The notes beneath the pieces were generated by a model. It worked only from the letters and a program-made list of their open reading frames with translations. It did not search any database and was not told the DNA's origin. DNA of 64,000 nt, from assembly GCF_032854445.1 (NCBI RefSeq), contig NC_088301.1, positions 29,930,402 through 29,994,401 of the forward strand, written 5' to 3'. Position 1 is the stretch's first letter. Every line of letters starts with the position of its first letter. Positions 1-64,000 of this stretch are shown here, in pieces. This DNA comes from Liolophura sinensis (lineage: Eukaryota; Mollusca; Polyplacophora; Chitonida; Chitonidae). Position numbers and translations under genes: made by a program.

Positions 1-303
1 CGAGCAACCCTTTAAACCTTTTGATCGGTGATTTTTTTACATCCTACATGTATCTTAACTTGGGCTTCTTTAGATTTTATCATATGGGCTGTTCTGTTGA
101 TTCAAGGGGCCAGAATTGAAAGGACATGATTCACGTCCTGTGTGGAGATGTCTGTTTGTGAATTTGTGCCTGTTGCAAAACTAAAAGTCAGAGGTAATGC
201 ATATGCGCTCGTGTGTCATGCTCATTTAGTGTACATATATCTGCATGAACAGTCTGTGACAAAAAACAACAACTGAGGTATGACTGTACATTTCTGTCTG
301 CAG

Positions 304-459
304 GTTGTAGTGGAGGAGAGTATGGCCCTGACTGTGGGCAGAGATGTGGATACTGTGCTGAGGGAAGAACAGTCTGTAACAGAACAACAGGAGAATGTCT
401 GGATAGGTCACCGGATCCTAGATGTCAGGCCGGATACCAGGGAATGAAGTGTGATGAAA
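304..459 (+). CDS. EGF exon 1 (copy A, module 1)
   Basis: The acceptor is ctgcag and the donor gtatgg, with phase 1-1 and 52 codons. Eight cysteines occur in the spacing of MEGF/SCARF laminin-like EGF modules, including [12 protein letters not shown] and a closing GYQGMKC. The first Cys is followed by Ser-Gly-Gly, whereas the duplicate at 5203 has Asp-Gly-Gly. This is the first coding exon visible in the window; earlier exons must lie upstream because the incoming phase is 1. Confidence 0.88.
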
Positions 460-3400
460 GTATGGATAACAGTGGAATAATATTTTAAACATGTCCATTT
501 CCTTTAAAAATAATGTATAGATGAAAAAAAATAATTGCATCTAAGACTTACTGTAATTGTGACTGGATAAAACATATTATGTAATAATTAAATTGATGAG
601 AAAGAAATTGCCAAAACAAAGGTCATTTTTTTTTTCAGAGTGCACAGCAGGTACTTATGGTGCGGACTGTAAGCAGCCTTGTGGTCAATGTGCAGGTGGC
701 TCAGATAAGTGTGACAGAGTGGACGGGCGGTGCCCAATCACAGAGACATCAAGATGTGCCCCAGGCTGGAAGGGGAACAAGTGTAAGACAGGTGAGCTAG
801 CCTAGGCTACACGTGGTAAACCTGAGCTTAAGGAGTTTTTGTCTAGGAGTAATTGTATAAAACCAAGTGCAAATTCTTCTTTTTTATATTCATGTAACGT
901 GCATTTGAATTTTTGAATTGTTTTTTATTTCACCAGAATCATAGGGTACATTTTTACATCAGTAGGCATAAAGGTTTGCAAACAAAAACATATTGATAGT
1001 TGTGTCACCAAATGCGTGGCTAAGTACTGACAATTATTTGCTATTTTTTTTCTTGATAAGCAGTGTAAAATATTTTTAGGATTTCTGTAATGCTACTTTA
1101 TTAATTAATTCAGATTTATTGGCTGACTTTATGTTGATTTATTTATTTATTTGATTGGTGTTTTACGCCACACTCAAGAATATTTCACTTATACAACGGC
1201 GGTCAGCATTATGGTGGGTGGAAAGTGGGCACAGCCCGGGGGAAACCAATCCGCAGGTTGCTGACAAACCTTCCCACGTACGTCCAGAGAGGAAGCCAGC
1301 ATGAGCTGGACTTGAACTCACAGTGACCGCATTGGTGAGAGACTCCTGGGTCATTACGCTGCGCTAGCGCGCTAACCAACTGAGGACTTTACGTTGAGTA
1401 GTTTGCTATGTTGACACTGATATCAATGGTGGTCAAAACAACAAGAAAATGGCCCTTGTTTGATAAAGATCCCGGCCTGAAGATCAGGATCAGGAAGTTC
1501 ACGTAAAACACCTGATCATTTACGTGGAGATGCCTAACTAATTCTTCATTTATTAGGTAAAAGTTATCATAAAAACTCAAGAAACTCTGTCCCACCTGGC
1601 GACCATCCAACTTGTATAAATTATGGTAGGCATTATGTGTACATTGTACATCTACTTTGCTGTCCTCTTTTGCCTCTTAAACTGGCATTTTAATGGCAGT
1701 ACATGTATAGCTATGTGTAATTTACTTCCTACTTCATATAGTCATCTCCAACTTCCTCTTTGAGCACTAGCATGCAATCAAATTAATTTTCAAAGATATC
1801 TCTTAGTTATGTTTTAAATGGAATGAAAGTAAGATGTTTGTTCTTGTTACTTAGAAAAGAAGGTGGCTGTAGTCACTGTTTGTATTTAATGGAAAACCTA
1901 CGGATGGTTGTGGGTTTCCTCCAGGCTCTGCCCGGTTTCCTCCCATCATAATGCTGGTCGCCGTCATATAAGTGAAATATTCTTGAGTACGGACAAAACA
2001 CCAATCAAGTAAATAAATTAACATTTAATGGAAACCTCAGCACCGAATGACTTGGGCATGGTATATACATTGTATACATATCGGCCTATATACATGTATG
2101 TCTGTTAAAGCTGAGGTATTTCACACAGTCCTTCACACAATTTTGCTCAGTTGCTTGCCATTAAATTACATGTAATAAAGCTACTTGTACAGTAAATTGT
2201 CTTGCTTAGTAAGAGTGTTGACTGTCAGCAAACCCTTATGTAGTGCCAATTTAACTTGTAACCTTGCCGACATAATAGGCTGTAAATCAGTGGACCAACA
2301 ATAAAAACTTCTGGCATGCCTCATTTTCTTGATGTTTATTCAAATGTATTGTGTCCATGTAATAAAGGTCAAGGTACAAGCTACATACCTGTACATGAAC
2401 ATATCCAGCATGTTCTAAGATGTCGTACAACAAATATATTCTCCGTAAATTTGTATATTGACATATTTACTTTTAAAAACAGGAGAGGTTGATCAGCAGC
2501 CTGGCCAGGGGTAAAGGTTACCCCCAATGCACTGCACATTTTCTGCCACCCATAAACTCAACCCCCATCATATGACCGCACATTTTAGTCAATTAATCTT
2601 CTGTGTGGTGCAAAACACAAATCAGTGAAATATGTAAATTCGTGTATCTTGAGCCGAAATGGTAGCAGTCAATTTCAAAACTTTGTCATCCAATTTTAGG
2701 ATTTGTGCAATACAATACACGTAACAAAAAGTGTGAAAGATCTCTGTGACAAGCCACTAGCTCACCATTAGCACACCTGTAGCAGACTTACAGCTTAATT
2801 CATACAGAAGTGTCCAAGTTGAATGCACTGACCCAATATTAAACTGTTCTCCACTTTTAAAAATCCACTTTTAAAAAATATTCATTACCCATGTACTGGC
2901 TAGTAGACTCCTACATGTTTGTCCCACAACTGTCTATAGAGCTACACTTTTAATCTTTGCTGAGTTTTTAAACATATGTATACATGAATGTATTACGATA
3001 TTGTTTCATGTCATAGAGGATATTGCACAGTGAAGGTTCGAATACTATCGATATTTTGAGTGAGGTGAAAATGATAACCCATGAGATGCGAATGGATTAT
3101 CATCACATCCTTTTACTCAAAAAGTATGAATTGTATTCGATCTTCCCTGTGCAATATTCTATTTATTGTTTTGCATATTGACAATATCATGATTTTATGT
3201 GTTTGAACAAGTTTAAGCAGTGTTTGTAGCCATAGGCCTTCACAGGCTTTTTTATAGAAAGTGATGTTGTAGATGACATCTTGTATGACATCTTGTCTTG
3301 ATGTGCCATGCAGGAATAAAAAAGTAATGACTGAACTTGTATTATGACGTCCCGCTGGACACGGATGGGAACATCGTATAATGAACTTGTATTATGACGT

Positions 3401-6400
3401 CCCGCTGAGCACAGATAGGAATGTCATATAGTAAACTTGTATTATGACGTCCCGCTGAGCACAGATGGGAACGTCATATAATAAACTTGTATTATGACGT
3501 CAGGCTCAGCACAGATGGGAACATCATATAATGAACTTGTACTATGACGTCCGGCTGAGCACGAATGGGAACGTCATATAATGAACTTGAATTTAATAAT
3601 GACGTCCCGCTGAGCACAGATGGGAAGGTCACATAATAAACTTGTACTATGACGTCAGGCTCAGCACAGATGGGAACGTCATATAATAAACTTGTACTAT
3701 GATGTCGGGCTCAGCACAGATGGGAATGTCGTATAATAAACTTGTACTATGACGTCGGGCTCAGCACAGATGGGAACGTCATATAATAAACTTGTACTAT
3801 GACATCGGGCTCAGCACAGATGGGAACGTCATATAATAAACTTGTACTATGACGTCCCGCGGATCACAGATGGGAACGTCATATAATGAACTTGTACTAT
3901 GACGTCGGGCTCAGCACGGATGGGAACGTCATATAATAAACTTGTACTATGACGTCCGACTCAGCACAGATGGGAACGTCATATAATAAACTTGTACTAG
4001 GACGTCGGGCTCAGCACAGATGGGAACGTCATATAATAAACTTGTACTATGACATCGGGCTCAGCACAGATGGGAACGTCATATAATAAACTTGTACTAT
4101 GACGTCCGACTCAGCACAGATGGGAACGTCATATAATAAACTTGTACTATGACGTCCCGCGGAGCACAGATGGGAACGTCATATAATAAACTTGTACTAT
4201 GACGTCGGGCTCAGCACAGATGGGAACGTCATATATTAAACTTGTACTATGACGTCGGGCTCAGCACAGATGGGAACGTCATATAATAAACTTGTATTAT
4301 GACGTCCCGCAGAGCACAGATGGGAACGTCGTATAATAAACTTGTACTATGACGTCCGGCTGAGCACAAATGGGAACGTCATATAATAACCTTGTATTAT
4401 GACGTCCTGCTGAGCACAGATGGGAACGTCATATAATAAACTTGTATTATGACATCCCGCTGAGCACAAATGGGAACGTCACATGTGTACATGTACACAT
4501 GTTGTGTACATGTACATATCAGTGATGTCCATGTACACATCTATAATGTACATGTACAGCAAATTTAGGCCAAGTAACATTTGGATATTGTCACATGATG
4601 GTTTTCATCATTCATAAACAAGTAAGTAATCTGAAAATGAAAATACCTGTACCTGATTAAAACAAGATTTTATAATGTTGAGGACAGTATATGCGAAGTG
4701 ACAGTTCCGGGTTAGTGAATGCTAGGGCACAAATATATATGTTCTGAAACCTAAGCTGGGAAGAATGAAACAGATCTCAAATCATTATAGTCAATGTGAC
4801 ACAGAAATGACAGAAATTTTTAACGTATGACTATGAGTCAGCCGGATGATATGGCATCTAAGCATTACATGTGATATTTACAGTGTGTTTTGCTGCAAAC
4901 GAGCAACCCTTTAAACCTTTTGATCGGTGATTTTTTTACATCCTACATGTATCTTAACTTGGGCTTCTTTAGATTTTATCATATGGGCTGTTCTGTTGAT
5001 TCAAGGGGCCAGAATTGAAAGGACATGATTCACGTCCTGTGTGGAGATGTCTGTTTGTGAATTTGTGCCTGTTGCAAAACTAAAAGGCAGAGGTAATGCA
5101 TATGTGCTCGTATGTCATGCTTGTTTGGTGTTCATATATCTGCACGAACAGTCTGTGACAAAAAACAATAAGTGAGGTATGACTGTACATTTCTGTCTGC
5201 AGGTTGTGATGGAGGAGAGTATGGCCCTGACTGTGGGCAGAGATGTGGATACTGTGCTGAGGGAAGAACAGTCTGTAACAGAACAACAGGAGAATGTCTG
5301 GATAGGTCACCGGATCCTAGATGTCAGGCCGGATACCAGGGAATGAAGTGTGATGAAAGTATGGATAACAGTGGAATAATATTTTAAACATGTCCATTTC
5401 CTTTAAAAATAATGTATAGATGAAAAAAAATAATTGCATCTAAGACTTACTGTAATTGTGACTGGATAAAACATATTATGTAATAATTAAATTGATGAGA
5501 AAGAAATTGCCAAAACAAAGGTCATTTTTTTTTCAGAGTGCACAGCAGGTACTTATGGTGCGGACTGTAAGCAGCCTTGTGGTCAATGTGCAGGTGGCTC
5601 AGATAAGTGTGACAGAGTGGACGGGCGGTGCCCAATCACAGAGACATCAAGATGTGCCCCAGGCTGGAAGGGGAACAAGTGTAAGACAGGTGAGCTAGCC
5701 TAGGCTACACGTGGTAAACCTGAGCTTAAGGAGTTTTTGTCTAGGAGTAATTGTATAAAACCAAGTGCAAATTCTTCTTTTTTATATTCATGTAACGTGC
5801 ATTTGAATTTTTGAATTGTTTTTTATTTCACCAGAATCATAGGGTACATTTTTACATCAGTAGGCATAAAGGTTTGCAAACAAAAACATATTGATAGTTG
5901 TGTCACCAAATGCGTGGCTAAGTACTGACAATTATTTGCTATTTTTTTTCTTGATAAGCAGTGTAAAATATTTTTAGGATTTCTGTAATGCTACTTTATT
6001 AATTAATTCAGATTTATTGGCTGACTTTATGTTGATTTATTTATTTATTTGATTGGTGTTTTACGCCACACTCAAGAATATTTCACTTATACAACGGCGG
6101 TCAGCATTATGGTGGGTGGAAAGTGGGCACGGCCCGGGGGAAACCAATCCGCAGGTTGCTGACAAACCTTCCCACGTACGTCCAGAGAGGAAGCCAGCAT
6201 GAGCTGGACTTGAACTCACAGTGACCGCATTGGTGAGAGACTCCTGGGTCATTACGCTGCGCTAGCGCGCTAACCAACTGAGGACTTTACGTTGAGTAGT
6301 TTGCTATGTTGACACTGATATCAATGGTGGTCAAAACAACAAGAAAATGGCCCTTGTTTGATAAAGATCCCGGCCTGAGGATCAGGATCAGGAAGTTCAC

Positions 6401-9400
6401 GTAAAACACCTGATCATTTACGTGGAGATGCCTAACTAATTCTTCATTTATTAGGTAAAAGTTATCATAAAAACTCAAGAAACTCTGTCCCACCTGGCGA
6501 CCATCCAACTTGTATAAATTATGGTAGGCATTATGTGTACATTGTACATCTACTTTGCTGTCCTCTTTTGCCTCTTAAACTGGCATTTTAATGGCAGTAC
6601 ATGTATAGCTATGTGTAATTTACTTCCTACTTCATATAGTCATCTCCAACTTCCTCTTTGAGCACAAGCATGCAATCAAATTAATTTTCAAAGATATCTC
6701 TTAGTTATGTTTTAAATGGAATGAAAGTAAGATGTTTGTTCTTGTTACTTAGAAAAGAAGGTGGCTGTAGTCACTGTTTGTATTTAATGGAAAACCTACG
6801 GATGGTTGTGGGTTTCCTCCAGGCTCTGCCCGGTTTCCTCCCATCATAATGCTGGTCGCCGTCATATAAGTGAAATATTCTTGAGTACGGACAAAACACC
6901 AATCAAGTAAATAAATTAACATTTAATGGAAACCTCAGCACCGAATGACTTGGGCATGGTATATACATTGTATACATATCGGCCTATATACATGTATGTC
7001 TGTTAAAGCTGAGGTATTTCACACAGTCCTTCACACAATTTTGCTCAGTTGCTTGCCATTAAATTACATGTAATAAAGCTACTTGTACAGTAAATTGTCT
7101 TGCTTAGTAAGAGTGTTGACTGTCAGCAAACCCTTATGTAGTGCCAATTTAACTTGTAACCTTGCCGACATAATAGGCTGTAAATCAGTGGACCAACAAT
7201 AAAAACTTCTGGCATGCCTCATTTTCTTGATGTTTATTCAAATGTATTGTGTCCATGTAATAAAGGTCAAGGTACAAGCTACATACCTGTACATGAACAT
7301 ATCCAGCATGTTCTAAGATGTCGTACAACAAATATATTCTCCGTAAATTTGTATATTGACATATTTACTTTTAAAAACAGGAGAGGTTGATCAGCAGCCT
7401 GGCCAGGGGTAAAGGTTACCCCCAATGCACTGCACATTTTCTGCCACCCATAAACTCAACCCCCATCATATGACCGCACATTTTAGTCAATTAATCTTCT
7501 GTGTGGTGCAAAACACAAATCAGTGAAATATGTAAATTCGTGTATCTTGAGCCGAAATGATAGCAGTCAATTTCAAAACTTTGTCATCCAATTTTAGGAT
7601 TTGTGCAATACAATACACGTAACAAAAAGTGTGAAAGATCTCTGTGACAAGCCACTAGCTCACCATTAGCACACCTGTAGCAGACTTACAGCTTAATTCA
7701 TACAGAAGTGTCCAAGTTGAATGCACTGACCCAATATTAAACTGTTCTCCACTTTTAAAAATCCACTTTTAAAAAATATTCATTACCCATGTACTGGCTA
7801 GTAGACTCCTACATGTTTGTCCCACAACTGTCTATAGAGCTACACTTTTAATCTTTGCTGAGTTTTTAAACATATGTATACATGAATGTATTACGATATT
7901 GTTTCATGTCATAGAGGATATTGCACAGTGAAGGTTCGAATACTATCGATATTTTGAGTGAGGTGAAAATGATAACCCATGAGATGCGAATGGATTATCA
8001 TCACATCCTTTTACTCAAAAAGTATGAATTGTATTCGATCTTCCCTGTGCAATATTCTATTTATTGTTTTGCATATTGACAATATCATGATTTTATGTGT
8101 TTGAACAAGTTTAAGCAGTGTTTGTAGCCATAGGCCTTCACAGGCTTTTTTATAGAAAGTGATGTTGTAGATGACATCTTGTATGACATCTTGTCTTGAT
8201 GTGCCATGCAGGAATAAAAAAGTAATGACTGAACTTGTATTATGACGTCCCGCTGGACACGGATGGGAACATCGTATAATGAACTTGTATTATGACGTCC
8301 CGCTGAGCACAGATGTGAACGTCATATAATGAACTTATATTATGATGTCCCGCTGAGCACAGATAGGAACGTCATATAATAAACTTGTATTATGACGTCC
8401 TGCTGAGCAAAGATGGGAACGTCATATAATAAACTTGTATTATGACATCCCGCTGAGCACAAATGGGAACGTCATCAAAATGCTTCTCTTGATGTCATGA
8501 CATGTCGGTGTATAATATCATGTAATAACAAAAGTGATATCTAACTGAGTGAAATATCGCTTTTATCAGTGAAGGAAAATCTTCAATTTTAAAAATAATG
8601 TAGATAATAAAATAACCATCACAGTGTGATTTTGTGATTTTCAGACTATTTAAAACAACAATTTTCCTCTTAAAAGCGCAGGGAAATACATGATGTATAT
8701 AGTATGTATGTAGTTCTTCAGTCCTGTAATCTTTTTTCTGTAGAATGTGACGATGGCTACTATGGCAGTAACTGTGCTGAAGAGTGTGGAAACTGTGTTG
8801 ATGGTACTGGATCCTGTCACCACACTGATGGCAGCTGTCAGGGTTGTGCCGCTGGCTGGAATGGAACTGTCTGTAAGAAAAGTAAGTAGTGGGTAGTCAT
8901 GGGGCCTGCGATAATGCCAAAAAGTTTCAATTTTGAAACTGGATACTGAAAAACTTGGCTTTAATCTTACTACAACAGCATGGAATCACTGGCCAAAATC
9001 TTATCGATTTCATGCACATATAGATTCATATGCTGTATTTGACCTCCTTCCTCTGCTTGAACCACCTCGTGTTTTCACCTTGTGCTCGCCACAATATGGC
9101 TGAAATATTGCCGATGTGGCGTTAAGTCAAAATCATTCATTCATTCCTTCTATGGCCTTACATGGGAAGGTCTGTCAACAACCTGTGGATGTTCGTGGGT
9201 TTCACCCAGACTCAGCCTGGTTTTTTCCCACCATAATGCTGGCCGCCATCGCATAAGTGAAATATTCTTGAAAACACCAATTCAAGATTCACTCACCTGC
9301 CATATTAGCAGGCTTTTGGTGGCAGCAATAAGTAGACAGCACTTTTTGTGGACTTTTTAAATGGTATGTCATGTTTGTTTGGTGGATATCACCTGTCTTA

Positions 9401-12400
9401 CACCTATAAGAAGTACACAATGAGCAAAGGGTTTATGTAATGTCAGTGTGTTAGTGCAGCATAATGATCCAAGAACCTCTCAACAAGACAGCTGCTGTGA
9501 GTTCAAGTCCAGCTCATGCTGGCTTCCTCTCCGGGCACACGTGGAAAGGTCTGCCAACCTGCAGATGGTCGTGAGTTTCCCCCAGGCTCTTCCAGGTTTT
9601 CTCCTGCCTAAATGCTGGCTGCCATCGTAGAAATGATATATTCTTGAGCACGGCTTAGAACACCAATCAAATAACGAAATAAACAGCATTAATTGTTATA
9701 AGGCACTTTAGCTACGAAAAATGTCACTTGGCTAATGGCATGAATTACTAATTTCTCACAGTTCTTATATGTACACTGTCATGAGACGTTTAAGATACAC
9801 AAAATGTTATGTGGCTAATATCTAACTTCACACAGTTCTTTTAAATGTACATATGTATAGTATAAGTTAATGGTAGCCTGTGGCTCACCCCAGATTATTG
9901 TACAGTGTGACATTGATAGCCTGTGGTTCACCACAGATCATTGTAGAATGTGACATTGGTAGCCTGTTGTTCAGCACAGATCATTGTAGAATGTGACATT
10001 GGTAGCCTGTGGTTCACCACAGATCATTGTAGAATGTGACATTGGTAGCCTGTGGCTCACCACAGATCATTGTAGAATGTGACATTGGTAGCCTGTTGTT
10101 CACCACAGATCATTGTAGAATGTGACATTGGTAGTTCATGGTTCACCACAGATCATTGTAGAATGTGACATTGGTAGCCTGTGGTTCAGCACAGATCATT
10201 GTAGAATGTGACATTGGTAGCCTGTTGTTCAGCACAGATCATTGTAGAATGTGACATTGGTAGCCTGTGGTTCATCACAGATCATTGTAGAATGTGACAT
10301 TGGTAGCCTGTGGTTCAGCACAGATCATTGTAGAATGTGACATTGGTAGCCTGTGATTCACCACAGATCATTGTAGAATGTGACTTTGGTAGCCTGTGGT
10401 TCACCACAGGTCATTGTAGAATGTGACATTGGTAGCCTGTGGTTCAGCACAGATCATTGTAGAATGTGACATTGGTAGCCTGTGGTTCAGCACAGATCAT
10501 TGTAGAATGTGACATTGATAGCCTGTGGTTCAGCACAGATCATTGTAGAATGTGACTTTGGTAGCCTGTCGTTCACCACAGATCATTGTAGAATGTGATA
10601 TCGTTCACCACCAATCATTGTAGAATGTGACATTGGCAGTCCGTGGTTCACCACAGATCATTGTAGAATGTGACATTGGTAGCTTGTCGTTCACCACAGA
10701 TCATTGTAGAATGTGACATTGGTAGCCTATGGTTCAGCACAGATCATTGTAGAATGTGACATTGGTAGCCTGTGATTCACCACAGATCATTGTAGAATGT
10801 GACATTGGTAGCTTGTCGTTCAGCACAGATCATTGTAGAATGTGACATTGGTAGCCTGTGGTTCACCACAGATCATTGTAGAATGTGACATTGGTAGCCT
10901 GTGGCTCACCACAGATCATTGTAGAATGTGACATTGGCAGTCCGTGGCTCACCACAGATCATTGTAGAATGTGACATTGGTAGCCTTTTGTTCAGCACAG
11001 ATCATTGTAGAATTTGACATTGGTAGCCTGTGGTGCACCACAGATCATTGTAGAATGTGACATTGGTAGCCTGTGATTCACCACAGATCATTGTAGAATG
11101 TGACATTGGTAGCCTGTGGTTCACCACAGATCATTGTAGAATGTGATATTGGTAGCCTGTTGTTCACCACAGATCATTGTAGAATGTGACATTGGTAGTC
11201 CATGGTTCACCACAGATCATTGTAGAATGTGACATTGGTAGCCTGTGGTTCACCACAGATCATTGTAGAATGTGACATTGGTAGCCTGTTGTTCACCACA
11301 GATCATTGTAGAATGTGACATTGGTAGCCTGTGGTTCAGCACAGATCATTGTAGAATGTGACATTGGTAGCCTGTGGTTCAGCACAGATCATTGTAGAAT
11401 GTGACATTGGCAGTCCGTGGCTCACCACAGATCATTGTAGAATGTGACATTGGCAGTCCGTGGCTCACCACAGGTCATTGTAGAATGTGACATTGGTAGC
11501 CTGTGGCTCACCACAGATCATTATAGAATGTGACATTGGTAGCCTGTGGTTCAGCACAGATCATTGTAGAATGTGACATTGGTAGCCTGTTGTTAACCAC
11601 AGATCATTGTACAAAGTGGCATTGGTAGCCTGTGGTTGACCACAGATCATTGAAGGATGTGACATTGGTAGCCTGTGGTTCAGCACAGATCATTGTAGTA
11701 TGTGACATTGGTAACCTTTTGTTCAGCACAGATCATTGTAGAATGTGACATTGGTAGTCTATGGTTCAGCACAGATCATTGTAGAATGTGACATTGGTAG
11801 TCCATGGTTCACCACAGATCATTGTAGAATGTGACATTGATAGCCTGCGATTCACCACAGATCATTGTAGAATGTGACATTGGTAGCCTGTGGTTCACCA
11901 CAGACCATTGTAGAATGTGACATTGGTAGCCTGTGGTTCAGCACAGATCATTGTAGAATGTGACATTGGTAACCTGTGGTTCACCACAGATCATTGTAGA
12001 ATGTGACATTGGTAGTCCATGGTTCAGCACAGATCATTGTACAGTGTTACATTGGTAGTCCATGGTTCACCACAGATCATTGTAGAATGTGACACTGGTA
12101 GCCTGTGGTTCAGCACAGATCATTGTAGAATGTGACATTGGTAGCCTGTGGCTCACTTCAGATCATTGTAGAATGTGACATGAATAGCCTGTTGTTCACC
12201 ACAGATCATTGTAGAATGTGACATTGGCAGTCCGTGGCTCACCACAGATCGTTGTAGAATGTGACATTGGTAGCCTGTGGTTCACCACAGATCATTGTAG
12301 AATGTGACATTGGTAGCCTGTGATTCACCACAGATCATTGTAGAATGTGACATTGGTAGCCTGTGGTTCACCACAGATCATTGTAGAATCTGATAGTTAA

Positions 12401-15400
12401 AAAGCATTTTGCTCCATTTGAAAATTTTTTTATAAAGTATGTCAAACTATTTTCCTACTGTTTAAAATCAAATCATTTTATATCTCAAGAATGCGAATTC
12501 ACTAATCTGAAGGTTGTATGTGGATGAAGTCAATCATTGGTCAATCAGTGCTGCACGTGCAGCTGCTAATCTTTCAGCCAGGATGTTTTACCAGATAGAG
12601 TTTGTCAGGTACATGTCATCCAATCTGTGTCAGATATCCACTATTTGTGAGGTAAGCAGAGTTGGTTAGGTACATGTCATCCAATCTGTGTCAGGTATCC
12701 ACTGTTTGAGAGGTAAGCAGAGTTTGTCAGGTACATGTCATCCAGTCTGTGTCAGGTATCCACTGTTTGTGAGGTAAGCAGAGTTTGTCAGGTACATGTC
12801 ATCCAGTCTGTGTCAGATATCCATTGTTTGTGAAGTAGGCAGAGTTGGTTAGGTACATGTCATCCAATCTGTGTCAGGTATCCACTGTTTGTGAAGTAGG
12901 CAGAGTTGGTTAGGTACATGTCATCCAATCTCTGTCAGGTGTCAGGTCTTTGTCAATTATCTGCCAAGTTTTTTGGCTGATACAATATAATAAATAATGA
13001 AATAAGTCCAACATCTTCAGCGTTAATGTATGTGCACCGATGTTGTAAAGGTCATTAAACAATATCAGATTCTGAGTATGTGAAGTGAAGACCAGGAAGA
13101 TAGTAAAATACACAGTAAATACTCATTAGATTAGATAAGATATAAATGTTTTTATATAAATATTCTTATTGTGTAGCATCAAGACACTGTTAAATATTAT
13201 CTTCATAGCTGTACCATCACCTTATCTGGATTTTTCTTTCACAACAGATCTTATCTATATGCCCAGTTTACAGGAAAAGGCGGGGATAGTTGCCTATATC
13301 TGAGGTTACAGTGTTTCATATAGCACCTGCTGAGTGATAGATATATTAAATCTTGTTCTGCAGCTTCATAGCGGTTAAGTTCATGAACCCTGGTTTCCTT
13401 GATGTCTTGATAAACTATTACATAATTAAATGTAGATGTAAGAAAAACAAGGATGGAGATTAAGCCTGCAGAAAAGGCAGCAGACTTTTACTGTAGGACC
13501 TAAGGGCTTATTTGTTCTGTCATCCTAGTGACTTGGCAAGCCAAGATGGCCGCCCTCAAGATCAGATCAGCTGCACAGCCAGCTGTATACACTTGCTTTT
13601 ACTTATGTGTACATTTGATTATTGAAAAAAAGTACATGTAAACATTCAAAAGCTTTAATCCATCATCTTTTCACTAGGCTTGGAGTTCCAATTGTTTTGG
13701 CTTCTTCTTTAAAGTGAGGCATTAAGGCAGATAATTGATGTACATTCTCATTGTGATATCATTGAATTTGTTTTCATCTGTGATATTAAACTGGTTTACT
13801 GTACAGAAGAAATGTTAAGTGATATGTGTACGTGTTTGTTTGTGTATGTCATATGTATGTTCAAACGGTACACTAGGGATGTGGGGAGAGAACTGCCAGT
13901 CTATCTGCAGTCTGCAATGTTTACTGTTTGTTTATGTATGTCATATGTATGTTCAGACTGTACATTAGGGATGTGGGGAGAGAACTGCCAGTCTAACTGC
14001 AGTGTGTACTGTTTGTTTATGTATGTCATATGTATGTTCAGACTGTACACTAGGGACATGGGGAGAGAACTGCCAGTCTAACTGCAGTGTGTACTGTTTG
14101 TTTATGTATGTCATATGTATGTTCAGACTGTACACTAGGGACGTGGGGAGAGAACTGCCAGTCTAACTGCAGTGTGTACTGTTTGTTTATGTATGTCATA
14201 TGTATGTTCAGACTGTAGACTAGGGACATGGGGAGAGAACTGCCAGTCTAACTGCAGTGTGCACTGTTTGTTTATGTATGTCATATGTATGTTCAGACTG
14301 TACACTAGGGACATGGGGAGAGAACTGCCAGTCTAACTGCAGTGTGTACTGTTTGTTAATGTATGTCATATGTATGTTCAGACTGTAGACTAGGGACGTG
14401 GGGAGAGAACTGCCAGTCTAACTGCAGTGTGTACTGTTTGTTTATGTATGTCATATGTATGTTCAGACTGTACACTAGGGACATGGGGAGAGAACTGCCA
14501 GTCTAACTGCAGTGTGTACTGTTTGTTTATGTATGTCATATGTATGTTCAGACTGTAGACTAGGGACATGGGGAGAGAACTGCCAGTCTACCTGCAGTGT
14601 GCACTGTTTGTTTATGTATGTCATATGTATATTCAGACTGTACACTAGGGACATGGGGAGAGAACTGCCAGTCTAACTGCAGTGTGTACTGTTTGTTTAT
14701 GTATGTCGTATGTATGTTCAGACTGTACACAAGGGACATGGGGAGAGAACTGCCAGTCTACCTGCAGTGTGTACTGTTTGTTTATGTATGTCGTATGTAT
14801 GTTCAGACTGTACACTAGGGACATGGGGAGAGAACTGCCAGTCTACCTGCAGTGTATACTGTTTGCAAGGACCGTCATCATGTAACATCGTCAATGGTAC
14901 CTGTTTGGGAGGTTGTAAGGATGGCTACACAGGGGACCGATGTGAACCAGGTATGACAGTTTCACACCACATTATATCTCCAAAACTTTTCCAAATTTGA
15001 TATGAGAGACATGTGATATGTATTTTAAGTGCTTTTATTTTTGTTCTTTTAAATATTACATGTAATTGCCTTGGTTGGGTGGGCCAATTTCTGGTCTATT
15101 GAGCATACAAAAAAAAGCTCTCAGAATATGCTTGAATAAACATCATGCAAACACAAAGGTACAAAATATTACAGCACTGAATGTTATTCACTCAGTGGAC
15201 CTTAAGTTACAAGTTTGGCTTTTTGACACACTGTTTTGCTTTTATTTTGTGATGCTGTGAGACATTAATGTAATGAAATTCTTCAGACTGCTGACCTGTT
15301 CCTTTTCTATGTGGTTTCAGCCAAAGTGATTGGTCCACCAGAATCACAAGTTGGCCTGATTGCTGGAGTGGTCGTTGCTGTGCTGGTCATCATTGTTCTT

Positions 15401-18400
15401 GTTGTTGTACTGTTCATTTTCCTCAGGTAAGTATTCATAGCTGTACTTCTCTTTGACGTTTTGCCTGGCAATCTACTCAATGGGAAATTCATAAAACTAC
15501 CTTCCCACCTGTATCAAGAATTTCTTGTTTTCTTTATTGCCTCACAATAATCGGTGTACGTGTGATCATAAAACATTCATGAAGTACACACGCACTGAAT
15601 GTCACAGAGGAAAATGTTGCATTCTACTGTCATGTGGACCTCCTGTGTAGCTCATCCACGAGTCTCCCACTAACAAATTTTCAAGACAACAAGTCTTCTA
15701 GTTGGTTGGAGCAGAACATTAGGGGAAAATGCCATATGGGCGATAGGAAAGTGACTGATAAGAACGGTATATCATATGGGCAAAATTTTGGAGTGATGAG
15801 AAAAATGGTGATCAGAATGGTTAGAAAATATTTACTTTGCTTAAAAATCTGCTCAAAAGGTCTGGTTGCATTTGTATTGGGATTGGGATGTGATGGTTAC
15901 AGCAGACAAAATAGATCTGCCTACTAGTTTTTGTACAATTATTACTGCTCTAACAGAGAGGACTAGATCACTCCAGGCCATCACGAAGTGTTTTCCAGAC
16001 TTTTTTCTATAACTGAATTGAAACTTGGTAAAACCATGCTTTCACCTATCAGTTGAATTGTAGCTATTGTGGACTGACCATTTCCCAGACATGCTTTCAA
16101 AATGGTTTGTGCACGATATTGATAAGTGTCTGGAACTATAGATATGTGGCTTCAGCATGAGAAGGTACATGTACAGGTTATGATCAAGTGTCCCACAGAT
16201 TTGTGTATGTTCAGTGAAATTACAACGCTTTTGCCCTTTTATGGACTTAACAATTTTATTGGAACTTTTCTTAAAAAAATTGTTTGCTATTCTGAATTGA
16301 AACTTGGTACATGACTTAACTTCAACATGCTAGAGATCAGCTTTGAGCTTTTGACCAAATTATGACCATTTTTAATCTGACAGCTCAAACAGTAAGAGAC
16401 ATGTTTGGCCAAAGCAATACTTTTAGAATGCGCTTTCCTTCAAAAAGGTTACAAGATGTCAATGGGTCTGTGAAGTAAATACTTGCAGCTAATAAGTAAA
16501 TCTGTAATACCCAAGAAATTTATCACTGTAAATGAAATCGTACATTCGTCATTTGACCACTTAGGTGGTCCAATAGTTAGAAAATCCACCTCAAAGTTAC
16601 ACCAAAGAGTTTAAAAATGGTTCTTGTTGTCTGTCTTGGCACTAAGTGCTCAGTGCTAATTTGTTGAAAATGAGCAAATCAATATTTTTGTAAAGTTAAA
16701 ATGCGTCCATGCAGTGTGTCTTTAAGTATGAACTCAGTTTAACAACATTGTTGTCAGACGGAGGAAAAAGAAACCCAGCAATTCTGCTAGGAGTGGTGAT
16801 GAAATGCTAGCCATCGCCACTACCCAGCTGCAGCGCAACTCTCTGAATGATGTCAACACAAAACCGGTGCCAGGTATGTATTTTCTTTTGAGTAGGGCAA
16901 TGACGGGAACGAAAATCAAGTTTACTTGTTTTGATTCGAAAAAATGACATCTTGCATATATGCAACAAGAGTGACATTCCAGTACTTACACAGCTGGGGT
17001 GAATTTACTTTAGCTAAACCTCTGGTCACTGCTATTTACCACAACCTTTGATCATGGTTAATCACAGCCTACTTAATAACCAGAAATTGCTTGCAGCCAC
17101 ACCAAAACTGAACCATAGCCTCTTTCAGGACTGCCATTTATTCGCAGTAGACATGTAATTTTGCATGAAATCAAAGGCCCACAGTGACAAAAATGCCCAT
17201 ATGATTCAAGAACATCATTTGCGATGTACGATAAAGTAAGACTGAATAAGATTAGTTTATCTGTCCACCTGCCTCGCAGTTGCGGGCACTCCCCCAACAT
17301 TTTATTGTGCGATTGCTCCAAGAGTTACAACAGTTACTCATGATTTCTTGCTCTCCAGTTGTGGATAGTGTAGGGGTGACAGGGCCTACTGAGTGCTGGA
17401 CTACTGCCATATGGAGCTTATACCATGACCCACAAAAAAAATCTGTCACCCATCATACTGGTGCTGTGACCAGAATAGCTAGGTTCAAAGAAACATGGAG
17501 CTCTTGGCCTTTGAATTTGGGGTAGTTTTGGGTAAGGGAAGGATTTAAGGTGGGAGGAATGTGACGAGTGCAGCTTTCCATTGCTTTTACTATCCATAGC
17601 TAGGGGGAATGTCACTTCAGCTCAGCTTTATTTCATTGTGGAAATATTAAGCATAGCTTATTTTGTTTCCTATACATGTGGGCCTACATCCATACTTAAA
17701 AGTCAGTAGAGTGATCAATGGACATTGCCTGTGGAGATCCAAGTACAAATACTGGTGTGACCCACAATATGTACATCAGCACATATACATGTAGGTCATC
17801 CAAGTACAAATACTGGTGTGACCCACAATATGTACATCAGCACATATACATGTAGGTCATCCAAGTACAAATACTGGTGTGACCCACAATATGTACATCA
17901 GCACATATACATGTAGGTCATCACCACACGTCTAATGGCATTTTTAGGTGGCAGGCTATGTCAGGTTTTGCACTCATGTAGAGCACAATAACACAAGGGA
18001 GATGTTCCATCGCCGATTCACTGTGTGCTACTAATGTACATACTGTACCAGCTAAGTTCATGACTTAGTGTTTTGTGGATTAGAGTCAATGTTAAACAAA
18101 ATGTCAGGTGTAGTACATGAAAAAGTACTGCATCAGGTTTGGAACTTAGGTTTTGCACACATGTAGAGTACAATAGCACGATGTTCCATCGTTGATTCAC
18201 TGTGTGCATCTAATTACAGTAAAATACCAAATTCATGACTTCAGTACTTTATATGTTAAGCTGAAGTTTTACATTCATGTGCCTTGCTACCAGATGTAAG
18301 TTGCCTTTTGATTTGGAACACAATCAGCTAGAGGTTTTATTTATGTGATGGTAACAATTTGGTCATAGCAGTATTATTAAGGTATGTAATGGTCTCATCA

Positions 18401-21400
18401 TTGAGCTGAATGTTTGAACATGAAATCTGCTTTAAATGTCTGCTCCAGTTTTTTCTATTTTCTTTCTAAAATTAAGTTTATCCCCACAAAAGCCGACGGA
18501 GTAGAAATGATGACCTATGCTGTGTTTCCTTTGTCAGCAAAGAAGCCAGTTCCTGCTGCTGTATCTACCTCTGCTAAAGGGACCACCTCTGCTACAGCGC
18601 CCACCTCTGCTACAGCGCCCACCTCTTCTAAAGCACCCACCTCTGCTACAGTAACCACCTCTCCTACCAGTGACAGCACACCCTCCGAGTACTATAACGT
18701 TGTAGATTTCACCACTGATGGCCCAGCGGTGCTAGTTGATGACCTGTGGGAATATGTCTGTAAGAAGAAAGCTGACGAAGGATTTAAGGCAGAGTTTGAT
18801 GTGAGTAGGAAGATTCTTCTCCTCCAACTCTAATAATTGAATTGTTCATTACTTTCCTACCAGTAATAAATGCAAGTTGATATAACACTTTCATAATCTG
18901 AAACACGAAAACATTTGATTTTTGGGGTATTTTCACTGCTGCATACGCATACACTTATGCTTTAACCTTGGACAAGTGTTCAAACCTGCAAATTGTTTTC
19001 TTTTCATTCAGATATGGTTTTCTAAAAATATAAAGATATCTTATGAATTCTGATCTCTTTTTACATTGTGATGTCAGTACCTTCTGCAAATATTTGTACA
19101 ACTCCATTGTAACTTTATATGGTGCTAGCAGTTCTGTCATCTTTCATGAAACTCGTCTCAGTTTGTCCATTTTTTAACAGTTCTTTTTTCTTCTGCCTCT
19201 ATTCGTTCTCAACAATAATAATGATGTCATAACTAATAATTCTTAACAGTACCTGGTTGTATGCATTAGGACCAATACATTATAGGACTAACACATTATA
19301 GGACTAACACATTATAGGACTAACACATTATAGGACTAACACATTATAGGACTAACACATTCTATGTGGATTCTTGGCCATTTAGTTCTCAGATATACTG
19401 AGAAAAAGTAATCAGTTTATTAAAATGCCTCACAAAGTATAGAGGCATTGGGATGTTTTAATTGAATATTAATAGAAAATATATCTCCATGGGAATTTTT
19501 GTGGAATGTTATTTGATGAAAACAGTTGTCAACCTAATTTTTTTTGTTCACAGAAACTGCTGTCGGGACTACAAGCCAATCATGAAGTATCCAAAATACC
19601 AGAAAATAAACCCAAGAGCCGATATGTCAACATCGTAGCCTGTAAGTACAGACACCCTAGATACAATATTTATTTATTTGATTGGTGTTTTATGCCGTAC
19701 CCAAGAATATTTCACTTATACAACGGCGGCCAGCATTATGGTGGGAGGAAACCGGGCACAGCCCGGGGGAAACCCACAACCATCTGCAGGTTGCTGGCAG
19801 ACCTTCCCACTTACTGGAGAGGAAGCCAGCATGAGCTGGACTTGAACTCACAGCGACCACATTGGTGAGAGACTCCTGGGTCATTACGCTGTGCTAGCGT
19901 GCTAACCAACTGAGCCATGGAGGCCCGTCCCTAGGTACAATAACTCCAATGTATAAGTGAAAAGAGGCCTGTGTGGTAGAAGTGGTTAGCATGCCAGTGC
20001 GGCCCAGTGACCCAGGAGACTCTCACCAATGCGGTTGCTGTTAGTTTAATTCCAGTTCATGCTGGCTTAATTCCCCTCTGACCGTATGTGGGAAAGTCTG
20101 CCAGCAATCTACAGGTGGTTGTGGGTGTCCTACAGGCTTTGCCCGGTTTCCTGCCACTGTAGTGTTGGCCACTGTTGTATAAGTATTCAAGTATTCTTGA
20201 AAATGACATAAAACACAAATCAAATAAATAAATAAATATAAATGAAAACTTTTTCAGTATGGCACTAAACAACAGCCAAACTATGGAACATTTGTTTTGT
20301 TTGTGTTGTACAGATGACCATTCTCGAGTTGTGCTCAGTATACTAGATAATGATCCCAATACCACATACATCAATGCCTGTTACATCCACGTGAGTATCA
20401 GCCCTGCTCTAGTCTTAAACCTTCTTCCAAGCTGAAACTTATGCCAATCCTGTATATGTTAATATGTCCAAACCTGAACTTAAATGTATTTCCATACTTA
20501 TAAAGACTTATGTCAGTCTTCAGTCTTTATGTCACAGCTCAAACGTACATGTATGCCTATGCTCAGTGTTCATACGGTGCATGTTCAAATACAATGTAAG
20601 ATGTGTGTGTCTCGCTCAACTAACTTTAATATGTAATAAGGAGTAGGATATACTGTCAGTTACACGGTTACTCAGGGATAGGATATGGAAATATATGGTG
20701 TCAGTAATTTTCATATGATATGAAGGTTACTGACACCACATGTTTTTGGTATCCTGGCTATCACTGAGTAACAATGAATCCATCAATTCAGTGCACAAGA
20801 CCCATGTGAATCGCTTCAGCAATGTGACCATTGCATTCACAACTAAACAAAGGGAGATAACCTACTCAGCAGATACCTTTGACGTAGTATATATCTGTAT
20901 ATCTTGAGAATATATCTGCACCCCACGTGATCATTGTGATGTGGGATAATTACATAGCTAGGTATTATCGATTTGTGCATAGTAATATCTACGTTCTAAT
21001 CATTTCTTTGTGATATTTTATCTTGATGCTTTCAGGGATATAAACAAGAAAACAAGTACATCGCCTCTCAAGGTATGTCTCTCTTTATTTTATTTTCATA
21101 ATGCAATGAATCATTGAATACACTGTGATTGTGTTTGAAAATTATTGAATACTTCCCTGCTTTTTTCCGTTCAGTTAAAACTTTGATTTAATTAGCTTGC
21201 CACAAGATTGTGTTCATTTATTTTATTGTGGATTTGTAAGATTTGTCATACTTTTTATGTTTGGCTCATAATTTGTGAAAGAAACCTTGGTAAATATTAG
21301 ATTAATCATGTTGGTGCAGGTCATTTTAGCACCAGCGGCTTACTACACCAATAATTTAGTTTAACAACAACTTTATACTGCACCAGCTACTTATTAGTAG

Positions 21401-24400
21401 GGAGTTACTCAGGCAACTTACTAGTAGGGAGTTACTCAGGCAACTTACTAGGAGGGAGATACTGAAACAGACAAATATACATGTACATGTAAAAACACAC
21501 AGACTTTATGCTTTTCCTAGCTTATTTCCATTGAATGATGTAGACTTTGAACTTTCATTGCAGTTGTGGACTGTGCAGATGTCCATGTCCCGACACAATA
21601 TCAAATAAAAACTTGTAAAGAAAAAAATGTCTCTGAAATCAAATATTCTTGATATTGCTTCTCCAGGGTTGCAAAGGTAAGGGAAAAATAATTTTACCAA
21701 ACTGAAACTATGTTTGCAAAATGGAACAGTGGCTGTCAATAGCACTAGCACATGCAGTTACTACAGTGTACACCAGTAAGCAACTAGCAACTCAGCACAC
21801 CAGCAACTTACTATTCCAGCAACTTACTACTCGAGCAACTGACTACACCAGCAGCTTATTATACCAGCAACTTACTACACCAGAAACTTATTATACCAGC
21901 AACTTAGTACACCAGGAACTTATTAGTAACTCACTACACCAACAACTTGCCAGTAACTCACTACCACAGCAACTTACCAGTAACTCACTACACCAGCAAC
22001 TTACCAGCAACTTATTACACCAACAACTTGCCAGTAACTCACTATACCAACAGTATACCATACCAGCACCTTGCTGCATTGTTGTATTTTCAGGACCAAC
22101 TCCGATCATAATAAACGACTTCATGAGAATGATTTGGGAACAGGATTGTGGAAAGATAGTCATGCTGACCAACCTGATGGAGGATATGAAGGTACAGTGC
22201 CATTTAATATAGGATATGAAGGTACAGTGCCATGTAGTATAGGATATGATGTTACAGTTGCATTTAATGTAGGATATGAAAGTATGATTAGATATGATTA
22301 TAGGATACAAAGGTATGTGGTCATTATAGGATATGTAGATATGTAGACAAGGGTGACAGTCCTACAGAAGGGAGACAACTCAGGGAGACAGCACAGTTAA
22401 GCACGTTCTGACGAAAATAATATTAACAAAAAAGACGTCTACTCATGGCACTTTTTAGAACAAGGTTGCAATTGAAAAGTTTTTATAGACCAATTGCCTA
22501 ACTTTGATCACATATATTCATAAGGTATTCATACCATTGTAAAATCAGTGGACCCTAAGGACATTTTTGTTATCACAAATTAATGTAGCAATCAAAATAA
22601 CATTTAGCAAAGAACTTCTGCACCATACAACATAATCACAAAATCTGCACAATATGTCTGAGTTTCTAATTCAAAATAAACTTTGTAAAAATTAACAGTA
22701 AGTAAACAAAAGAACATAATTACGCACAAATAACAAATACCAATTTGGTGACTCATTTGCCACACCTGGCCACAGGATAATCTGCAAAACATCATGTACA
22801 ACGATCACACCCTCAAGCAAAAAAAACGTCATGATCACAAAGTAATTATCCCACCTTCACAATGCAATAGCCCACAATCTCATTCTAATATCCAACAATC
22901 ACGTGTGTTTACTCAACTGCAGTTAACTCCCTTTGTGTGCCTCTGATGTCCACTTGTTAGTAATGTTAACAACTGGATGATGGCTAGCTTCGCTATCAGT
23001 GTACAAATTTTGTGACTTAGTGTACTAGTTGAGCAAGTACCCTGTTTTTACGGTATAATGAAACATAGAGAGCATGTAGGGGATGAGCTATCAGGAATTG
23101 TCAGCTCTCAACAAGTGATATTCCTATCGTGCTAACAATTCCTGATATCCCATTTTTCAGCCTGCATATGTATAATATTCAAGGAGAGTAATGTAGGCTA
23201 TGATATGCTTGATATCATTTAACTCTATGAGGAAATGTGACCAGAGTTGTTGTCTTTGACTGTTTAGGCTTTTGTTGAGGCTCACTGTTAATTAACCTAA
23301 TCTAATTGCTCAATTTCGATCAAACTATGTGTACCATCATTACATGACCACCAAGTCATGGACATTTTAAATGTCAGCAGTTCCGACGCACATCATTTTT
23401 CCTTCCTGATAAATTCCAGTAGTATCATTTAAGGGAATTTTATTCTGATCTATCATTAAAATTAATCAATATCATCAAACATGGAAGGGGATTTGCAGAT
23501 TCTGTAAATTTGATTGCTATACATTACTCTAAATTCACTTCAGTGAAGTTGTTAAGATTTTTTTTCTGATCTACTGACCTAATTATTGTCATTAAATGAC
23601 ATCATTAAGACTATACAAATTCACATCTGATTCATTTAGCTAATTTAAAGTCGTTTATAGGGAGTGAGATTGATCACATACCTCAAATCTTAAGATCTGC
23701 AAGTGTGTAAAGTGTCATGCCATGCATGCAGCACTTTTAGTGACAAATATCCGGAGCATCCCTTGGGGGAAGGGATTTGTATTGTTTACTGAATAAATAG
23801 GGGACAGTTTACTTGGTTAGTCATATGTTGGATTGGTAATTAAACACTGTGTTGAAGAATTTGTAAGCCTGTATCATGACGGAGGAGGCCCACCTGTCAT
23901 ATAGCTGCTGTGAAACCAACAGTACTTATCGTTGGGTTTGAATCTGGGACCACATGTTGTCAAAGGCTAGTACAATTTTGTAGTTGCAGTTTAACTAGAG
24001 TATTATGACAGGTACAGTAAGGATGCGTTTGTATATAGTTTTGGGTTATTTGGCATTCCCAGAATATTTAACTTTTACTGGCAGAGGAAAGTACGCACAG
24101 CTATTAGGGGAAGCCACAAAACCCATCGGATTCTTGACCAACCACCTGGCTTGTTTGGTTTGAACGAGTAGTAGGAAGTTGTTAGTAGGAAGTTACCACA
24201 CCTGGCTTGTCAGTTATATGAATTGTAAAACCAATAGATATATGAAATACAGGTATATAATACAGATGTAGTGTAGCCATGTAGAGTACATGTAGTGGAA
24301 ACCACATGGCTAGTATGAAAACCATTCATACTTTTTGGACAAGCTGGGTTCCTCTGGTCATACCTGGAAAGGTCTCCCAGCAAACTGCAGATGGTCGTGG

Positions 24401-27400
24401 GTTTTACCCTGGCTCTGCCTGGTTTCTTTCCATCGTAATGCTCGCCGTCGTTGTGTAAGTGAATTATTATTGAGTACAGTGTAAAGCACCAATGAAATAA
24501 ATAAATGTTTTTTTGAAAACTTTATACATTAATCAGTGTGCAGGAGTAGTTTTATTGCTAATTTTGTTTTCAGAAAAAATGTGAGCAGTATTGGCCAAAT
24601 TCCGGTTCTTTAGAGCTTGGCCTGATCACGGTGACTCTGTTGGATGAGGAGACCTATGCAGACTTTGTCATCAGGGTTCTGCAGTTGAGACATGCCAATG
24701 TAAGGCACAGCTATGCTTTAAACGAGTGCATTGATTTTCCTTACTATTTATACAGTAAATTTGTCAACTTCAACCTCAAAAATATGACTTTCGTGTGGTA
24801 CAGTGCCATACCCCCACATGCAGCTTGCACTTTTCTCTGTAACATATCAAAAAATCAACTTAGCATGACCACTATTTTATGAGCTGTGGTTTGCTGGAAG
24901 TGAAGTGATAGTATTTTGTTACGTTGGTATCCTCCAGGCGGGTGGGAAGTAACTCCGGCAAAAAAGTTTTCAGTTCTATCCAAAACAGACAAATATTCTG
25001 ATATATTTTTATTAGGTGCAAACTAACCCAATCAGTGCTTCTTCACTCTTCAGTTCGCAGGTAAATCTTGGACCTAATTGCCTGAATTGCGCATGTGTAA
25101 CCTATAAGCCTACTTTATTAGTTACATGGTTACTTAGGGATAGGATATGCAAATATATGGTTTCTTGCATACTGTCTATACTTTTTCAAAAGGCTGGTAA
25201 GGAAATGTAATATTCTACTTTCCACATCTCTATCTGTCCCAAAAATTAGAAGGATTAGGGTATGTAAAAACCAATGAAAGGGCATGTAGATAGGGGAGAT
25301 AACTCTGCTCAGCATTGGTGAACTTGATACATGTATATGTTTATATCTAACAATTAAGAAATTGTCTTACTATTTGACAATATGTAGTTATTCTGTCAGG
25401 AACACGTACAAAAGACTTTATTCCGAGCATTGCTAAATGTGCTTTTATTTTCTCAGGAAAAAGGGAGAACCAAAACTGTAAAACAGTTTCACTTCACGTC
25501 CTGGCCTGACCATGGTGTGCCTTCGTTTGCCACACCTCTGCTGAACTTCCGTGAGAAGATCTTGACTGCTCGGTCACCTCTGAAAGGGCCAGTGGTTGTC
25601 CACTGCAGGTATATACACATATATGTAATATAACACAGAGGAATGAAAGCAGTATTCACTCAACCCATCCTCTAAAGCTCAGCATACACAAGAGTTTAGG
25701 ATGTCACTCATCTCAACTCCACTTGTCATACAGTGTTGCTCTGAGTCGCCATACAACTTTGGATTGAACCAGCCCACTGGGGTATAACACCAGTGAAGTG
25801 GCGTTGTTATTTGAGGTTGAGTTGAGTTGGATCTTAATTTCCCGAGCTTAGGTGAGACCAGTTTATTCTGGTTAACTTGTAATGGGTTGTGATCTGTGTA
25901 AAGCAGGTCAGCACATTTGACATGTTTGACAGAGATCCAGTTTATTTACCCATTAACTAGACAACAATTTTTTTAGCTCGCCTGTACGTACGAAGTAAGG
26001 ATAGGTATTTTGAGAGGGGATCGGATGCTGTCAGTGGTAGTGGTACACAGATATCCCATCGTCCGAGTGGTAGTGGTAAATAGATATCCCATCGTCCGAG
26101 TGGTAGTGGTACACAGATATCCCATCATCCGAGTGGTAGTGGTACACAGATATCCCATCATCCGAGTGGTAGTGGTACACAGATATTCCATCATCCGAGT
26201 GGTAGTGGTACACAGACCCCATCATCTGTGCAATTTGCATGACAGGGACCAAGACGGTTTTTACCCTCATACTGGTACCTCAACGTTTTCCTGAGTCATT
26301 CACAGGGTTGCATGGATTGCCAAATGCAGTTCGTGATTTGCATGTCAAAAACCTCTGTGTTAAATTTGTGCATGATCTCCCCACAGTACTGTCTCTTATC
26401 ACCGCAATGATTTACAACTCCATAACATATGAGGTCACTGCTCTGCAATCCTTCATTAAACATACGATGAACAGGCATAATTGTGACAGTATAATAATCT
26501 TGGCCTTTCTTGTTGATTTAATGGCAAGATCTCAGCACTGTCTAATTAGAGAATAATATCTATTTATGACAGTGTCATTCATTCTTAGACTACTGTATTT
26601 TGGTTTAGAGGTCAATACTTGTGGGTGAGCTGAGACTGAAAAAAAAAATAATAAAAGAAATAAAATTTTAATTCATCTTTTTGTTTTCTCCAATCTTAAT
26701 ATTTGTTAAGATCTTTCTGTTTTTTCAAGGTTAACCAACCACACAAATATGTCTTAAACAGCGACAGTTGATAGAACAGCCCAGAAATCAGATGATTTTT
26801 CAGTTCTGTTTTTTTTTTTGTTGCTGGTGCATCCTCCTCTGGCAATAAAAATGTATCCATTCTGCCAATGAAACAAACATTTTTAATTGTGCGGTCCAAA
26901 CGAACATTGTTTGTCAGTAAATGTTTCAAATAAGACGAGTAGCGCTGACGGTAGTATTACTGGGTACAGGAGGGGAGGTGCCTCCGTGGCTCAGTCGGTT
27001 AGCGCGCTAGCGCAGCGTAATGACCCAGGAGCCTCTCTCCCCCGGGCTGTGCCCGGTTTCCACCCACCATAATGCTGGCCGCCGTCGTATAAGTGAAATA
27101 TTCTTGAGTACGGCGTAAAACACCAATCAAATAAATAAATAAATAAATACAGGAGGGGAAAAATAGCAGATTGTGATGCAATACTGTATACCCAATTATA
27201 CAGTCAAGTTAACACAGATTTTCCTCCACATCAGGAGTGGTTCTTATATTTGATTGTTGGATTACCTGGAACATGTTAGGGTGTCAGAGACCGCTTCGGT
27301 GGCCTAATGGTTAGAGCATCCACTTTGAAGTCGGGAGACTCAGGTTCAAACCCAGACCCGGTCATACCAAAGACTTTAAAAATGGTACTTGCTGCAGCCT

Positions 27401-30400
27401 CGCTTGGCACTCAGCACTTAGAGGTTAGAGCAAGGACACAGGACTGGTTGGCCCGGTGTCAGTATAGTGTGACTGAGTGGGGTGTCATGTCTGGTGTCTT
27501 CGGCATGATACTTTAGTGCTTGCGGCATGGACTCACCCTGCCAAAAGACACATTATGTGTACGCATATCTAATGTCTTATCGTCTTCATATGACTGAAAA
27601 AGTAAAAGCATCCATGCATTCATTCATTTGTTAGGGTGTCATATAGTATGGATCTCTCTTTGCTACATGATAAGGTAAATATTGGGCCCTGATGTTGTCA
27701 GGTTAGTATGGAGAAGATAAATGGGTTTCTCTGGAAGAAATGAAGGAGGGTGTTTGGATAGCTGAACTTCCAAGCAGCCAAATTTCTGTTGTCACTTACC
27801 ATTGAACTTGTTGATGTCTGTTATCAGTGCTGGAATTGGTCGGACTGGTACCTTTATTGGGCTGGACTACCTGATAAACCAAGCTAAAAAGGAAGGACAT
27901 GTAGATGTGCCTGCGTGTGTGACTCTGATGAGGAAACAGCGAGTGAATATGATCCAGACCCAGGTGAGTTCATCTGCACAAATAACTGTGGACAGAGGTC
28001 TCTGTGCTCTAGTGGTTACCCAGTGACCCAGGGACCTCTCATTAATTTGATCGCTGTGGGTGCAAGACCACCGCAAGCTGGCTTCCTCTCTGGTTGTACA
28101 TGGGAAAGCGAGCACACTGCAGATGGTTGAGGGTAGAGCAAGGTTTCCTAACACGGTAATGCTGGCTGCTGTCATTTAAGTAAAATATTCTTGAGTGTGG
28201 TATAAAACGCAAATCAAATAAATAAATAACTAACTCTGAAGAGCTCTAATAATTGATGACTAACGGCGATTAATCTTAACCCTGGCATTTCAAGCCATAA
28301 CAATACATTATGGGTGAAAACGCTAAACGCACTAATCACCTTCATTTGGAGGAGGGAAATATTAAGGCTGACCATTGAGGTTGGTTCATATCCAGCCCTC
28401 GCTAATTAAACTGTAACTGAAAGTCATCAGATTTGTCAAGTACATGTGCCTTATGCAATAAAAATGCACAAAAGTGTGAGAGATGAGGAGATGACCCATT
28501 TCCACCCCTAAATATGTATGTTGAACTGAAATAAAAATGTAGACTTTTCTATTAACCTGATTGCATGTGCAACAATACAGAGTAGCATAATGTGAATTTA
28601 GTTCATTTATTTATTTATTTGATTGAATATTTACCCTGCCAGCTGCTTTTAGACCTTCCCACATGCAGCTGGAGAGGAAGCCAGCATGAGCTGAACTCGC
28701 TGTGACAGCCATCACATTAGTGAGAGGCTTTTGGGTTATTGCGCCCACCAGATAGAGTGTGTATACATGTATGTCTGAAGAAAAGGGAGAGAACAGTGTA
28801 TTGTCACTACGTAGTAATAATTTACTCTTCATATTGTTGATAATGTAACATTGTTCTTTGTCTCTGTTCAGGAGCAGTACCAGTTTCTACACGAAGCACT
28901 TGTAGAAGCACTCAAACTCAGTGAGTGCTCTATTCCCTCAGCAGAGTTCCAGGCTACATACAAGAGCTGGGAGACCCCTGACCCCACCACGGGCAAAACT
29001 CCTTTGAAAGAGCAGTTTAAGGTATGGAACAGACTTAAGTACAGCAAACATATTTACACAAATAACATGAGGTTAAAATGATAATATGTTACTTAAAATT
29101 GGTATATGTAAAAACACCAAAATTATCTCAACGTTTCCAAAGACTAGGAATGATTAAAAGTGGGATATTTCTTGTATCTGAAGTATGAAAGTGTATGTTA
29201 TAGTGGCCATTTTTAAGGCAGGGTCTTTGTAAAAAACATTAGAAATGTTTGATATTGTTGGTGTTAAAAAAGTGAATTTGGCAACTGTTTAAGTATAAAT
29301 GGACGCGTTAGCCAAAGTGGACAACCTATGGTACATTCATACATTAAGTCTGATGAGTCCTTTACAGTTGATGTTAGCAATCCAAAGCAGGTGTCAGCTA
29401 TCAGTGGCTGTTACCTGCACACACAACACCGTATATACCACTTGGTATTGGCACAGCAGCCACAGCTTCATGGTCATCACTGAGGCAGCAGCCACAGCTT
29501 CATGGTGATCACTGAAGCAGCAGCCACAGCTTCATGGTCATCACTGAAGCAGCAGCCACAGCTTCATGGTCATCACTGAAGCAAGAGCCACAGCCTCATG
29601 GTCATCACTGAAGCAGCAGCCACAGCTTCAAGGTCATCACTGAAGCAGTAGCCATAGCTTCATGATCATCACTGAATCAGCAGCCATAGCTTCATGATCA
29701 TCACTGAAGCAGCAGCCATAGCTTCATGATCATCACTGAGGCAGCAGCCACATCTTCATGGTCATCACTGAAGCGGCAGCCACAGCTTCATGGTCATCAC
29801 TGAAGCAGCAGCCACAGCTTCATGGTCATCACTGAAGCAGCAGTCACAGCTTCATGGTCATCACTGAAGCAGCAGCCACAGCTTCATGATCATCACTGAA
29901 GCAGCAGCCACAGCTTCATGATCATCACTGAAGCAGCAGCCACAGCTTCATGATCATGAGTGAAGCAGCAGCCATAGCTTCATGATCATCACTGAAGCAG
30001 CAGCCACAGTTTCATAGTCATCACTGAAGCAGCAGCCATTTTGTTATCACCTTAGTTATGGTTCTTGACAAAGTTGACATGCCTGGATGGTGAATGTGTG
30101 CTAAACCTGGAAAGAGGAAACTATTTGTCCATTTTCAAATAGTTCGCTTTCTCATGAATTTGGGTCTGGCGTGCCATGACTGAGTGGAATATTTGTGGGG
30201 TGTCGCTTGTGCAGGTGAACTGAGAGGTAAGAGCCACCTGCAGCTGACACCCGATTTGGACTGTAGCCATTGTTTAGAAAGGATTTAGCAAACTTTGCGT
30301 GATATGGTCCCCAATTTTCTCCCCAATTCCTTCAGATACAGTAGAGAATATTTACTTTACTTCTCTGCCCCCTTTTCCCAAGAACAACACATTTTTTGAC

Positions 30401-33400
30401 CCAACCCTTCGCAATTTGGACAGGATGGCGAAGTGAAAACAGATACTGGGCCAACGAGAACAAAAATGGCATATGGCATGTACGCCAGGCAAAACTACAT
30501 CTTGAAGTCACACAGTATTTTTTACAGATATTACTCTTCGTGTTACTGAGCTGATCTAATCAAACAGATTAAAGGTATACCATGAGTAATGAAGAGACTG
30601 AACAAGGCAAATGTTTGGAACTTTTGGTTTTCTTTACCATGACAACGTGGAGAGTGACAGTTGCTATTCTCAGGCTGCCTTTTAAAATCAGTATTCAGTT
30701 TTGACCAATTTTTCTCAGAAAAGATGTGAAGAGAAAAAAGTAGTTTGAATTACTGTTTAAAGGGAAGTTGGATCTTTTTAAATGAAAATGTTCAGTTTCC
30801 TACCACAAAATTGAGCTTTAAACTTAACCTTACAAACTGAATATCAAGCCGCAAAGTCCTAATATTATTATTGCATTCAGAAGATGCTAGATATATACTC
30901 CTATATAATATTACATTATGTTTTTATATTATTTGGGGATTTTTTTCAAGTGTATAATAAATTATTTTCTCCCCAGGCATTGCAGGAGATGACTGTGCCC
31001 CTGAGAAAGACTGATTTTAAAGCAGCTCTCCACCCTGAAAATAAATCCAAGAACAGAAGTGCCAAGATTTTAGCAGGTGCCATAGTTCTTTAAGCTTTTG
31101 ACACATCAGACAAATCTTGTCTTAAGGCAATGTTGCTGATGTTGTGTGTATCTATGTGTATATAACATTGTAAATAGGAAACATTAAAACGTACTGTTTA
31201 CACAGAAAAATTATTTGGTACAATTGGAAATCTGGCCTAGGGTCAGAAGTCCACCAAAACTTGGTAATTCAAGATGTATCTCTCCCCAGGTAGGCTGCAC
31301 ATACACATCTATTGCCTATAGTAAACCTAGTGTTTGGAAACAACCTTGAGAACAAATTATCAAAAACAGTGTCCAAAATTTGACTACCAGACATGGTGAT
31401 TCTTTATAGAGCTGTTTGGTCGAGCTGAAAATGAATATAAACAGAGATCAACTAAATTTTGTGCATGTATTCTCTTCAATAAGGAAAAAGCCTGTGGAAT
31501 TTTGGCATTAACCCATTTGACAAATTATTGTCAAAACTTATAGACATAAAGATTTCAAAATGAAGCAAATCTCATGAAGAGCTGAGTCAAAAGCTTATAA
31601 AAACTTGTCTCTGCAAAATGCATTTTCGAACACTGTATATTTATATTAACATTTAGTTTAATATTTAATAATTAATATTTCCACTGGTAAATAAAGGGCT
31701 TGAAAACTTTTTAGATGAACAACTGGAGAAGGGTGTATACAGGACAACACTGTTTTGTTACCTTCAACAATCTTTAATACTACAATTTGCCCTTAGCCAA
31801 AAATTTGAGAAATGACATTATAAGTATTACGATAAGTATTATTCTGAAGTCAAAATAAAACATCTTTAAGACACAATCTTACAGAAGAGTTAGGGACAGT
31901 GCTTGAAGTGTTTTCCATAGTATTATAGCTTGTCCAGAACTCCTGTAGGTGAGGCCAGAACTCCTATAGCCGAGGCCAGAACTCCTCCAGGTGAGGCCAG
32001 AACTCCAATAGGTGAGGCCAGAACTCCTATAGGTGAGGCCAGAACTCCTTTAGGTGAGGCCAGAACTCCAATAGGTGAGGCCAGAACTCCAATAGGTGAG
32101 GCCAGAACTCCAATAGGTGAGGCCAGAGCTCCTATAGGTGAGGCCAGAACTCCAATAGGTGAGGCCAGAACTCCAATAGGTGAGGCCAGAACTCCTATAG
32201 GTGAGGCCAGAACTCCTGTAGGTGAGGACAGATTGTTGAACCAGTAAACGTTTTGTGTTACAGCCGATTCTAGCAGACCATTCCTGTCCACTCCAGTCCC
32301 AGGGGGAAGTGATTATATCAATGCCGTCTTCCTGCCTGTGAGTACTTGTAGGACATTTCTGTTCATCTCTGAAGCTCCATTTTAACCCCACCTGTACCAC
32401 TTATGGTGAGATACATGTATTGTGAGATGGGGAAAAGTAAGATATCAATGTTAGGCTTTTCTGGTTAGCTGAGAGGTGTATGGGACAGCGTATTATAGAA
32501 AATAGAAAGGTTATGTTTAAATCACAGATCACGGGCTTGAATTAGGGATAGAATTAACGTACATGTATATGGTAGCATATCATGAAAAGAGGGAATAGCA
32601 ATTGGGTGATCTATGCTCTCTTGGTCCATGGGCCAGTTTGTTCAATTTGCTTATATCTTGAAAATAACTGGAGGAGAATCATGTAAGTAAGAGGTTGTAC
32701 TGGGTATGGGAGGCTTCAGGACTGATCAAGTATGGAGACCAGCTTGATTTGCATACTAAGGGTGGCATATTCAGTAAATTTCGTTAAACCTATTGGTTAT
32801 TGGTTTCTGTCGTCTGAATATTATCCGATTTTTAGAAAGTTGTATGTGCAGGATAGTTTTGTGTAACCTCAGACTAATGTTAAAAACCAGCTTGACCTGT
32901 ACATAAGAGATTGCATTTAACATTTCCTTGACTCCCATAGGTTGTGAGTCACGTTTTGTGTAGGTTGAAGATTAGTTTTTATATATAAGAATCATGTAAA
33001 TGGAAGCTTCATTAAGTATATGAGCCCTCATACAGGATTCGAAAATCAGTTGTTTCATATTTAATGATCTGGGTGATTTCATCATTTCATTGGTTGTTAA
33101 TATTTTGTATTGATGTTGTTGTTGTTGTGCCCCTCAGATCTGCTCTGATAAAAAAAAAACACCCAGAGGTATGCATAATTTTTACACATTAAACAGTTTC
33201 CCTTGTTCTGATTAGTGGTTGCATTCCATGCTGTCTGTGTGTATAACTGCTCCAAATATTGTTTGATTTGATAAAATCTTATGTGCAGTTTTACTTTGCT
33301 GAAGGTTTGCATATTTAGTGGCTTTCTTCATTCTTAGTACACGATTCTCGTTTCCCTGCTTCTCAAAATATTGTCTGAGATTAACAAAAGTTTTCCTTTT

Positions 33401-36400
33401 TATTGATTTCTTTGATTCTGGTTTTTCTTTGGTTTGCCTGCAATAACTGATGAAAGATGTTGCCTGATGTTGATGAAATTTCTGTGCAGGCTCATTTTAT
33501 AGACCCTCAGGTCAAATTAAAAAATCAGCTTGATTTATGCATAAGTTTTGTAAATTGTGTAACTTAGCATGGAATATATAATGAATGAAATTACCTGGTT
33601 ATACCCTCTGAAGAGGAGGGTCATATTTCTAGCTATTACAGTTCAGGGTTTTAGTTTTTTGCTCATATCTTGAAAACTAAATTCAGGAGAATCATGAAAG
33701 AGGTAGGTTACATGTTAGACTCTTGTGGATGATGCATACCTTTTGATCTGGTGAACATTTAATGTTCTGGATTTTACCTTCAGAAAATACATTGTATTTG
33801 AGCATACATGAATGATATGATGTATGATTATCAAATTAGAATGGATACTCACCATCTTTGATTGTGTCTCCATCATGGTGTTAAAAACTGAGCTTTTCTA
33901 TTCAGTTCCTAGCTATATATGTCGATAAGCATGTTAGAAGGTAAATTTTCAGCTTTTCTGTTAAGCTTCTATTTATTGGTTGTACATTTACACATACACT
34001 GTATACGTTAAAATTTCAGCTTTTCTGTTAAGCTTCTATTTATTGGATGTCCATTTACACCTACACTGTATATGTTAAAATTTTAACTTTTCTATCTGGC
34101 TTCTACATATATTTTGCAAGTTTACTAACTGCTGAATCAGACAGGATTCTATGAATTATCAATCCTGTTTGTCATTTCTGTTATGGACACTTTGACCTTT
34201 TTACATTGAAAACCACACCTCTTGTTGGTTCTACCCTAGTCCCTTAACCTTTTTGCATTTGGCAGAGCAATGTTTAGTGTGATTGTGCTACTTCGGTTGA
34301 ATTGACCACTTTCAGGGCTTCACCAAAAGTGGAAGTTTATCAGTCTACACAGAGTAATGCCTTCAGAATATGCTTGAGTTAAAGGTTGAAGAAAACACTT
34401 AATTGTTCTTGCCACAGTGATTTTATAGCGAGGAAGTGAGAACTGATTATCCCAGTCCAGGGTCCAGTTGTTTTTTTAAGACTGACATGTAAAATCAGAC
34501 TTAACTTTAGGCCAAATCTTCAGTTTTGTATCTGGCTAAAAAAAACAATTGAGTAAAAAAAATTATTAAATGTGAACTAAATCTGTGGCTGTTACAATAT
34601 GACTTTGGGACAGCTACATTGGCTGCTGAGTTTGGCTAAAATTTTTAGCATAAAATACGACTTAATAGCAGTATTAGCTAATACAGTTTTGAACTACTCA
34701 GTCCAGGGGTCTGAGGCCATTCCTTTCTGTGTTCCTGATTTGGGTGAAATATTGCCGGTTATGATTTGAAGAATCGAATCGAGAAAGGATTGTTCAGATA
34801 TCTAATGTTCTAATCAACAGAATGCAGAGATGCTTACCACATTGTAATACCTTAAATACTTACAAAGCAAACATAATACAATATATGTGTACCCTTAAAT
34901 ACTTACAAAGCAAACATAATACAATATATGTGTACCCTTAAATACTTACAAAGCAAACATAATACAATATATGTGTACCCTTAAATACTTACAAAGCAAA
35001 CATAATACAATATATGTGTATGCTTCATTATACATGTTAATTATCATCACCATAGGGAAGTTCATCTAGACTGTTAAGCTGTATTTAATATTTATGAAAC
35101 GTCCTGGATTTATGGATTTGTGAAACCTTGTGAAGAATCTTAAGGGAGCTCATCTGGCTGTTTAAGTTGCACAGCATTTACTTGCAAGTGCCAAGTGGCC
35201 CATTCACAGTTTAAAAACATTTCATTGACTTCTAAATTATTTCCACTGATATCAGGCATGATATTTTTGGCTTTCTTCCTGTTTAAGAATGAACTCCTCC
35301 ATTTTGCCCAAAAATTTGTTAAAAACAAGTTCTGGAACTAGCTTAGAAGGCTAGTGCTGAAAATGACAAAACTACTAGATGTGAGAAATGGTTTCTGCAT
35401 TCTTCTCATCATTGTGATCATAGCCCAAAGCATTAGTTTGATATTTATCAAATTCTGAACTTGACAACCCTAATTCCTCAGCCTTTTCACATATGAAAAT
35501 GCAACTTTCAGTGCAGTTTGTGCCTATTTGTCATTTCATTTTGGAGGCAAAACTACATTGGTTGGATTTGCCAGTTTCAGGGCTTCACAAAAAGTACAAT
35601 TTTATGAGTCAACGCAGAATAATGCCTTGGGAATATGCTTGAATAAACACCATGCAAACATGCGAAAAAGGTTGAAGAACTGCAGTAATTAGGACATTCA
35701 TGTACTACACACTTGGTAGACTGTTTAGATTTTTGTAAATGTAGGGTGAGGAGTAACTGAGCAATGTGTGAAGTAAACACACTTTTGTTCATCAAAGCAC
35801 AGACATACTGGCTATGTGGAGTCATTTTTCAATTGTCCTGGACAACAGATTCTGAACTTTAAGTAGTGGACTACTGGCATTTAAAGAGATAATTTATGCA
35901 CATGAAATGTTACAACAATGGCTCTTTTATTTTCAGTTTAGACAGTAATATTTCTCAGATTTATTATAAGATATATTTATAGCTCAAAAAGGTTTGCACT
36001 TAAGAGTTAAAACATTGTGGGTAGTGTATTTGAATGCTGTCATAGTTTCATGAAATCTCATATTTTTGTTTTGTTATTATGCACAGGCGTATAAGATGAA
36101 GAGAGCCTTTATTCTGACTCAAACGCCCCTGCCAAATACAGTACTAGATTTCTGGCGGCTTGTTTTTGAGCAAAATGTCAGCTCCATAGTTATGCTCAAT
36201 GTCCTGTCTAAAGACAAGCCAAACAAGGTAAGTCGCTGGATCCGTTAGTTGAAGCGGTGCTGTTGTTGTTGGAATGGTACAATCCAGCCCTCACAGGTTC
36301 AGATGCATCTTTAAGTCAGTACATTTATCCAAAACCTGCCTAATTTTTTTCCGTGTGCGCCAGGTTTTTTTCACTCTATCAAGGGCAAGCCCTCCACATA

Positions 36401-39400
36401 GCATGTCTGGCATTTTCAACAACAGCACATTTCATTTTATTTACTGATTTAGATTGTGGGAAATAGCTCCTAATATTTACTGCTTCCTTCTTCATGGAAA
36501 GTCTGAAATGGTGCAAGTATCAATGTACAGTTACAACATACACTGTAGCTAGGCCGAACAGCCAAAACTTGTGTTTAGTTTGATGTATAGCTTTATATTT
36601 GACTATAACTTTTGACCACTCTTGGGTGTTTGTGTTGTTTTTAACTTTTTCTTAATCAGACCTGTTATACAACGTAAGTGAGCGTATAGTACATAGGTTA
36701 AATAGTTGTATGGATCTGCATGTTCTTGTCTTGGCAATGGAGCACCTGGCCACGGGATCATGAAGCAGTTTTACCTTAATCATTAGACTTGGTATGTCCC
36801 TCTCCGCTATTTTATCTGAAATTTTTTTTACAGGAACTTACGCTCTCAAGCAATATTTTGACCTTGTTATGGAAGAATTAACAATTTTAAAGTGATTTGA
36901 AATTTTGACTTAATTCTACATAATCGTTTTGTGATCCTGGGGCCTGGACTCCTTACAGGGCCATACAAACCAATAATCTGTATATGTTCAGTTTAAGAAT
37001 TGTCTTTTATGCTCCTTGTGTAATTTCTCTTATCCCAGCATAAGATGTTTTAGTGTGGGGAGCAAGTCATATCTAGTTATGTGTCAGATATTGTTGCAGT
37101 GTGGTTATGCGATTCTTGTTGTGTTGGACAGTCGGCAGTGAAGTACTGGCCAGAAAGTGAAGCAGAGTTTGGGCCATTTCTTGTGGAGACTTTGGAGATA
37201 GAAGCAGGGGACATGTGTGATGTGAGGACACTACAAATAACCTACAAAAAAGAGGTGTGTATGTCATTCAGTTGTACATCCAGTTGTTAACAAATTGATT
37301 ATCCTTTGGATAATATGACCATTTGGACAATAATCCACATGGTCACATGCTTCAGGCATCTGTATGCACCTTTGAGTTATCCTTCTTATCTCTTGTGTGT
37401 AGCCACAAGTTTGTCTCTTGCATGTGGCCACCTGTGCAGCTCAGGTGTGTCTATTGTATTGGCCACCTGTACACCTGGGGTTTGTCTCTTGCGTGAGCCA
37501 ACTATATACTTTAGGTTTGGTGGTTGTATGGGGCCACCTGTGCGCCTAGGGTTTGCCTCTTGTTTGTGGCCACCTGTGCACCTAAGGTTTGCCTCTTGTA
37601 TGGGGCCAACTGTGAACCTAAGGTTTGCCTCTTGTGTGTGACCACCTGTACACCTCAGGTTTGCCTCTCATATGGGACACCTGTTCACCTGGGGTTTGTC
37701 TCTTGCGTGAGCCAGCTATGTACCTTAGGTTTGGTTGTTGTATGGGGCCACCTGTGCACCTCAGGTTTGCCTCGTGTATGGGGCCACCTGTGCACCTAAT
37801 GTTTGCCTCTTGTATGGGGCCACCTGTGCACCTAAGGTTTGCCTCTTGTGTGTGACCACCTGTACACCTCAGGTTTGCCTCTCATATGGGTCACCTGTTC
37901 ACCTGGGGTTTGTCTCTTGCGTGAGCCAACTATGTACCTTAGGTTTGGTTGTTGTATGGGGCCACCTGTGCACCTAAGGTTTGCCTCTTGTGTGTGGCCA
38001 CCTGTGCACCTAAGGTTTGCCTCTTGTATGGGGCCAACTGTGAACCTAAGGTTTGCCTCTTGTGTGTGACCACCTGTACACCTCAGGTTTGCCTCTCATA
38101 TGGGACACCTGTTCACCTGGGGTTTGTCTCTTGCGTGAGCCAGCTATGTACCTTAGATTTGGTTGTTGTATGGGGCCACCTGTGCACCTAAGGTTTGCCT
38201 CTTGTGTGTGGCCACCTGTGCACCTAAGGTTTGACTCTTGTATGGGGCCACCTGTGCACCTAGGGTTTGAGTCTTGCATGGGGCCACCTGTGCACCTAGG
38301 GTTTGACTCTTGTATGGGGTCATCTATACTCACTTCAGGTTTGTTTTTTGTGTGTTGCTACCTGTGTACCTCAGGTTTGTCTCATGTATGGGGATACCTC
38401 TACACCTCAGGTTTCAATCTTTGTATGGGCCACCTGTACACTTGCAGTTTGTTTCTTGTAAGAGATGACCTTCTGCACCTCGTGCATGTCTCTTGTATAC
38501 ACCAGGTTTGCCTCTCATATGGGACACCTGTTCACCTGGGGTTTGTCTCTTGCGTGAGCCAACTATGTACCTTAGGTTTGGTTGTTGTATGGGGCCACCT
38601 GTGCACCTAGGGTTTGAGTCTTGTATGGGGCCACCTGTGCACCTAAGGTTTGACTCCTGTATGGGGTCATCTATACTCACTTCAGGTTTGTCTTTTGTGT
38701 GTTGCTACCTGTGTACCTCAGGTTTGTCTCATGTATGGGGATACCTCTACACCTCAGGTTTCAATCTTTGTAGGGGCCACCTGTACACTTGCAGTTTGTT
38801 TCTTGTAAGTGGTGACCTTCTGTACCTCGTGCATGTCTCTTGTATACACCAGGTTTGTCTCTTGTATGGGGCCACCTGTGCATCCCCGTTTTTTTTCCTG
38901 TTTTGGGCGACCTGTGCACCTCAAGTTTGTCTGTTGTATTAGGGCCACCAGTATGTACACCTCAGACTTGTCTCTTGTATTTGGGCTGTCTGTATGTACA
39001 CCTCAGGTTCGTCTCCTGTATAAGGTCCACTTGTACGTACGCAGCAGGCTTGTCTCTTGTGTAAGGGCCACTTGTACATACTCCGCAGGCTTGTCTCTTG
39101 TATAAGGGCCACCTGTACGTACACCAGAGGCTTGTCTCTTGTACAAGGGCCACCTGTACATACACCAGAGGCTTGTCTCTTGTATAAGGTCCACCTGTAT
39201 GTACACCAGAGGCTTGTCTCTTGTATAAGGTCAACCTGTACGTACACTGCAGAGTTGTTTGTAGGATAAGGCCCACCTATACGTACACCAGAGGCTTGTC
39301 TCTTGTATAAGGGCCACTTGTATGTACACCAGAGGCTTGTCTCTTGTATAAGGGCCACCTGTATGTACACCAGAGGCTTGTCTCTTGTGTAAGGGCCACT

Positions 39401-42400
39401 TGTACATACTCCGCAGGCTTGTCTCTTGTATAAGGGCCACCTGTACGTACACCAGAGGCTTGTCTCTTGTACAAGGGCCACCTGTACGTACACCAGAGGC
39501 TTGTCTCTTGTATAAGGTCCACCTGTATGTACACCAGAGGCTTGTCTCTTGTATAAGGTCAACCTGTACGTACACTGCAGAGTTGTTTGTAGGATAAGGC
39601 CCACCTATACGTACACCAGAGGCTTGTCTCTTGTATAAGGGCCACTTGTATGTACACCAGAGGCTTGTCTCTTGTATAAGGGCCACCTGTATGTACACCA
39701 GAGGCTTGTCTCTTGTATAAGGTCCACCTGTACATACACCAGAGGCTTGTCTCTTGTACAAGGGCCACCAGTACATACACCTCAGGCTTGTCTCTTGTAT
39801 TAGGGCCACCTGTATGTACACCTGAGGCTTGTCTCTTGTATAAGGTCCACCTGTATGTACACCAGAGGCTTGTCTCTTGTATAAGGTCAACCTGTACGTA
39901 CACTGCAGAGTTGTTTGTAGGATAAGGTCCACCTATACGTACACCAGAGGCTTGTCTCTTGTATAAGGGCCACTTGTATGTACACTGCAGGCTTGTCTTT
40001 TGTATAAGGTTCACCTGTACGTACACCTCAGGCTTGTCTCTTATATAAGGTCCAGCTGTATATATGCCTAAGGCTTGTTTCTTGTATAAGGTCCACCTGT
40101 ACGTACACCAGAGGCTGATCTCATGTATACTTCACATATGGGAGACTCCCATCCTATAATAGAAATAATAACAATAAGTAAATGAAAAATTGTAGCTAAT
40201 GTCTGACTAATAGCATGGTAACATGACATCAGTATATTTATTGATATATATATATATATATATGTATTGGATTGATGTTGTACCAGAAAAAATGTTTCAC
40301 TTATAACTGGTTGTCAGTTTTATTTCTGGAGGAAATTGGATTGCTGGGATAAACCACAAATGTTGCTGAGGACATGTGAAATACCAGTAAATTACACCAT
40401 ATTAGGGATGGAAGACAAGTGGCCTTCACAAAATGTAAAGGTTTTAGTGGTACATAGATGTATATGTATTAGCTGATAACAAATCCTACATGTATGCATC
40501 AAGGGATAAATGTATGTGTTTCAGCTTTACATATGCCATGTACATGTGTACTGGGTACCTGTCTTGTCATTTCTTGATATTTGTTACTGCAGGAAGACAA
40601 GAAGTTTACAATCAAACAGTTCCTGTGTAAGTTTTGGTCAGATGGCACCCTGTCCTCCAGTGTATCAACTGGAATCCTGTCTGTACTGGAAGAAGTGGAA
40701 CGTTGGCAGCAACAGAGTCAGAACAGGCCAATCCTAGTTCACTGCCTGTGGGTATACCTTACATCATAGCTCTACATTATAAACTACATCTTGTAGTTAT
40801 AACACTACATCTTAAACGACATCTTGTAGTTATAAGACTACGTTTGAGTCTGCAGTCTGTAGTTATTTGTTTATTTGATTGGTGTTTTATGCCCTGGGCA
40901 AATCCTCCACCATCCGCATGTTGCTGACAGACCTACAGCCTGTAGCTATTACTCTACATTTGGATCTACGTCCTGTAGTTAAAGTCTTACATTTAAATCT
41001 ACAGCCTTTAGTTATAACCCGACCTTTGAATCTACAGCATAGTTATAAACTTGCATTTATATCTACGTTCTGTAGTTATGACCCTTCATCTAAAACACAC
41101 AGCCTGTAGTTTAACCTTACATCTGAATTTACGGAGTGTAGTTACAACCCTACATCTGAATCTAATCTGTAGTTATTACCCTAATCCACAACCTGAAGTT
41201 ATTATACTACATCATAACCCTAGAACCAATCCTACAGCCTGTAGTTACAACCCTACATCTGAATATAATCTATAGTTAATCCCTAATCTACAACCTGAAG
41301 TTATTGTACTACATCATAACCATAGAACCAATCCTACAGCCTGTAGTTACAACCCTACATCTGAATATAATCTGTAGTTAATCCCTAATCTACAACCTGA
41401 AGTTATTGTACTACATCATAACCCTAGAACCAATCCCACGGCCTGTAGTTACAACCCTACATCTGAATATTGTCTGTAGTTAATCCCTAATCTACAACCT
41501 GAAGTTATTGTACTACATCATAAACCTAGAACCAATCCCACAACCTGTAGTTACAACCCTACATCTGAGTATAATTTGTAGTTCATCCCTAATCTACAAC
41601 CTGAAGTTATTATGCTGCGTCATAACTCTAGAACCAATCCCACAGCCTTTAGTTACAACCTTACATCTGAATCCAATCGGTAGTTAATCCCTTATCCACA
41701 ACCTAAAGTTATTATACTACATCATAACCTTAGAACCAATCCTACAGCCTGTAGTTACAACTCTACATCTGAATATAATCTGTAGTTAATCCCTAATCTA
41801 CAACCTGAAGTTATTGTAGTACATCATAGCCCTAGAACCAATCCCACACCCTATAGTTACAACCCTACATCTGGGTATAATCTGTAGTAAATCCCTAATC
41901 CACAGCCTATATCTGTATTTCCAAATCTACAGCCAGTAATTATAACCATAATCCATAAGCTGTAGTTATAACCTACATCTGGAATTTACAAAGTGTAGTT
42001 GTAACCTTAATCTAGAGATCTAGTTATAATATTCCATTTTATTCCAAAGTCTGGTAAACCTAATCCACAACCTATAATTATTATGCTTATCCTCAACCTA
42101 TAGTTGTAATGCTAATCCACAACCTATACGTGCATTTATAATCCTGCCCCCTAATCCAGAGCCTGCAGTGATAATCTGAAATTTTAATTTGGATCCAGAT
42201 AAACCAAATCTGTAACCTATAATTATAACCCAAGCCCATAGCCTGCAATTGTAATTATACGCAGTGAGAGCAAGCCAAGGCTTGTCCACAAACTAGAAGA
42301 GACTTCATTGAGTACTGATGGTGTTTGATAATGCTAGAGACCTCCAGTACTGCATCCAGAAACCAGTCCACAAGTGAGCACACTACTGCTTAAGACTGCA

Positions 42401-45275
42401 GTATTGTACTGTATTTGTGCAGGCACTTTGATACTGTGCTGACTCCACATATTGGGTATGTCTATTTGGTCCTATTACCAAATCTCTGTATCTCAAAAAG
42501 TACAGCATATATTGATCTGGAGTTTTACCTGCATGTAAAGAACAGTGGCACAGTGTTCCACTGCTGGTGCTCTGTGTGCGTATTAATTACAGCAAATTAC
42601 CAAATTCATGATTTCAGTACTTTATGTATTGAGCTGAAGTTTGGCATTCATGTGTTAAATCTAAGTTAGAAGTCCGTCCAATGTCATTGTCTGTACTAGT
42701 GAGGGTTGATGGGATATGTATCGTCATGATCACAGAGACGGTGTTACAAAGAGTGGCTTGTTCTGTGTGGCCTCGTCTGTCCGAGAGCGACTAAAGGTGG
42801 ACCAAGAAGTGAATATCCTGCAGACTGTCAAACAGATGAGGATCCACAGACCTGAAATCATCACAGATCTGGTACATGAAAGATTCACTTCAACATTGTT
42901 GAGGATGTACAGCATAAGCATCCAGTCTTGTGTCTGCATGTATGAAGGTGTGGTGTGTGCCAGATGTCGTGAGATGGGTGGTGTGTGACAGATGTGTGTG
43001 ACAGATGTTGTGAAATGAATGGTGTCTGGTGGATGTGAGTGGCAGATGTGAGATGGGTGGTGTCTGGTAGATGTGTGTGGCAGATGTGAGATGGGTGGTG
43101 TCTGGTAGATGTGTGTGGCAGATGTTGTGCAATGGGTGGTGTTTGACAGATGTGTGTGACAGATGTTGTGAAATGGGTGGTGTGTGACAGATGTTGTGAA
43201 ATGGGTGGTGTGTGACAGATGTTGTGAGATGGGTGGTGTCTGGCAGATGTGAGATGAGTGGTGCCTGGCAGATGTTGTGAGATGGGTGGTGTTTGGCAGA
43301 TGTGTGTGGCAGATGTTATGAGATGGGTGGTGTCTGACAGATGTGTGTGGCAGATGTTGTGACATGGGTGGTGTTTGACATGTTGTGAGAAGGGTGGTGT
43401 CTGGTAGATGTGTGGGGCAGATGTCATGAGATGAGTGATGGGTGGTGTGTGACAGATGTTGTGAAATGGGTGTTGTCTGGTAGATGCGTGTTACAGATGT
43501 TATGAAATGGTTGGTGCTTGACAGTTGTGTGTGATAGATGTTGTGAAATGGGTGGTGTCTTCCAGATGTGTCTTGTAGATGTTGTGAGACGAGATGGTTG
43601 GTGTTTGACAGATGTATGTGGCAGATGTCGTGAGATTGGTGGTGTTTGACAGATGTTGTGAGATAGATGGTGCATGTATGGCAGATGTTGTGAGACTGGG
43701 GATGTGTGATACGTGTATGGCAGATGTTGTGAGACTGGTGGTGTGTGATACGTGTATGGCAGATGTGAGGATGGTGGTGTGTGATACGTGTATGGCAGAT
43801 GTCGTGAGACTGGTGGTGTGTGATATGTGTATAACAGATGTCATGAGACTGGTGGTATGTGATATGTGTATGGCAGATGTGAGACTGGTGGTGTGTGATA
43901 CGTGTATGGTAGATGTCTTGAGACTGGTGGTGTGTGATATGTGTATGGCAGATGTGAGGATGGTGGTGTGTGATACGTGTATGGCAGATGTGAGGATGGT
44001 GGTGTGTGATACGTGTATGGCAGATGTCATGAGACTAGTGGTATGTGATATGTGTATAACAGATGTCATGAGACTGGTGGTATGTGATATGTGTATGGCA
44101 GATGTGAGACTGGTGGTGTGTGATATGTGTATGGTAGATGTCATGAGACTGGTGGTGTGTGATATGTGTATGGTAGATGTCCTGAGACTGGTGGTGTGTG
44201 ATATGTGTATGGTAGATGTCCTGAGACTGGTGGTATGTGATATGTGTATGGTAGATGTCATGAGACTGGTGGTATGTGATATGTGTATGGTAGATGTCAT
44301 GAGACTGGTGGTGTGTGATATGTGTATGGCAGATGTCGTGAGACTGGTGGTATGTGATATGTGTATGGTAGATGTCCTGAGACTGGTGGTATGTGATATG
44401 TGTATGGTAGATGTCATGAGTCTGGTGGTGTGTGATATGTGTATTGCAGATGTCATGAGACTGGTGGTGTGTGATACGTGTATGGTAGATGTCTTGAGAC
44501 TGGTGGTGTGTGATATGTGTATGGTAGATGTCATGAGACTGGTGGTGTGTGATATGTGTATGGCAGATGTGAGACTGGTGGTGTGTGATATGTGTATGGC
44601 AGATGTCGTGAGACTGGTGGTGTGTGATATATGTATGGCAGATGTGAGACTGGTGGTGTGTGATATGTGTATGGCAGATGTCATGAGTCTGGTGGTGTGT
44701 GACTGATGTGGTGTGATGGGTCGTGTGGAACTGATGTGGTGTGGCACTGATGTGGTGTGGCACTGATGTGGTGTGATGGGTGGTGTGACAGGCTCACTCC
44801 CACATCCCTGTGTGAAATATACATAAGCTCTAATAGTCACCAGACAACAGTATTGAAGCAGCTATAAAATTTAATGTTTATTGTACTCTTTTAGTTGAAG
44901 GCTATTGCTGCTGTTTGGAGAAGCCAAATTCAGACATGTCTAGCTTCTTTGATTAGGATATTGAAGTACAGTTACAGTTATATAAGGAGGATTTAACTGT
45001 CCATCCTGTACAGACATAATGCTGTTTGTTTGTGTGTCCAAGGGGTTGTCACCACCTGTAGTGTGTTTTCACCCTCGTCTGGGAGATGATTAAAGCTAAA
45101 AAGTCCAAAAAACAAAATAACTAATTTTCCCTGATTTTGCCGAACATGTAACTAAATATTATGAATTTGATAACAGATCTAATGTTTTTTACATTTACAG
45201 GAGCAGTTCAGGTTTCTCCATAAACTTGTCTTGGCTTATTTGGAGAGCTTCCAAACTTACTCCAACTTCAAATGA
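304..45275 (+). CDS. Receptor-type protein tyrosine phosphatase with MEGF-like EGF ectodomain (spliced, 5' incomplete)
   Basis: Overall gene model; the exons are listed separately. The predicted type I membrane protein has at least six EGF modules outside the cell, one membrane segment, a cytoplasmic juxtamembrane region and tandem PTP domains. D1 should dephosphorylate phosphotyrosine: it has a KSRY loop (family usual KNRY), WPDHGVP, HCSAGIGRT and a QTQEQY-type Q-loop. D2 keeps the Cys (HCLDGVTKSG) but has Lys for the P-loop Arg and lacks the QT of the Q-loop, so it is probably a regulatory pseudophosphatase. The 24 exons obey GT-AG and consistent phases and sum to 3,098 nt in one open frame. 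The start codon and signal peptide lie upstream of the window. Vertebrate receptor PTPs carry Ig, FN3, MAM or carbonic-anhydrase-like ectodomains, not MEGF-type EGF arrays, so no vertebrate gene name is given. Ligand and substrate are unknown. Confidence 0.9.
639..791 (+). CDS. EGF exon 2 (copy A, module 2)
   Basis: The exon follows a 10-T tract and cag acceptor and ends at gtgagc, with phase 1-1 and 51 codons. It has eight cysteines in the MEGF-like pattern, with [12 protein letters not shown] early and GWKGNKC at the end. Its sequence is identical to the copy at 5537-5689. The only nearby difference noted is the length of the acceptor T tract (10 against 9). Confidence 0.88.
1138..1384 (-). 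mobile_element. tRNA-derived SINE, family S1, full length (copy A)
   Basis: On the minus strand it has a tRNA-like head (GCGCTAGCGCAGCGTAATGA ... GAGTTCAAGTCCAGCTC, B-box-like), a conserved body (CCACCATAATGCTG, GTGAAATATTCTTGAGT) and an (AAATA)n tail. It is flanked by a 13-bp target-site duplication with one mismatch, GACTTTATGTTGA (1125-1137) and GACTTTACGTTGA (1385-1397). S1 is my working label. The known molluscan SINE groups RUDI/V-SINE and MetaSINE are candidates for its identity. Confidence 0.9.
1895..2019 (+). mobile_element. SINE S1, 3' fragment (copy A)
   Basis: Starts in the body (CGGATGGTTGTGGGTTTCCT) and runs to the AAATAAAT tail, in the same strand as the PTP gene. It lacks the tRNA-like head. 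Confidence 0.88.
3013..3162. mobile_element. Palindromic MITE-like or foldback element (copy A)
   Basis: About 150 bp with imperfect terminal inverted repeats: ATAGAGGATATTGCACAGTG at the left end and its near complement (CCCTGTGCAATATTCTAT) at the right. Complementarity extends inward (TCGAATAC ... GTATTCGA). No coding capacity. A non-autonomous DNA transposon is the likeliest explanation; target-site duplication was not established. Confidence 0.5.
3333..4485. repeat. 50-bp minisatellite, ~23 units
   Basis: Each unit contains TATGACGTC and, about 20 bp on, GAACGTCATA, which are near inverted repeats of each other. TGACGTC resembles a CRE/ATF half-palindrome, but in an intronic satellite this may be coincidence. 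Units differ mainly in the central gggctc/ccgctg segment. Confidence 0.95.
4482..4562. repeat. Cluster of TGTACATGTACA palindromes
   Basis: Several overlapping self-complementary TGTACATGTACA-type segments follow the 50-bp array. This is simple palindromic sequence with no gene. Confidence 0.7.
5203..5358 (+). CDS. EGF exon 3 (copy B, module 1)
   Basis: This is a duplicate of exon 1, displaced by 4,899 bp, with the same acceptor, donor, 156-bp length and phase 1-1. The coding difference from exon 1 is in the second codon after the splice (Asp for Ser). Both copies are open and correctly bordered, so both are expected to be used. Confidence 0.88.
5537..5689 (+). CDS. EGF exon 4 (copy B, module 2)
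   Basis: This is a duplicate of exon 2, identical in coding sequence, with the same gtgagc donor and phase 1-1. Together with exon 3 it adds exactly two EGF modules (103 codons) to the ectodomain without changing the frame. Confidence 0.88.
6036..6282 (-). mobile_element. SINE S1, full length (copy B of 1138-1384)
   Basis: Carried by the 4.9-kb duplication, with the same flanking target-site duplications. It is not an independent insertion. Confidence 0.9.
6793..6917 (+). mobile_element. SINE S1, 3' fragment (copy B of 1895-2019)
   Basis: Duplicate of the fragment at 1895-2019 within copy B of the tandem block. Confidence 0.88.
7911..8060. mobile_element. Palindromic MITE-like element (copy B)
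   Basis: Second copy of the element at 3013-3162, carried along by the 4.9-kb tandem duplication and not a separate insertion. Confidence 0.5.
8231..8481. repeat. 50-bp minisatellite, 5 units (copy B)
   Basis: Same unit as at 3333-4485, at the matching end of the duplicated block but with only five units. It then gives way to unique sequence leading to EGF exon 5. Confidence 0.92.
8744..8881 (+). CDS. EGF exon 5
   Basis: The acceptor is ttttttctgtag and the donor gtaagt, with 46 codons and phase 1-1. Eight cysteines are visible ([13 protein letters not shown] early, GWNGTVC at the end). The intron that follows (8882-14806) holds a SINE 3' tail, two SINEs, a 2.5-kb 43-bp minisatellite, a 61-bp array and the partial-exon array that abuts the next exon. 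I see no further EGF exon in it. Confidence 0.88.
9083..9148 (+). mobile_element. SINE 3' tail of a second family (GCTGAAATATTGCCG ... CATTCATTC)
   Basis: Only the 3' end is present: ATATGGCTGAAATATTGCCG, then a GATGTGGCGTTAAG-like segment and a CATT-rich tail. A similar scrap (GTGAAATATTGCCGGT) lies near 34746. Confidence 0.6.
9160..9287 (+). mobile_element. SINE S1, partial
   Basis: Body and 3' end of S1 (CATAATGCTGGCCGCC, GTGAAATATTCTTGA). The head is missing and the tail is truncated. Confidence 0.82.
9452..9687 (+). mobile_element. SINE S1, near full length, diverged
   Basis: Contains the B-box region GAGTTCAAGTCCAGCTCATG, the body and an AAATAACGAAATAAA tail, with more substitutions than the other copies. 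Confidence 0.85.
9870..12395. repeat. 43-bp minisatellite, ~58 units
   Basis: The largest array in the window. The consensus contains the perfect hairpin CTGTGGTTCACCACAG (6-bp stem, 4-base loop) followed by ATCATTGTAGAATGTGACAT. Common variants alter the loop and stem (ttcagcacag, ccgtggctcacc). It fills most of the intron between EGF exons 5 and 6. Confidence 0.96.
12598..12945. repeat. 61-bp tandem repeat, ~5.7 units
   Basis: The unit carries GTCAGGTACATGTCATCCA. The first units also contain GAGGTAAGCAGAG, a good match to a splice donor (GAG|GTAAGC). No exon precedes it, so these are probably pseudo-donors. Confidence 0.92.
13830..14860 (+). repeat. 85-bp array of a partial EGF exon with its acceptor, ~12 units
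   Basis: Each unit holds TATGTATGTTCAG (acceptor) followed by the first ~54 bases of EGF exon 6. Only the last unit runs on into the rest of the exon. Since 85 is not a multiple of 3, reading across units changes frame, and most units give TAA (gtctaactgc) in the following copy. Confidence 0.95.
14807..14950 (+). CDS. EGF exon 6 (membrane-proximal module)
   Basis: 48 codons, phase 1-1. The acceptor is tatgttcag and the donor gtatga. Eight cysteines are present ([11 protein letters not shown], then GYTGDRC). The first ~54 bases and the acceptor also form the unit of an 85-bp tandem array immediately upstream. Only this last copy continues into the second half of the module, so it is the functional exon. 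Reading on from most upstream copies reaches a TAA in the next unit. Confidence 0.88.
15062..15190 (+). mobile_element. Decayed LINE-like fragment
   Basis: A short open stretch reads [12 protein letters not shown], resembling the conserved QKKAxRI block downstream of LINE reverse transcriptases. A similar sequence (AATATGCTTGAATAAACA) recurs at 35560-35680, with a poorer copy near 34310-34400. All are remnants. Confidence 0.45.
15321..15426 (+). CDS. Transmembrane exon of the receptor PTP
   Basis: Phase 1 in, phase 2 out, 106 bp. After a short stalk (VIGPPESQ) comes a ~25-residue hydrophobic run rich in Val, Ile and Leu, starting [13 protein letters not shown] and ending FIFL. The next exon supplies the stop-transfer basic cluster RRRRKKK. 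This fixes the topology: EGF modules outside, phosphatase domains inside. Confidence 0.92.
16758..16873 (+). CDS. Juxtamembrane exon of the receptor PTP
   Basis: Phase 2 in, phase 1 out, 116 bp. It begins with Arg/Lys residues completing the stop-transfer signal, then a polar cytoplasmic linker ([16 protein letters not shown]). The donor is gtatgt. The acceptor ttgttgtcag has a weak pyrimidine tract, but the frame joins both neighbours cleanly. The intron before it (15427-16757) shows no repeats that I recognise. Confidence 0.82.
17739..17921. repeat. 61-bp tandem repeat, 3 units
   Basis: Three near-identical copies containing AAATACTGGTGTGACCCAC and CATATACATGTAGGTCATC. Intronic. Confidence 0.9.
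17959..18283. repeat. Two adjacent copies of an unclassified dispersed repeat
   Basis: Copies at 17959-18078 and 18148-18283 share AGGTTTTGCAC, CATGTAGAG, GATGTTCCATCG and ATTCACTGTGTGC. The second shares its longer 3' end (AAATTCATGACTTCAGTACT) with copies at 42525-42660 and 48262-48390. I do not recognise the family. Confidence 0.65.
18493..18800 (+). CDS. Ser/Thr-rich juxtamembrane and start of PTP D1
   Basis: Phase 1 in, phase 0 out, donor gtgagt. The exon encodes a Thr/Ser/Ala/Pro-rich stretch with about six TSATAP-like hexapeptides (18571-18665, an 18-bp coding repeat), then SEYYNVVDF, then the first D1 helix ([10 protein letters not shown] ... GFKAEFD). Two acceptors are possible, at 18492 and 18537. 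They differ by 45 bp (15 residues, including a Tyr) and keep the same phase; the second has the better pyrimidine tract. YYNV fits a pYxN SH2-binding motif, which is inference only. Confidence 0.82.
19266..19357. repeat. 16-bp tandem repeat, ~6 units
   Basis: AGGACTAACACATTAT is repeated about six times in the intron upstream of the KSRY exon. Confidence 0.9.
19554..19641 (+). CDS. PTP D1 exon (KSRY loop)
   Basis: 88 bp, phase 0 to 1. It encodes the D1 N-terminal region through [11 protein letters not shown], the phosphotyrosine-recognition loop that is KNRY in most PTPs. The acceptor follows a T-rich tract (gttcacag) and the donor is gtaagt. The intron after it carries a head-to-head pair of SINEs. 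Confidence 0.9.
19669..19928 (-). mobile_element. SINE S1, full length, with TSD
   Basis: Minus-strand element flanked by CCCTAGATACAATA (19655-19668) and CCCTAGGTACAATA (19929-19942), a 14-bp duplication with one mismatch. It lies head to head with the next element. Confidence 0.92.
19964..20236 (+). mobile_element. SINE S1, full length, with TSD
   Basis: Plus-strand element flanked by TATAAGTGAAAA (19952-19963) and TATAAATGAAAA (20237-20248). It starts 35 bp from the opposite-strand copy and is more diverged. Confidence 0.9.
20314..20390 (+). CDS. PTP D1 exon (DHSRV ... YINACYI)
   Basis: 77 bp, phase 1 to 0. The split Tyr codon completes the canonical Y-DHSRV segment, and the exon ends in the conserved YINACYIH. 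The acceptor is tgttgtacag and the donor gtgagt. Confidence 0.92.
20667..20772. mobile_element. 106-bp palindromic MITE-like element
   Basis: The ends GTTACTCAGGGATAGGATA and TATCCTGGCTATCACTGAGTAAC-type are inverted copies of each other. Inside is a perfect 11-bp stem GGTGTCAGTAA ... TTACTGACACC. A related, non-palindromic piece (GTTACTTAGGGATAGGATAT) lies at 25128-25147. Confidence 0.55.
21036..21072 (+). CDS. PTP D1 micro-exon (YIASQG)
   Basis: 37 bp, phase 0 to 1. It encodes [12 protein letters not shown], with the Gly of the conserved YIAxQGP motif split across the next intron. The acceptor is gctttcag and the donor gtatgt. It is short, but the phase and motif leave little doubt. Confidence 0.9.
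21775..22066. repeat. Degenerate short tandem repeat (CCAGCAACTTACTA-type)
   Basis: Interspersed copies of CCAGCAACTTA, ACCAACAACTTGCCAGTAAC and CACTACA lie just before the exon at 22094. They give spurious open frames on both strands. Confidence 0.8.
22094..22191 (+). CDS. PTP D1 exon (NDF ... IVMLTNL)
   Basis: 98 bp, phase 1 to 0. It encodes [18 protein letters not shown] through [16 protein letters not shown] replaces the common NDFW. The donor gtacag is weak and is itself repeated downstream in a ~30-bp array. Use of the next copy would add a TAG within seven codons. Confidence 0.9.
22182..22330 (+). repeat. ~30-bp tandem repeat carrying a splice donor
   Basis: The unit GGATATGAAGGTACAGTGCC spans the end of the D1 exon (GATATGAAG) and its donor (gtacag). 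About four decaying copies follow in the intron, the next one with an intact donor-like site. Confidence 0.85.
23081..23152. repeat. Short inverted repeat
   Basis: TATCAGGAATTGT and its exact complement ACAATTCCTGATA are about 33 bp apart, in an otherwise unremarkable intron. A small foldback element or a chance hairpin. Confidence 0.6.
24345..24507 (+). mobile_element. SINE S1, 5'-truncated
   Basis: Body (CAGATGGTCGTGGGTTTTAC) and AATAAATAAATG tail, several substitutions, no head. Confidence 0.8.
24574..24699 (+). CDS. PTP D1 exon (CEQYWP)
   Basis: 126 bp, phase 0-0. It begins KKCEQYWP, conserved in receptor PTP D1, and continues through the variable strand segment to LQLRHAN. The acceptor is ttgttttcag and the donor gtaagg. 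The preceding 2.4-kb intron carries a partial SINE (24345-24507), a small inverted repeat (23081-23152) and otherwise AT-rich unique sequence. Confidence 0.9.
25457..25608 (+). CDS. PTP D1 exon (WPD loop to the catalytic Cys)
   Basis: 152 bp, phase 0 to 2. It encodes [13 protein letters not shown], with the general-acid Asp intact, and ends VVVHC plus two bases of the next Ser codon. The active-site motif is therefore split by the following 2.2-kb intron, which holds a 33-bp minisatellite and two SINEs with clean target-site duplications. Confidence 0.94.
26034..26222. repeat. 33-bp minisatellite, ~6 units
   Basis: The unit contains GAGTGGTAGTGGTACACAGA then TATCCCATCATCC. Its period is a multiple of 3, so it is open on both strands, but it is intronic with no splice context. 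Confidence 0.93.
26977..27147 (+). mobile_element. SINE S1, internally deleted, with perfect 12-bp TSD
   Basis: The head (GTGGCTCAGTCGGTTAGCGC) is intact, the middle (B-box side and left body) is missing, and the 3' body and (AAAT)n tail are intact. It is flanked by exact TACAGGAGGGGA copies at 26965-26976 and 27148-27159, showing that it was inserted by target-primed reverse transcription and recently. Confidence 0.94.
27287..27628 (+). mobile_element. tRNA-derived SINE, family S2, full length, with perfect 13-bp TSD
   Basis: The head has an A box (TGGCCTAATGGTTAGAGCAT) and a B box (GGTTCAAACCC). The body includes CACTCAGCACTTAGAGGTTA, and the 3' end reads CATATGACTGAAAAAG with a CATT-rich tail. 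It is flanked by identical TGTTAGGGTGTCA at 27274-27286 and 27629-27641. This is a different family from S1. Confidence 0.93.
27828..27963 (+). CDS. PTP D1 exon (P-loop AGIGRTGTF)
   Basis: 136 bp, phase 2 to 0. It completes [12 protein letters not shown], the CX5R(S/T) signature, with the essential Arg present, and ends at the Q-loop (NMIQTQ). With the preceding exon it shows that D1 keeps every catalytic element visible at sequence level. The donor is gtgagt. Confidence 0.94.
27995..28228 (+). mobile_element. SINE S1, diverged
   Basis: Begins GAGGTCTCTGTGCTCTAGTG just after the P-loop exon and ends in an AAATAAATAAATAA tail. Several small deletions in the body. Confidence 0.82.
28603..28761 (-). 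mobile_element. SINE S1, partial
   Basis: Tail (TTTATTTATTTATTTGATTG), then the left body and head (GAGAGGAAGCCAGCATGAGC, TTGGGTTATTGCGC) with the central body deleted. Minus strand. Confidence 0.8.
28872..29021 (+). CDS. PTP D1 end and D1-D2 linker
   Basis: 150 bp, phase 0-0. It begins [10 protein letters not shown], the second part of the Q-loop and last helix of D1. It then enters the D1-D2 linker and first D2 helix (ending PLKEQFK). The acceptor is tctctgttcag and the donor gtatgg. The next intron carries a 32-bp minisatellite. Confidence 0.9.
29450..30045. repeat. 32-bp minisatellite, ~19 units
   Basis: The unit contains AGCAGCAGCCACAGCTTCAT then GGTCATCACTGA, with a GGTCATCA/GATCATCA variant. 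It lies in the D1-D2 linker intron. Confidence 0.94.
30977..31076 (+). CDS. PTP D2 exon (KNRSAKI)
   Basis: 100 bp, phase 0 to 1. It encodes the D2 N-terminal region, including [11 protein letters not shown]. The Tyr of KNRY is replaced by Ser, one of several departures from catalytic PTP sequence in D2. Confidence 0.88.
31938..32228. repeat. 21-bp minisatellite, ~14 units
   Basis: The unit GGTGAGGCCAGAACTCCAAT plus one base is open on both strands because 21 is a multiple of 3. Each unit includes ATAGGTGAGG, a donor-like sequence. It ends about 35 bp before a genuine acceptor at 32263. Confidence 0.94.
32264..32337 (+). CDS. PTP D2 exon (DYINAVFLP)
   Basis: 74 bp, phase 1 to 0. The exon ends in the conserved [10 protein letters not shown]. 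The acceptor tgtgttacag lies about 35 bp downstream of a 21-bp minisatellite. The following 3.7-kb intron (32338-36086) holds short AT-rich tandem repeats and decayed LINE-like fragments. Confidence 0.88.
33945..34105. repeat. ~68-bp tandem repeat, ~2.5 units
   Basis: TTTCAGCTTTTCTGTTAAGC and TTCTATTTATTGG recur, followed by a TTTACAC-ACTGTATA segment. Intronic, within the long D2 intron. Confidence 0.75.
34851..35018. repeat. 42-bp tandem repeat, 4 units
   Basis: Four almost identical copies of a unit beginning CTTAAATACTTACAAAGCAA. The near identity suggests a recent expansion. Confidence 0.93.
36087..36227 (+). CDS. PTP D2 exon ([13 protein letters not shown] ... IVML)
   Basis: 141 bp, phase 0-0. 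It encodes [20 protein letters not shown] and [14 protein letters not shown], the D2 counterpart of the D1 YIASQGP and IVMLTNL blocks. The acceptor is ttatgcacag and the donor gtaagt. Confidence 0.92.
37132..37254 (+). CDS. PTP D2 exon (YWP)
   Basis: 123 bp, phase 0-0. It begins [10 protein letters not shown], the D2 YWP block, and ends in [10 protein letters not shown]. The donor is gtgtgt. The following 3.3-kb intron is mostly two adjoining minisatellites (36- and 41-bp families). Confidence 0.9.
37400..38935. repeat. 36-bp minisatellite with ~214-bp higher-order period
   Basis: The basic unit (GGGGCCACCTGTGCACCTAA, then GGTTTGCCTCTTGTAT) is a multiple of 3 and reads as 12-residue repeats on both strands. 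Larger blocks recur at about 37625, 37839 and 38053. A longer block (about 38300-38480) also recurs near 38650-38830. It fills much of the intron after the D2 YWP exon. Confidence 0.94.
38940..40125. repeat. 41-bp minisatellite with 328-bp higher-order repeat
   Basis: The unit contains CTTGTCTCTTGTATAAGGGC, then CACCTGTATGTACACCAGAGG. Blocks of eight units (328 bp) recur. A marker variant (gcagagttgtttgtaggataagg) appears at about 39245, 39573 and 39901. Three units make 123 bp, so all frames can stay open on the minus strand. Confidence 0.94.
40262..40372 (-). mobile_element. Decayed SINE S1 fragment
   Basis: TTGGATTGATGTTGTACC and TTTCACTTATAACTGG match the 3' end of S1 on the minus strand, with high divergence. 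It follows a (TA)n tract at 40246-40263. Confidence 0.5.
40593..40747 (+). CDS. PTP D2 exon (degenerate WPD to HC)
   Basis: 155 bp, phase 0 to 2. FWSDGT stands in place of FxxWPDHG: the Asp remains but the Pro and His are gone. The exon ends PILVHC plus two bases of the next codon, the same splice position as in D1, as expected for tandem domains. The donor is gtgggt. Confidence 0.9.
40750..42260. repeat. Degenerate CTGTAGTTA repeats with a 102-bp higher-order unit
   Basis: Short modules (AGCCTGTAGTTATAAC, CTACATCTGAAT) fill the intron after the HC-containing D2 exon. From about 41170 to 41890 they are organised in 102-bp units marked by AGAACCAATCCTACAGCC. A SINE fragment interrupts the array at 40864-40937. 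Confidence 0.9.
40864..40937 (-). mobile_element. SINE S1 fragment inside a minisatellite
   Basis: TTTATTTGATTGGTGTTTTA followed by CCATCCGCATGTTGCTGACA, with most of the body deleted. It sits within the CTGTAGTTA repeats. Confidence 0.75.
42525..42660. repeat. Unclassified dispersed repeat, third copy
   Basis: Shares AAATTCATGATTTCAGTACT, a TTTATGTATTGAGCTGAAGT segment and ATTCATGTG with the copy at 18148-18283. It precedes the D2 pseudo-P-loop exon. Confidence 0.6.
42736..42871 (+). CDS. PTP D2 exon (CX5K pseudo-P-loop)
   Basis: 136 bp, phase 2 to 0. It completes [12 protein letters not shown], in which the catalytic Cys is kept but the phosphate-binding Arg of CX5R is Lys. The exon ends RPEIITDL, without the QT of the Q-loop. 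Activity of D2 is therefore unlikely. The donor is gtacat. A 1.8-kb minisatellite begins about 80 bp downstream. Confidence 0.9.
42950..44790. repeat. ~39-bp minisatellite with shorter variants
   Basis: From 43680 the main unit is 39 bp (GTGTGTGATATGTGTATGGT, then AGATGTCATGAGACTGGTG), with 33-bp units that drop part of the tcatgag segment. From 42950 to 43680 a related, less regular GATGTTGTGAGATGGGTGG form occurs. It yields long open frames on both strands that are repeat artefacts. Confidence 0.94.
45201..45275 (+). CDS. Last coding exon of the receptor PTP
   Basis: 75 bp including TGA. It begins [17 protein letters not shown], the closing D2 helix, and ends shortly after, as is usual for tandem-PTP receptors. 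The acceptor is acatttacag. Confidence 0.92.
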   Translation, partial: EQFRFLHKLVLAYLESFQTYSNFK

Positions 45276-46341
45276 ATCCAGTTAGGACTTTCCTGGAGAC
45301 TCGTTGGGGGTCTCTTCTGCAGGTTTTGTAAAATTGACTGCATAATATTGACTTTGACTTCTTTACATGATGCTCTGTATGCATATATTTTTTGCTTTCA
45401 CCTCAGTTTGTAAGGATTGTAATTATTTTAAAAAATAAATATTATATCTATTATATATGGTATTTCATATAAAATATTTGGTGTACAAATCATTTCTTAA
45501 TTTTTTTATTAAACTATAGTTTTAAATTTCAAACTATTGTCAATTGCTCAGTAGGTTTTAGTTATTCTTTTCTGTTGTTATACCCTTGTAAAACAGGGCA
45601 AGGATTATATCTTCGCAATTTCCATTATTACTTGATCCCCTTCTGGTGCTGGAGGGTGCAATATGTGTAGAACCCCTCCGGGGGGGGGGGGGGACAATCA
45701 TTCGATCATTAAACAAATTTCCATTTGTTTTTGTGAACACAATCAGTCCCATTGACTGAACATGCAATGTGGCCATTCTTGCCCAGACATCTGTCAGTCA
45801 GACTTGTCTCTGTTTCGCATCACTCTGGTCAGTAACTTTTGAAATCTTTGTATATAACCATAACTTCTACATTTTTATATTAGCACTGGACTGCATTTGT
45901 CTGCTGTGGGAAAGAACCTTTGTACTGAATTGTTCATGCTAGATTTTATACTAATGTCATTTGTAGCCCATGGGCCTGAGTGGGTGTGGCCATGGTGCAT
46001 AAAGGGTCTTGATGCTTGAGTTCAGCCATGTACCAAGGGACCAGTGCCTTGGATATCTGTGCAGTGATTTTGCTGACTGATAAATGTCATTATAATATGT
46101 AATATTTAAATGCTGCAATATATTAAATATACTTTTTTGAACAAAACTTAAATCAAAATATCAGTAAGGGTTTTCAGATCTGTGTGTTCATCTCCATTGT
46201 TGAAGAGTACTGTTATTAAAGTCAGATTTAATATCATTAAATCTGTTAGTGATATATTTTTGTCTTTTAGCTTTCAGGTAGAGCATATTAACATTATGTA
46301 AACTGTTTTTTCACACTGCTTAATTGTTAATAAAAAATAAA
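45276..46341 (+). other. Probable 3' UTR of the PTP gene
   Basis: This is AT-rich sequence after the stop. Candidate polyadenylation signals AATAAA are at about 45434 and 46336. Which is used cannot be told from sequence. A run of 14 G (45680-45693) lies between them. Confidence 0.5.
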
Positions 46342-46909
46342 GATTTTTAAAATATAGACTTGAAAAAAATAATGTTTGCTGCAAATTTTTGACTATGACT
46401 GAACTGTGGGGCTACCTAAAAGAACAGGGAACCCACTGTCACTTAATGGCTATGAATACTTTCTTGGGAGATGTGAAGTTTCTTGTTAAGAGCGACATAC
46501 ATGTATATTCATTCCAGTGAATCATGCTTCACACATCTACATGATATGTGTAGGCCTGAGGAAGTACTTATTACTGTTAATATTTGGACATTTTTTCGGC
46601 ATTATTATGTGTATTTTAGAAACGAACCTTTATTATGTAATATTTGAGATATTTTTTCATTTCTGTACTGCATACATGTACATTTGCATTCAATATTTTG
46701 AAGTATATGGAATATGTGTTTTTTTTCCATTATCTATTCAGTTAACATATTTTGAATTGAGAGCGCTGTGTTTGTGATAATGGCTTATGCAAGACCCGTA
46801 AGGCTTTAATTAAAAAAAGAACTTGTGAGAGTTGTTTTAATGGCATTGTTACACATGTATATGACAGCTTCATTGGCATTGCTTAAGCAGCTTATTTTTA
46901 GTACCCATG

Positions 46910-47350
46910 GCATTAAACTGTAGGTATAACTATTCTGGTCTTTTCCTTTACACAACCCATAGCACCAAACTGTAGGTGGAACTATTCTTATCTTCGTTTA
47001 CACAACCCATAGCACCATGCTGTAGGTGTAACTGTTGTTGTCTTTTTCATTTACACAACCCATAGCACCAAACTGTAAGTGTAACTATTGTTGTCTTTTT
47101 CCTTAACCCAACCCATTGCATCAAACTGTAGGTGTAACTATTGTTGTCTTTTTCCTTTACACAACCCATAGCACCAAGCTGTAGGTGTAACTAGTCTTGT
47201 TTTTTCCTTCACACACCTAACCTGTAGCGCCAAGCTTAGATGTAACTATTCTGGTTTTTTCCTTTATATAATCAAGAGAGCATTAAATTGTAGTTTTGTA
47301 ACTATTCATGTCTTCTGCTTTACATAACTACATGTAACCCATAGCACGGG
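46910..47350. repeat. ~52-bp tandem repeat, ~8 units
   Basis: The unit holds CACAACCCATAGCACCAAAC, then TGTAGGTGTAACTATT and a pyrimidine-rich tcttttccttta. Copies become more diverged towards 47350. Located downstream of the PTP gene. Confidence 0.88.
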
Positions 47351-48261
47351 GCAGTAGCTGTAACCATTCTTAAAGTAAAAGAAAGCTAAAATGTGAAGTA
47401 AGGTTCATCATACAGACAATTGAAAACTATGCGTGAAAAAGCTTCCTTTTATATTTACAGATTTTTTAAAGAGTGTTGAAAGGCATTCAGATATTTGAAT
47501 ATTATGGTGGGCTTTATGAGCCATACTGACGGTGTCTAGAAACTCTTAACGTCACATCACCATTTTTTCCTGATGTTCACCAGCACGAAGAAATTTTTGG
47601 GAATCTTTTATCAGTAATCTCTTACTCGTGGGTAAAAAAGAGTTATGCCTACGTTCAGTTTCATAATTTTGGGAAAAGTTCCTGTGACTGATAGTATGGT
47701 CCCACTCAGAATTCAAAGGTTTGAACGCCTTTAAATCTCTTCATTAAAATATAAAAATATAGATGAAAATAAATTTGTGCATATTTTTAAATGATCTATT
47801 TTAAAATAATACCTACTTCGATTTTTAGAGGTCTTTTAAATAATTAGTTTTCAGATTTTTGTGTACACAAAATGATCGAAATAGATATTTTCTGATGATT
47901 TTGCTGCAGATGTATAGATGAGATGAATTATGATTTGTATAAGCATTTTTATATTTCCAGTATTGGAATACATGCTTACTAGGTGTCTCCAAATAGAACA
48001 CTTGTAAATATGAGATGGATTGTGTTTTTCTTTCTCATTGATTTCTGTTTGTGATTTCCTGTTCATTCTTTTTCTTGTTTATTATGAAATGCTTTGATAT
48101 GATTTATTGGCAAAATGGATTAACTATATTGTACTTTTTTTCCTTGACGTTCAAGATTATGCTCAAAAGTATTTCACAGGTATAGTGTTTGACTTAATTA
48201 GGTTTGAGAAACTTGGCAACTCAGGCAACCTGGATTGATGGGGAACACATAACACCCTGAA

Positions 48262-48390
48262 AATATGAACATGTAAAGCACAATGACAAGAGGATATTCC
48301 ATCCTTGATACGTGTACATGTCAATTACCACAAATTACAAAATACATTGCTTCAGTACTTTATGTATTTAATTTTTACATTTATGAGTCT
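48262..48390. repeat. Unclassified dispersed repeat, fourth copy
   Basis: AACATGTAAAGCACAATGAC, ATATTCCATCC and TTGCTTCAGTACTTTATGTA correspond to the other copies. The most diverged of the four. Confidence 0.5.
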
Positions 48391-48924
48391 CCTACAGTTG
48401 AGCTTTTTGTTGTTGTTAGGATGGGATTTAATCACACCAGTGATCCATAATTCTTCATAATTTCGCGTGCATAACTTGCATCTCATTTTGCAAGAGGCAC
48501 TATTATAGTTTCAGTGGATTTTTACATTTACAGTGACATTGTCCTTCATTGAATAATTTTGTTTGTTAATTTACCTCAGTTACCTAAGCCTTTCCACGTT
48601 TTACAATGGCTTTCTTTTCCATGTGAAAAGAGAAAGATTTTTTTTGTCTAATGTTCGACTGGCATTGTTAATTTCATTCTTCAGCTGTTATTCAAGTTGT
48701 GGTCATCAATGTCTTCCAGGATAGTTCACAATGTTGGGGTTTTTGTGATAAAAGCAGTGGCAGTTTTACAAAACTGTGATCCATTCCCGATGGTGTTTGA
48801 TGTCCATACCAGATCGTTATGCATAATGGGCCTTATTACATCCTTATTACATGGCCTTTTGGCAAACTTATTGTGTGTGTCTTAACAAAATCAAAATGTT
48901 ATACTGTTTACATATATGTATACT

Positions 48925-48985
48925 TGCTGCCGTTTAATAGGTGAAATATTTTTGAGTACGGCTTAAAAATATCAGATAAATAAGA
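48925..48985 (+). mobile_element. SINE S1, 3' terminal scrap
   Basis: GTGAAATATTTTTGAGTACG and the degenerate tail are the only recognisable parts. Confidence 0.65.
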
Positions 48986-49599
48986 TATATGTATTTCGTA
49001 TCCTCAAAACCAAAAGTACATTTAGTATGTTGTATTTGCTAGTGCAATCTTAGTCTTTCTTTACATAAAATCATTCCACTTTTGTATACTTTTTACTTAA
49101 AAAGGGTATAATCTTTTGTCAAATAAATCAAATGAGGGCGGATAAATTCTTCACTCTTGTGATCTTGTATAGAAGCTCATAGCCTCAGATCAGCGATTAA
49201 GCATTATTTTTTACCTGCGGGGTTGGTCTTCATGAGTGGACACAGTTGTCACGTTGAGGAAGGTTCCTGTTGGTAATGCGTGAGAATCTAAAGGGCAAAT
49301 AAGAGCTCAGCAGTCGGCAGAGGTTTCTTGGCACTTCGCTTCCTCTATCCATAAACCGAACTTCCTCGGACATAAAGTGGACAAATGTTAACTATACAGC
49401 ATTCGACACGAATGAAATAAAGGGGATCGGGTGGTTAAAACGCTTGTCTTCAGAACTGCATCCAAGGAATCTTGGTAACGGTACGCGGTCTGCGATACTC
49501 GTTCAGCCGTTTGCGCAGTTCTATGTTTGTTGAAGACAAGATCAGCTCCAATGGCTCGGCAGAGCGTCCGCTTCGGGGGCGGTAGATCCGGGGCCAATC

Positions 49600-49891
49600 C
49601 TGGATCGGGTCACTCTAAGGCATTAAAAGAGAACGCAGTAGCTTCCTGGCTTGGCGTTCAACATTAAGGGGTAGTGCAACGACTGGATGGCCCGTATTAG
49701 TATAATAGCTCGTGTGGGGCCGCTTACTTACTTCGGTAAGTCGTCTTAGTGAAGCAGAACTAGAGAAAAGAGCGGTGGAAATCCGTCCTGCAACAAGGAG
49801 GCAAATTACGTGCACTCTAAGGACTCCTTTGTCGTCATATAACTGAAAAATTGTTAAGCAGGACGTTAAATCCCAAGCACTCACTCACTCG
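49600..49891 (+). mobile_element. SINE S2, diverged copy
   Basis: Shares with 27287-27628 the region around ACTGGATGGCCCGTATTAGT and the 3' end (GTCGTCATATAACTGAAAAA, then a CACTCACTCACTC tail). The tRNA-like head is not clearly recognisable. Confidence 0.7.
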
Positions 49892-50847
49892 TTGAAGACT
49901 TCTTGTCTTCCTCCAGTAGGGTCTGCACACGTGGGGAAATGTGTCAGTAACTTGCCAAGGATCGGTGATTGATTTACCCCTGGCACTCCAGTTTTCTCTT
50001 AAATACACAGTTAAACGGCAATGAAGTAAATCAAACCAAGCAAATTATTTGACATAAATTTAACAGCCTAACTGTCAACTCGATCAACAAAGCCATGTTC
50101 ATACGGTAAGGTTTGTGGCATTGAATCGTCGGATTAGACTAATCGAATGAAAAAGAAGACAGAACGCTCAATCTGTAGAATACGACAAACGCTGCTTGTG
50201 AAATGGAGTTTGTTCTATTCTCCAAGTCGAATTTGACGAGTCGATACACCACAAATCGCGGTTTATAATGACATGGTATTATGTCATGTTGCTCAGTGTT
50301 TTCTAAATTTACTTATAATAACTCATATCTCGTCATTTGGCTTAAAACGTTACTTAATTGTAAATTCGAGGTATTAGAAACTATATAAACACGAACGGTA
50401 TGCCGAAATATAGGCGTGTGCTATTTCAGCATGGAATTATATTCCGCTGTATTTAGGCCTACTGCAGATTTTCCCATAGATATATCCCAAGCGAATGTAA
50501 AAAGAACATTGCACAACATAGCTTAGCTTTATTCGATAGCGCAAAATTTCGCAGCAATGAAAACGTCGCGCTTTCCACGTTATTGCATAGAAAACAGCGC
50601 TAAAAATGTCGCGTCCCAACGTAACGGTATAAGAATTTCAGTTTTTTGCTGATATTCGGTATATTTACAAGAAATGATAAAATTTCCACATAACTCTGAG
50701 TTTTATTCGCGAAGCATTTGCAGGTATAACGTTTAACATCTTTTATTCATGAGCAATTATTATGCATCATGACACATGTGTACTCCATGCTAAATGTTGA
50801 GAAATGGTTCATAAATTTTAATTTGACATGTCAAGCAAAGCTATCTT

Positions 50848-50985
50848 CCAACAACCTGCGGATGGTCGTGGGTTTCCTCCGGGTTGTGCCTGGTTTCCTC
50901 CCACTATAATGCAGGCCGCAGTCGTATAAGTGAAATATTCTAAAGTTCAGCCTAAAACCCCAATCAAATAAATGAATAAAATGAA
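50848..50985 (+). mobile_element. SINE S1, 5'-truncated
   Basis: Begins at CCAACAACCTGCGGATGGTC and runs to the CAAATAAATGAATAAAAT tail. It lies between the PTP gene and the cGAS-like gene. Confidence 0.85.
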
Positions 50986-51502
50986 ACAAAGCCATACTCT
51001 ATTAATTATGCTATACGTGAACATGTGCATGCTCCTATTAAGCCAGGTAAAAGGCTTGGGAGACAAGCAGATACTAGTATACCACTGATGTCGCGTATAT
51101 GACCTATTTTCCTGGTCCTAACAAATTGTACATTGAATCCATAACCAATGTGTGTACAGATCTAACAGTACACGCGATGTGTAATAGCCTTTATAAACAG
51201 TATATGGTTGCCATCAACCACATGGGTAGAGTCTGGCATTGTACGTATAGATAAAACACCTTGCGATTTTTCGCATCAGCGAAGTCGAATTCCACAAGTG
51301 GAACGAAACTACATACGACAATCCTGTTTCTTAAGCCACGTCCGTGTGTGTGTGTACATGTAACACGAGCTTTCAGAAGTAGCTGTACAAGTACTTGGAT
51401 GAAGGGTCTATGGGCGTTATAGATTGTAGGTAAGCTTTGGGATCCTTTTGTAGTTTGATGATAAGCTTCTTCCATAATCCTCCAAACATAATTCCACGGT
51501 TT

Positions 51503-51575
51503 TTAAACAGATTTGATCTTAGGGAAGAAGAAAGGTGACAAATCTTCGAAAGAAACCTTCCAGAAAATGGTATCT
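51503..51575 (-). pseudogene. Displaced C-terminal tail of the cGAS-like gene
   Basis: Immediately past the stop of the main frame, a shifted frame reads LIDTIFWKV and later LSPFFFPKI, ending at TAA (51503-51505). The aromatic-Pro ending resembles the usual Mab-21 C-terminal HYFIP-like motif. No intron is needed. A one-base change near 51577-51582 would explain it. Confidence 0.45.
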
Positions 51576-52575
51576 ATAAGGAGATAAAACGTTCGGCAAG
51601 TTTATCGTCAGTCCACTGGTAATTATTAGGATGGGTTAGGGTTTCGTGAAGAAGCAACATCTTCAGATGGTAAGATGTCAAGAGTATCGTCATGTCAGCA
51701 CTGGGAACGCCCCGACTCGTCGTTACCAAATGATGTAATCGGAGTGCTTTGAAGATAATTAGACACTCTTTGTGACACAGTCTTAATTCTGGCCCATCTG
51801 CATCGATGGTTTTCACAAGTAAAGTTTCTGCCCTCGACACAGAAAGGCGCCACAAGAGTCCTACATCAGGGCCAGTGTCTCCAATTCCAGGAGTTGATTC
51901 ATTTACGTATTTGGCTACCAACTCGTAACCGTTTGCTTTTATCCTTGAAATGGCTTCTGCGCTTGGCCATCGCTTGTCATATCCATCCTGAGGGATGTCT
52001 GGATTCGCTGAGGAAGGCCAACCAACGCATTTTACAGCCAACACCAGATCGGCTTTGTATTTGAAACCCTTTTCCTTCGTTGATACAGTGGTTGCCACTG
52101 TGCCTTGTCCGCCAACACAGTAACTCCCGTGCAAGTGGCCTCTCATGCTCGATACAACCTCGTCCACATGACGCTGAAACAAATCGGTGATTTTTCGGGG
52201 GTTTAAATACCCACCGGTCCTGACATCACTCCATGTCCGAGCGCTCGATGCTGTCAGTTTGAACTTAGCGTAGCCAGGGGAAAGGGCAGACTCCTCATCC
52301 GAACCAGGAATGTCTACGCAGAGCAAAATGTCAAATTCACAGGCTACGACGGCCGAAAGGCCAGAAGCCACACTGCCAACATCGTGAACTTCACAATGAA
52401 ATCTCGCATCTTTTTCTCTCACGCGGCTGAGGATTTTCTTAACCACTGTTCTGAGCTCATCTTGCTTCGGTTCAGGCTTGGGTTTGGCAAAGTTTTTGTA
52501 AAACTCCACAAGAAGTGGTTGAAGTTCCGCTCTGTAGCGGCCATCAAATCTTGACTGGGATGTATTATTAAACAT
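51574..52575 (-). CDS. cGAS-like / Mab-21 domain nucleotidyltransferase (cGLR-like)
   Basis: 333 residues in one exon. The nucleotidyltransferase signature is visible: GS at residues 67-68, then Glu80-Phe-Asp82 (ACEFDILLCV), with a likely third acidic residue at Asp176 (KADLVLAV). Later come WRLSVSRAETLL (242-253) and the helical Mab-21 C-terminal block SYHLKMLLLHE (301-311) and W321. No H-CC-C zinc thumb like that of vertebrate cGAS is apparent. Family members with these residues make cyclic dinucleotide-type signals on sensing nucleic acid or other ligands; here activity is inference. The protein stops at FISL, about 25-30 residues short of the usual C-terminus. A matching tail lies in another frame just downstream (51575-51503), suggesting a frameshift or sequence error. 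The start is the first Met of the open frame. Confidence 0.85.
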   Translation of the reverse strand: MFNNTSQSRFDGRYRAELQPLLVEFYKNFAKPKPEPKQDELRTVVKKILSRVREKDARFHCEVHDVGSVASGLSAVVACEFDILLCVDIPGSDEESALSPGYAKFKLTASSARTWSDVRTGGYLNPRKITDLFQRHVDEVVSSMRGHLHGSYCVGGQGTVATTVSTKEKGFKYKADLVLAVKCVGWPSSANPDIPQDGYDKRWPSAEAISRIKANGYELVAKYVNESTPGIGDTGPDVGLLWRLSVSRAETLLVKTIDADGPELRLCHKECLIIFKALRLHHLVTTSRGVPSADMTILLTSYHLKMLLLHETLTHPNNYQWTDDKLAERFISL

Positions 52576-53212
52576 GGTGATGGGCCACTTAACAGGTTGT
52601 CGCTCAATTCACTTCACAAAACAGGGACGCAAGACCACAACATGGTAGCGTGTCAACGAGACTGGGGCTGGCTGCAGTGACGTTGAGAACTTTCCCAGCT
52701 GTACACTATAATGAATCGGCGACAAACAAAGCCTCACTATGGTCAGTGTGGTGCAGAAGAAATTAATGAGCATACGCTGATTATCATTTGGCCAACTGAG
52801 TAACACCGGCGTTATGCACAAGTGGCCGGTATGTCAGAAAGCAGGGTTGAGCATAGAGGACTGGGGATAATTCCAAACCAAGCATCATATGAGAGCAGAC
52901 TCCGGTGATCCGCATGTATACTCACAGCATACACGATATACATTTAGCTGGCCTATAGCTCTGCCGCTACATACACCTATATATGACGCATTCAGCTGTT
53001 TAAAGTTGCAACTATATGGCCACCGATGCATGAAGATGTCGCACGAAGTGTACATAGATGTATGTATATAGCCGGCGCAATCACCATATACCGTATTTCT
53101 TCTAACAATTAATCAAGGATATTGTTGTTGGATGTGAAAACAATTATAAGGTTGAATGAGGAGGCTTTATAATGTTACAGGATACATGAAAAGAAACTAT
53201 TAAACAAAGATC

Positions 53213-53440
53213 ATGCTTCTGAGCCAAATGAGGAAAATTATGCCCCGGATGTTTTGCGAAAAAAAATTCATTTTGGGGCTATTTTTATACCTGCTAATTA
53301 CCCCTCTACATTATGCATATTTTCCGTCATCGGTCGAATTTTTTCAGAAATTATGCCCTCGTTTATCTTGCTCGGAGCTCTGTGAACACTCTCCCACGTG
53401 CCCCGAGCCCGGTGAACCGTGTCGCTACTGTGTTGACAAG
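53213..53440 (+). CDS. Possible first exon of a small secreted Cys-rich protein
   Basis: A hydrophobic N-terminal segment (FILGLFLYLLITPLHYA) after a basic start looks like a signal peptide, best started at Met13 (53249). It is followed by a Cys-dense stretch (LCPRLSCSELCEHSPTC, then CRYC). A donor-like AAG|gtgaca ends it at 53440; otherwise the frame closes at 53485. I do not recognise the family. There is no second exon that I can confirm, so this may be a chance frame. Confidence 0.3.
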
Positions 53441-53485
53441 GTGACATGTACACAGATACTGCATGGCTTCTTCCGGCTAGATTAG

Positions 53486-54469
53486 TGCCCTTCCCAGCTC
53501 ATACACCCGCCCTCCCATTCGGCCTGTCCCCCCACCCCACTATTCGGCGGGACCTGTTCGGTCTGTCCCCTCACAGAGTTCTTTTTAAACAGGGATCATC
53601 GCTGACGTCACCGCTAAAACATACTTAATTTTCGAACTGACCGCTGGGGCCTTAAAAAAATTGTACTTTGAAGCCCGTTGTGACCCCCTAAGTCAAAGTT
53701 AAAATATTTGTTTGTATTGTTATATATTATTACACACGATAATCTGCACAATAAGAAATAAAACCAAAGCGCTTCATATCCTTTAAATAAGCGGATTGGA
53801 AGAGGTATTGTTGTGGCCTGTATAACAAATAGTCAACCACAACAACCTCCCCCTCCCTCCCCACACACAAACACACCGCCTCACCTCATCCCACCCCGAC
53901 GCGGACCAATCCAGATTAATCCCTGTCCAGTCACCTCACTACGCATCACCCCCTTCCCTGCCCACATGTAATCTAGCTTGGGGCTTGGTAATAACATGCG
54001 GACATATTATATACCCAAACAGACTTTGACCTGCGCAGTTACATACTTTCCAGCTAATAGTATAACTCCACATATTACATGTATTTGAGAAAAAAGTTGA
54101 CCATTAACAAAATATCGGATCCGAAATTCCTGCAAACGTTTACACACCCATCCTGTCATGAAAACAGGCACACATTTGTTAAAAAGGCATACACGCGTGA
54201 AAACTGTCTTCTGCCAGTACTAGAGGCTTTGTGTTTGACCCAGGCACGATTACTTTCCCAGACAGTACCTGAGACAAACTGGCTTTGACCATATGGTTCA
54301 GTTCAGTCCTTAAGCGACAATTTAACAAACGGCTGACAATATAATGGCGAGTAAATTGCCGGGTAAGAAAGTCAATATAGAGTCAAATTCAGAAAAATTT
54401 AACATTTCACAGAAAGAAACAGGAAATAAGTTTTTCCAGAAGTTTGTCTAATTATTGTGTCAGTGTTAT
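53486..54469. other. Non-coding stretch, C-rich then AT-rich
   Basis: It contains a pyrimidine-rich tract around 53840-53960 (CCTCCCCCTCCCTCCCC). At 54344 a short ATG frame (MASKLPG) ends at a GGTAAG donor-like site, but it does not join in frame with the exon-like segment at 57841. Nothing else is supportable. Confidence 0.4.
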
Positions 54470-56235
54470 GTTTAGTAAAAGGCTGGGTTATTCTGTGTCA
54501 GTGCGATATCTGGTCAAAGGCTACGTTATCCTGTGTCATTGAGGTGTGTGGTCAAGAGCTGGGTTAATCTGTGTAAGTGTGATGTGTGGTCTAAAGCTGG
54601 GTTATCCTGTGTCTGTGTGATGTGTAGTCTAGGGCTGGGTTGTCCTGTGTCAGTGTGATGTGTGGTCAAGGGCTGGGTTATCCTGTGTCAGTGTGATGTG
54701 TGGTCAAGGGCTGGGTTACCCTGTGTCAGTGTGATGTGTGATCAAGGGCGGGGTTATCCTGTGTCAGTGTGATGTGTGGTCAAGGTCTGGGTTATCCTGT
54801 GTCATTGTGATGTGTGATCAAGGGCTGGGTTATCCTGTGTCATTGTGATGTGTGATCAAGGGCTGGGTTATTCTGTGTCATTGTGATGTGTGGTCAAGGG
54901 CTGGGTTATCATTTGTCATTGTGATGTGTGATCAAGGGCTGGGTTATCCTGTGTCAGTGTGATGTGTGGTCAAGGGCTGGGTTATCCTGTGTCAGTGTGA
55001 TGTGTGGTCAAGGGCTGGGTTACCCTGTGTCAGTGTGATGTGTGATCAAGGGCGGGGTTATCCTGTGTCAGTGTGATGTGTGGTCAAGGTCTGGGTTATC
55101 CTGTGTCATTGTAATGTGTGATCAAGTCCTGGGTTATCCTGTGTCATTGTGATGTGTGATCAAGGGCTGGGTTATCCTATGTCATTGTGATATGTGGTCA
55201 AGGGCTGGGTTATTCCTTGTCATTGTGATGTGTGATCAAGGGCTGGGTTATCCTGTGTCATTGTGATGTGTGATCAAGGTCTGGGTTATTCTGTGTCAGT
55301 GTGATGTGTGGTCTAGGGCTGGGTTATCCTGTGTCATTGTGATGTGTGATCAAGGTCTGGGTTATACTGTGTCAGTGTGATGTGTGGTCTAGGACTGGGT
55401 TATCCTGTGTCATTGTGATGTGTGATCAAGGGCTGGGTTATTCTGTGTCATTGTGATGTGTGGTCAAGGGCTGGGTTATCATTTGTCATTGTGATGTGTG
55501 GTCAAGGGCTGGGTTATCCTGTGTCAGTGTGATGTGTGATCAAGGGCTGGGTTATCCTGTGTCAGTGTGATGTGTGATCAAGGGCGGGGTTATCCTGTGT
55601 CAGTGTGAGGTGTGATTAAGGGCTGGGTTATTCTGTGTTATTGTGATGTGTGATCAAGGGCTGGGTTATTCTGTGTCATTGTGATGTGTGGTCTAGGGCT
55701 GGGTTATCCTGTGTCATTGTGATGTGTGGTCAAGGGCTGGGTTATCCTGTGTCAGTGTGATGTATGGTCAAGGGCTGGGTTATCATTTGTCATTGTGATG
55801 TGTGGTCAATGGCTGGGTTATCCTGTGTCAGTGTGATGTGTGATCAAGGGCTGGGTTATCCTGTGTCAGTGTGATGTGTGATCAAGGGCTGGGTTATCCT
55901 GTGTCATTGTGATGTGTGATCAAGGGCTGGGTTATCCTGTGTCATTGTGATGTGTGGTCAGGGGCTGGGTTATTCCTTGTCATTGTGATGTGTGGTCAAG
56001 GGCTGGGTTATTCTGTGTCATTGTGATATGCGATCAAGTGCTGGGTTATCCTGTGTCATTGTGATGTGTGATCAAGGGCTGGGTTATTCTGTGTTATTGT
56101 GATGTGTGGTCAAGGGCTGGGTTATTCTGTGTCATTGTGATGTGTGGTCTAGGGCTGGGTTATCCTGTGTCATTGTGATGTGTGGTCAATGGCTGGGTGA
56201 TTCTGTGTCTGTGTGATGTCTGGTCAACGGCTGGG
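54470..56235. repeat. 38-bp minisatellite, ~46 units
   Basis: The unit is GTGATGTGTGGTCAAGGGCT, then GGGTTATCCTGTGTCAGT. Variants (cattg/cagtg, gatc/ggtc) occur in blocks, suggesting higher-order duplication. Intergenic. Confidence 0.95.
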
Positions 56236-56368
56236 TTTCGAAAAATGCAAAAATTATTTTCCAGGTATAGTGGGCGTTATTAAATCATTTACTGAACAAA
56301 TTTAGCTTTCTCGTTTATCTGAACTTGTGTTTTTTTTGTTTTGTTTTGTTTGTTTTTTTTTGTATTCC

Positions 56369-56550
56369 TCCGTTATTTGTTTGATTTGTGTTTTACTCCG
56401 TAATCAGGAATATTTCACTTTTAAGACGGCGGCCGTCATTATGGTGGGAGGAAACAGTGCAGAGTCCAGGGGAAAACCTACGACCATCCGTGACTCCATT
56501 GGTGAAAGGCTCTCGGTAATTACGCTCTGCTTGCACGGTATAAGCACCTC
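56369..56550 (-). mobile_element. SINE S1, diverged
   Basis: Minus strand, tail TTATTTGTTTGATTTGTGTT, body GGCGGCCGTCATTATGGTGG, head remnants TTGGTGAAAGGCTCTCGG. Partly deleted. Confidence 0.82.
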
Positions 56551-57840
56551 GGCCCCCTTTAATCTTCCGTTGTGAATCAGGGCCAGTATTCATCAAGCAA
56601 CTCAAGACTTATGTCATAAATTAAGTTATTAAAAAGCCAAAGTCAGATGAGGAAAATACTGAAATTGTGGGTAATCCATTGTTCTATTGTAAGGAATCTG
56701 TGTACACAGTCTAAACTTTCAATTTTTTTTGTTGTAGCTGTGTTTGAAGTTTTGACGTAAGTGTTAAGACGCTTTATAAATACGAGGAAAGATGTAAGTT
56801 ATAAATAAAAACTATTTTGAACTTCTGTGCAAATTCCAGTGTTACGTATGTATGCTTGGGGTTTAATGTCGTAATCAACATTTAATTCCAGTATTAAGCA
56901 CCTCGAAGACAATTTTACACTGTTCAGGGGGATATGTCGATATTTTGTTTTAAGAATTTTCATTTCAGTACGTGTCATGGTTCTTTTGGAGAATGCATTG
57001 ATAGCTCTTGGTTATCTGATGACTCAGATAATGTAAACGTTGAATAAACTATAAACTGGCACGGGTATTCAACAGAACAAAGGGTAAAAAGAAAAAAAAA
57101 CGTTCAACTTTAATCCAAATCTGGATACTGTCAACAGTAACAAAAGCAAACAAATAAACTAGTGACCTTCATTTTACCAACGATGTAAATAGCGACAAGG
57201 ATAAAACTATTTTGAAAAAGAAATGAACAATAGGGACAACAGAACACAGCCCCACCCGTGAAATCCAATAAGACAGACTATGACAATTGTCAATAGTGCT
57301 AGCCACTAGCTAGTTGTAGGAGATATTGTTTTCATAGTTCGTGTTTTATGATACACAGGGCTAGTTCAGGTTTTATGTTAGCCGACCCTTGGCTTGGTAG
57401 GACCGAAACTAGAGTGAGTAGTGGTTGTATTGCAAATGGGCAGAGTATGCTGCTGACTTCTTTGAGACTAAAGTTCAAAGAGATGGGTTGTGGACCTTCA
57501 GAATAGGCCCAGAATTGTTGTGAGTTTCGTGTCTATTGGTTGTATATCTTTCGAGTCGTTATTTCGAGTCAAAGTGAATAATTTTCAGCCACGAGTTATG
57601 ATGATGTTGTTGTTCCATATGTAAACAAAATTTATACATGCAAATGGTCATCCAGATAACCGGTACGTAAACGTAAAAACAGGATATAGAAATTATTGTA
57701 GGTTGGTATGTAAATGTAAAGTCATTTATCTTTCCATGGTTAATTGATAGACATGGTAATTGGAGTTGGTAATGGTAATTGGAGTTGGTAATGGTAATTT
57801 GATATGGTACTTCGGGTTTTGGTTGTATTTCCTTGTACAG

Positions 57841-57936
57841 CTTGAACCACGAATGCACCCAAGATCACACACGAATAACTTTCAAGATCTGTTGAATAAT
57901 TATAGAGAAGTCATGGATAAGAAATCAGTGTGCTTC
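57841..57936 (+). CDS. Isolated exon-like segment, unknown product
   Basis: 96 bp between a good acceptor (tatttccttgtacag) and donor (gtgagt), open in frame 0: LEPRMHPRSHTNNFQDLLNN, then YREVMDKKSVCF. Composition and borders look exonic. I see no partner exon in the window and no recognisable domain. It could be part of a gene continuing beyond the repeats, or a coincidence. Confidence 0.35.
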
Positions 57937-58189
57937 GTGAGTACTGAACAACGTGCTTTCTGAATTTGTCCACTACGCTAGTATAAGTAAAATAATGGGG
58001 TAGTTCAGTTGTCTCATGCGTTACCACGGTACTAGAGTTTCAGTGTTTTAAATCTAGCCTTTATACTGCATGAAAGTTCGGGACCACATCCCTTGCTGAT
58101 ACGCAACATGCGAGCCACACTGCAGGCCTAACTGAAATCAACCGTCAAATTTCCAATGTGCAACCAACGCAGTATAATTGTCAGGCAAT

Positions 58190-58345
58190 ACCACAAATTC
58201 TGAATACAAGTTAAGTCCATATCACAAGTTTTGAACACAGGTGATTTCCATATCAAATTTTGAACAAAGGTGAACTCCACATCCAAAGCTGTGAACAAAG
58301 GTGAACTTCATATCAAATTCTGAACAAAGGTGAACTCATTATCGC
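58190..58345. repeat. ~29-bp degenerate tandem repeat, ~5 units
   Basis: AAGGTGAACTCCATATCAAA and TTCTGAAC(A) recur up to the point where a SINE is inserted at 58346. Confidence 0.75.
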
Positions 58346-58555
58346 GAGGGCTCTGTTGGTTAGCGCGCCAGCACAGCGTAATGACCCAGGAGTCTATCAC
58401 CAATGCGGTCGATGTGAGTTCAAGTCCAGCTCATACTGGCTTCCCCTCCCTTGGGCTCTGCCCTATTTCCACCCACCATAATGCTGGCCTCCGTCGTATA
58501 AATGAAATATTCTTGAGTACGGCGTAAAAAACCAATGAAATAAATAAATAGATAA
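58346..58555 (+). mobile_element. SINE S1, nearly full length, with 8-bp TSD
   Basis: Head TCTGTTGGTTAGCGCGCCAG, B-box region GAGTTCAAGTCCAGCTCATA, body and tail. Flanked by ATTATCGC at 58338-58345 and 58556-58563. Confidence 0.88.
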
Positions 58556-60117
58556 ATTATCGCCATGAATAAAGAGCTAAGTACTACATTGTTTCACCAC
58601 AACACGAATCTCTCTTCACAGTGATGGAAAGATTCTCTTTCTCCAGGCAATAATTTTCACGTTGTCCTCCAAGACCCCCCCCCCCCCCCCCCGATCATCA
58701 CAGTAACCTCCAGTCCTCTGAGAGCAACAAAGTCCTCCGTCCCACGTCGCCTTGCGCCTCGTGTCATACCTCCAGGAATGAATTAGTTGGTACCCTTCAG
58801 GGAGCGCGGCAGCTTCGACATACCTGGTACCCTGGTTCCACAGGTTAAACATTACTTAATAGTATGATGTATATAGCTTTAAAACGTCTCAGTCGGCAAA
58901 ATGTTATCTAAATTTTTAAATCATTTTCCCTATAAACAAGGGATGTAGTTTATGTAGTTTACTCTGAAAACTTTATGGACAAACTTTGCTGCATGATAAA
59001 ACTCTTCGATAAGTAGCTTTTCTAACAAGTATACAGAGTATATGTAGATGTCGTACCAAATATCAGATGAAATTGCTGAGCACTAAATAAGCTCCCGTAC
59101 ATTTTTCTACTGCAGTAATTCTGTTCTCTATGGTGCGTCCATTCTGACAGTGACCATTGACAGTGACCTTTGACAGTGGTTTGAACAGTGGTTCTCGTCG
59201 GAAGACGAGAAGATCGCAAATAAGCAAATCAGGAAAACACGCGTATTTGGACATTCCCTGATACAGGAAGTATAGGCCTACCAGACTAGAACCAGAAAAT
59301 TAAACAACATACAACTTCTTTAACAGATTACATCGTTGTGCCTTTACACAAGCTACTTATGGTAACTACGTAGATCTCTTCTGGAACTGCCTCCAACTCG
59401 AATGCACCGCCTCAAACGTCTCTTTAAAACAAACCGTGCACATCTGCAGTTTCAGTTCTCTTGAAAATTGTCACGCATTAAGATAACATAAATTACATGT
59501 AAATAAATGTAAATAATGTTCATAGGCGGGTTAAAATCTTCGTTTCCAGGACATACACGTGGGTTAGCATTGTTTATATTCCACATGTATAACATCACTT
59601 AAATAAGAAGGACTACACATTACACAAACCGCATTTACATTGAATATATAGGAATATACAGGGGAGTTAAATGAGAACGACATCGAGTGATGACATTGTT
59701 GTAGTTTACAATGGTCATATACATAACCGATGAAATCTGGTCAAATTGCCAATTTATACCCCAGTTAAGATTTTATTCTAGTCATGAGGTGGTTAACACA
59801 CTGTTCATATTCAACATGCGTGACCGGGTAATTTCTCCCTAAACACTGGTGCACTGTATATGTGTATTTATTTTCTATTTTCGACGACATTTTCACAAGG
59901 CCAATATTCATATTGTTGGTAGACCTACTGGTAACTATGTACCCGGTAATTGGAACGGATTTAACTTGTAAATACATCGCCGTATCCCAGACACACGTGT
60001 TACTTCTCACGCTCACCTTACTCTTTGTATAAACTTTTCTGCAGCTACGCTGATGTCATAAAATACCCTTCACAGCTTTGTTAATAGTATATACAATTAA
60101 GCGTGAGTAATGGGTCG

Positions 60118-60550
60118 TTGATTTATGTTGTAGTCAGACCATGACTGATAAATAAGTCATTGTTTTTTTCTGTTGTAGTCAGACCATATGTGATAAATAA
60201 GTCATTGTTTTTCTGTTGTAGTCAGACCATATGTGATAAATAAGTCATTGTTTTTCTGTTGTAGTCAGACCATATATAATAAATAAGGCAATGTTTTTTC
60301 TATTGTAGTCAAGCCATATCTGACAAATAAGTCGTTGTTTTTCTGTTGTATTCCCACTATATATGATAAACAAGGCGCTGTTTTTCTATTGTAGTTAGGC
60401 CATCTCTGATATATAAGTCGTTGCTTTTCTGTTGTAGTCCGAACATGTCTGATTAATCAGTCATTGTTTTTCTGTTGTAGTTAGACAATAAATACTAAAT
60501 AAGTCATCGGTTTTCTGCTCTGGTTCGGCCATCTCTGATAAATAAGTTTT
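60118..60550. repeat. 43-bp tandem repeat, ~10 units
   Basis: The unit is TTTTCTGTTGTAGTCAGACC, then ATATGTGATAAATAAGTCATTGT. Each unit has a pyrimidine-rich, acceptor-like TTTTTCTGTTGTAG, but no adjoining exon is apparent. Confidence 0.9.
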
Positions 60551-61126
60551 GACGCCATGCCATGCCATAATGTTTAATTTATTGACGTGAAGAATTCAGT
60601 TGTCATGCGCATACATACACTGCAAAGTATTATAGTGTGATATACACTATATATCACTGGGCACTATTTTGTTCACTGGTTCACCATAATATTCGGCGTC
60701 TCGTTCATGATTTTATATCTCATTGGACTCGTCACATATAGTACACTTATGGTCCCTGCTTTATCGCAGGCTCAGTCTATATGTTTACTTTACCCCCAAA
60801 AGCAATAAAACTGCCTTCTTACTGTATTTTTGTATTTACGGTGTTTTTTTGTTTTTTGCATTCGAGTTTGCTTCCTGTATGTTTAATTTAATTTAATTCT
60901 TTATTTGTTTATTGAGGATATCCCACAACCCATGGGTCACTAGGGGGTCTCCTCCAACTTATATACATCATACATTTATATAATCAAAACTTGATAGTGA
61001 AGAATAAAATATTTACAATATTTACAATACACATAGGCATCCAATACTGCACACACTCATATACTTCATTAAGTACCGATTATATAACAGATTTAGGAAT
61101 GGGTTTCAGTCTTAGCACTTTGTACC

Positions 61127-63118
61127 TTAAAAGGAACTTGTTTGAACTACTTGGTGAGTACGATGGATAAATCTTCGAGTATCTTGAATGAATTTGTGCA
61201 CAGAACAGAATATGGTTTTATTGTCTTCAAGAGATAGGTCATTTGATCCAAAAAGTAAAATATTTGAGATATGTTTTGAGCAATGCGGAAGGAAAATAGA
61301 TAAGTGAGCATTTGGAGAAATCGTTTTAGTAAACCTGTCGAACATGTGCTTCCTTTGAGCGGCATATGCGGGACATTCAATAAGAAAATGATGAGAATTT
61401 TCACATTTGTAATTACATTTATGACAAGACTGGTCATCTGAAAGGCCATTGGTAAATAAGTCTGCGTGAAGAGCGCTCAGTCCCATCCACATCCTACAAT
61501 GCAGTATCGAGGAAAATGTTACAAAAGAATCGTACAGTACGGAAATAGTAATGCTGTCAACAAAACTAGGTTTAAGATAGGATTTAAGCTTTTCTAGAGA
61601 GTCGTGACGAAAGTGGAGAGGTATTGAATTCCAATCTTTAATTGTTTGGGGAATAAATGACGACATGTACAACTGGATACGACCTTTGGGAAGACGGATG
61701 TTGTGCTTATTTCGTAGATTGTATGTACTGACGACAGCTTCATTTCCCCATGGTAGTAATTTTTTCAAATAAGGAGGCGATAGCCCATTTATAATTTTAT
61801 GGAAAAGAAGAATTCTGTGGGATCTACGTCTCACATAAAGCGGTTCCCATCTTAGTTCATTTAATAATTTACTATACGATGTCCGACGTAGGCCCCCAGA
61901 ACAGAGAAGAGCAGCTCTTCGCTGAATTGTTTCAAGTTTTTGAGACAACACTATACCGCAATTGTCAAACAGGATGTCACCATATTCGATGGTAGATCTT
62001 ATTTGACTGAAGTATAGAGTTTTCACACATTTTCGGGTAAGGCATTTCTTACATCGGTTGAGAATACTCAGTTTTTTGTTACATTTATTAACTAAGTTTC
62101 TAATGCGTTCGTCCCATTTCCCATTGTGTTGTAAAAAGATCCCAAGGTGTTTGTGGGACTGAACGCTCTTCACCTCCGTGCCATTAAGATACAGTTTGGG
62201 ATAGGAAGGATTTCCCTTTAATGATACAAGTAAATAAACTGTCTTAAGAGCATTGAATGTGACACACCATTGATTTGCCCACGATGCTAACTTGCTAAGG
62301 TCACGGTTCAGTCTAGTTTCTGAGACTGGTAAATCTTTAATTTCTTCTAACAAGGATGTGTCGTCAGCAAATATATTTATGTCACATTCAATATTAGTAT
62401 TTATATCATTTATTAAGATAAGAAACAACAAAGGACCAAGTACAGAGCCCTGAGGAACTCCTGAGTACGTAGGATTCGAGCTAGATTCTTTACCGTTGAG
62501 GCAAACAGAGATTGATCGATCAGATAAGTAATCATTTATCCACGCCAGTAACATTCCTCCAATACCCATCTGCCTCAACTTAAATAGTAAACCTGTGTGC
62601 CAAACCTTGTCAAAGGCTTTGCTCACATCCAAGAATACCAAACACATATCATTACCGTTGTCTAAACCTTTATAAATATTATGGACGATTTTAGTTAGTT
62701 GACAGATAGTTGAATCACCACTTTTGAATCCTGCATTGTGAGGAATAAGAATATTGTTTATCGTAAGATATTGATATAAATGTTTATAGACGACTTTTTC
62801 AAATACTTTGGATATCGATGGTTGAAGACATACTGGTCTGTAGTTAGAAATACAATGTCGATCACCTTTTTTAAATACTGGGCAAACGCGGCACCTTTTC
62901 CACGCGGACGGAAAGACGCCGTTTTGTAATGAAGAGTTAAATAGTTTAGTAAGCGAGGGTGTTATACTTCCTGCTGCACTCTGCAACATAAAATTACTGA
63001 TCCCATCCGGACCTGCTGCCTTTTTTGTATTTAACGAACTGAGACACTGGCCGACTTCCTTTTCAGTTATTTGTATACTGTTTAAACGAGTTGTAGTAAC
63101 GAAGGAGAAGTCCGGCAA
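61127..63118 (-). CDS. LINE ORF2, reverse transcriptase part
   Basis: 663 residues from the first Met of the frame, although the true frame begins further upstream around the frameshift. RT motifs are KAAGPDGI (33-40), LDVSKAFD (163-170), GVPQGSVLGPLL (220-231) and the catalytic FADD (250-253), all intact. The C-terminal part has CHKCNYKCENSHHFLIECP, a Cys/His cluster common after LINE RTs. The enzyme would copy the element RNA at a nicked chromosomal target. Confidence 0.92.
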   Translation of the reverse strand: MPDFSFVTTTRLNSIQITEKEVGQCLSSLNTKKAAGPDGISNFMLQSAAGSITPSLTKLFNSSLQNGVFPSAWKRCRVCPVFKKGDRHCISNYRPVCLQPSISKVFEKVVYKHLYQYLTINNILIPHNAGFKSGDSTICQLTKIVHNIYKGLDNGNDMCLVFLDVSKAFDKVWHTGLLFKLRQMGIGGMLLAWINDYLSDRSISVCLNGKESSSNPTYSGVPQGSVLGPLLFLILINDINTNIECDINIFADDTSLLEEIKDLPVSETRLNRDLSKLASWANQWCVTFNALKTVYLLVSLKGNPSYPKLYLNGTEVKSVQSHKHLGIFLQHNGKWDERIRNLVNKCNKKLSILNRCKKCLTRKCVKTLYFSQIRSTIEYGDILFDNCGIVLSQKLETIQRRAALLCSGGLRRTSYSKLLNELRWEPLYVRRRSHRILLFHKIINGLSPPYLKKLLPWGNEAVVSTYNLRNKHNIRLPKGRIQLYMSSFIPQTIKDWNSIPLHFRHDSLEKLKSYLKPSFVDSITISVLYDSFVTFSSILHCRMWMGLSALHADLFTNGLSDDQSCHKCNYKCENSHHFLIECPAYAAQRKHMFDRFTKTISPNAHLSIFLPHCSKHISNILLFGSNDLSLEDNKTIFCSVHKFIQDTRRFIHRTHQVVQTSSF

Positions 63119-63210
63119 GTCGGGGACAGGAGATGGAAGGTCAGAATGTGATGCAAAGAATGCACAGAAAGCATTGGCCTTATCAATATCACTGGATACA
63201 TTTTTACCAT

Positions 63211-64000
63211 TTACAAGTAGTGGTGTATTGGAGGTTTTGCTTTAGAACCCAACATTGATTTCATTGAAGACCAGTAAGTCTTGGTATCTAGATTTGGGTC
63301 AGATAGTTTGGTTTTTAGACGTGTAGCATAGCGACGAATAGCCTCTCTTTTGGCTGTGTTGGCCTCCCTTCTGGCTATATAGAAGCGAAATTTATCTTTT
63401 TCATTTTTAGATCTTTTATACTTTTTAAAGCATCTATTTCGAATTCGTAACTTATATCGCACATCATTGGTCATCCAGGGCTTGTCGCGAGGTCTCACGG
63501 TAATTTCTTTATTTGGGATAGTTTCCTTACAGCATGACAGAAAAAGATTTGACCATGCATACACTTTGTCATTTATATCAGTGAAAACGTCACATATATC
63601 CCAGGGTGAGACAGACAGTAAGTTACGTAGACGGTCTATATCAGCACATTTAAGGTCCCATACATGTCTTTTAAAAGATTTAGGTTTATCATTGCAAAGA
63701 ACATCCAGTTTACAATAGATCGTGCAGTGGTCAAGATTAGCCATGGGACAAGCCACTCCGTAATCTATTACATATCTCATATTGTCAGTGATTATTAGAT
63801 CTAATAAATAAGCACTATCTTCCGTATATCTTGTCGGCTCATTCAGTATTTGAAATAAATTTTTTCCAGCCAAAAGGTCGAAAAGTTTCATTTTTAATTC
63901 ACTCTTATCATGGTATTTATTCCAGTCAGTGCAGCGATCGTTAAAATCACCAAATATTAGTAAAGCATGTGGGTTTTCTGATATAACAGAAGTGAGAGTA
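63211..64000 (-). CDS. LINE ORF2, endonuclease part (5' incomplete)
   Basis: The frame is open from the window edge. It contains LLIFGDFND, the APE-family GDFN motif, then LLDLIITDN and LDHCTI, corresponding to the last catalytic His region (usual SDH, here LDH). A basic linker rich in Arg/Lys follows. The frame ends prematurely at 63211 because of a frameshift near 63240-63250; the reading continues in the frame of the downstream RT. Confidence 0.85.
   Translation of the reverse strand, partial: TLTSVISENPHALLIFGDFNDRCTDWNKYHDKSELKMKLFDLLAGKNLFQILNEPTRYTEDSAYLLDLIITDNMRYVIDYGVACPMANLDHCTIYCKLDVLCNDKPKSFKRHVWDLKCADIDRLRNLLSVSPWDICDVFTDINDKVYAWSNLFLSCCKETIPNKEITVRPRDKPWMTNDVRYKLRIRNRCFKKYKRSKNEKDKFRFYIARREANTAKREAIRRYATRLKTKLSDPNLDTKTYWSSMKSMLGSKAKPPIHHYL

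What the first reader, a model, noticed from the sequence alone, without database searches (positions are those of the whole stretch)
13830..14950. Minisatellite built from half an EGF exon and its splice acceptor
About twelve 85-bp units each contain the acceptor and first half of EGF exon 6, and only the last is joined to the rest of the exon. A dozen near-identical 3' splice sites in a row before one exon is unusual. It could impair or tune inclusion of the membrane-proximal module, or act as a decoy acceptor bank. Most upstream choices would read into a TAA, so a splicing error would truncate the receptor.
Basis: partly seen in the sequence, partly recalled or inferred. Interest (0 to 1): 0.75.

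Follow-up and report, generated by a model that had tools for sequence, protein, structure and literature searches.

The report
Splice-site minisatellite in a chiton receptor
In a chiton gene for an EGF-bearing receptor phosphatase, the start of one exon and its splice site are repeated about a dozen times in a row in the preceding intron; this looks like a known by-product of runaway tandem duplication (a "mirage", so far described from lancelets), and similar arrays turned up in unrelated genes of the same animal.

Summary
The array is real. Twelve copies of the first 59 bases of an EGF-like exon lie head to tail; eleven keep the AG acceptor at an 85-bp period, the most upstream has lost it, and only the last joins the rest of the exon. 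The genome is the chiton Liolophura japonica, by scaffold lengths. The gene is an EGF-like receptor tyrosine phosphatase.

All 10 intact upstream acceptors, read through to this exon's donor, meet a stop: 6 TAA, 4 TAG. Chance predicts much the same.

The anatomy has a name: "mirage" minisatellites of amphioxus Adh3, troponin C, globin and PGBD5 genes, reported not to disturb splicing. Nor is it unique here: of 66 other distinct exons surveyed, I count 5 (phosphatase, myosin, kinesin genes) that repeat an exon edge on the same strand; opposite-strand control 0. A decayed donor-side case lies in the same gene.

Most likely a passive mirage with the exon-proximal acceptor used. A "decoy bank" or "tuning" role is untested and less likely. 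The news is that mirages recur in a mollusc genome.

The parts
13833..14865 (+). Mirage-type minisatellite: 12 copies of the exon start (59 bp), 11 with intact AG plus 26 bp of intron end; TRF reports 13912-14865
13833..13923 (+). Most upstream copy: acceptor lost (AA), first Cys codon lost, 92 bp from the next copy
13955..14721 (+). Ten intact upstream (decoy) AG acceptors, last intron bases 13956, 14041, 14126, 14211, 14296, 14381, 14466, 14551, 14636, 14721; each reads into a stop
14805..14806 (+). Acceptor AG of the complete exon; the only one that leaves the frame open
14807..14950 (+). Complete membrane-proximal EGF-like exon (144 nt, phase 1-1), donor CAG|GTATGA
   Evidence: Pfam EGF_laminin below its cut-off
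8744..8881 (+). Preceding EGF-like exon (138 nt, phase 1-1), donor GTAAGT
15321..15426 (+). Following transmembrane exon
22181..22345 (+). Decaying donor-side mirage of 30-bp units at the end of a phosphatase-domain exon (real donor taken as ATGAAG|GTACAG, GT at 22192)

Best explanation
A mirage-type minisatellite. A tandem duplication with one breakpoint some 26-32 nt upstream of the exon and the other about 59 nt inside it copied the intron end, the acceptor and the first 41% of the exon; repeated unequal exchange or slippage multiplied it. Because the extra copies lie on the intron side, the last copy stays joined to the intact rest of the exon, so the protein is kept as long as the exon-proximal acceptor is used. 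I infer that it is: the donor at 14951 pairs with the nearest competent acceptor (exon definition, 144 nt); longer choices give exons of 229-994 nt with premature stops. Shown: array, geometry, frames, recurrence in other genes. Inferred: the duplication mechanism, the acceptor actually used, exon definition, selective neutrality.
For: Anatomy. The intron before the first unit and the exon at the break share TGTTTG, a possible microhomology. Only 14806 gives an open frame. Same anatomy in unrelated genes here: phosphatase L022 (8 acceptors, 66-67 bp apart), kinesin L083 (12 copies 63-66 bp apart, 9 with AG), myosin L069 (donor, 7 exact copies at 66 bp), myosin L077 (donor, 32-bp units); the copy joined to the exon is always the one at the array's exon end. 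Decoys decay as if unused: in L022 6 of 7 decoys have His where the exon has Arg, and Arg stands there in all 17 phosphatase loci in which the motif pattern was found; in L083 5 of 11 upstream copies break an Ile-Asn pair present in all 6 of 11 kinesin loci that show the motif, with a pattern that did not demand the pair. [quoted passage not shown] None of 11 homologous EGF exon loci has an array over the exon.
Against: No RNA evidence from this gene. The real acceptor is no stronger than its decoys: 9 of 16 pyrimidines at -20..-5, the same as the decoy tested, against 13 of 16 for exon 5. 8 of 11 units carry a branch-like CTAAC that the last two units lack, so decoys could compete well. Classic duplicated-site experiments (recalled, not looked up) often favour the intron-proximal copy. 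The microhomology is only 6 bp.
Confidence: 0.8

Rival explanations
1. Regulatory acceptor bank: decoy acceptors compete with the real one, so that part of the transcripts carry a premature stop and are degraded; array length sets the dose of receptor.
For: Ten intact decoys nearly identical to the real site; all lead to stops 68-872 nt before the exon's donor; real site weak; branch-like CTAAC in 8 of 11 units.
Against: Stops are expected by chance on reading into intron-derived sequence; sister arrays show decayed decoys; amphioxus mirages do not disturb splicing; arrays of this kind occur in unrelated genes.
Confidence: 0.1
2. The array has crippled the exon: most transcripts skip it and join exon 5 to the transmembrane exon, dropping the membrane-proximal EGF-like module.
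For: Exon symmetrical, skipping keeps the frame; weak acceptor.
Against: The exon keeps an open frame, its cysteine pattern and a fair donor; amphioxus precedent.
Confidence: 0.07
3. Single units act as in-frame cassette exons: acceptor to the second inner GTATGT is 75 nt, adding 25 residues of half an EGF module.
For: In most units such a site lies 75 nt behind the acceptor.
Against: Inner donors lack the G at -1 (TAT|GTATGT); consecutive units would leave an intron of 10 nt; the last two units before the exon have lost this spacing (71 nt).
Confidence: 0.01
4. Assembly artefact or collapsed haplotypes.
For: Tandem arrays are error-prone.
Against: PacBio HiFi assembly with mean read length 8.3 kb, far longer than the array, though at 14x only; units differ from one another; similar arrays at independent loci.
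Confidence: 0.02

Closest known systems
Mirage minisatellite of amphioxus globin gene BflGb6 (PMC3087553; abstract and passages seen)
   Same: Tandem copies of the 3' end of an intron plus the 5' part of the next exon; many but not all copies keep AG; boundary units escape homogenisation; copies could serve as cryptic splice sites.
   Different: Units 150-160 bp, 6 and 3 in two haplotypes, in a lancelet globin gene; here 85 bp, 12 copies, a chiton receptor phosphatase. Splicing there was checked by RT-PCR, here not.
Mirages of amphioxus Adh3, troponin C and PGBD5 (as described in passages of PMC3087553 and PMC3902484; the original Adh3 paper is not held)
   Same: Repeats across exon-intron boundaries, donor or acceptor side; splicing reported or presumed undisturbed; Adh3 unit sizes given as 10-72 bp.
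   Different: Cephalochordates only; somatic instability known at Adh3, not testable here.
Intron gain by tandem duplication of AG/GT proto-splice sites (Rogers model, as cited in PMC3087553)
   Same: Tandem duplication makes extra splice sites that could become new introns.
   Different: No new intron is evident here.
CeRep25B intronic minisatellite of C. elegans (PMC4039745; passages seen)
   Same: Intronic minisatellite near alternative splicing decisions.
   Different: Described there as a palindromic repeat with splicing-regulatory motifs, not as a copy of an exon boundary.

Membership tests
mirage minisatellites | tandem repeats whose unit spans an exon-intron boundary | tested here: met
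   26 bp intron + 59 bp exon per unit; the boundary itself is inferred from sequence, not from cDNA
mirage minisatellites | minisatellite-size unit (reported 10-160 bp) | tested here: met
   85 bp; reported sizes
mirage minisatellites | many, not all, copies keep the AG/GT signal | tested here: met
   11 of 12 keep AG
mirage minisatellites | inner units homogenised, boundary unit diverged | tested here: met
   11 units 96.4% identical, first unit diverged; the unit at the exon end is not clearly diverged
mirage minisatellites | regular splicing undisturbed | not testable with these tools
   no RNA data
mirage minisatellites | length instability between haplotypes or somatic cells | not testable with these tools
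   one locus only in the assembly
mirage minisatellites | found in cephalochordates (all described cases that I saw) | tested here: not met
   chiton; a taxon is not a structural criterion, so I still file it here
regulated alternative 3' splice sites | more than one acceptor used in mRNA | not testable with these tools
   no RNA data

The most novel reading that the evidence does not exclude
Mirages are a pervasive, independently evolved feature of this chiton genome: several per cent of internal exons carry a tandem bank of their own donor or acceptor, tolerated only because splice-site choice is exon-proximal, so the genome holds many natural tests of exon definition and a standing supply of proto-introns; copy-number change could then shift the splicing of particular receptors between individuals.
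Probability: 0.45. Interest if true: 0.75.

Novelty: new member of a known kind. Interest (0 to 1): 0.55.

Why it matters
Mirages were proposed as a source of new introns but, in the papers I could find, only in lancelets. Finding them repeatedly in a mollusc suggests that they follow from heavy minisatellite formation, not from something special to lancelets. Each array is a natural experiment: up to 11 nearly identical acceptors before one exon ask directly whether splice-site choice follows exon definition or proximity along the intron.

Tried and rejected
Near duplicate of the gene as comparator: phosphatase exons recur about 133 kb downstream, but in the 17.5 kb fetched there the similarity begins at window ~21800, inside a minisatellite, and the EGF-like exon is not in it. 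Homologous EGF exon loci L004-L014 (49-58% identical, many of them near-copies of one another) show no array over the exon.

Array as a transposon piece: not supported; the unit was found at one locus only.

Coding constraint on the index decoys: 8 variable exon positions among 11 units, by my own reading 5 non-synonymous and 3 synonymous; uninformative.

Other window arrays as mirages: 31934-32232 and 42953-44775 lie near exons but showed no exon sequence by eye; of 18 exon cores tested against 2.5 kb of flank only E6 and E11 gave strong same-strand hits, E1 and E5 weak ones (E 0.043 and 0.024). These cores are approximate and I did not map every exon of the gene. Arrays close behind the exon in L023, L061, L071 and on the donor side of L075 showed no exon sequence by eye.

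Survey rows dropped: of 82 exon loci, 15 as near-copies. Of the 7 non-index exons that passed the edge test, L013 (neighbouring EGF-like modules) and L046 (68% identity; the intron end matches better than the exon) were not counted; counting L046 would make 6 of 66. L075 is a two-copy case, found with gaps but missed by a substitution-only scan. L077 rests on a short exon part (8-9 bp) repeated exactly. Exons come from few genes and were picked by profile score, so they are neither random nor independent. TRF arrays cross exon edges less often than under random placement (3 against 16.9 +- 3.1), so mirages look like the tolerated remainder, not an enrichment.

Motif controls: the first kinesin pattern demanded the Asn, so I repeated it without that demand (same 6 of 11 loci, all Ile-Asn). 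The phosphatase pattern allowed Arg, His, Lys or Gln only; 17 loci matched (L022 among them, several overlapping or near-copies), two further hits (L038 and a second one in L042) were not phosphatase-like and were dropped, and loci without a hit (such as L033, L040) say nothing.

The transmembrane exon was first entered one base early; corrected.

Full report
What is there. The window lies at G000:C7:29930402-29994401. Contigs C1 (96,433,062 bp), C7 (60,359,117), C8 (58,388,612), C9 (37,343,639), C12 (31,077,156), C3 (27,489,247) and C5 (19,479,325) have exactly the lengths of scaffolds of the chiton Liolophura japonica, and 632 scaffolds match too (PMC11068029, passages seen). C6, C13 and the total are a few kilobases shorter than published, as withheld stretches would explain. 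The mitochondrial order ND3-ND2-COX1-COX2-ATP6, read under code 5 (genes named by recall), fits a mollusc. The gene on the + strand has EGF-like exons, a transmembrane exon (15321-15426) and two phosphatase domains. The EGF-like modules are recognised by cysteine pattern; their Pfam scores stay below the curated cut-offs.

The array. Twelve copies of the first 59 bases of exon 14807-14950, eleven with the 26-base intron end and an intact AG, end in the complete exon. The intact units are 96.4% identical on average; 3 of 26 intron and 8 of 59 exon positions vary. The most upstream copy has lost AG and lies 92 bp from the next. The unit was found nowhere else in the assembly.

Reading frames. 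With exon 5 joined to each acceptor and the exon read through to 14950, 14806 alone is open; the 10 intact upstream acceptors give 6 TAA and 4 TAG, 68 to 872 nt before the exon's donor. The unit length is not a multiple of three. With equal codon use a frame meets a stop in about 74% of 28-codon stretches (my arithmetic), so this needs no selection. Skipping the exon keeps the frame.

Splice signals. The 32 bases before the real acceptor differ from the commonest decoy at one place. Its pyrimidine content is 9 of 16, against 13 of 16 for exon 5. The exon part holds CTAAC, a branch-like motif (recalled), in 8 of 11 units; the last two units and the unit at 14551 have CTACC. Local sequence therefore does not single out the last site; its position next to the rest of the exon does.

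Recurrence. Exon loci from five searches (EGF peptide, STING, phosphatase, myosin, kinesin) gave 82 loci and 67 distinct exons, one of them the index. Each exon with 40 bases on either side was compared with its own flanks. At E <= 1e-3 with the match running past the exon edge, 7 of 66 non-index exons matched on the same strand and 0 of 67 on the opposite strand. In the earlier, looser run over 56 exons there were 58 same-strand hits and 1 opposite-strand hit, index included. I count 5 of 66: L022 (phosphatase, acceptor, 8 copies), L083 (kinesin, acceptor, 12 copies, 9 with AG), L069 (myosin, donor, 7 exact copies), L077 (myosin, donor, 32-bp units) and L075 (myosin, acceptor, two copies). 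L013 and L046 passed the test but were not counted (see Tried and rejected). In the index gene 18 approximate exon cores were tested the same way; besides the index only E11 passed clearly: a donor-side array of 30-bp units, decaying, also present in the partial gene copy about 133 kb away.

Are decoys used? In L022 six of seven decoys have His where the exon has Arg; all 17 phosphatase loci in which the pattern was found have Arg (the pattern allowed Arg, His, Lys, Gln). All seven L022 decoys run into a stop after 12 residues. In L083 five of eleven upstream copies break the Ile-Asn pair that all six kinesin loci with the motif keep. That is what unused copies look like. It is indirect for the index array, whose decoys show nothing so clear.

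How common by chance. TRF arrays (period >= 10, score >= 100) cover 9% of the first survey loci, 12% of the myosin loci and 25% of the window. Placed at random, 68 arrays in 66 loci would cross an exon edge 16.9 +- 3.1 times; 3 do. Mirages thus look like the tolerated edge of a busy minisatellite process that selection keeps out of exons.

What is known. PMC3087553 (abstract and passages) describes mirages in amphioxus globin genes, one with this very anatomy (intron 3' end plus exon 5' part), cites Adh3, says that Adh3 data and their RT-PCR suggest no interference with splicing, and proposes intron gain from them. PMC3902484 (passages) adds PGBD5 and cites troponin C. In the rows listed by my searches for such repeats I saw none outside lancelets (of these searches listed 15 of 102 and 15 of 20 papers). 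Most subscription papers are not held, so this does not show that none is in print.

Verdict. The best account is a passive mirage with exon-proximal splicing. The wider point is its recurrence in a chiton genome.

Noticed in passing
window 9871-12393 and 8739: The 43-bp array in the intron after exon 5 holds 49 exact copies of a 13-base word that spans exon 5's own acceptor; the word's only other occurrence in the window is that acceptor. Possibly an old mirage of a lost exon copy, possibly chance.
   Followed up: partly
window ~300-800 and ~5200-5700: Two EGF-like exons are present twice, about 4.9 kb apart, nearly identical: a recent internal duplication adding two modules.
   Followed up: no
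window ~21800 and L051 (C7:~30085000): A partial second copy of the receptor gene about 133 kb downstream begins inside a 16-bp-unit minisatellite; 92% identical over 1.46 kb of what was fetched.
   Followed up: partly
window 31934-32232: A 21-bp array with 13 copies of AGGTGAG, a donor-like word, ends about 30 bp before an apparent acceptor.
   Followed up: no
L023, L024, L061, L069, L071, L075, L077, L078, L079, L087: In 10 of 66 survey loci a minisatellite starts within 150 bp of the donor-side end of the exon match, against 4 of 66 on the acceptor side.
   Followed up: no
L046 (upstream of the exon): A copy of the acceptor region about 0.4 kb upstream matches well over the intron end and poorly over the exon: perhaps a decayed mirage.
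   Followed up: partly
window 18567-18667: An 18-bp minisatellite inside an open frame that looks like the juxtamembrane exon, encoding Ala-Pro-Thr-Ser repeats.
   Followed up: no
G000:C99: COX1 recurs about every 15.5 kb along this 109-kb contig: mitochondrial units assembled in tandem.
   Followed up: no
window 51574-52608 (-) and 61127-63241 (-): A Mab-21 nucleotidyltransferase-like open frame and a reverse-transcriptase open frame.
   Followed up: no
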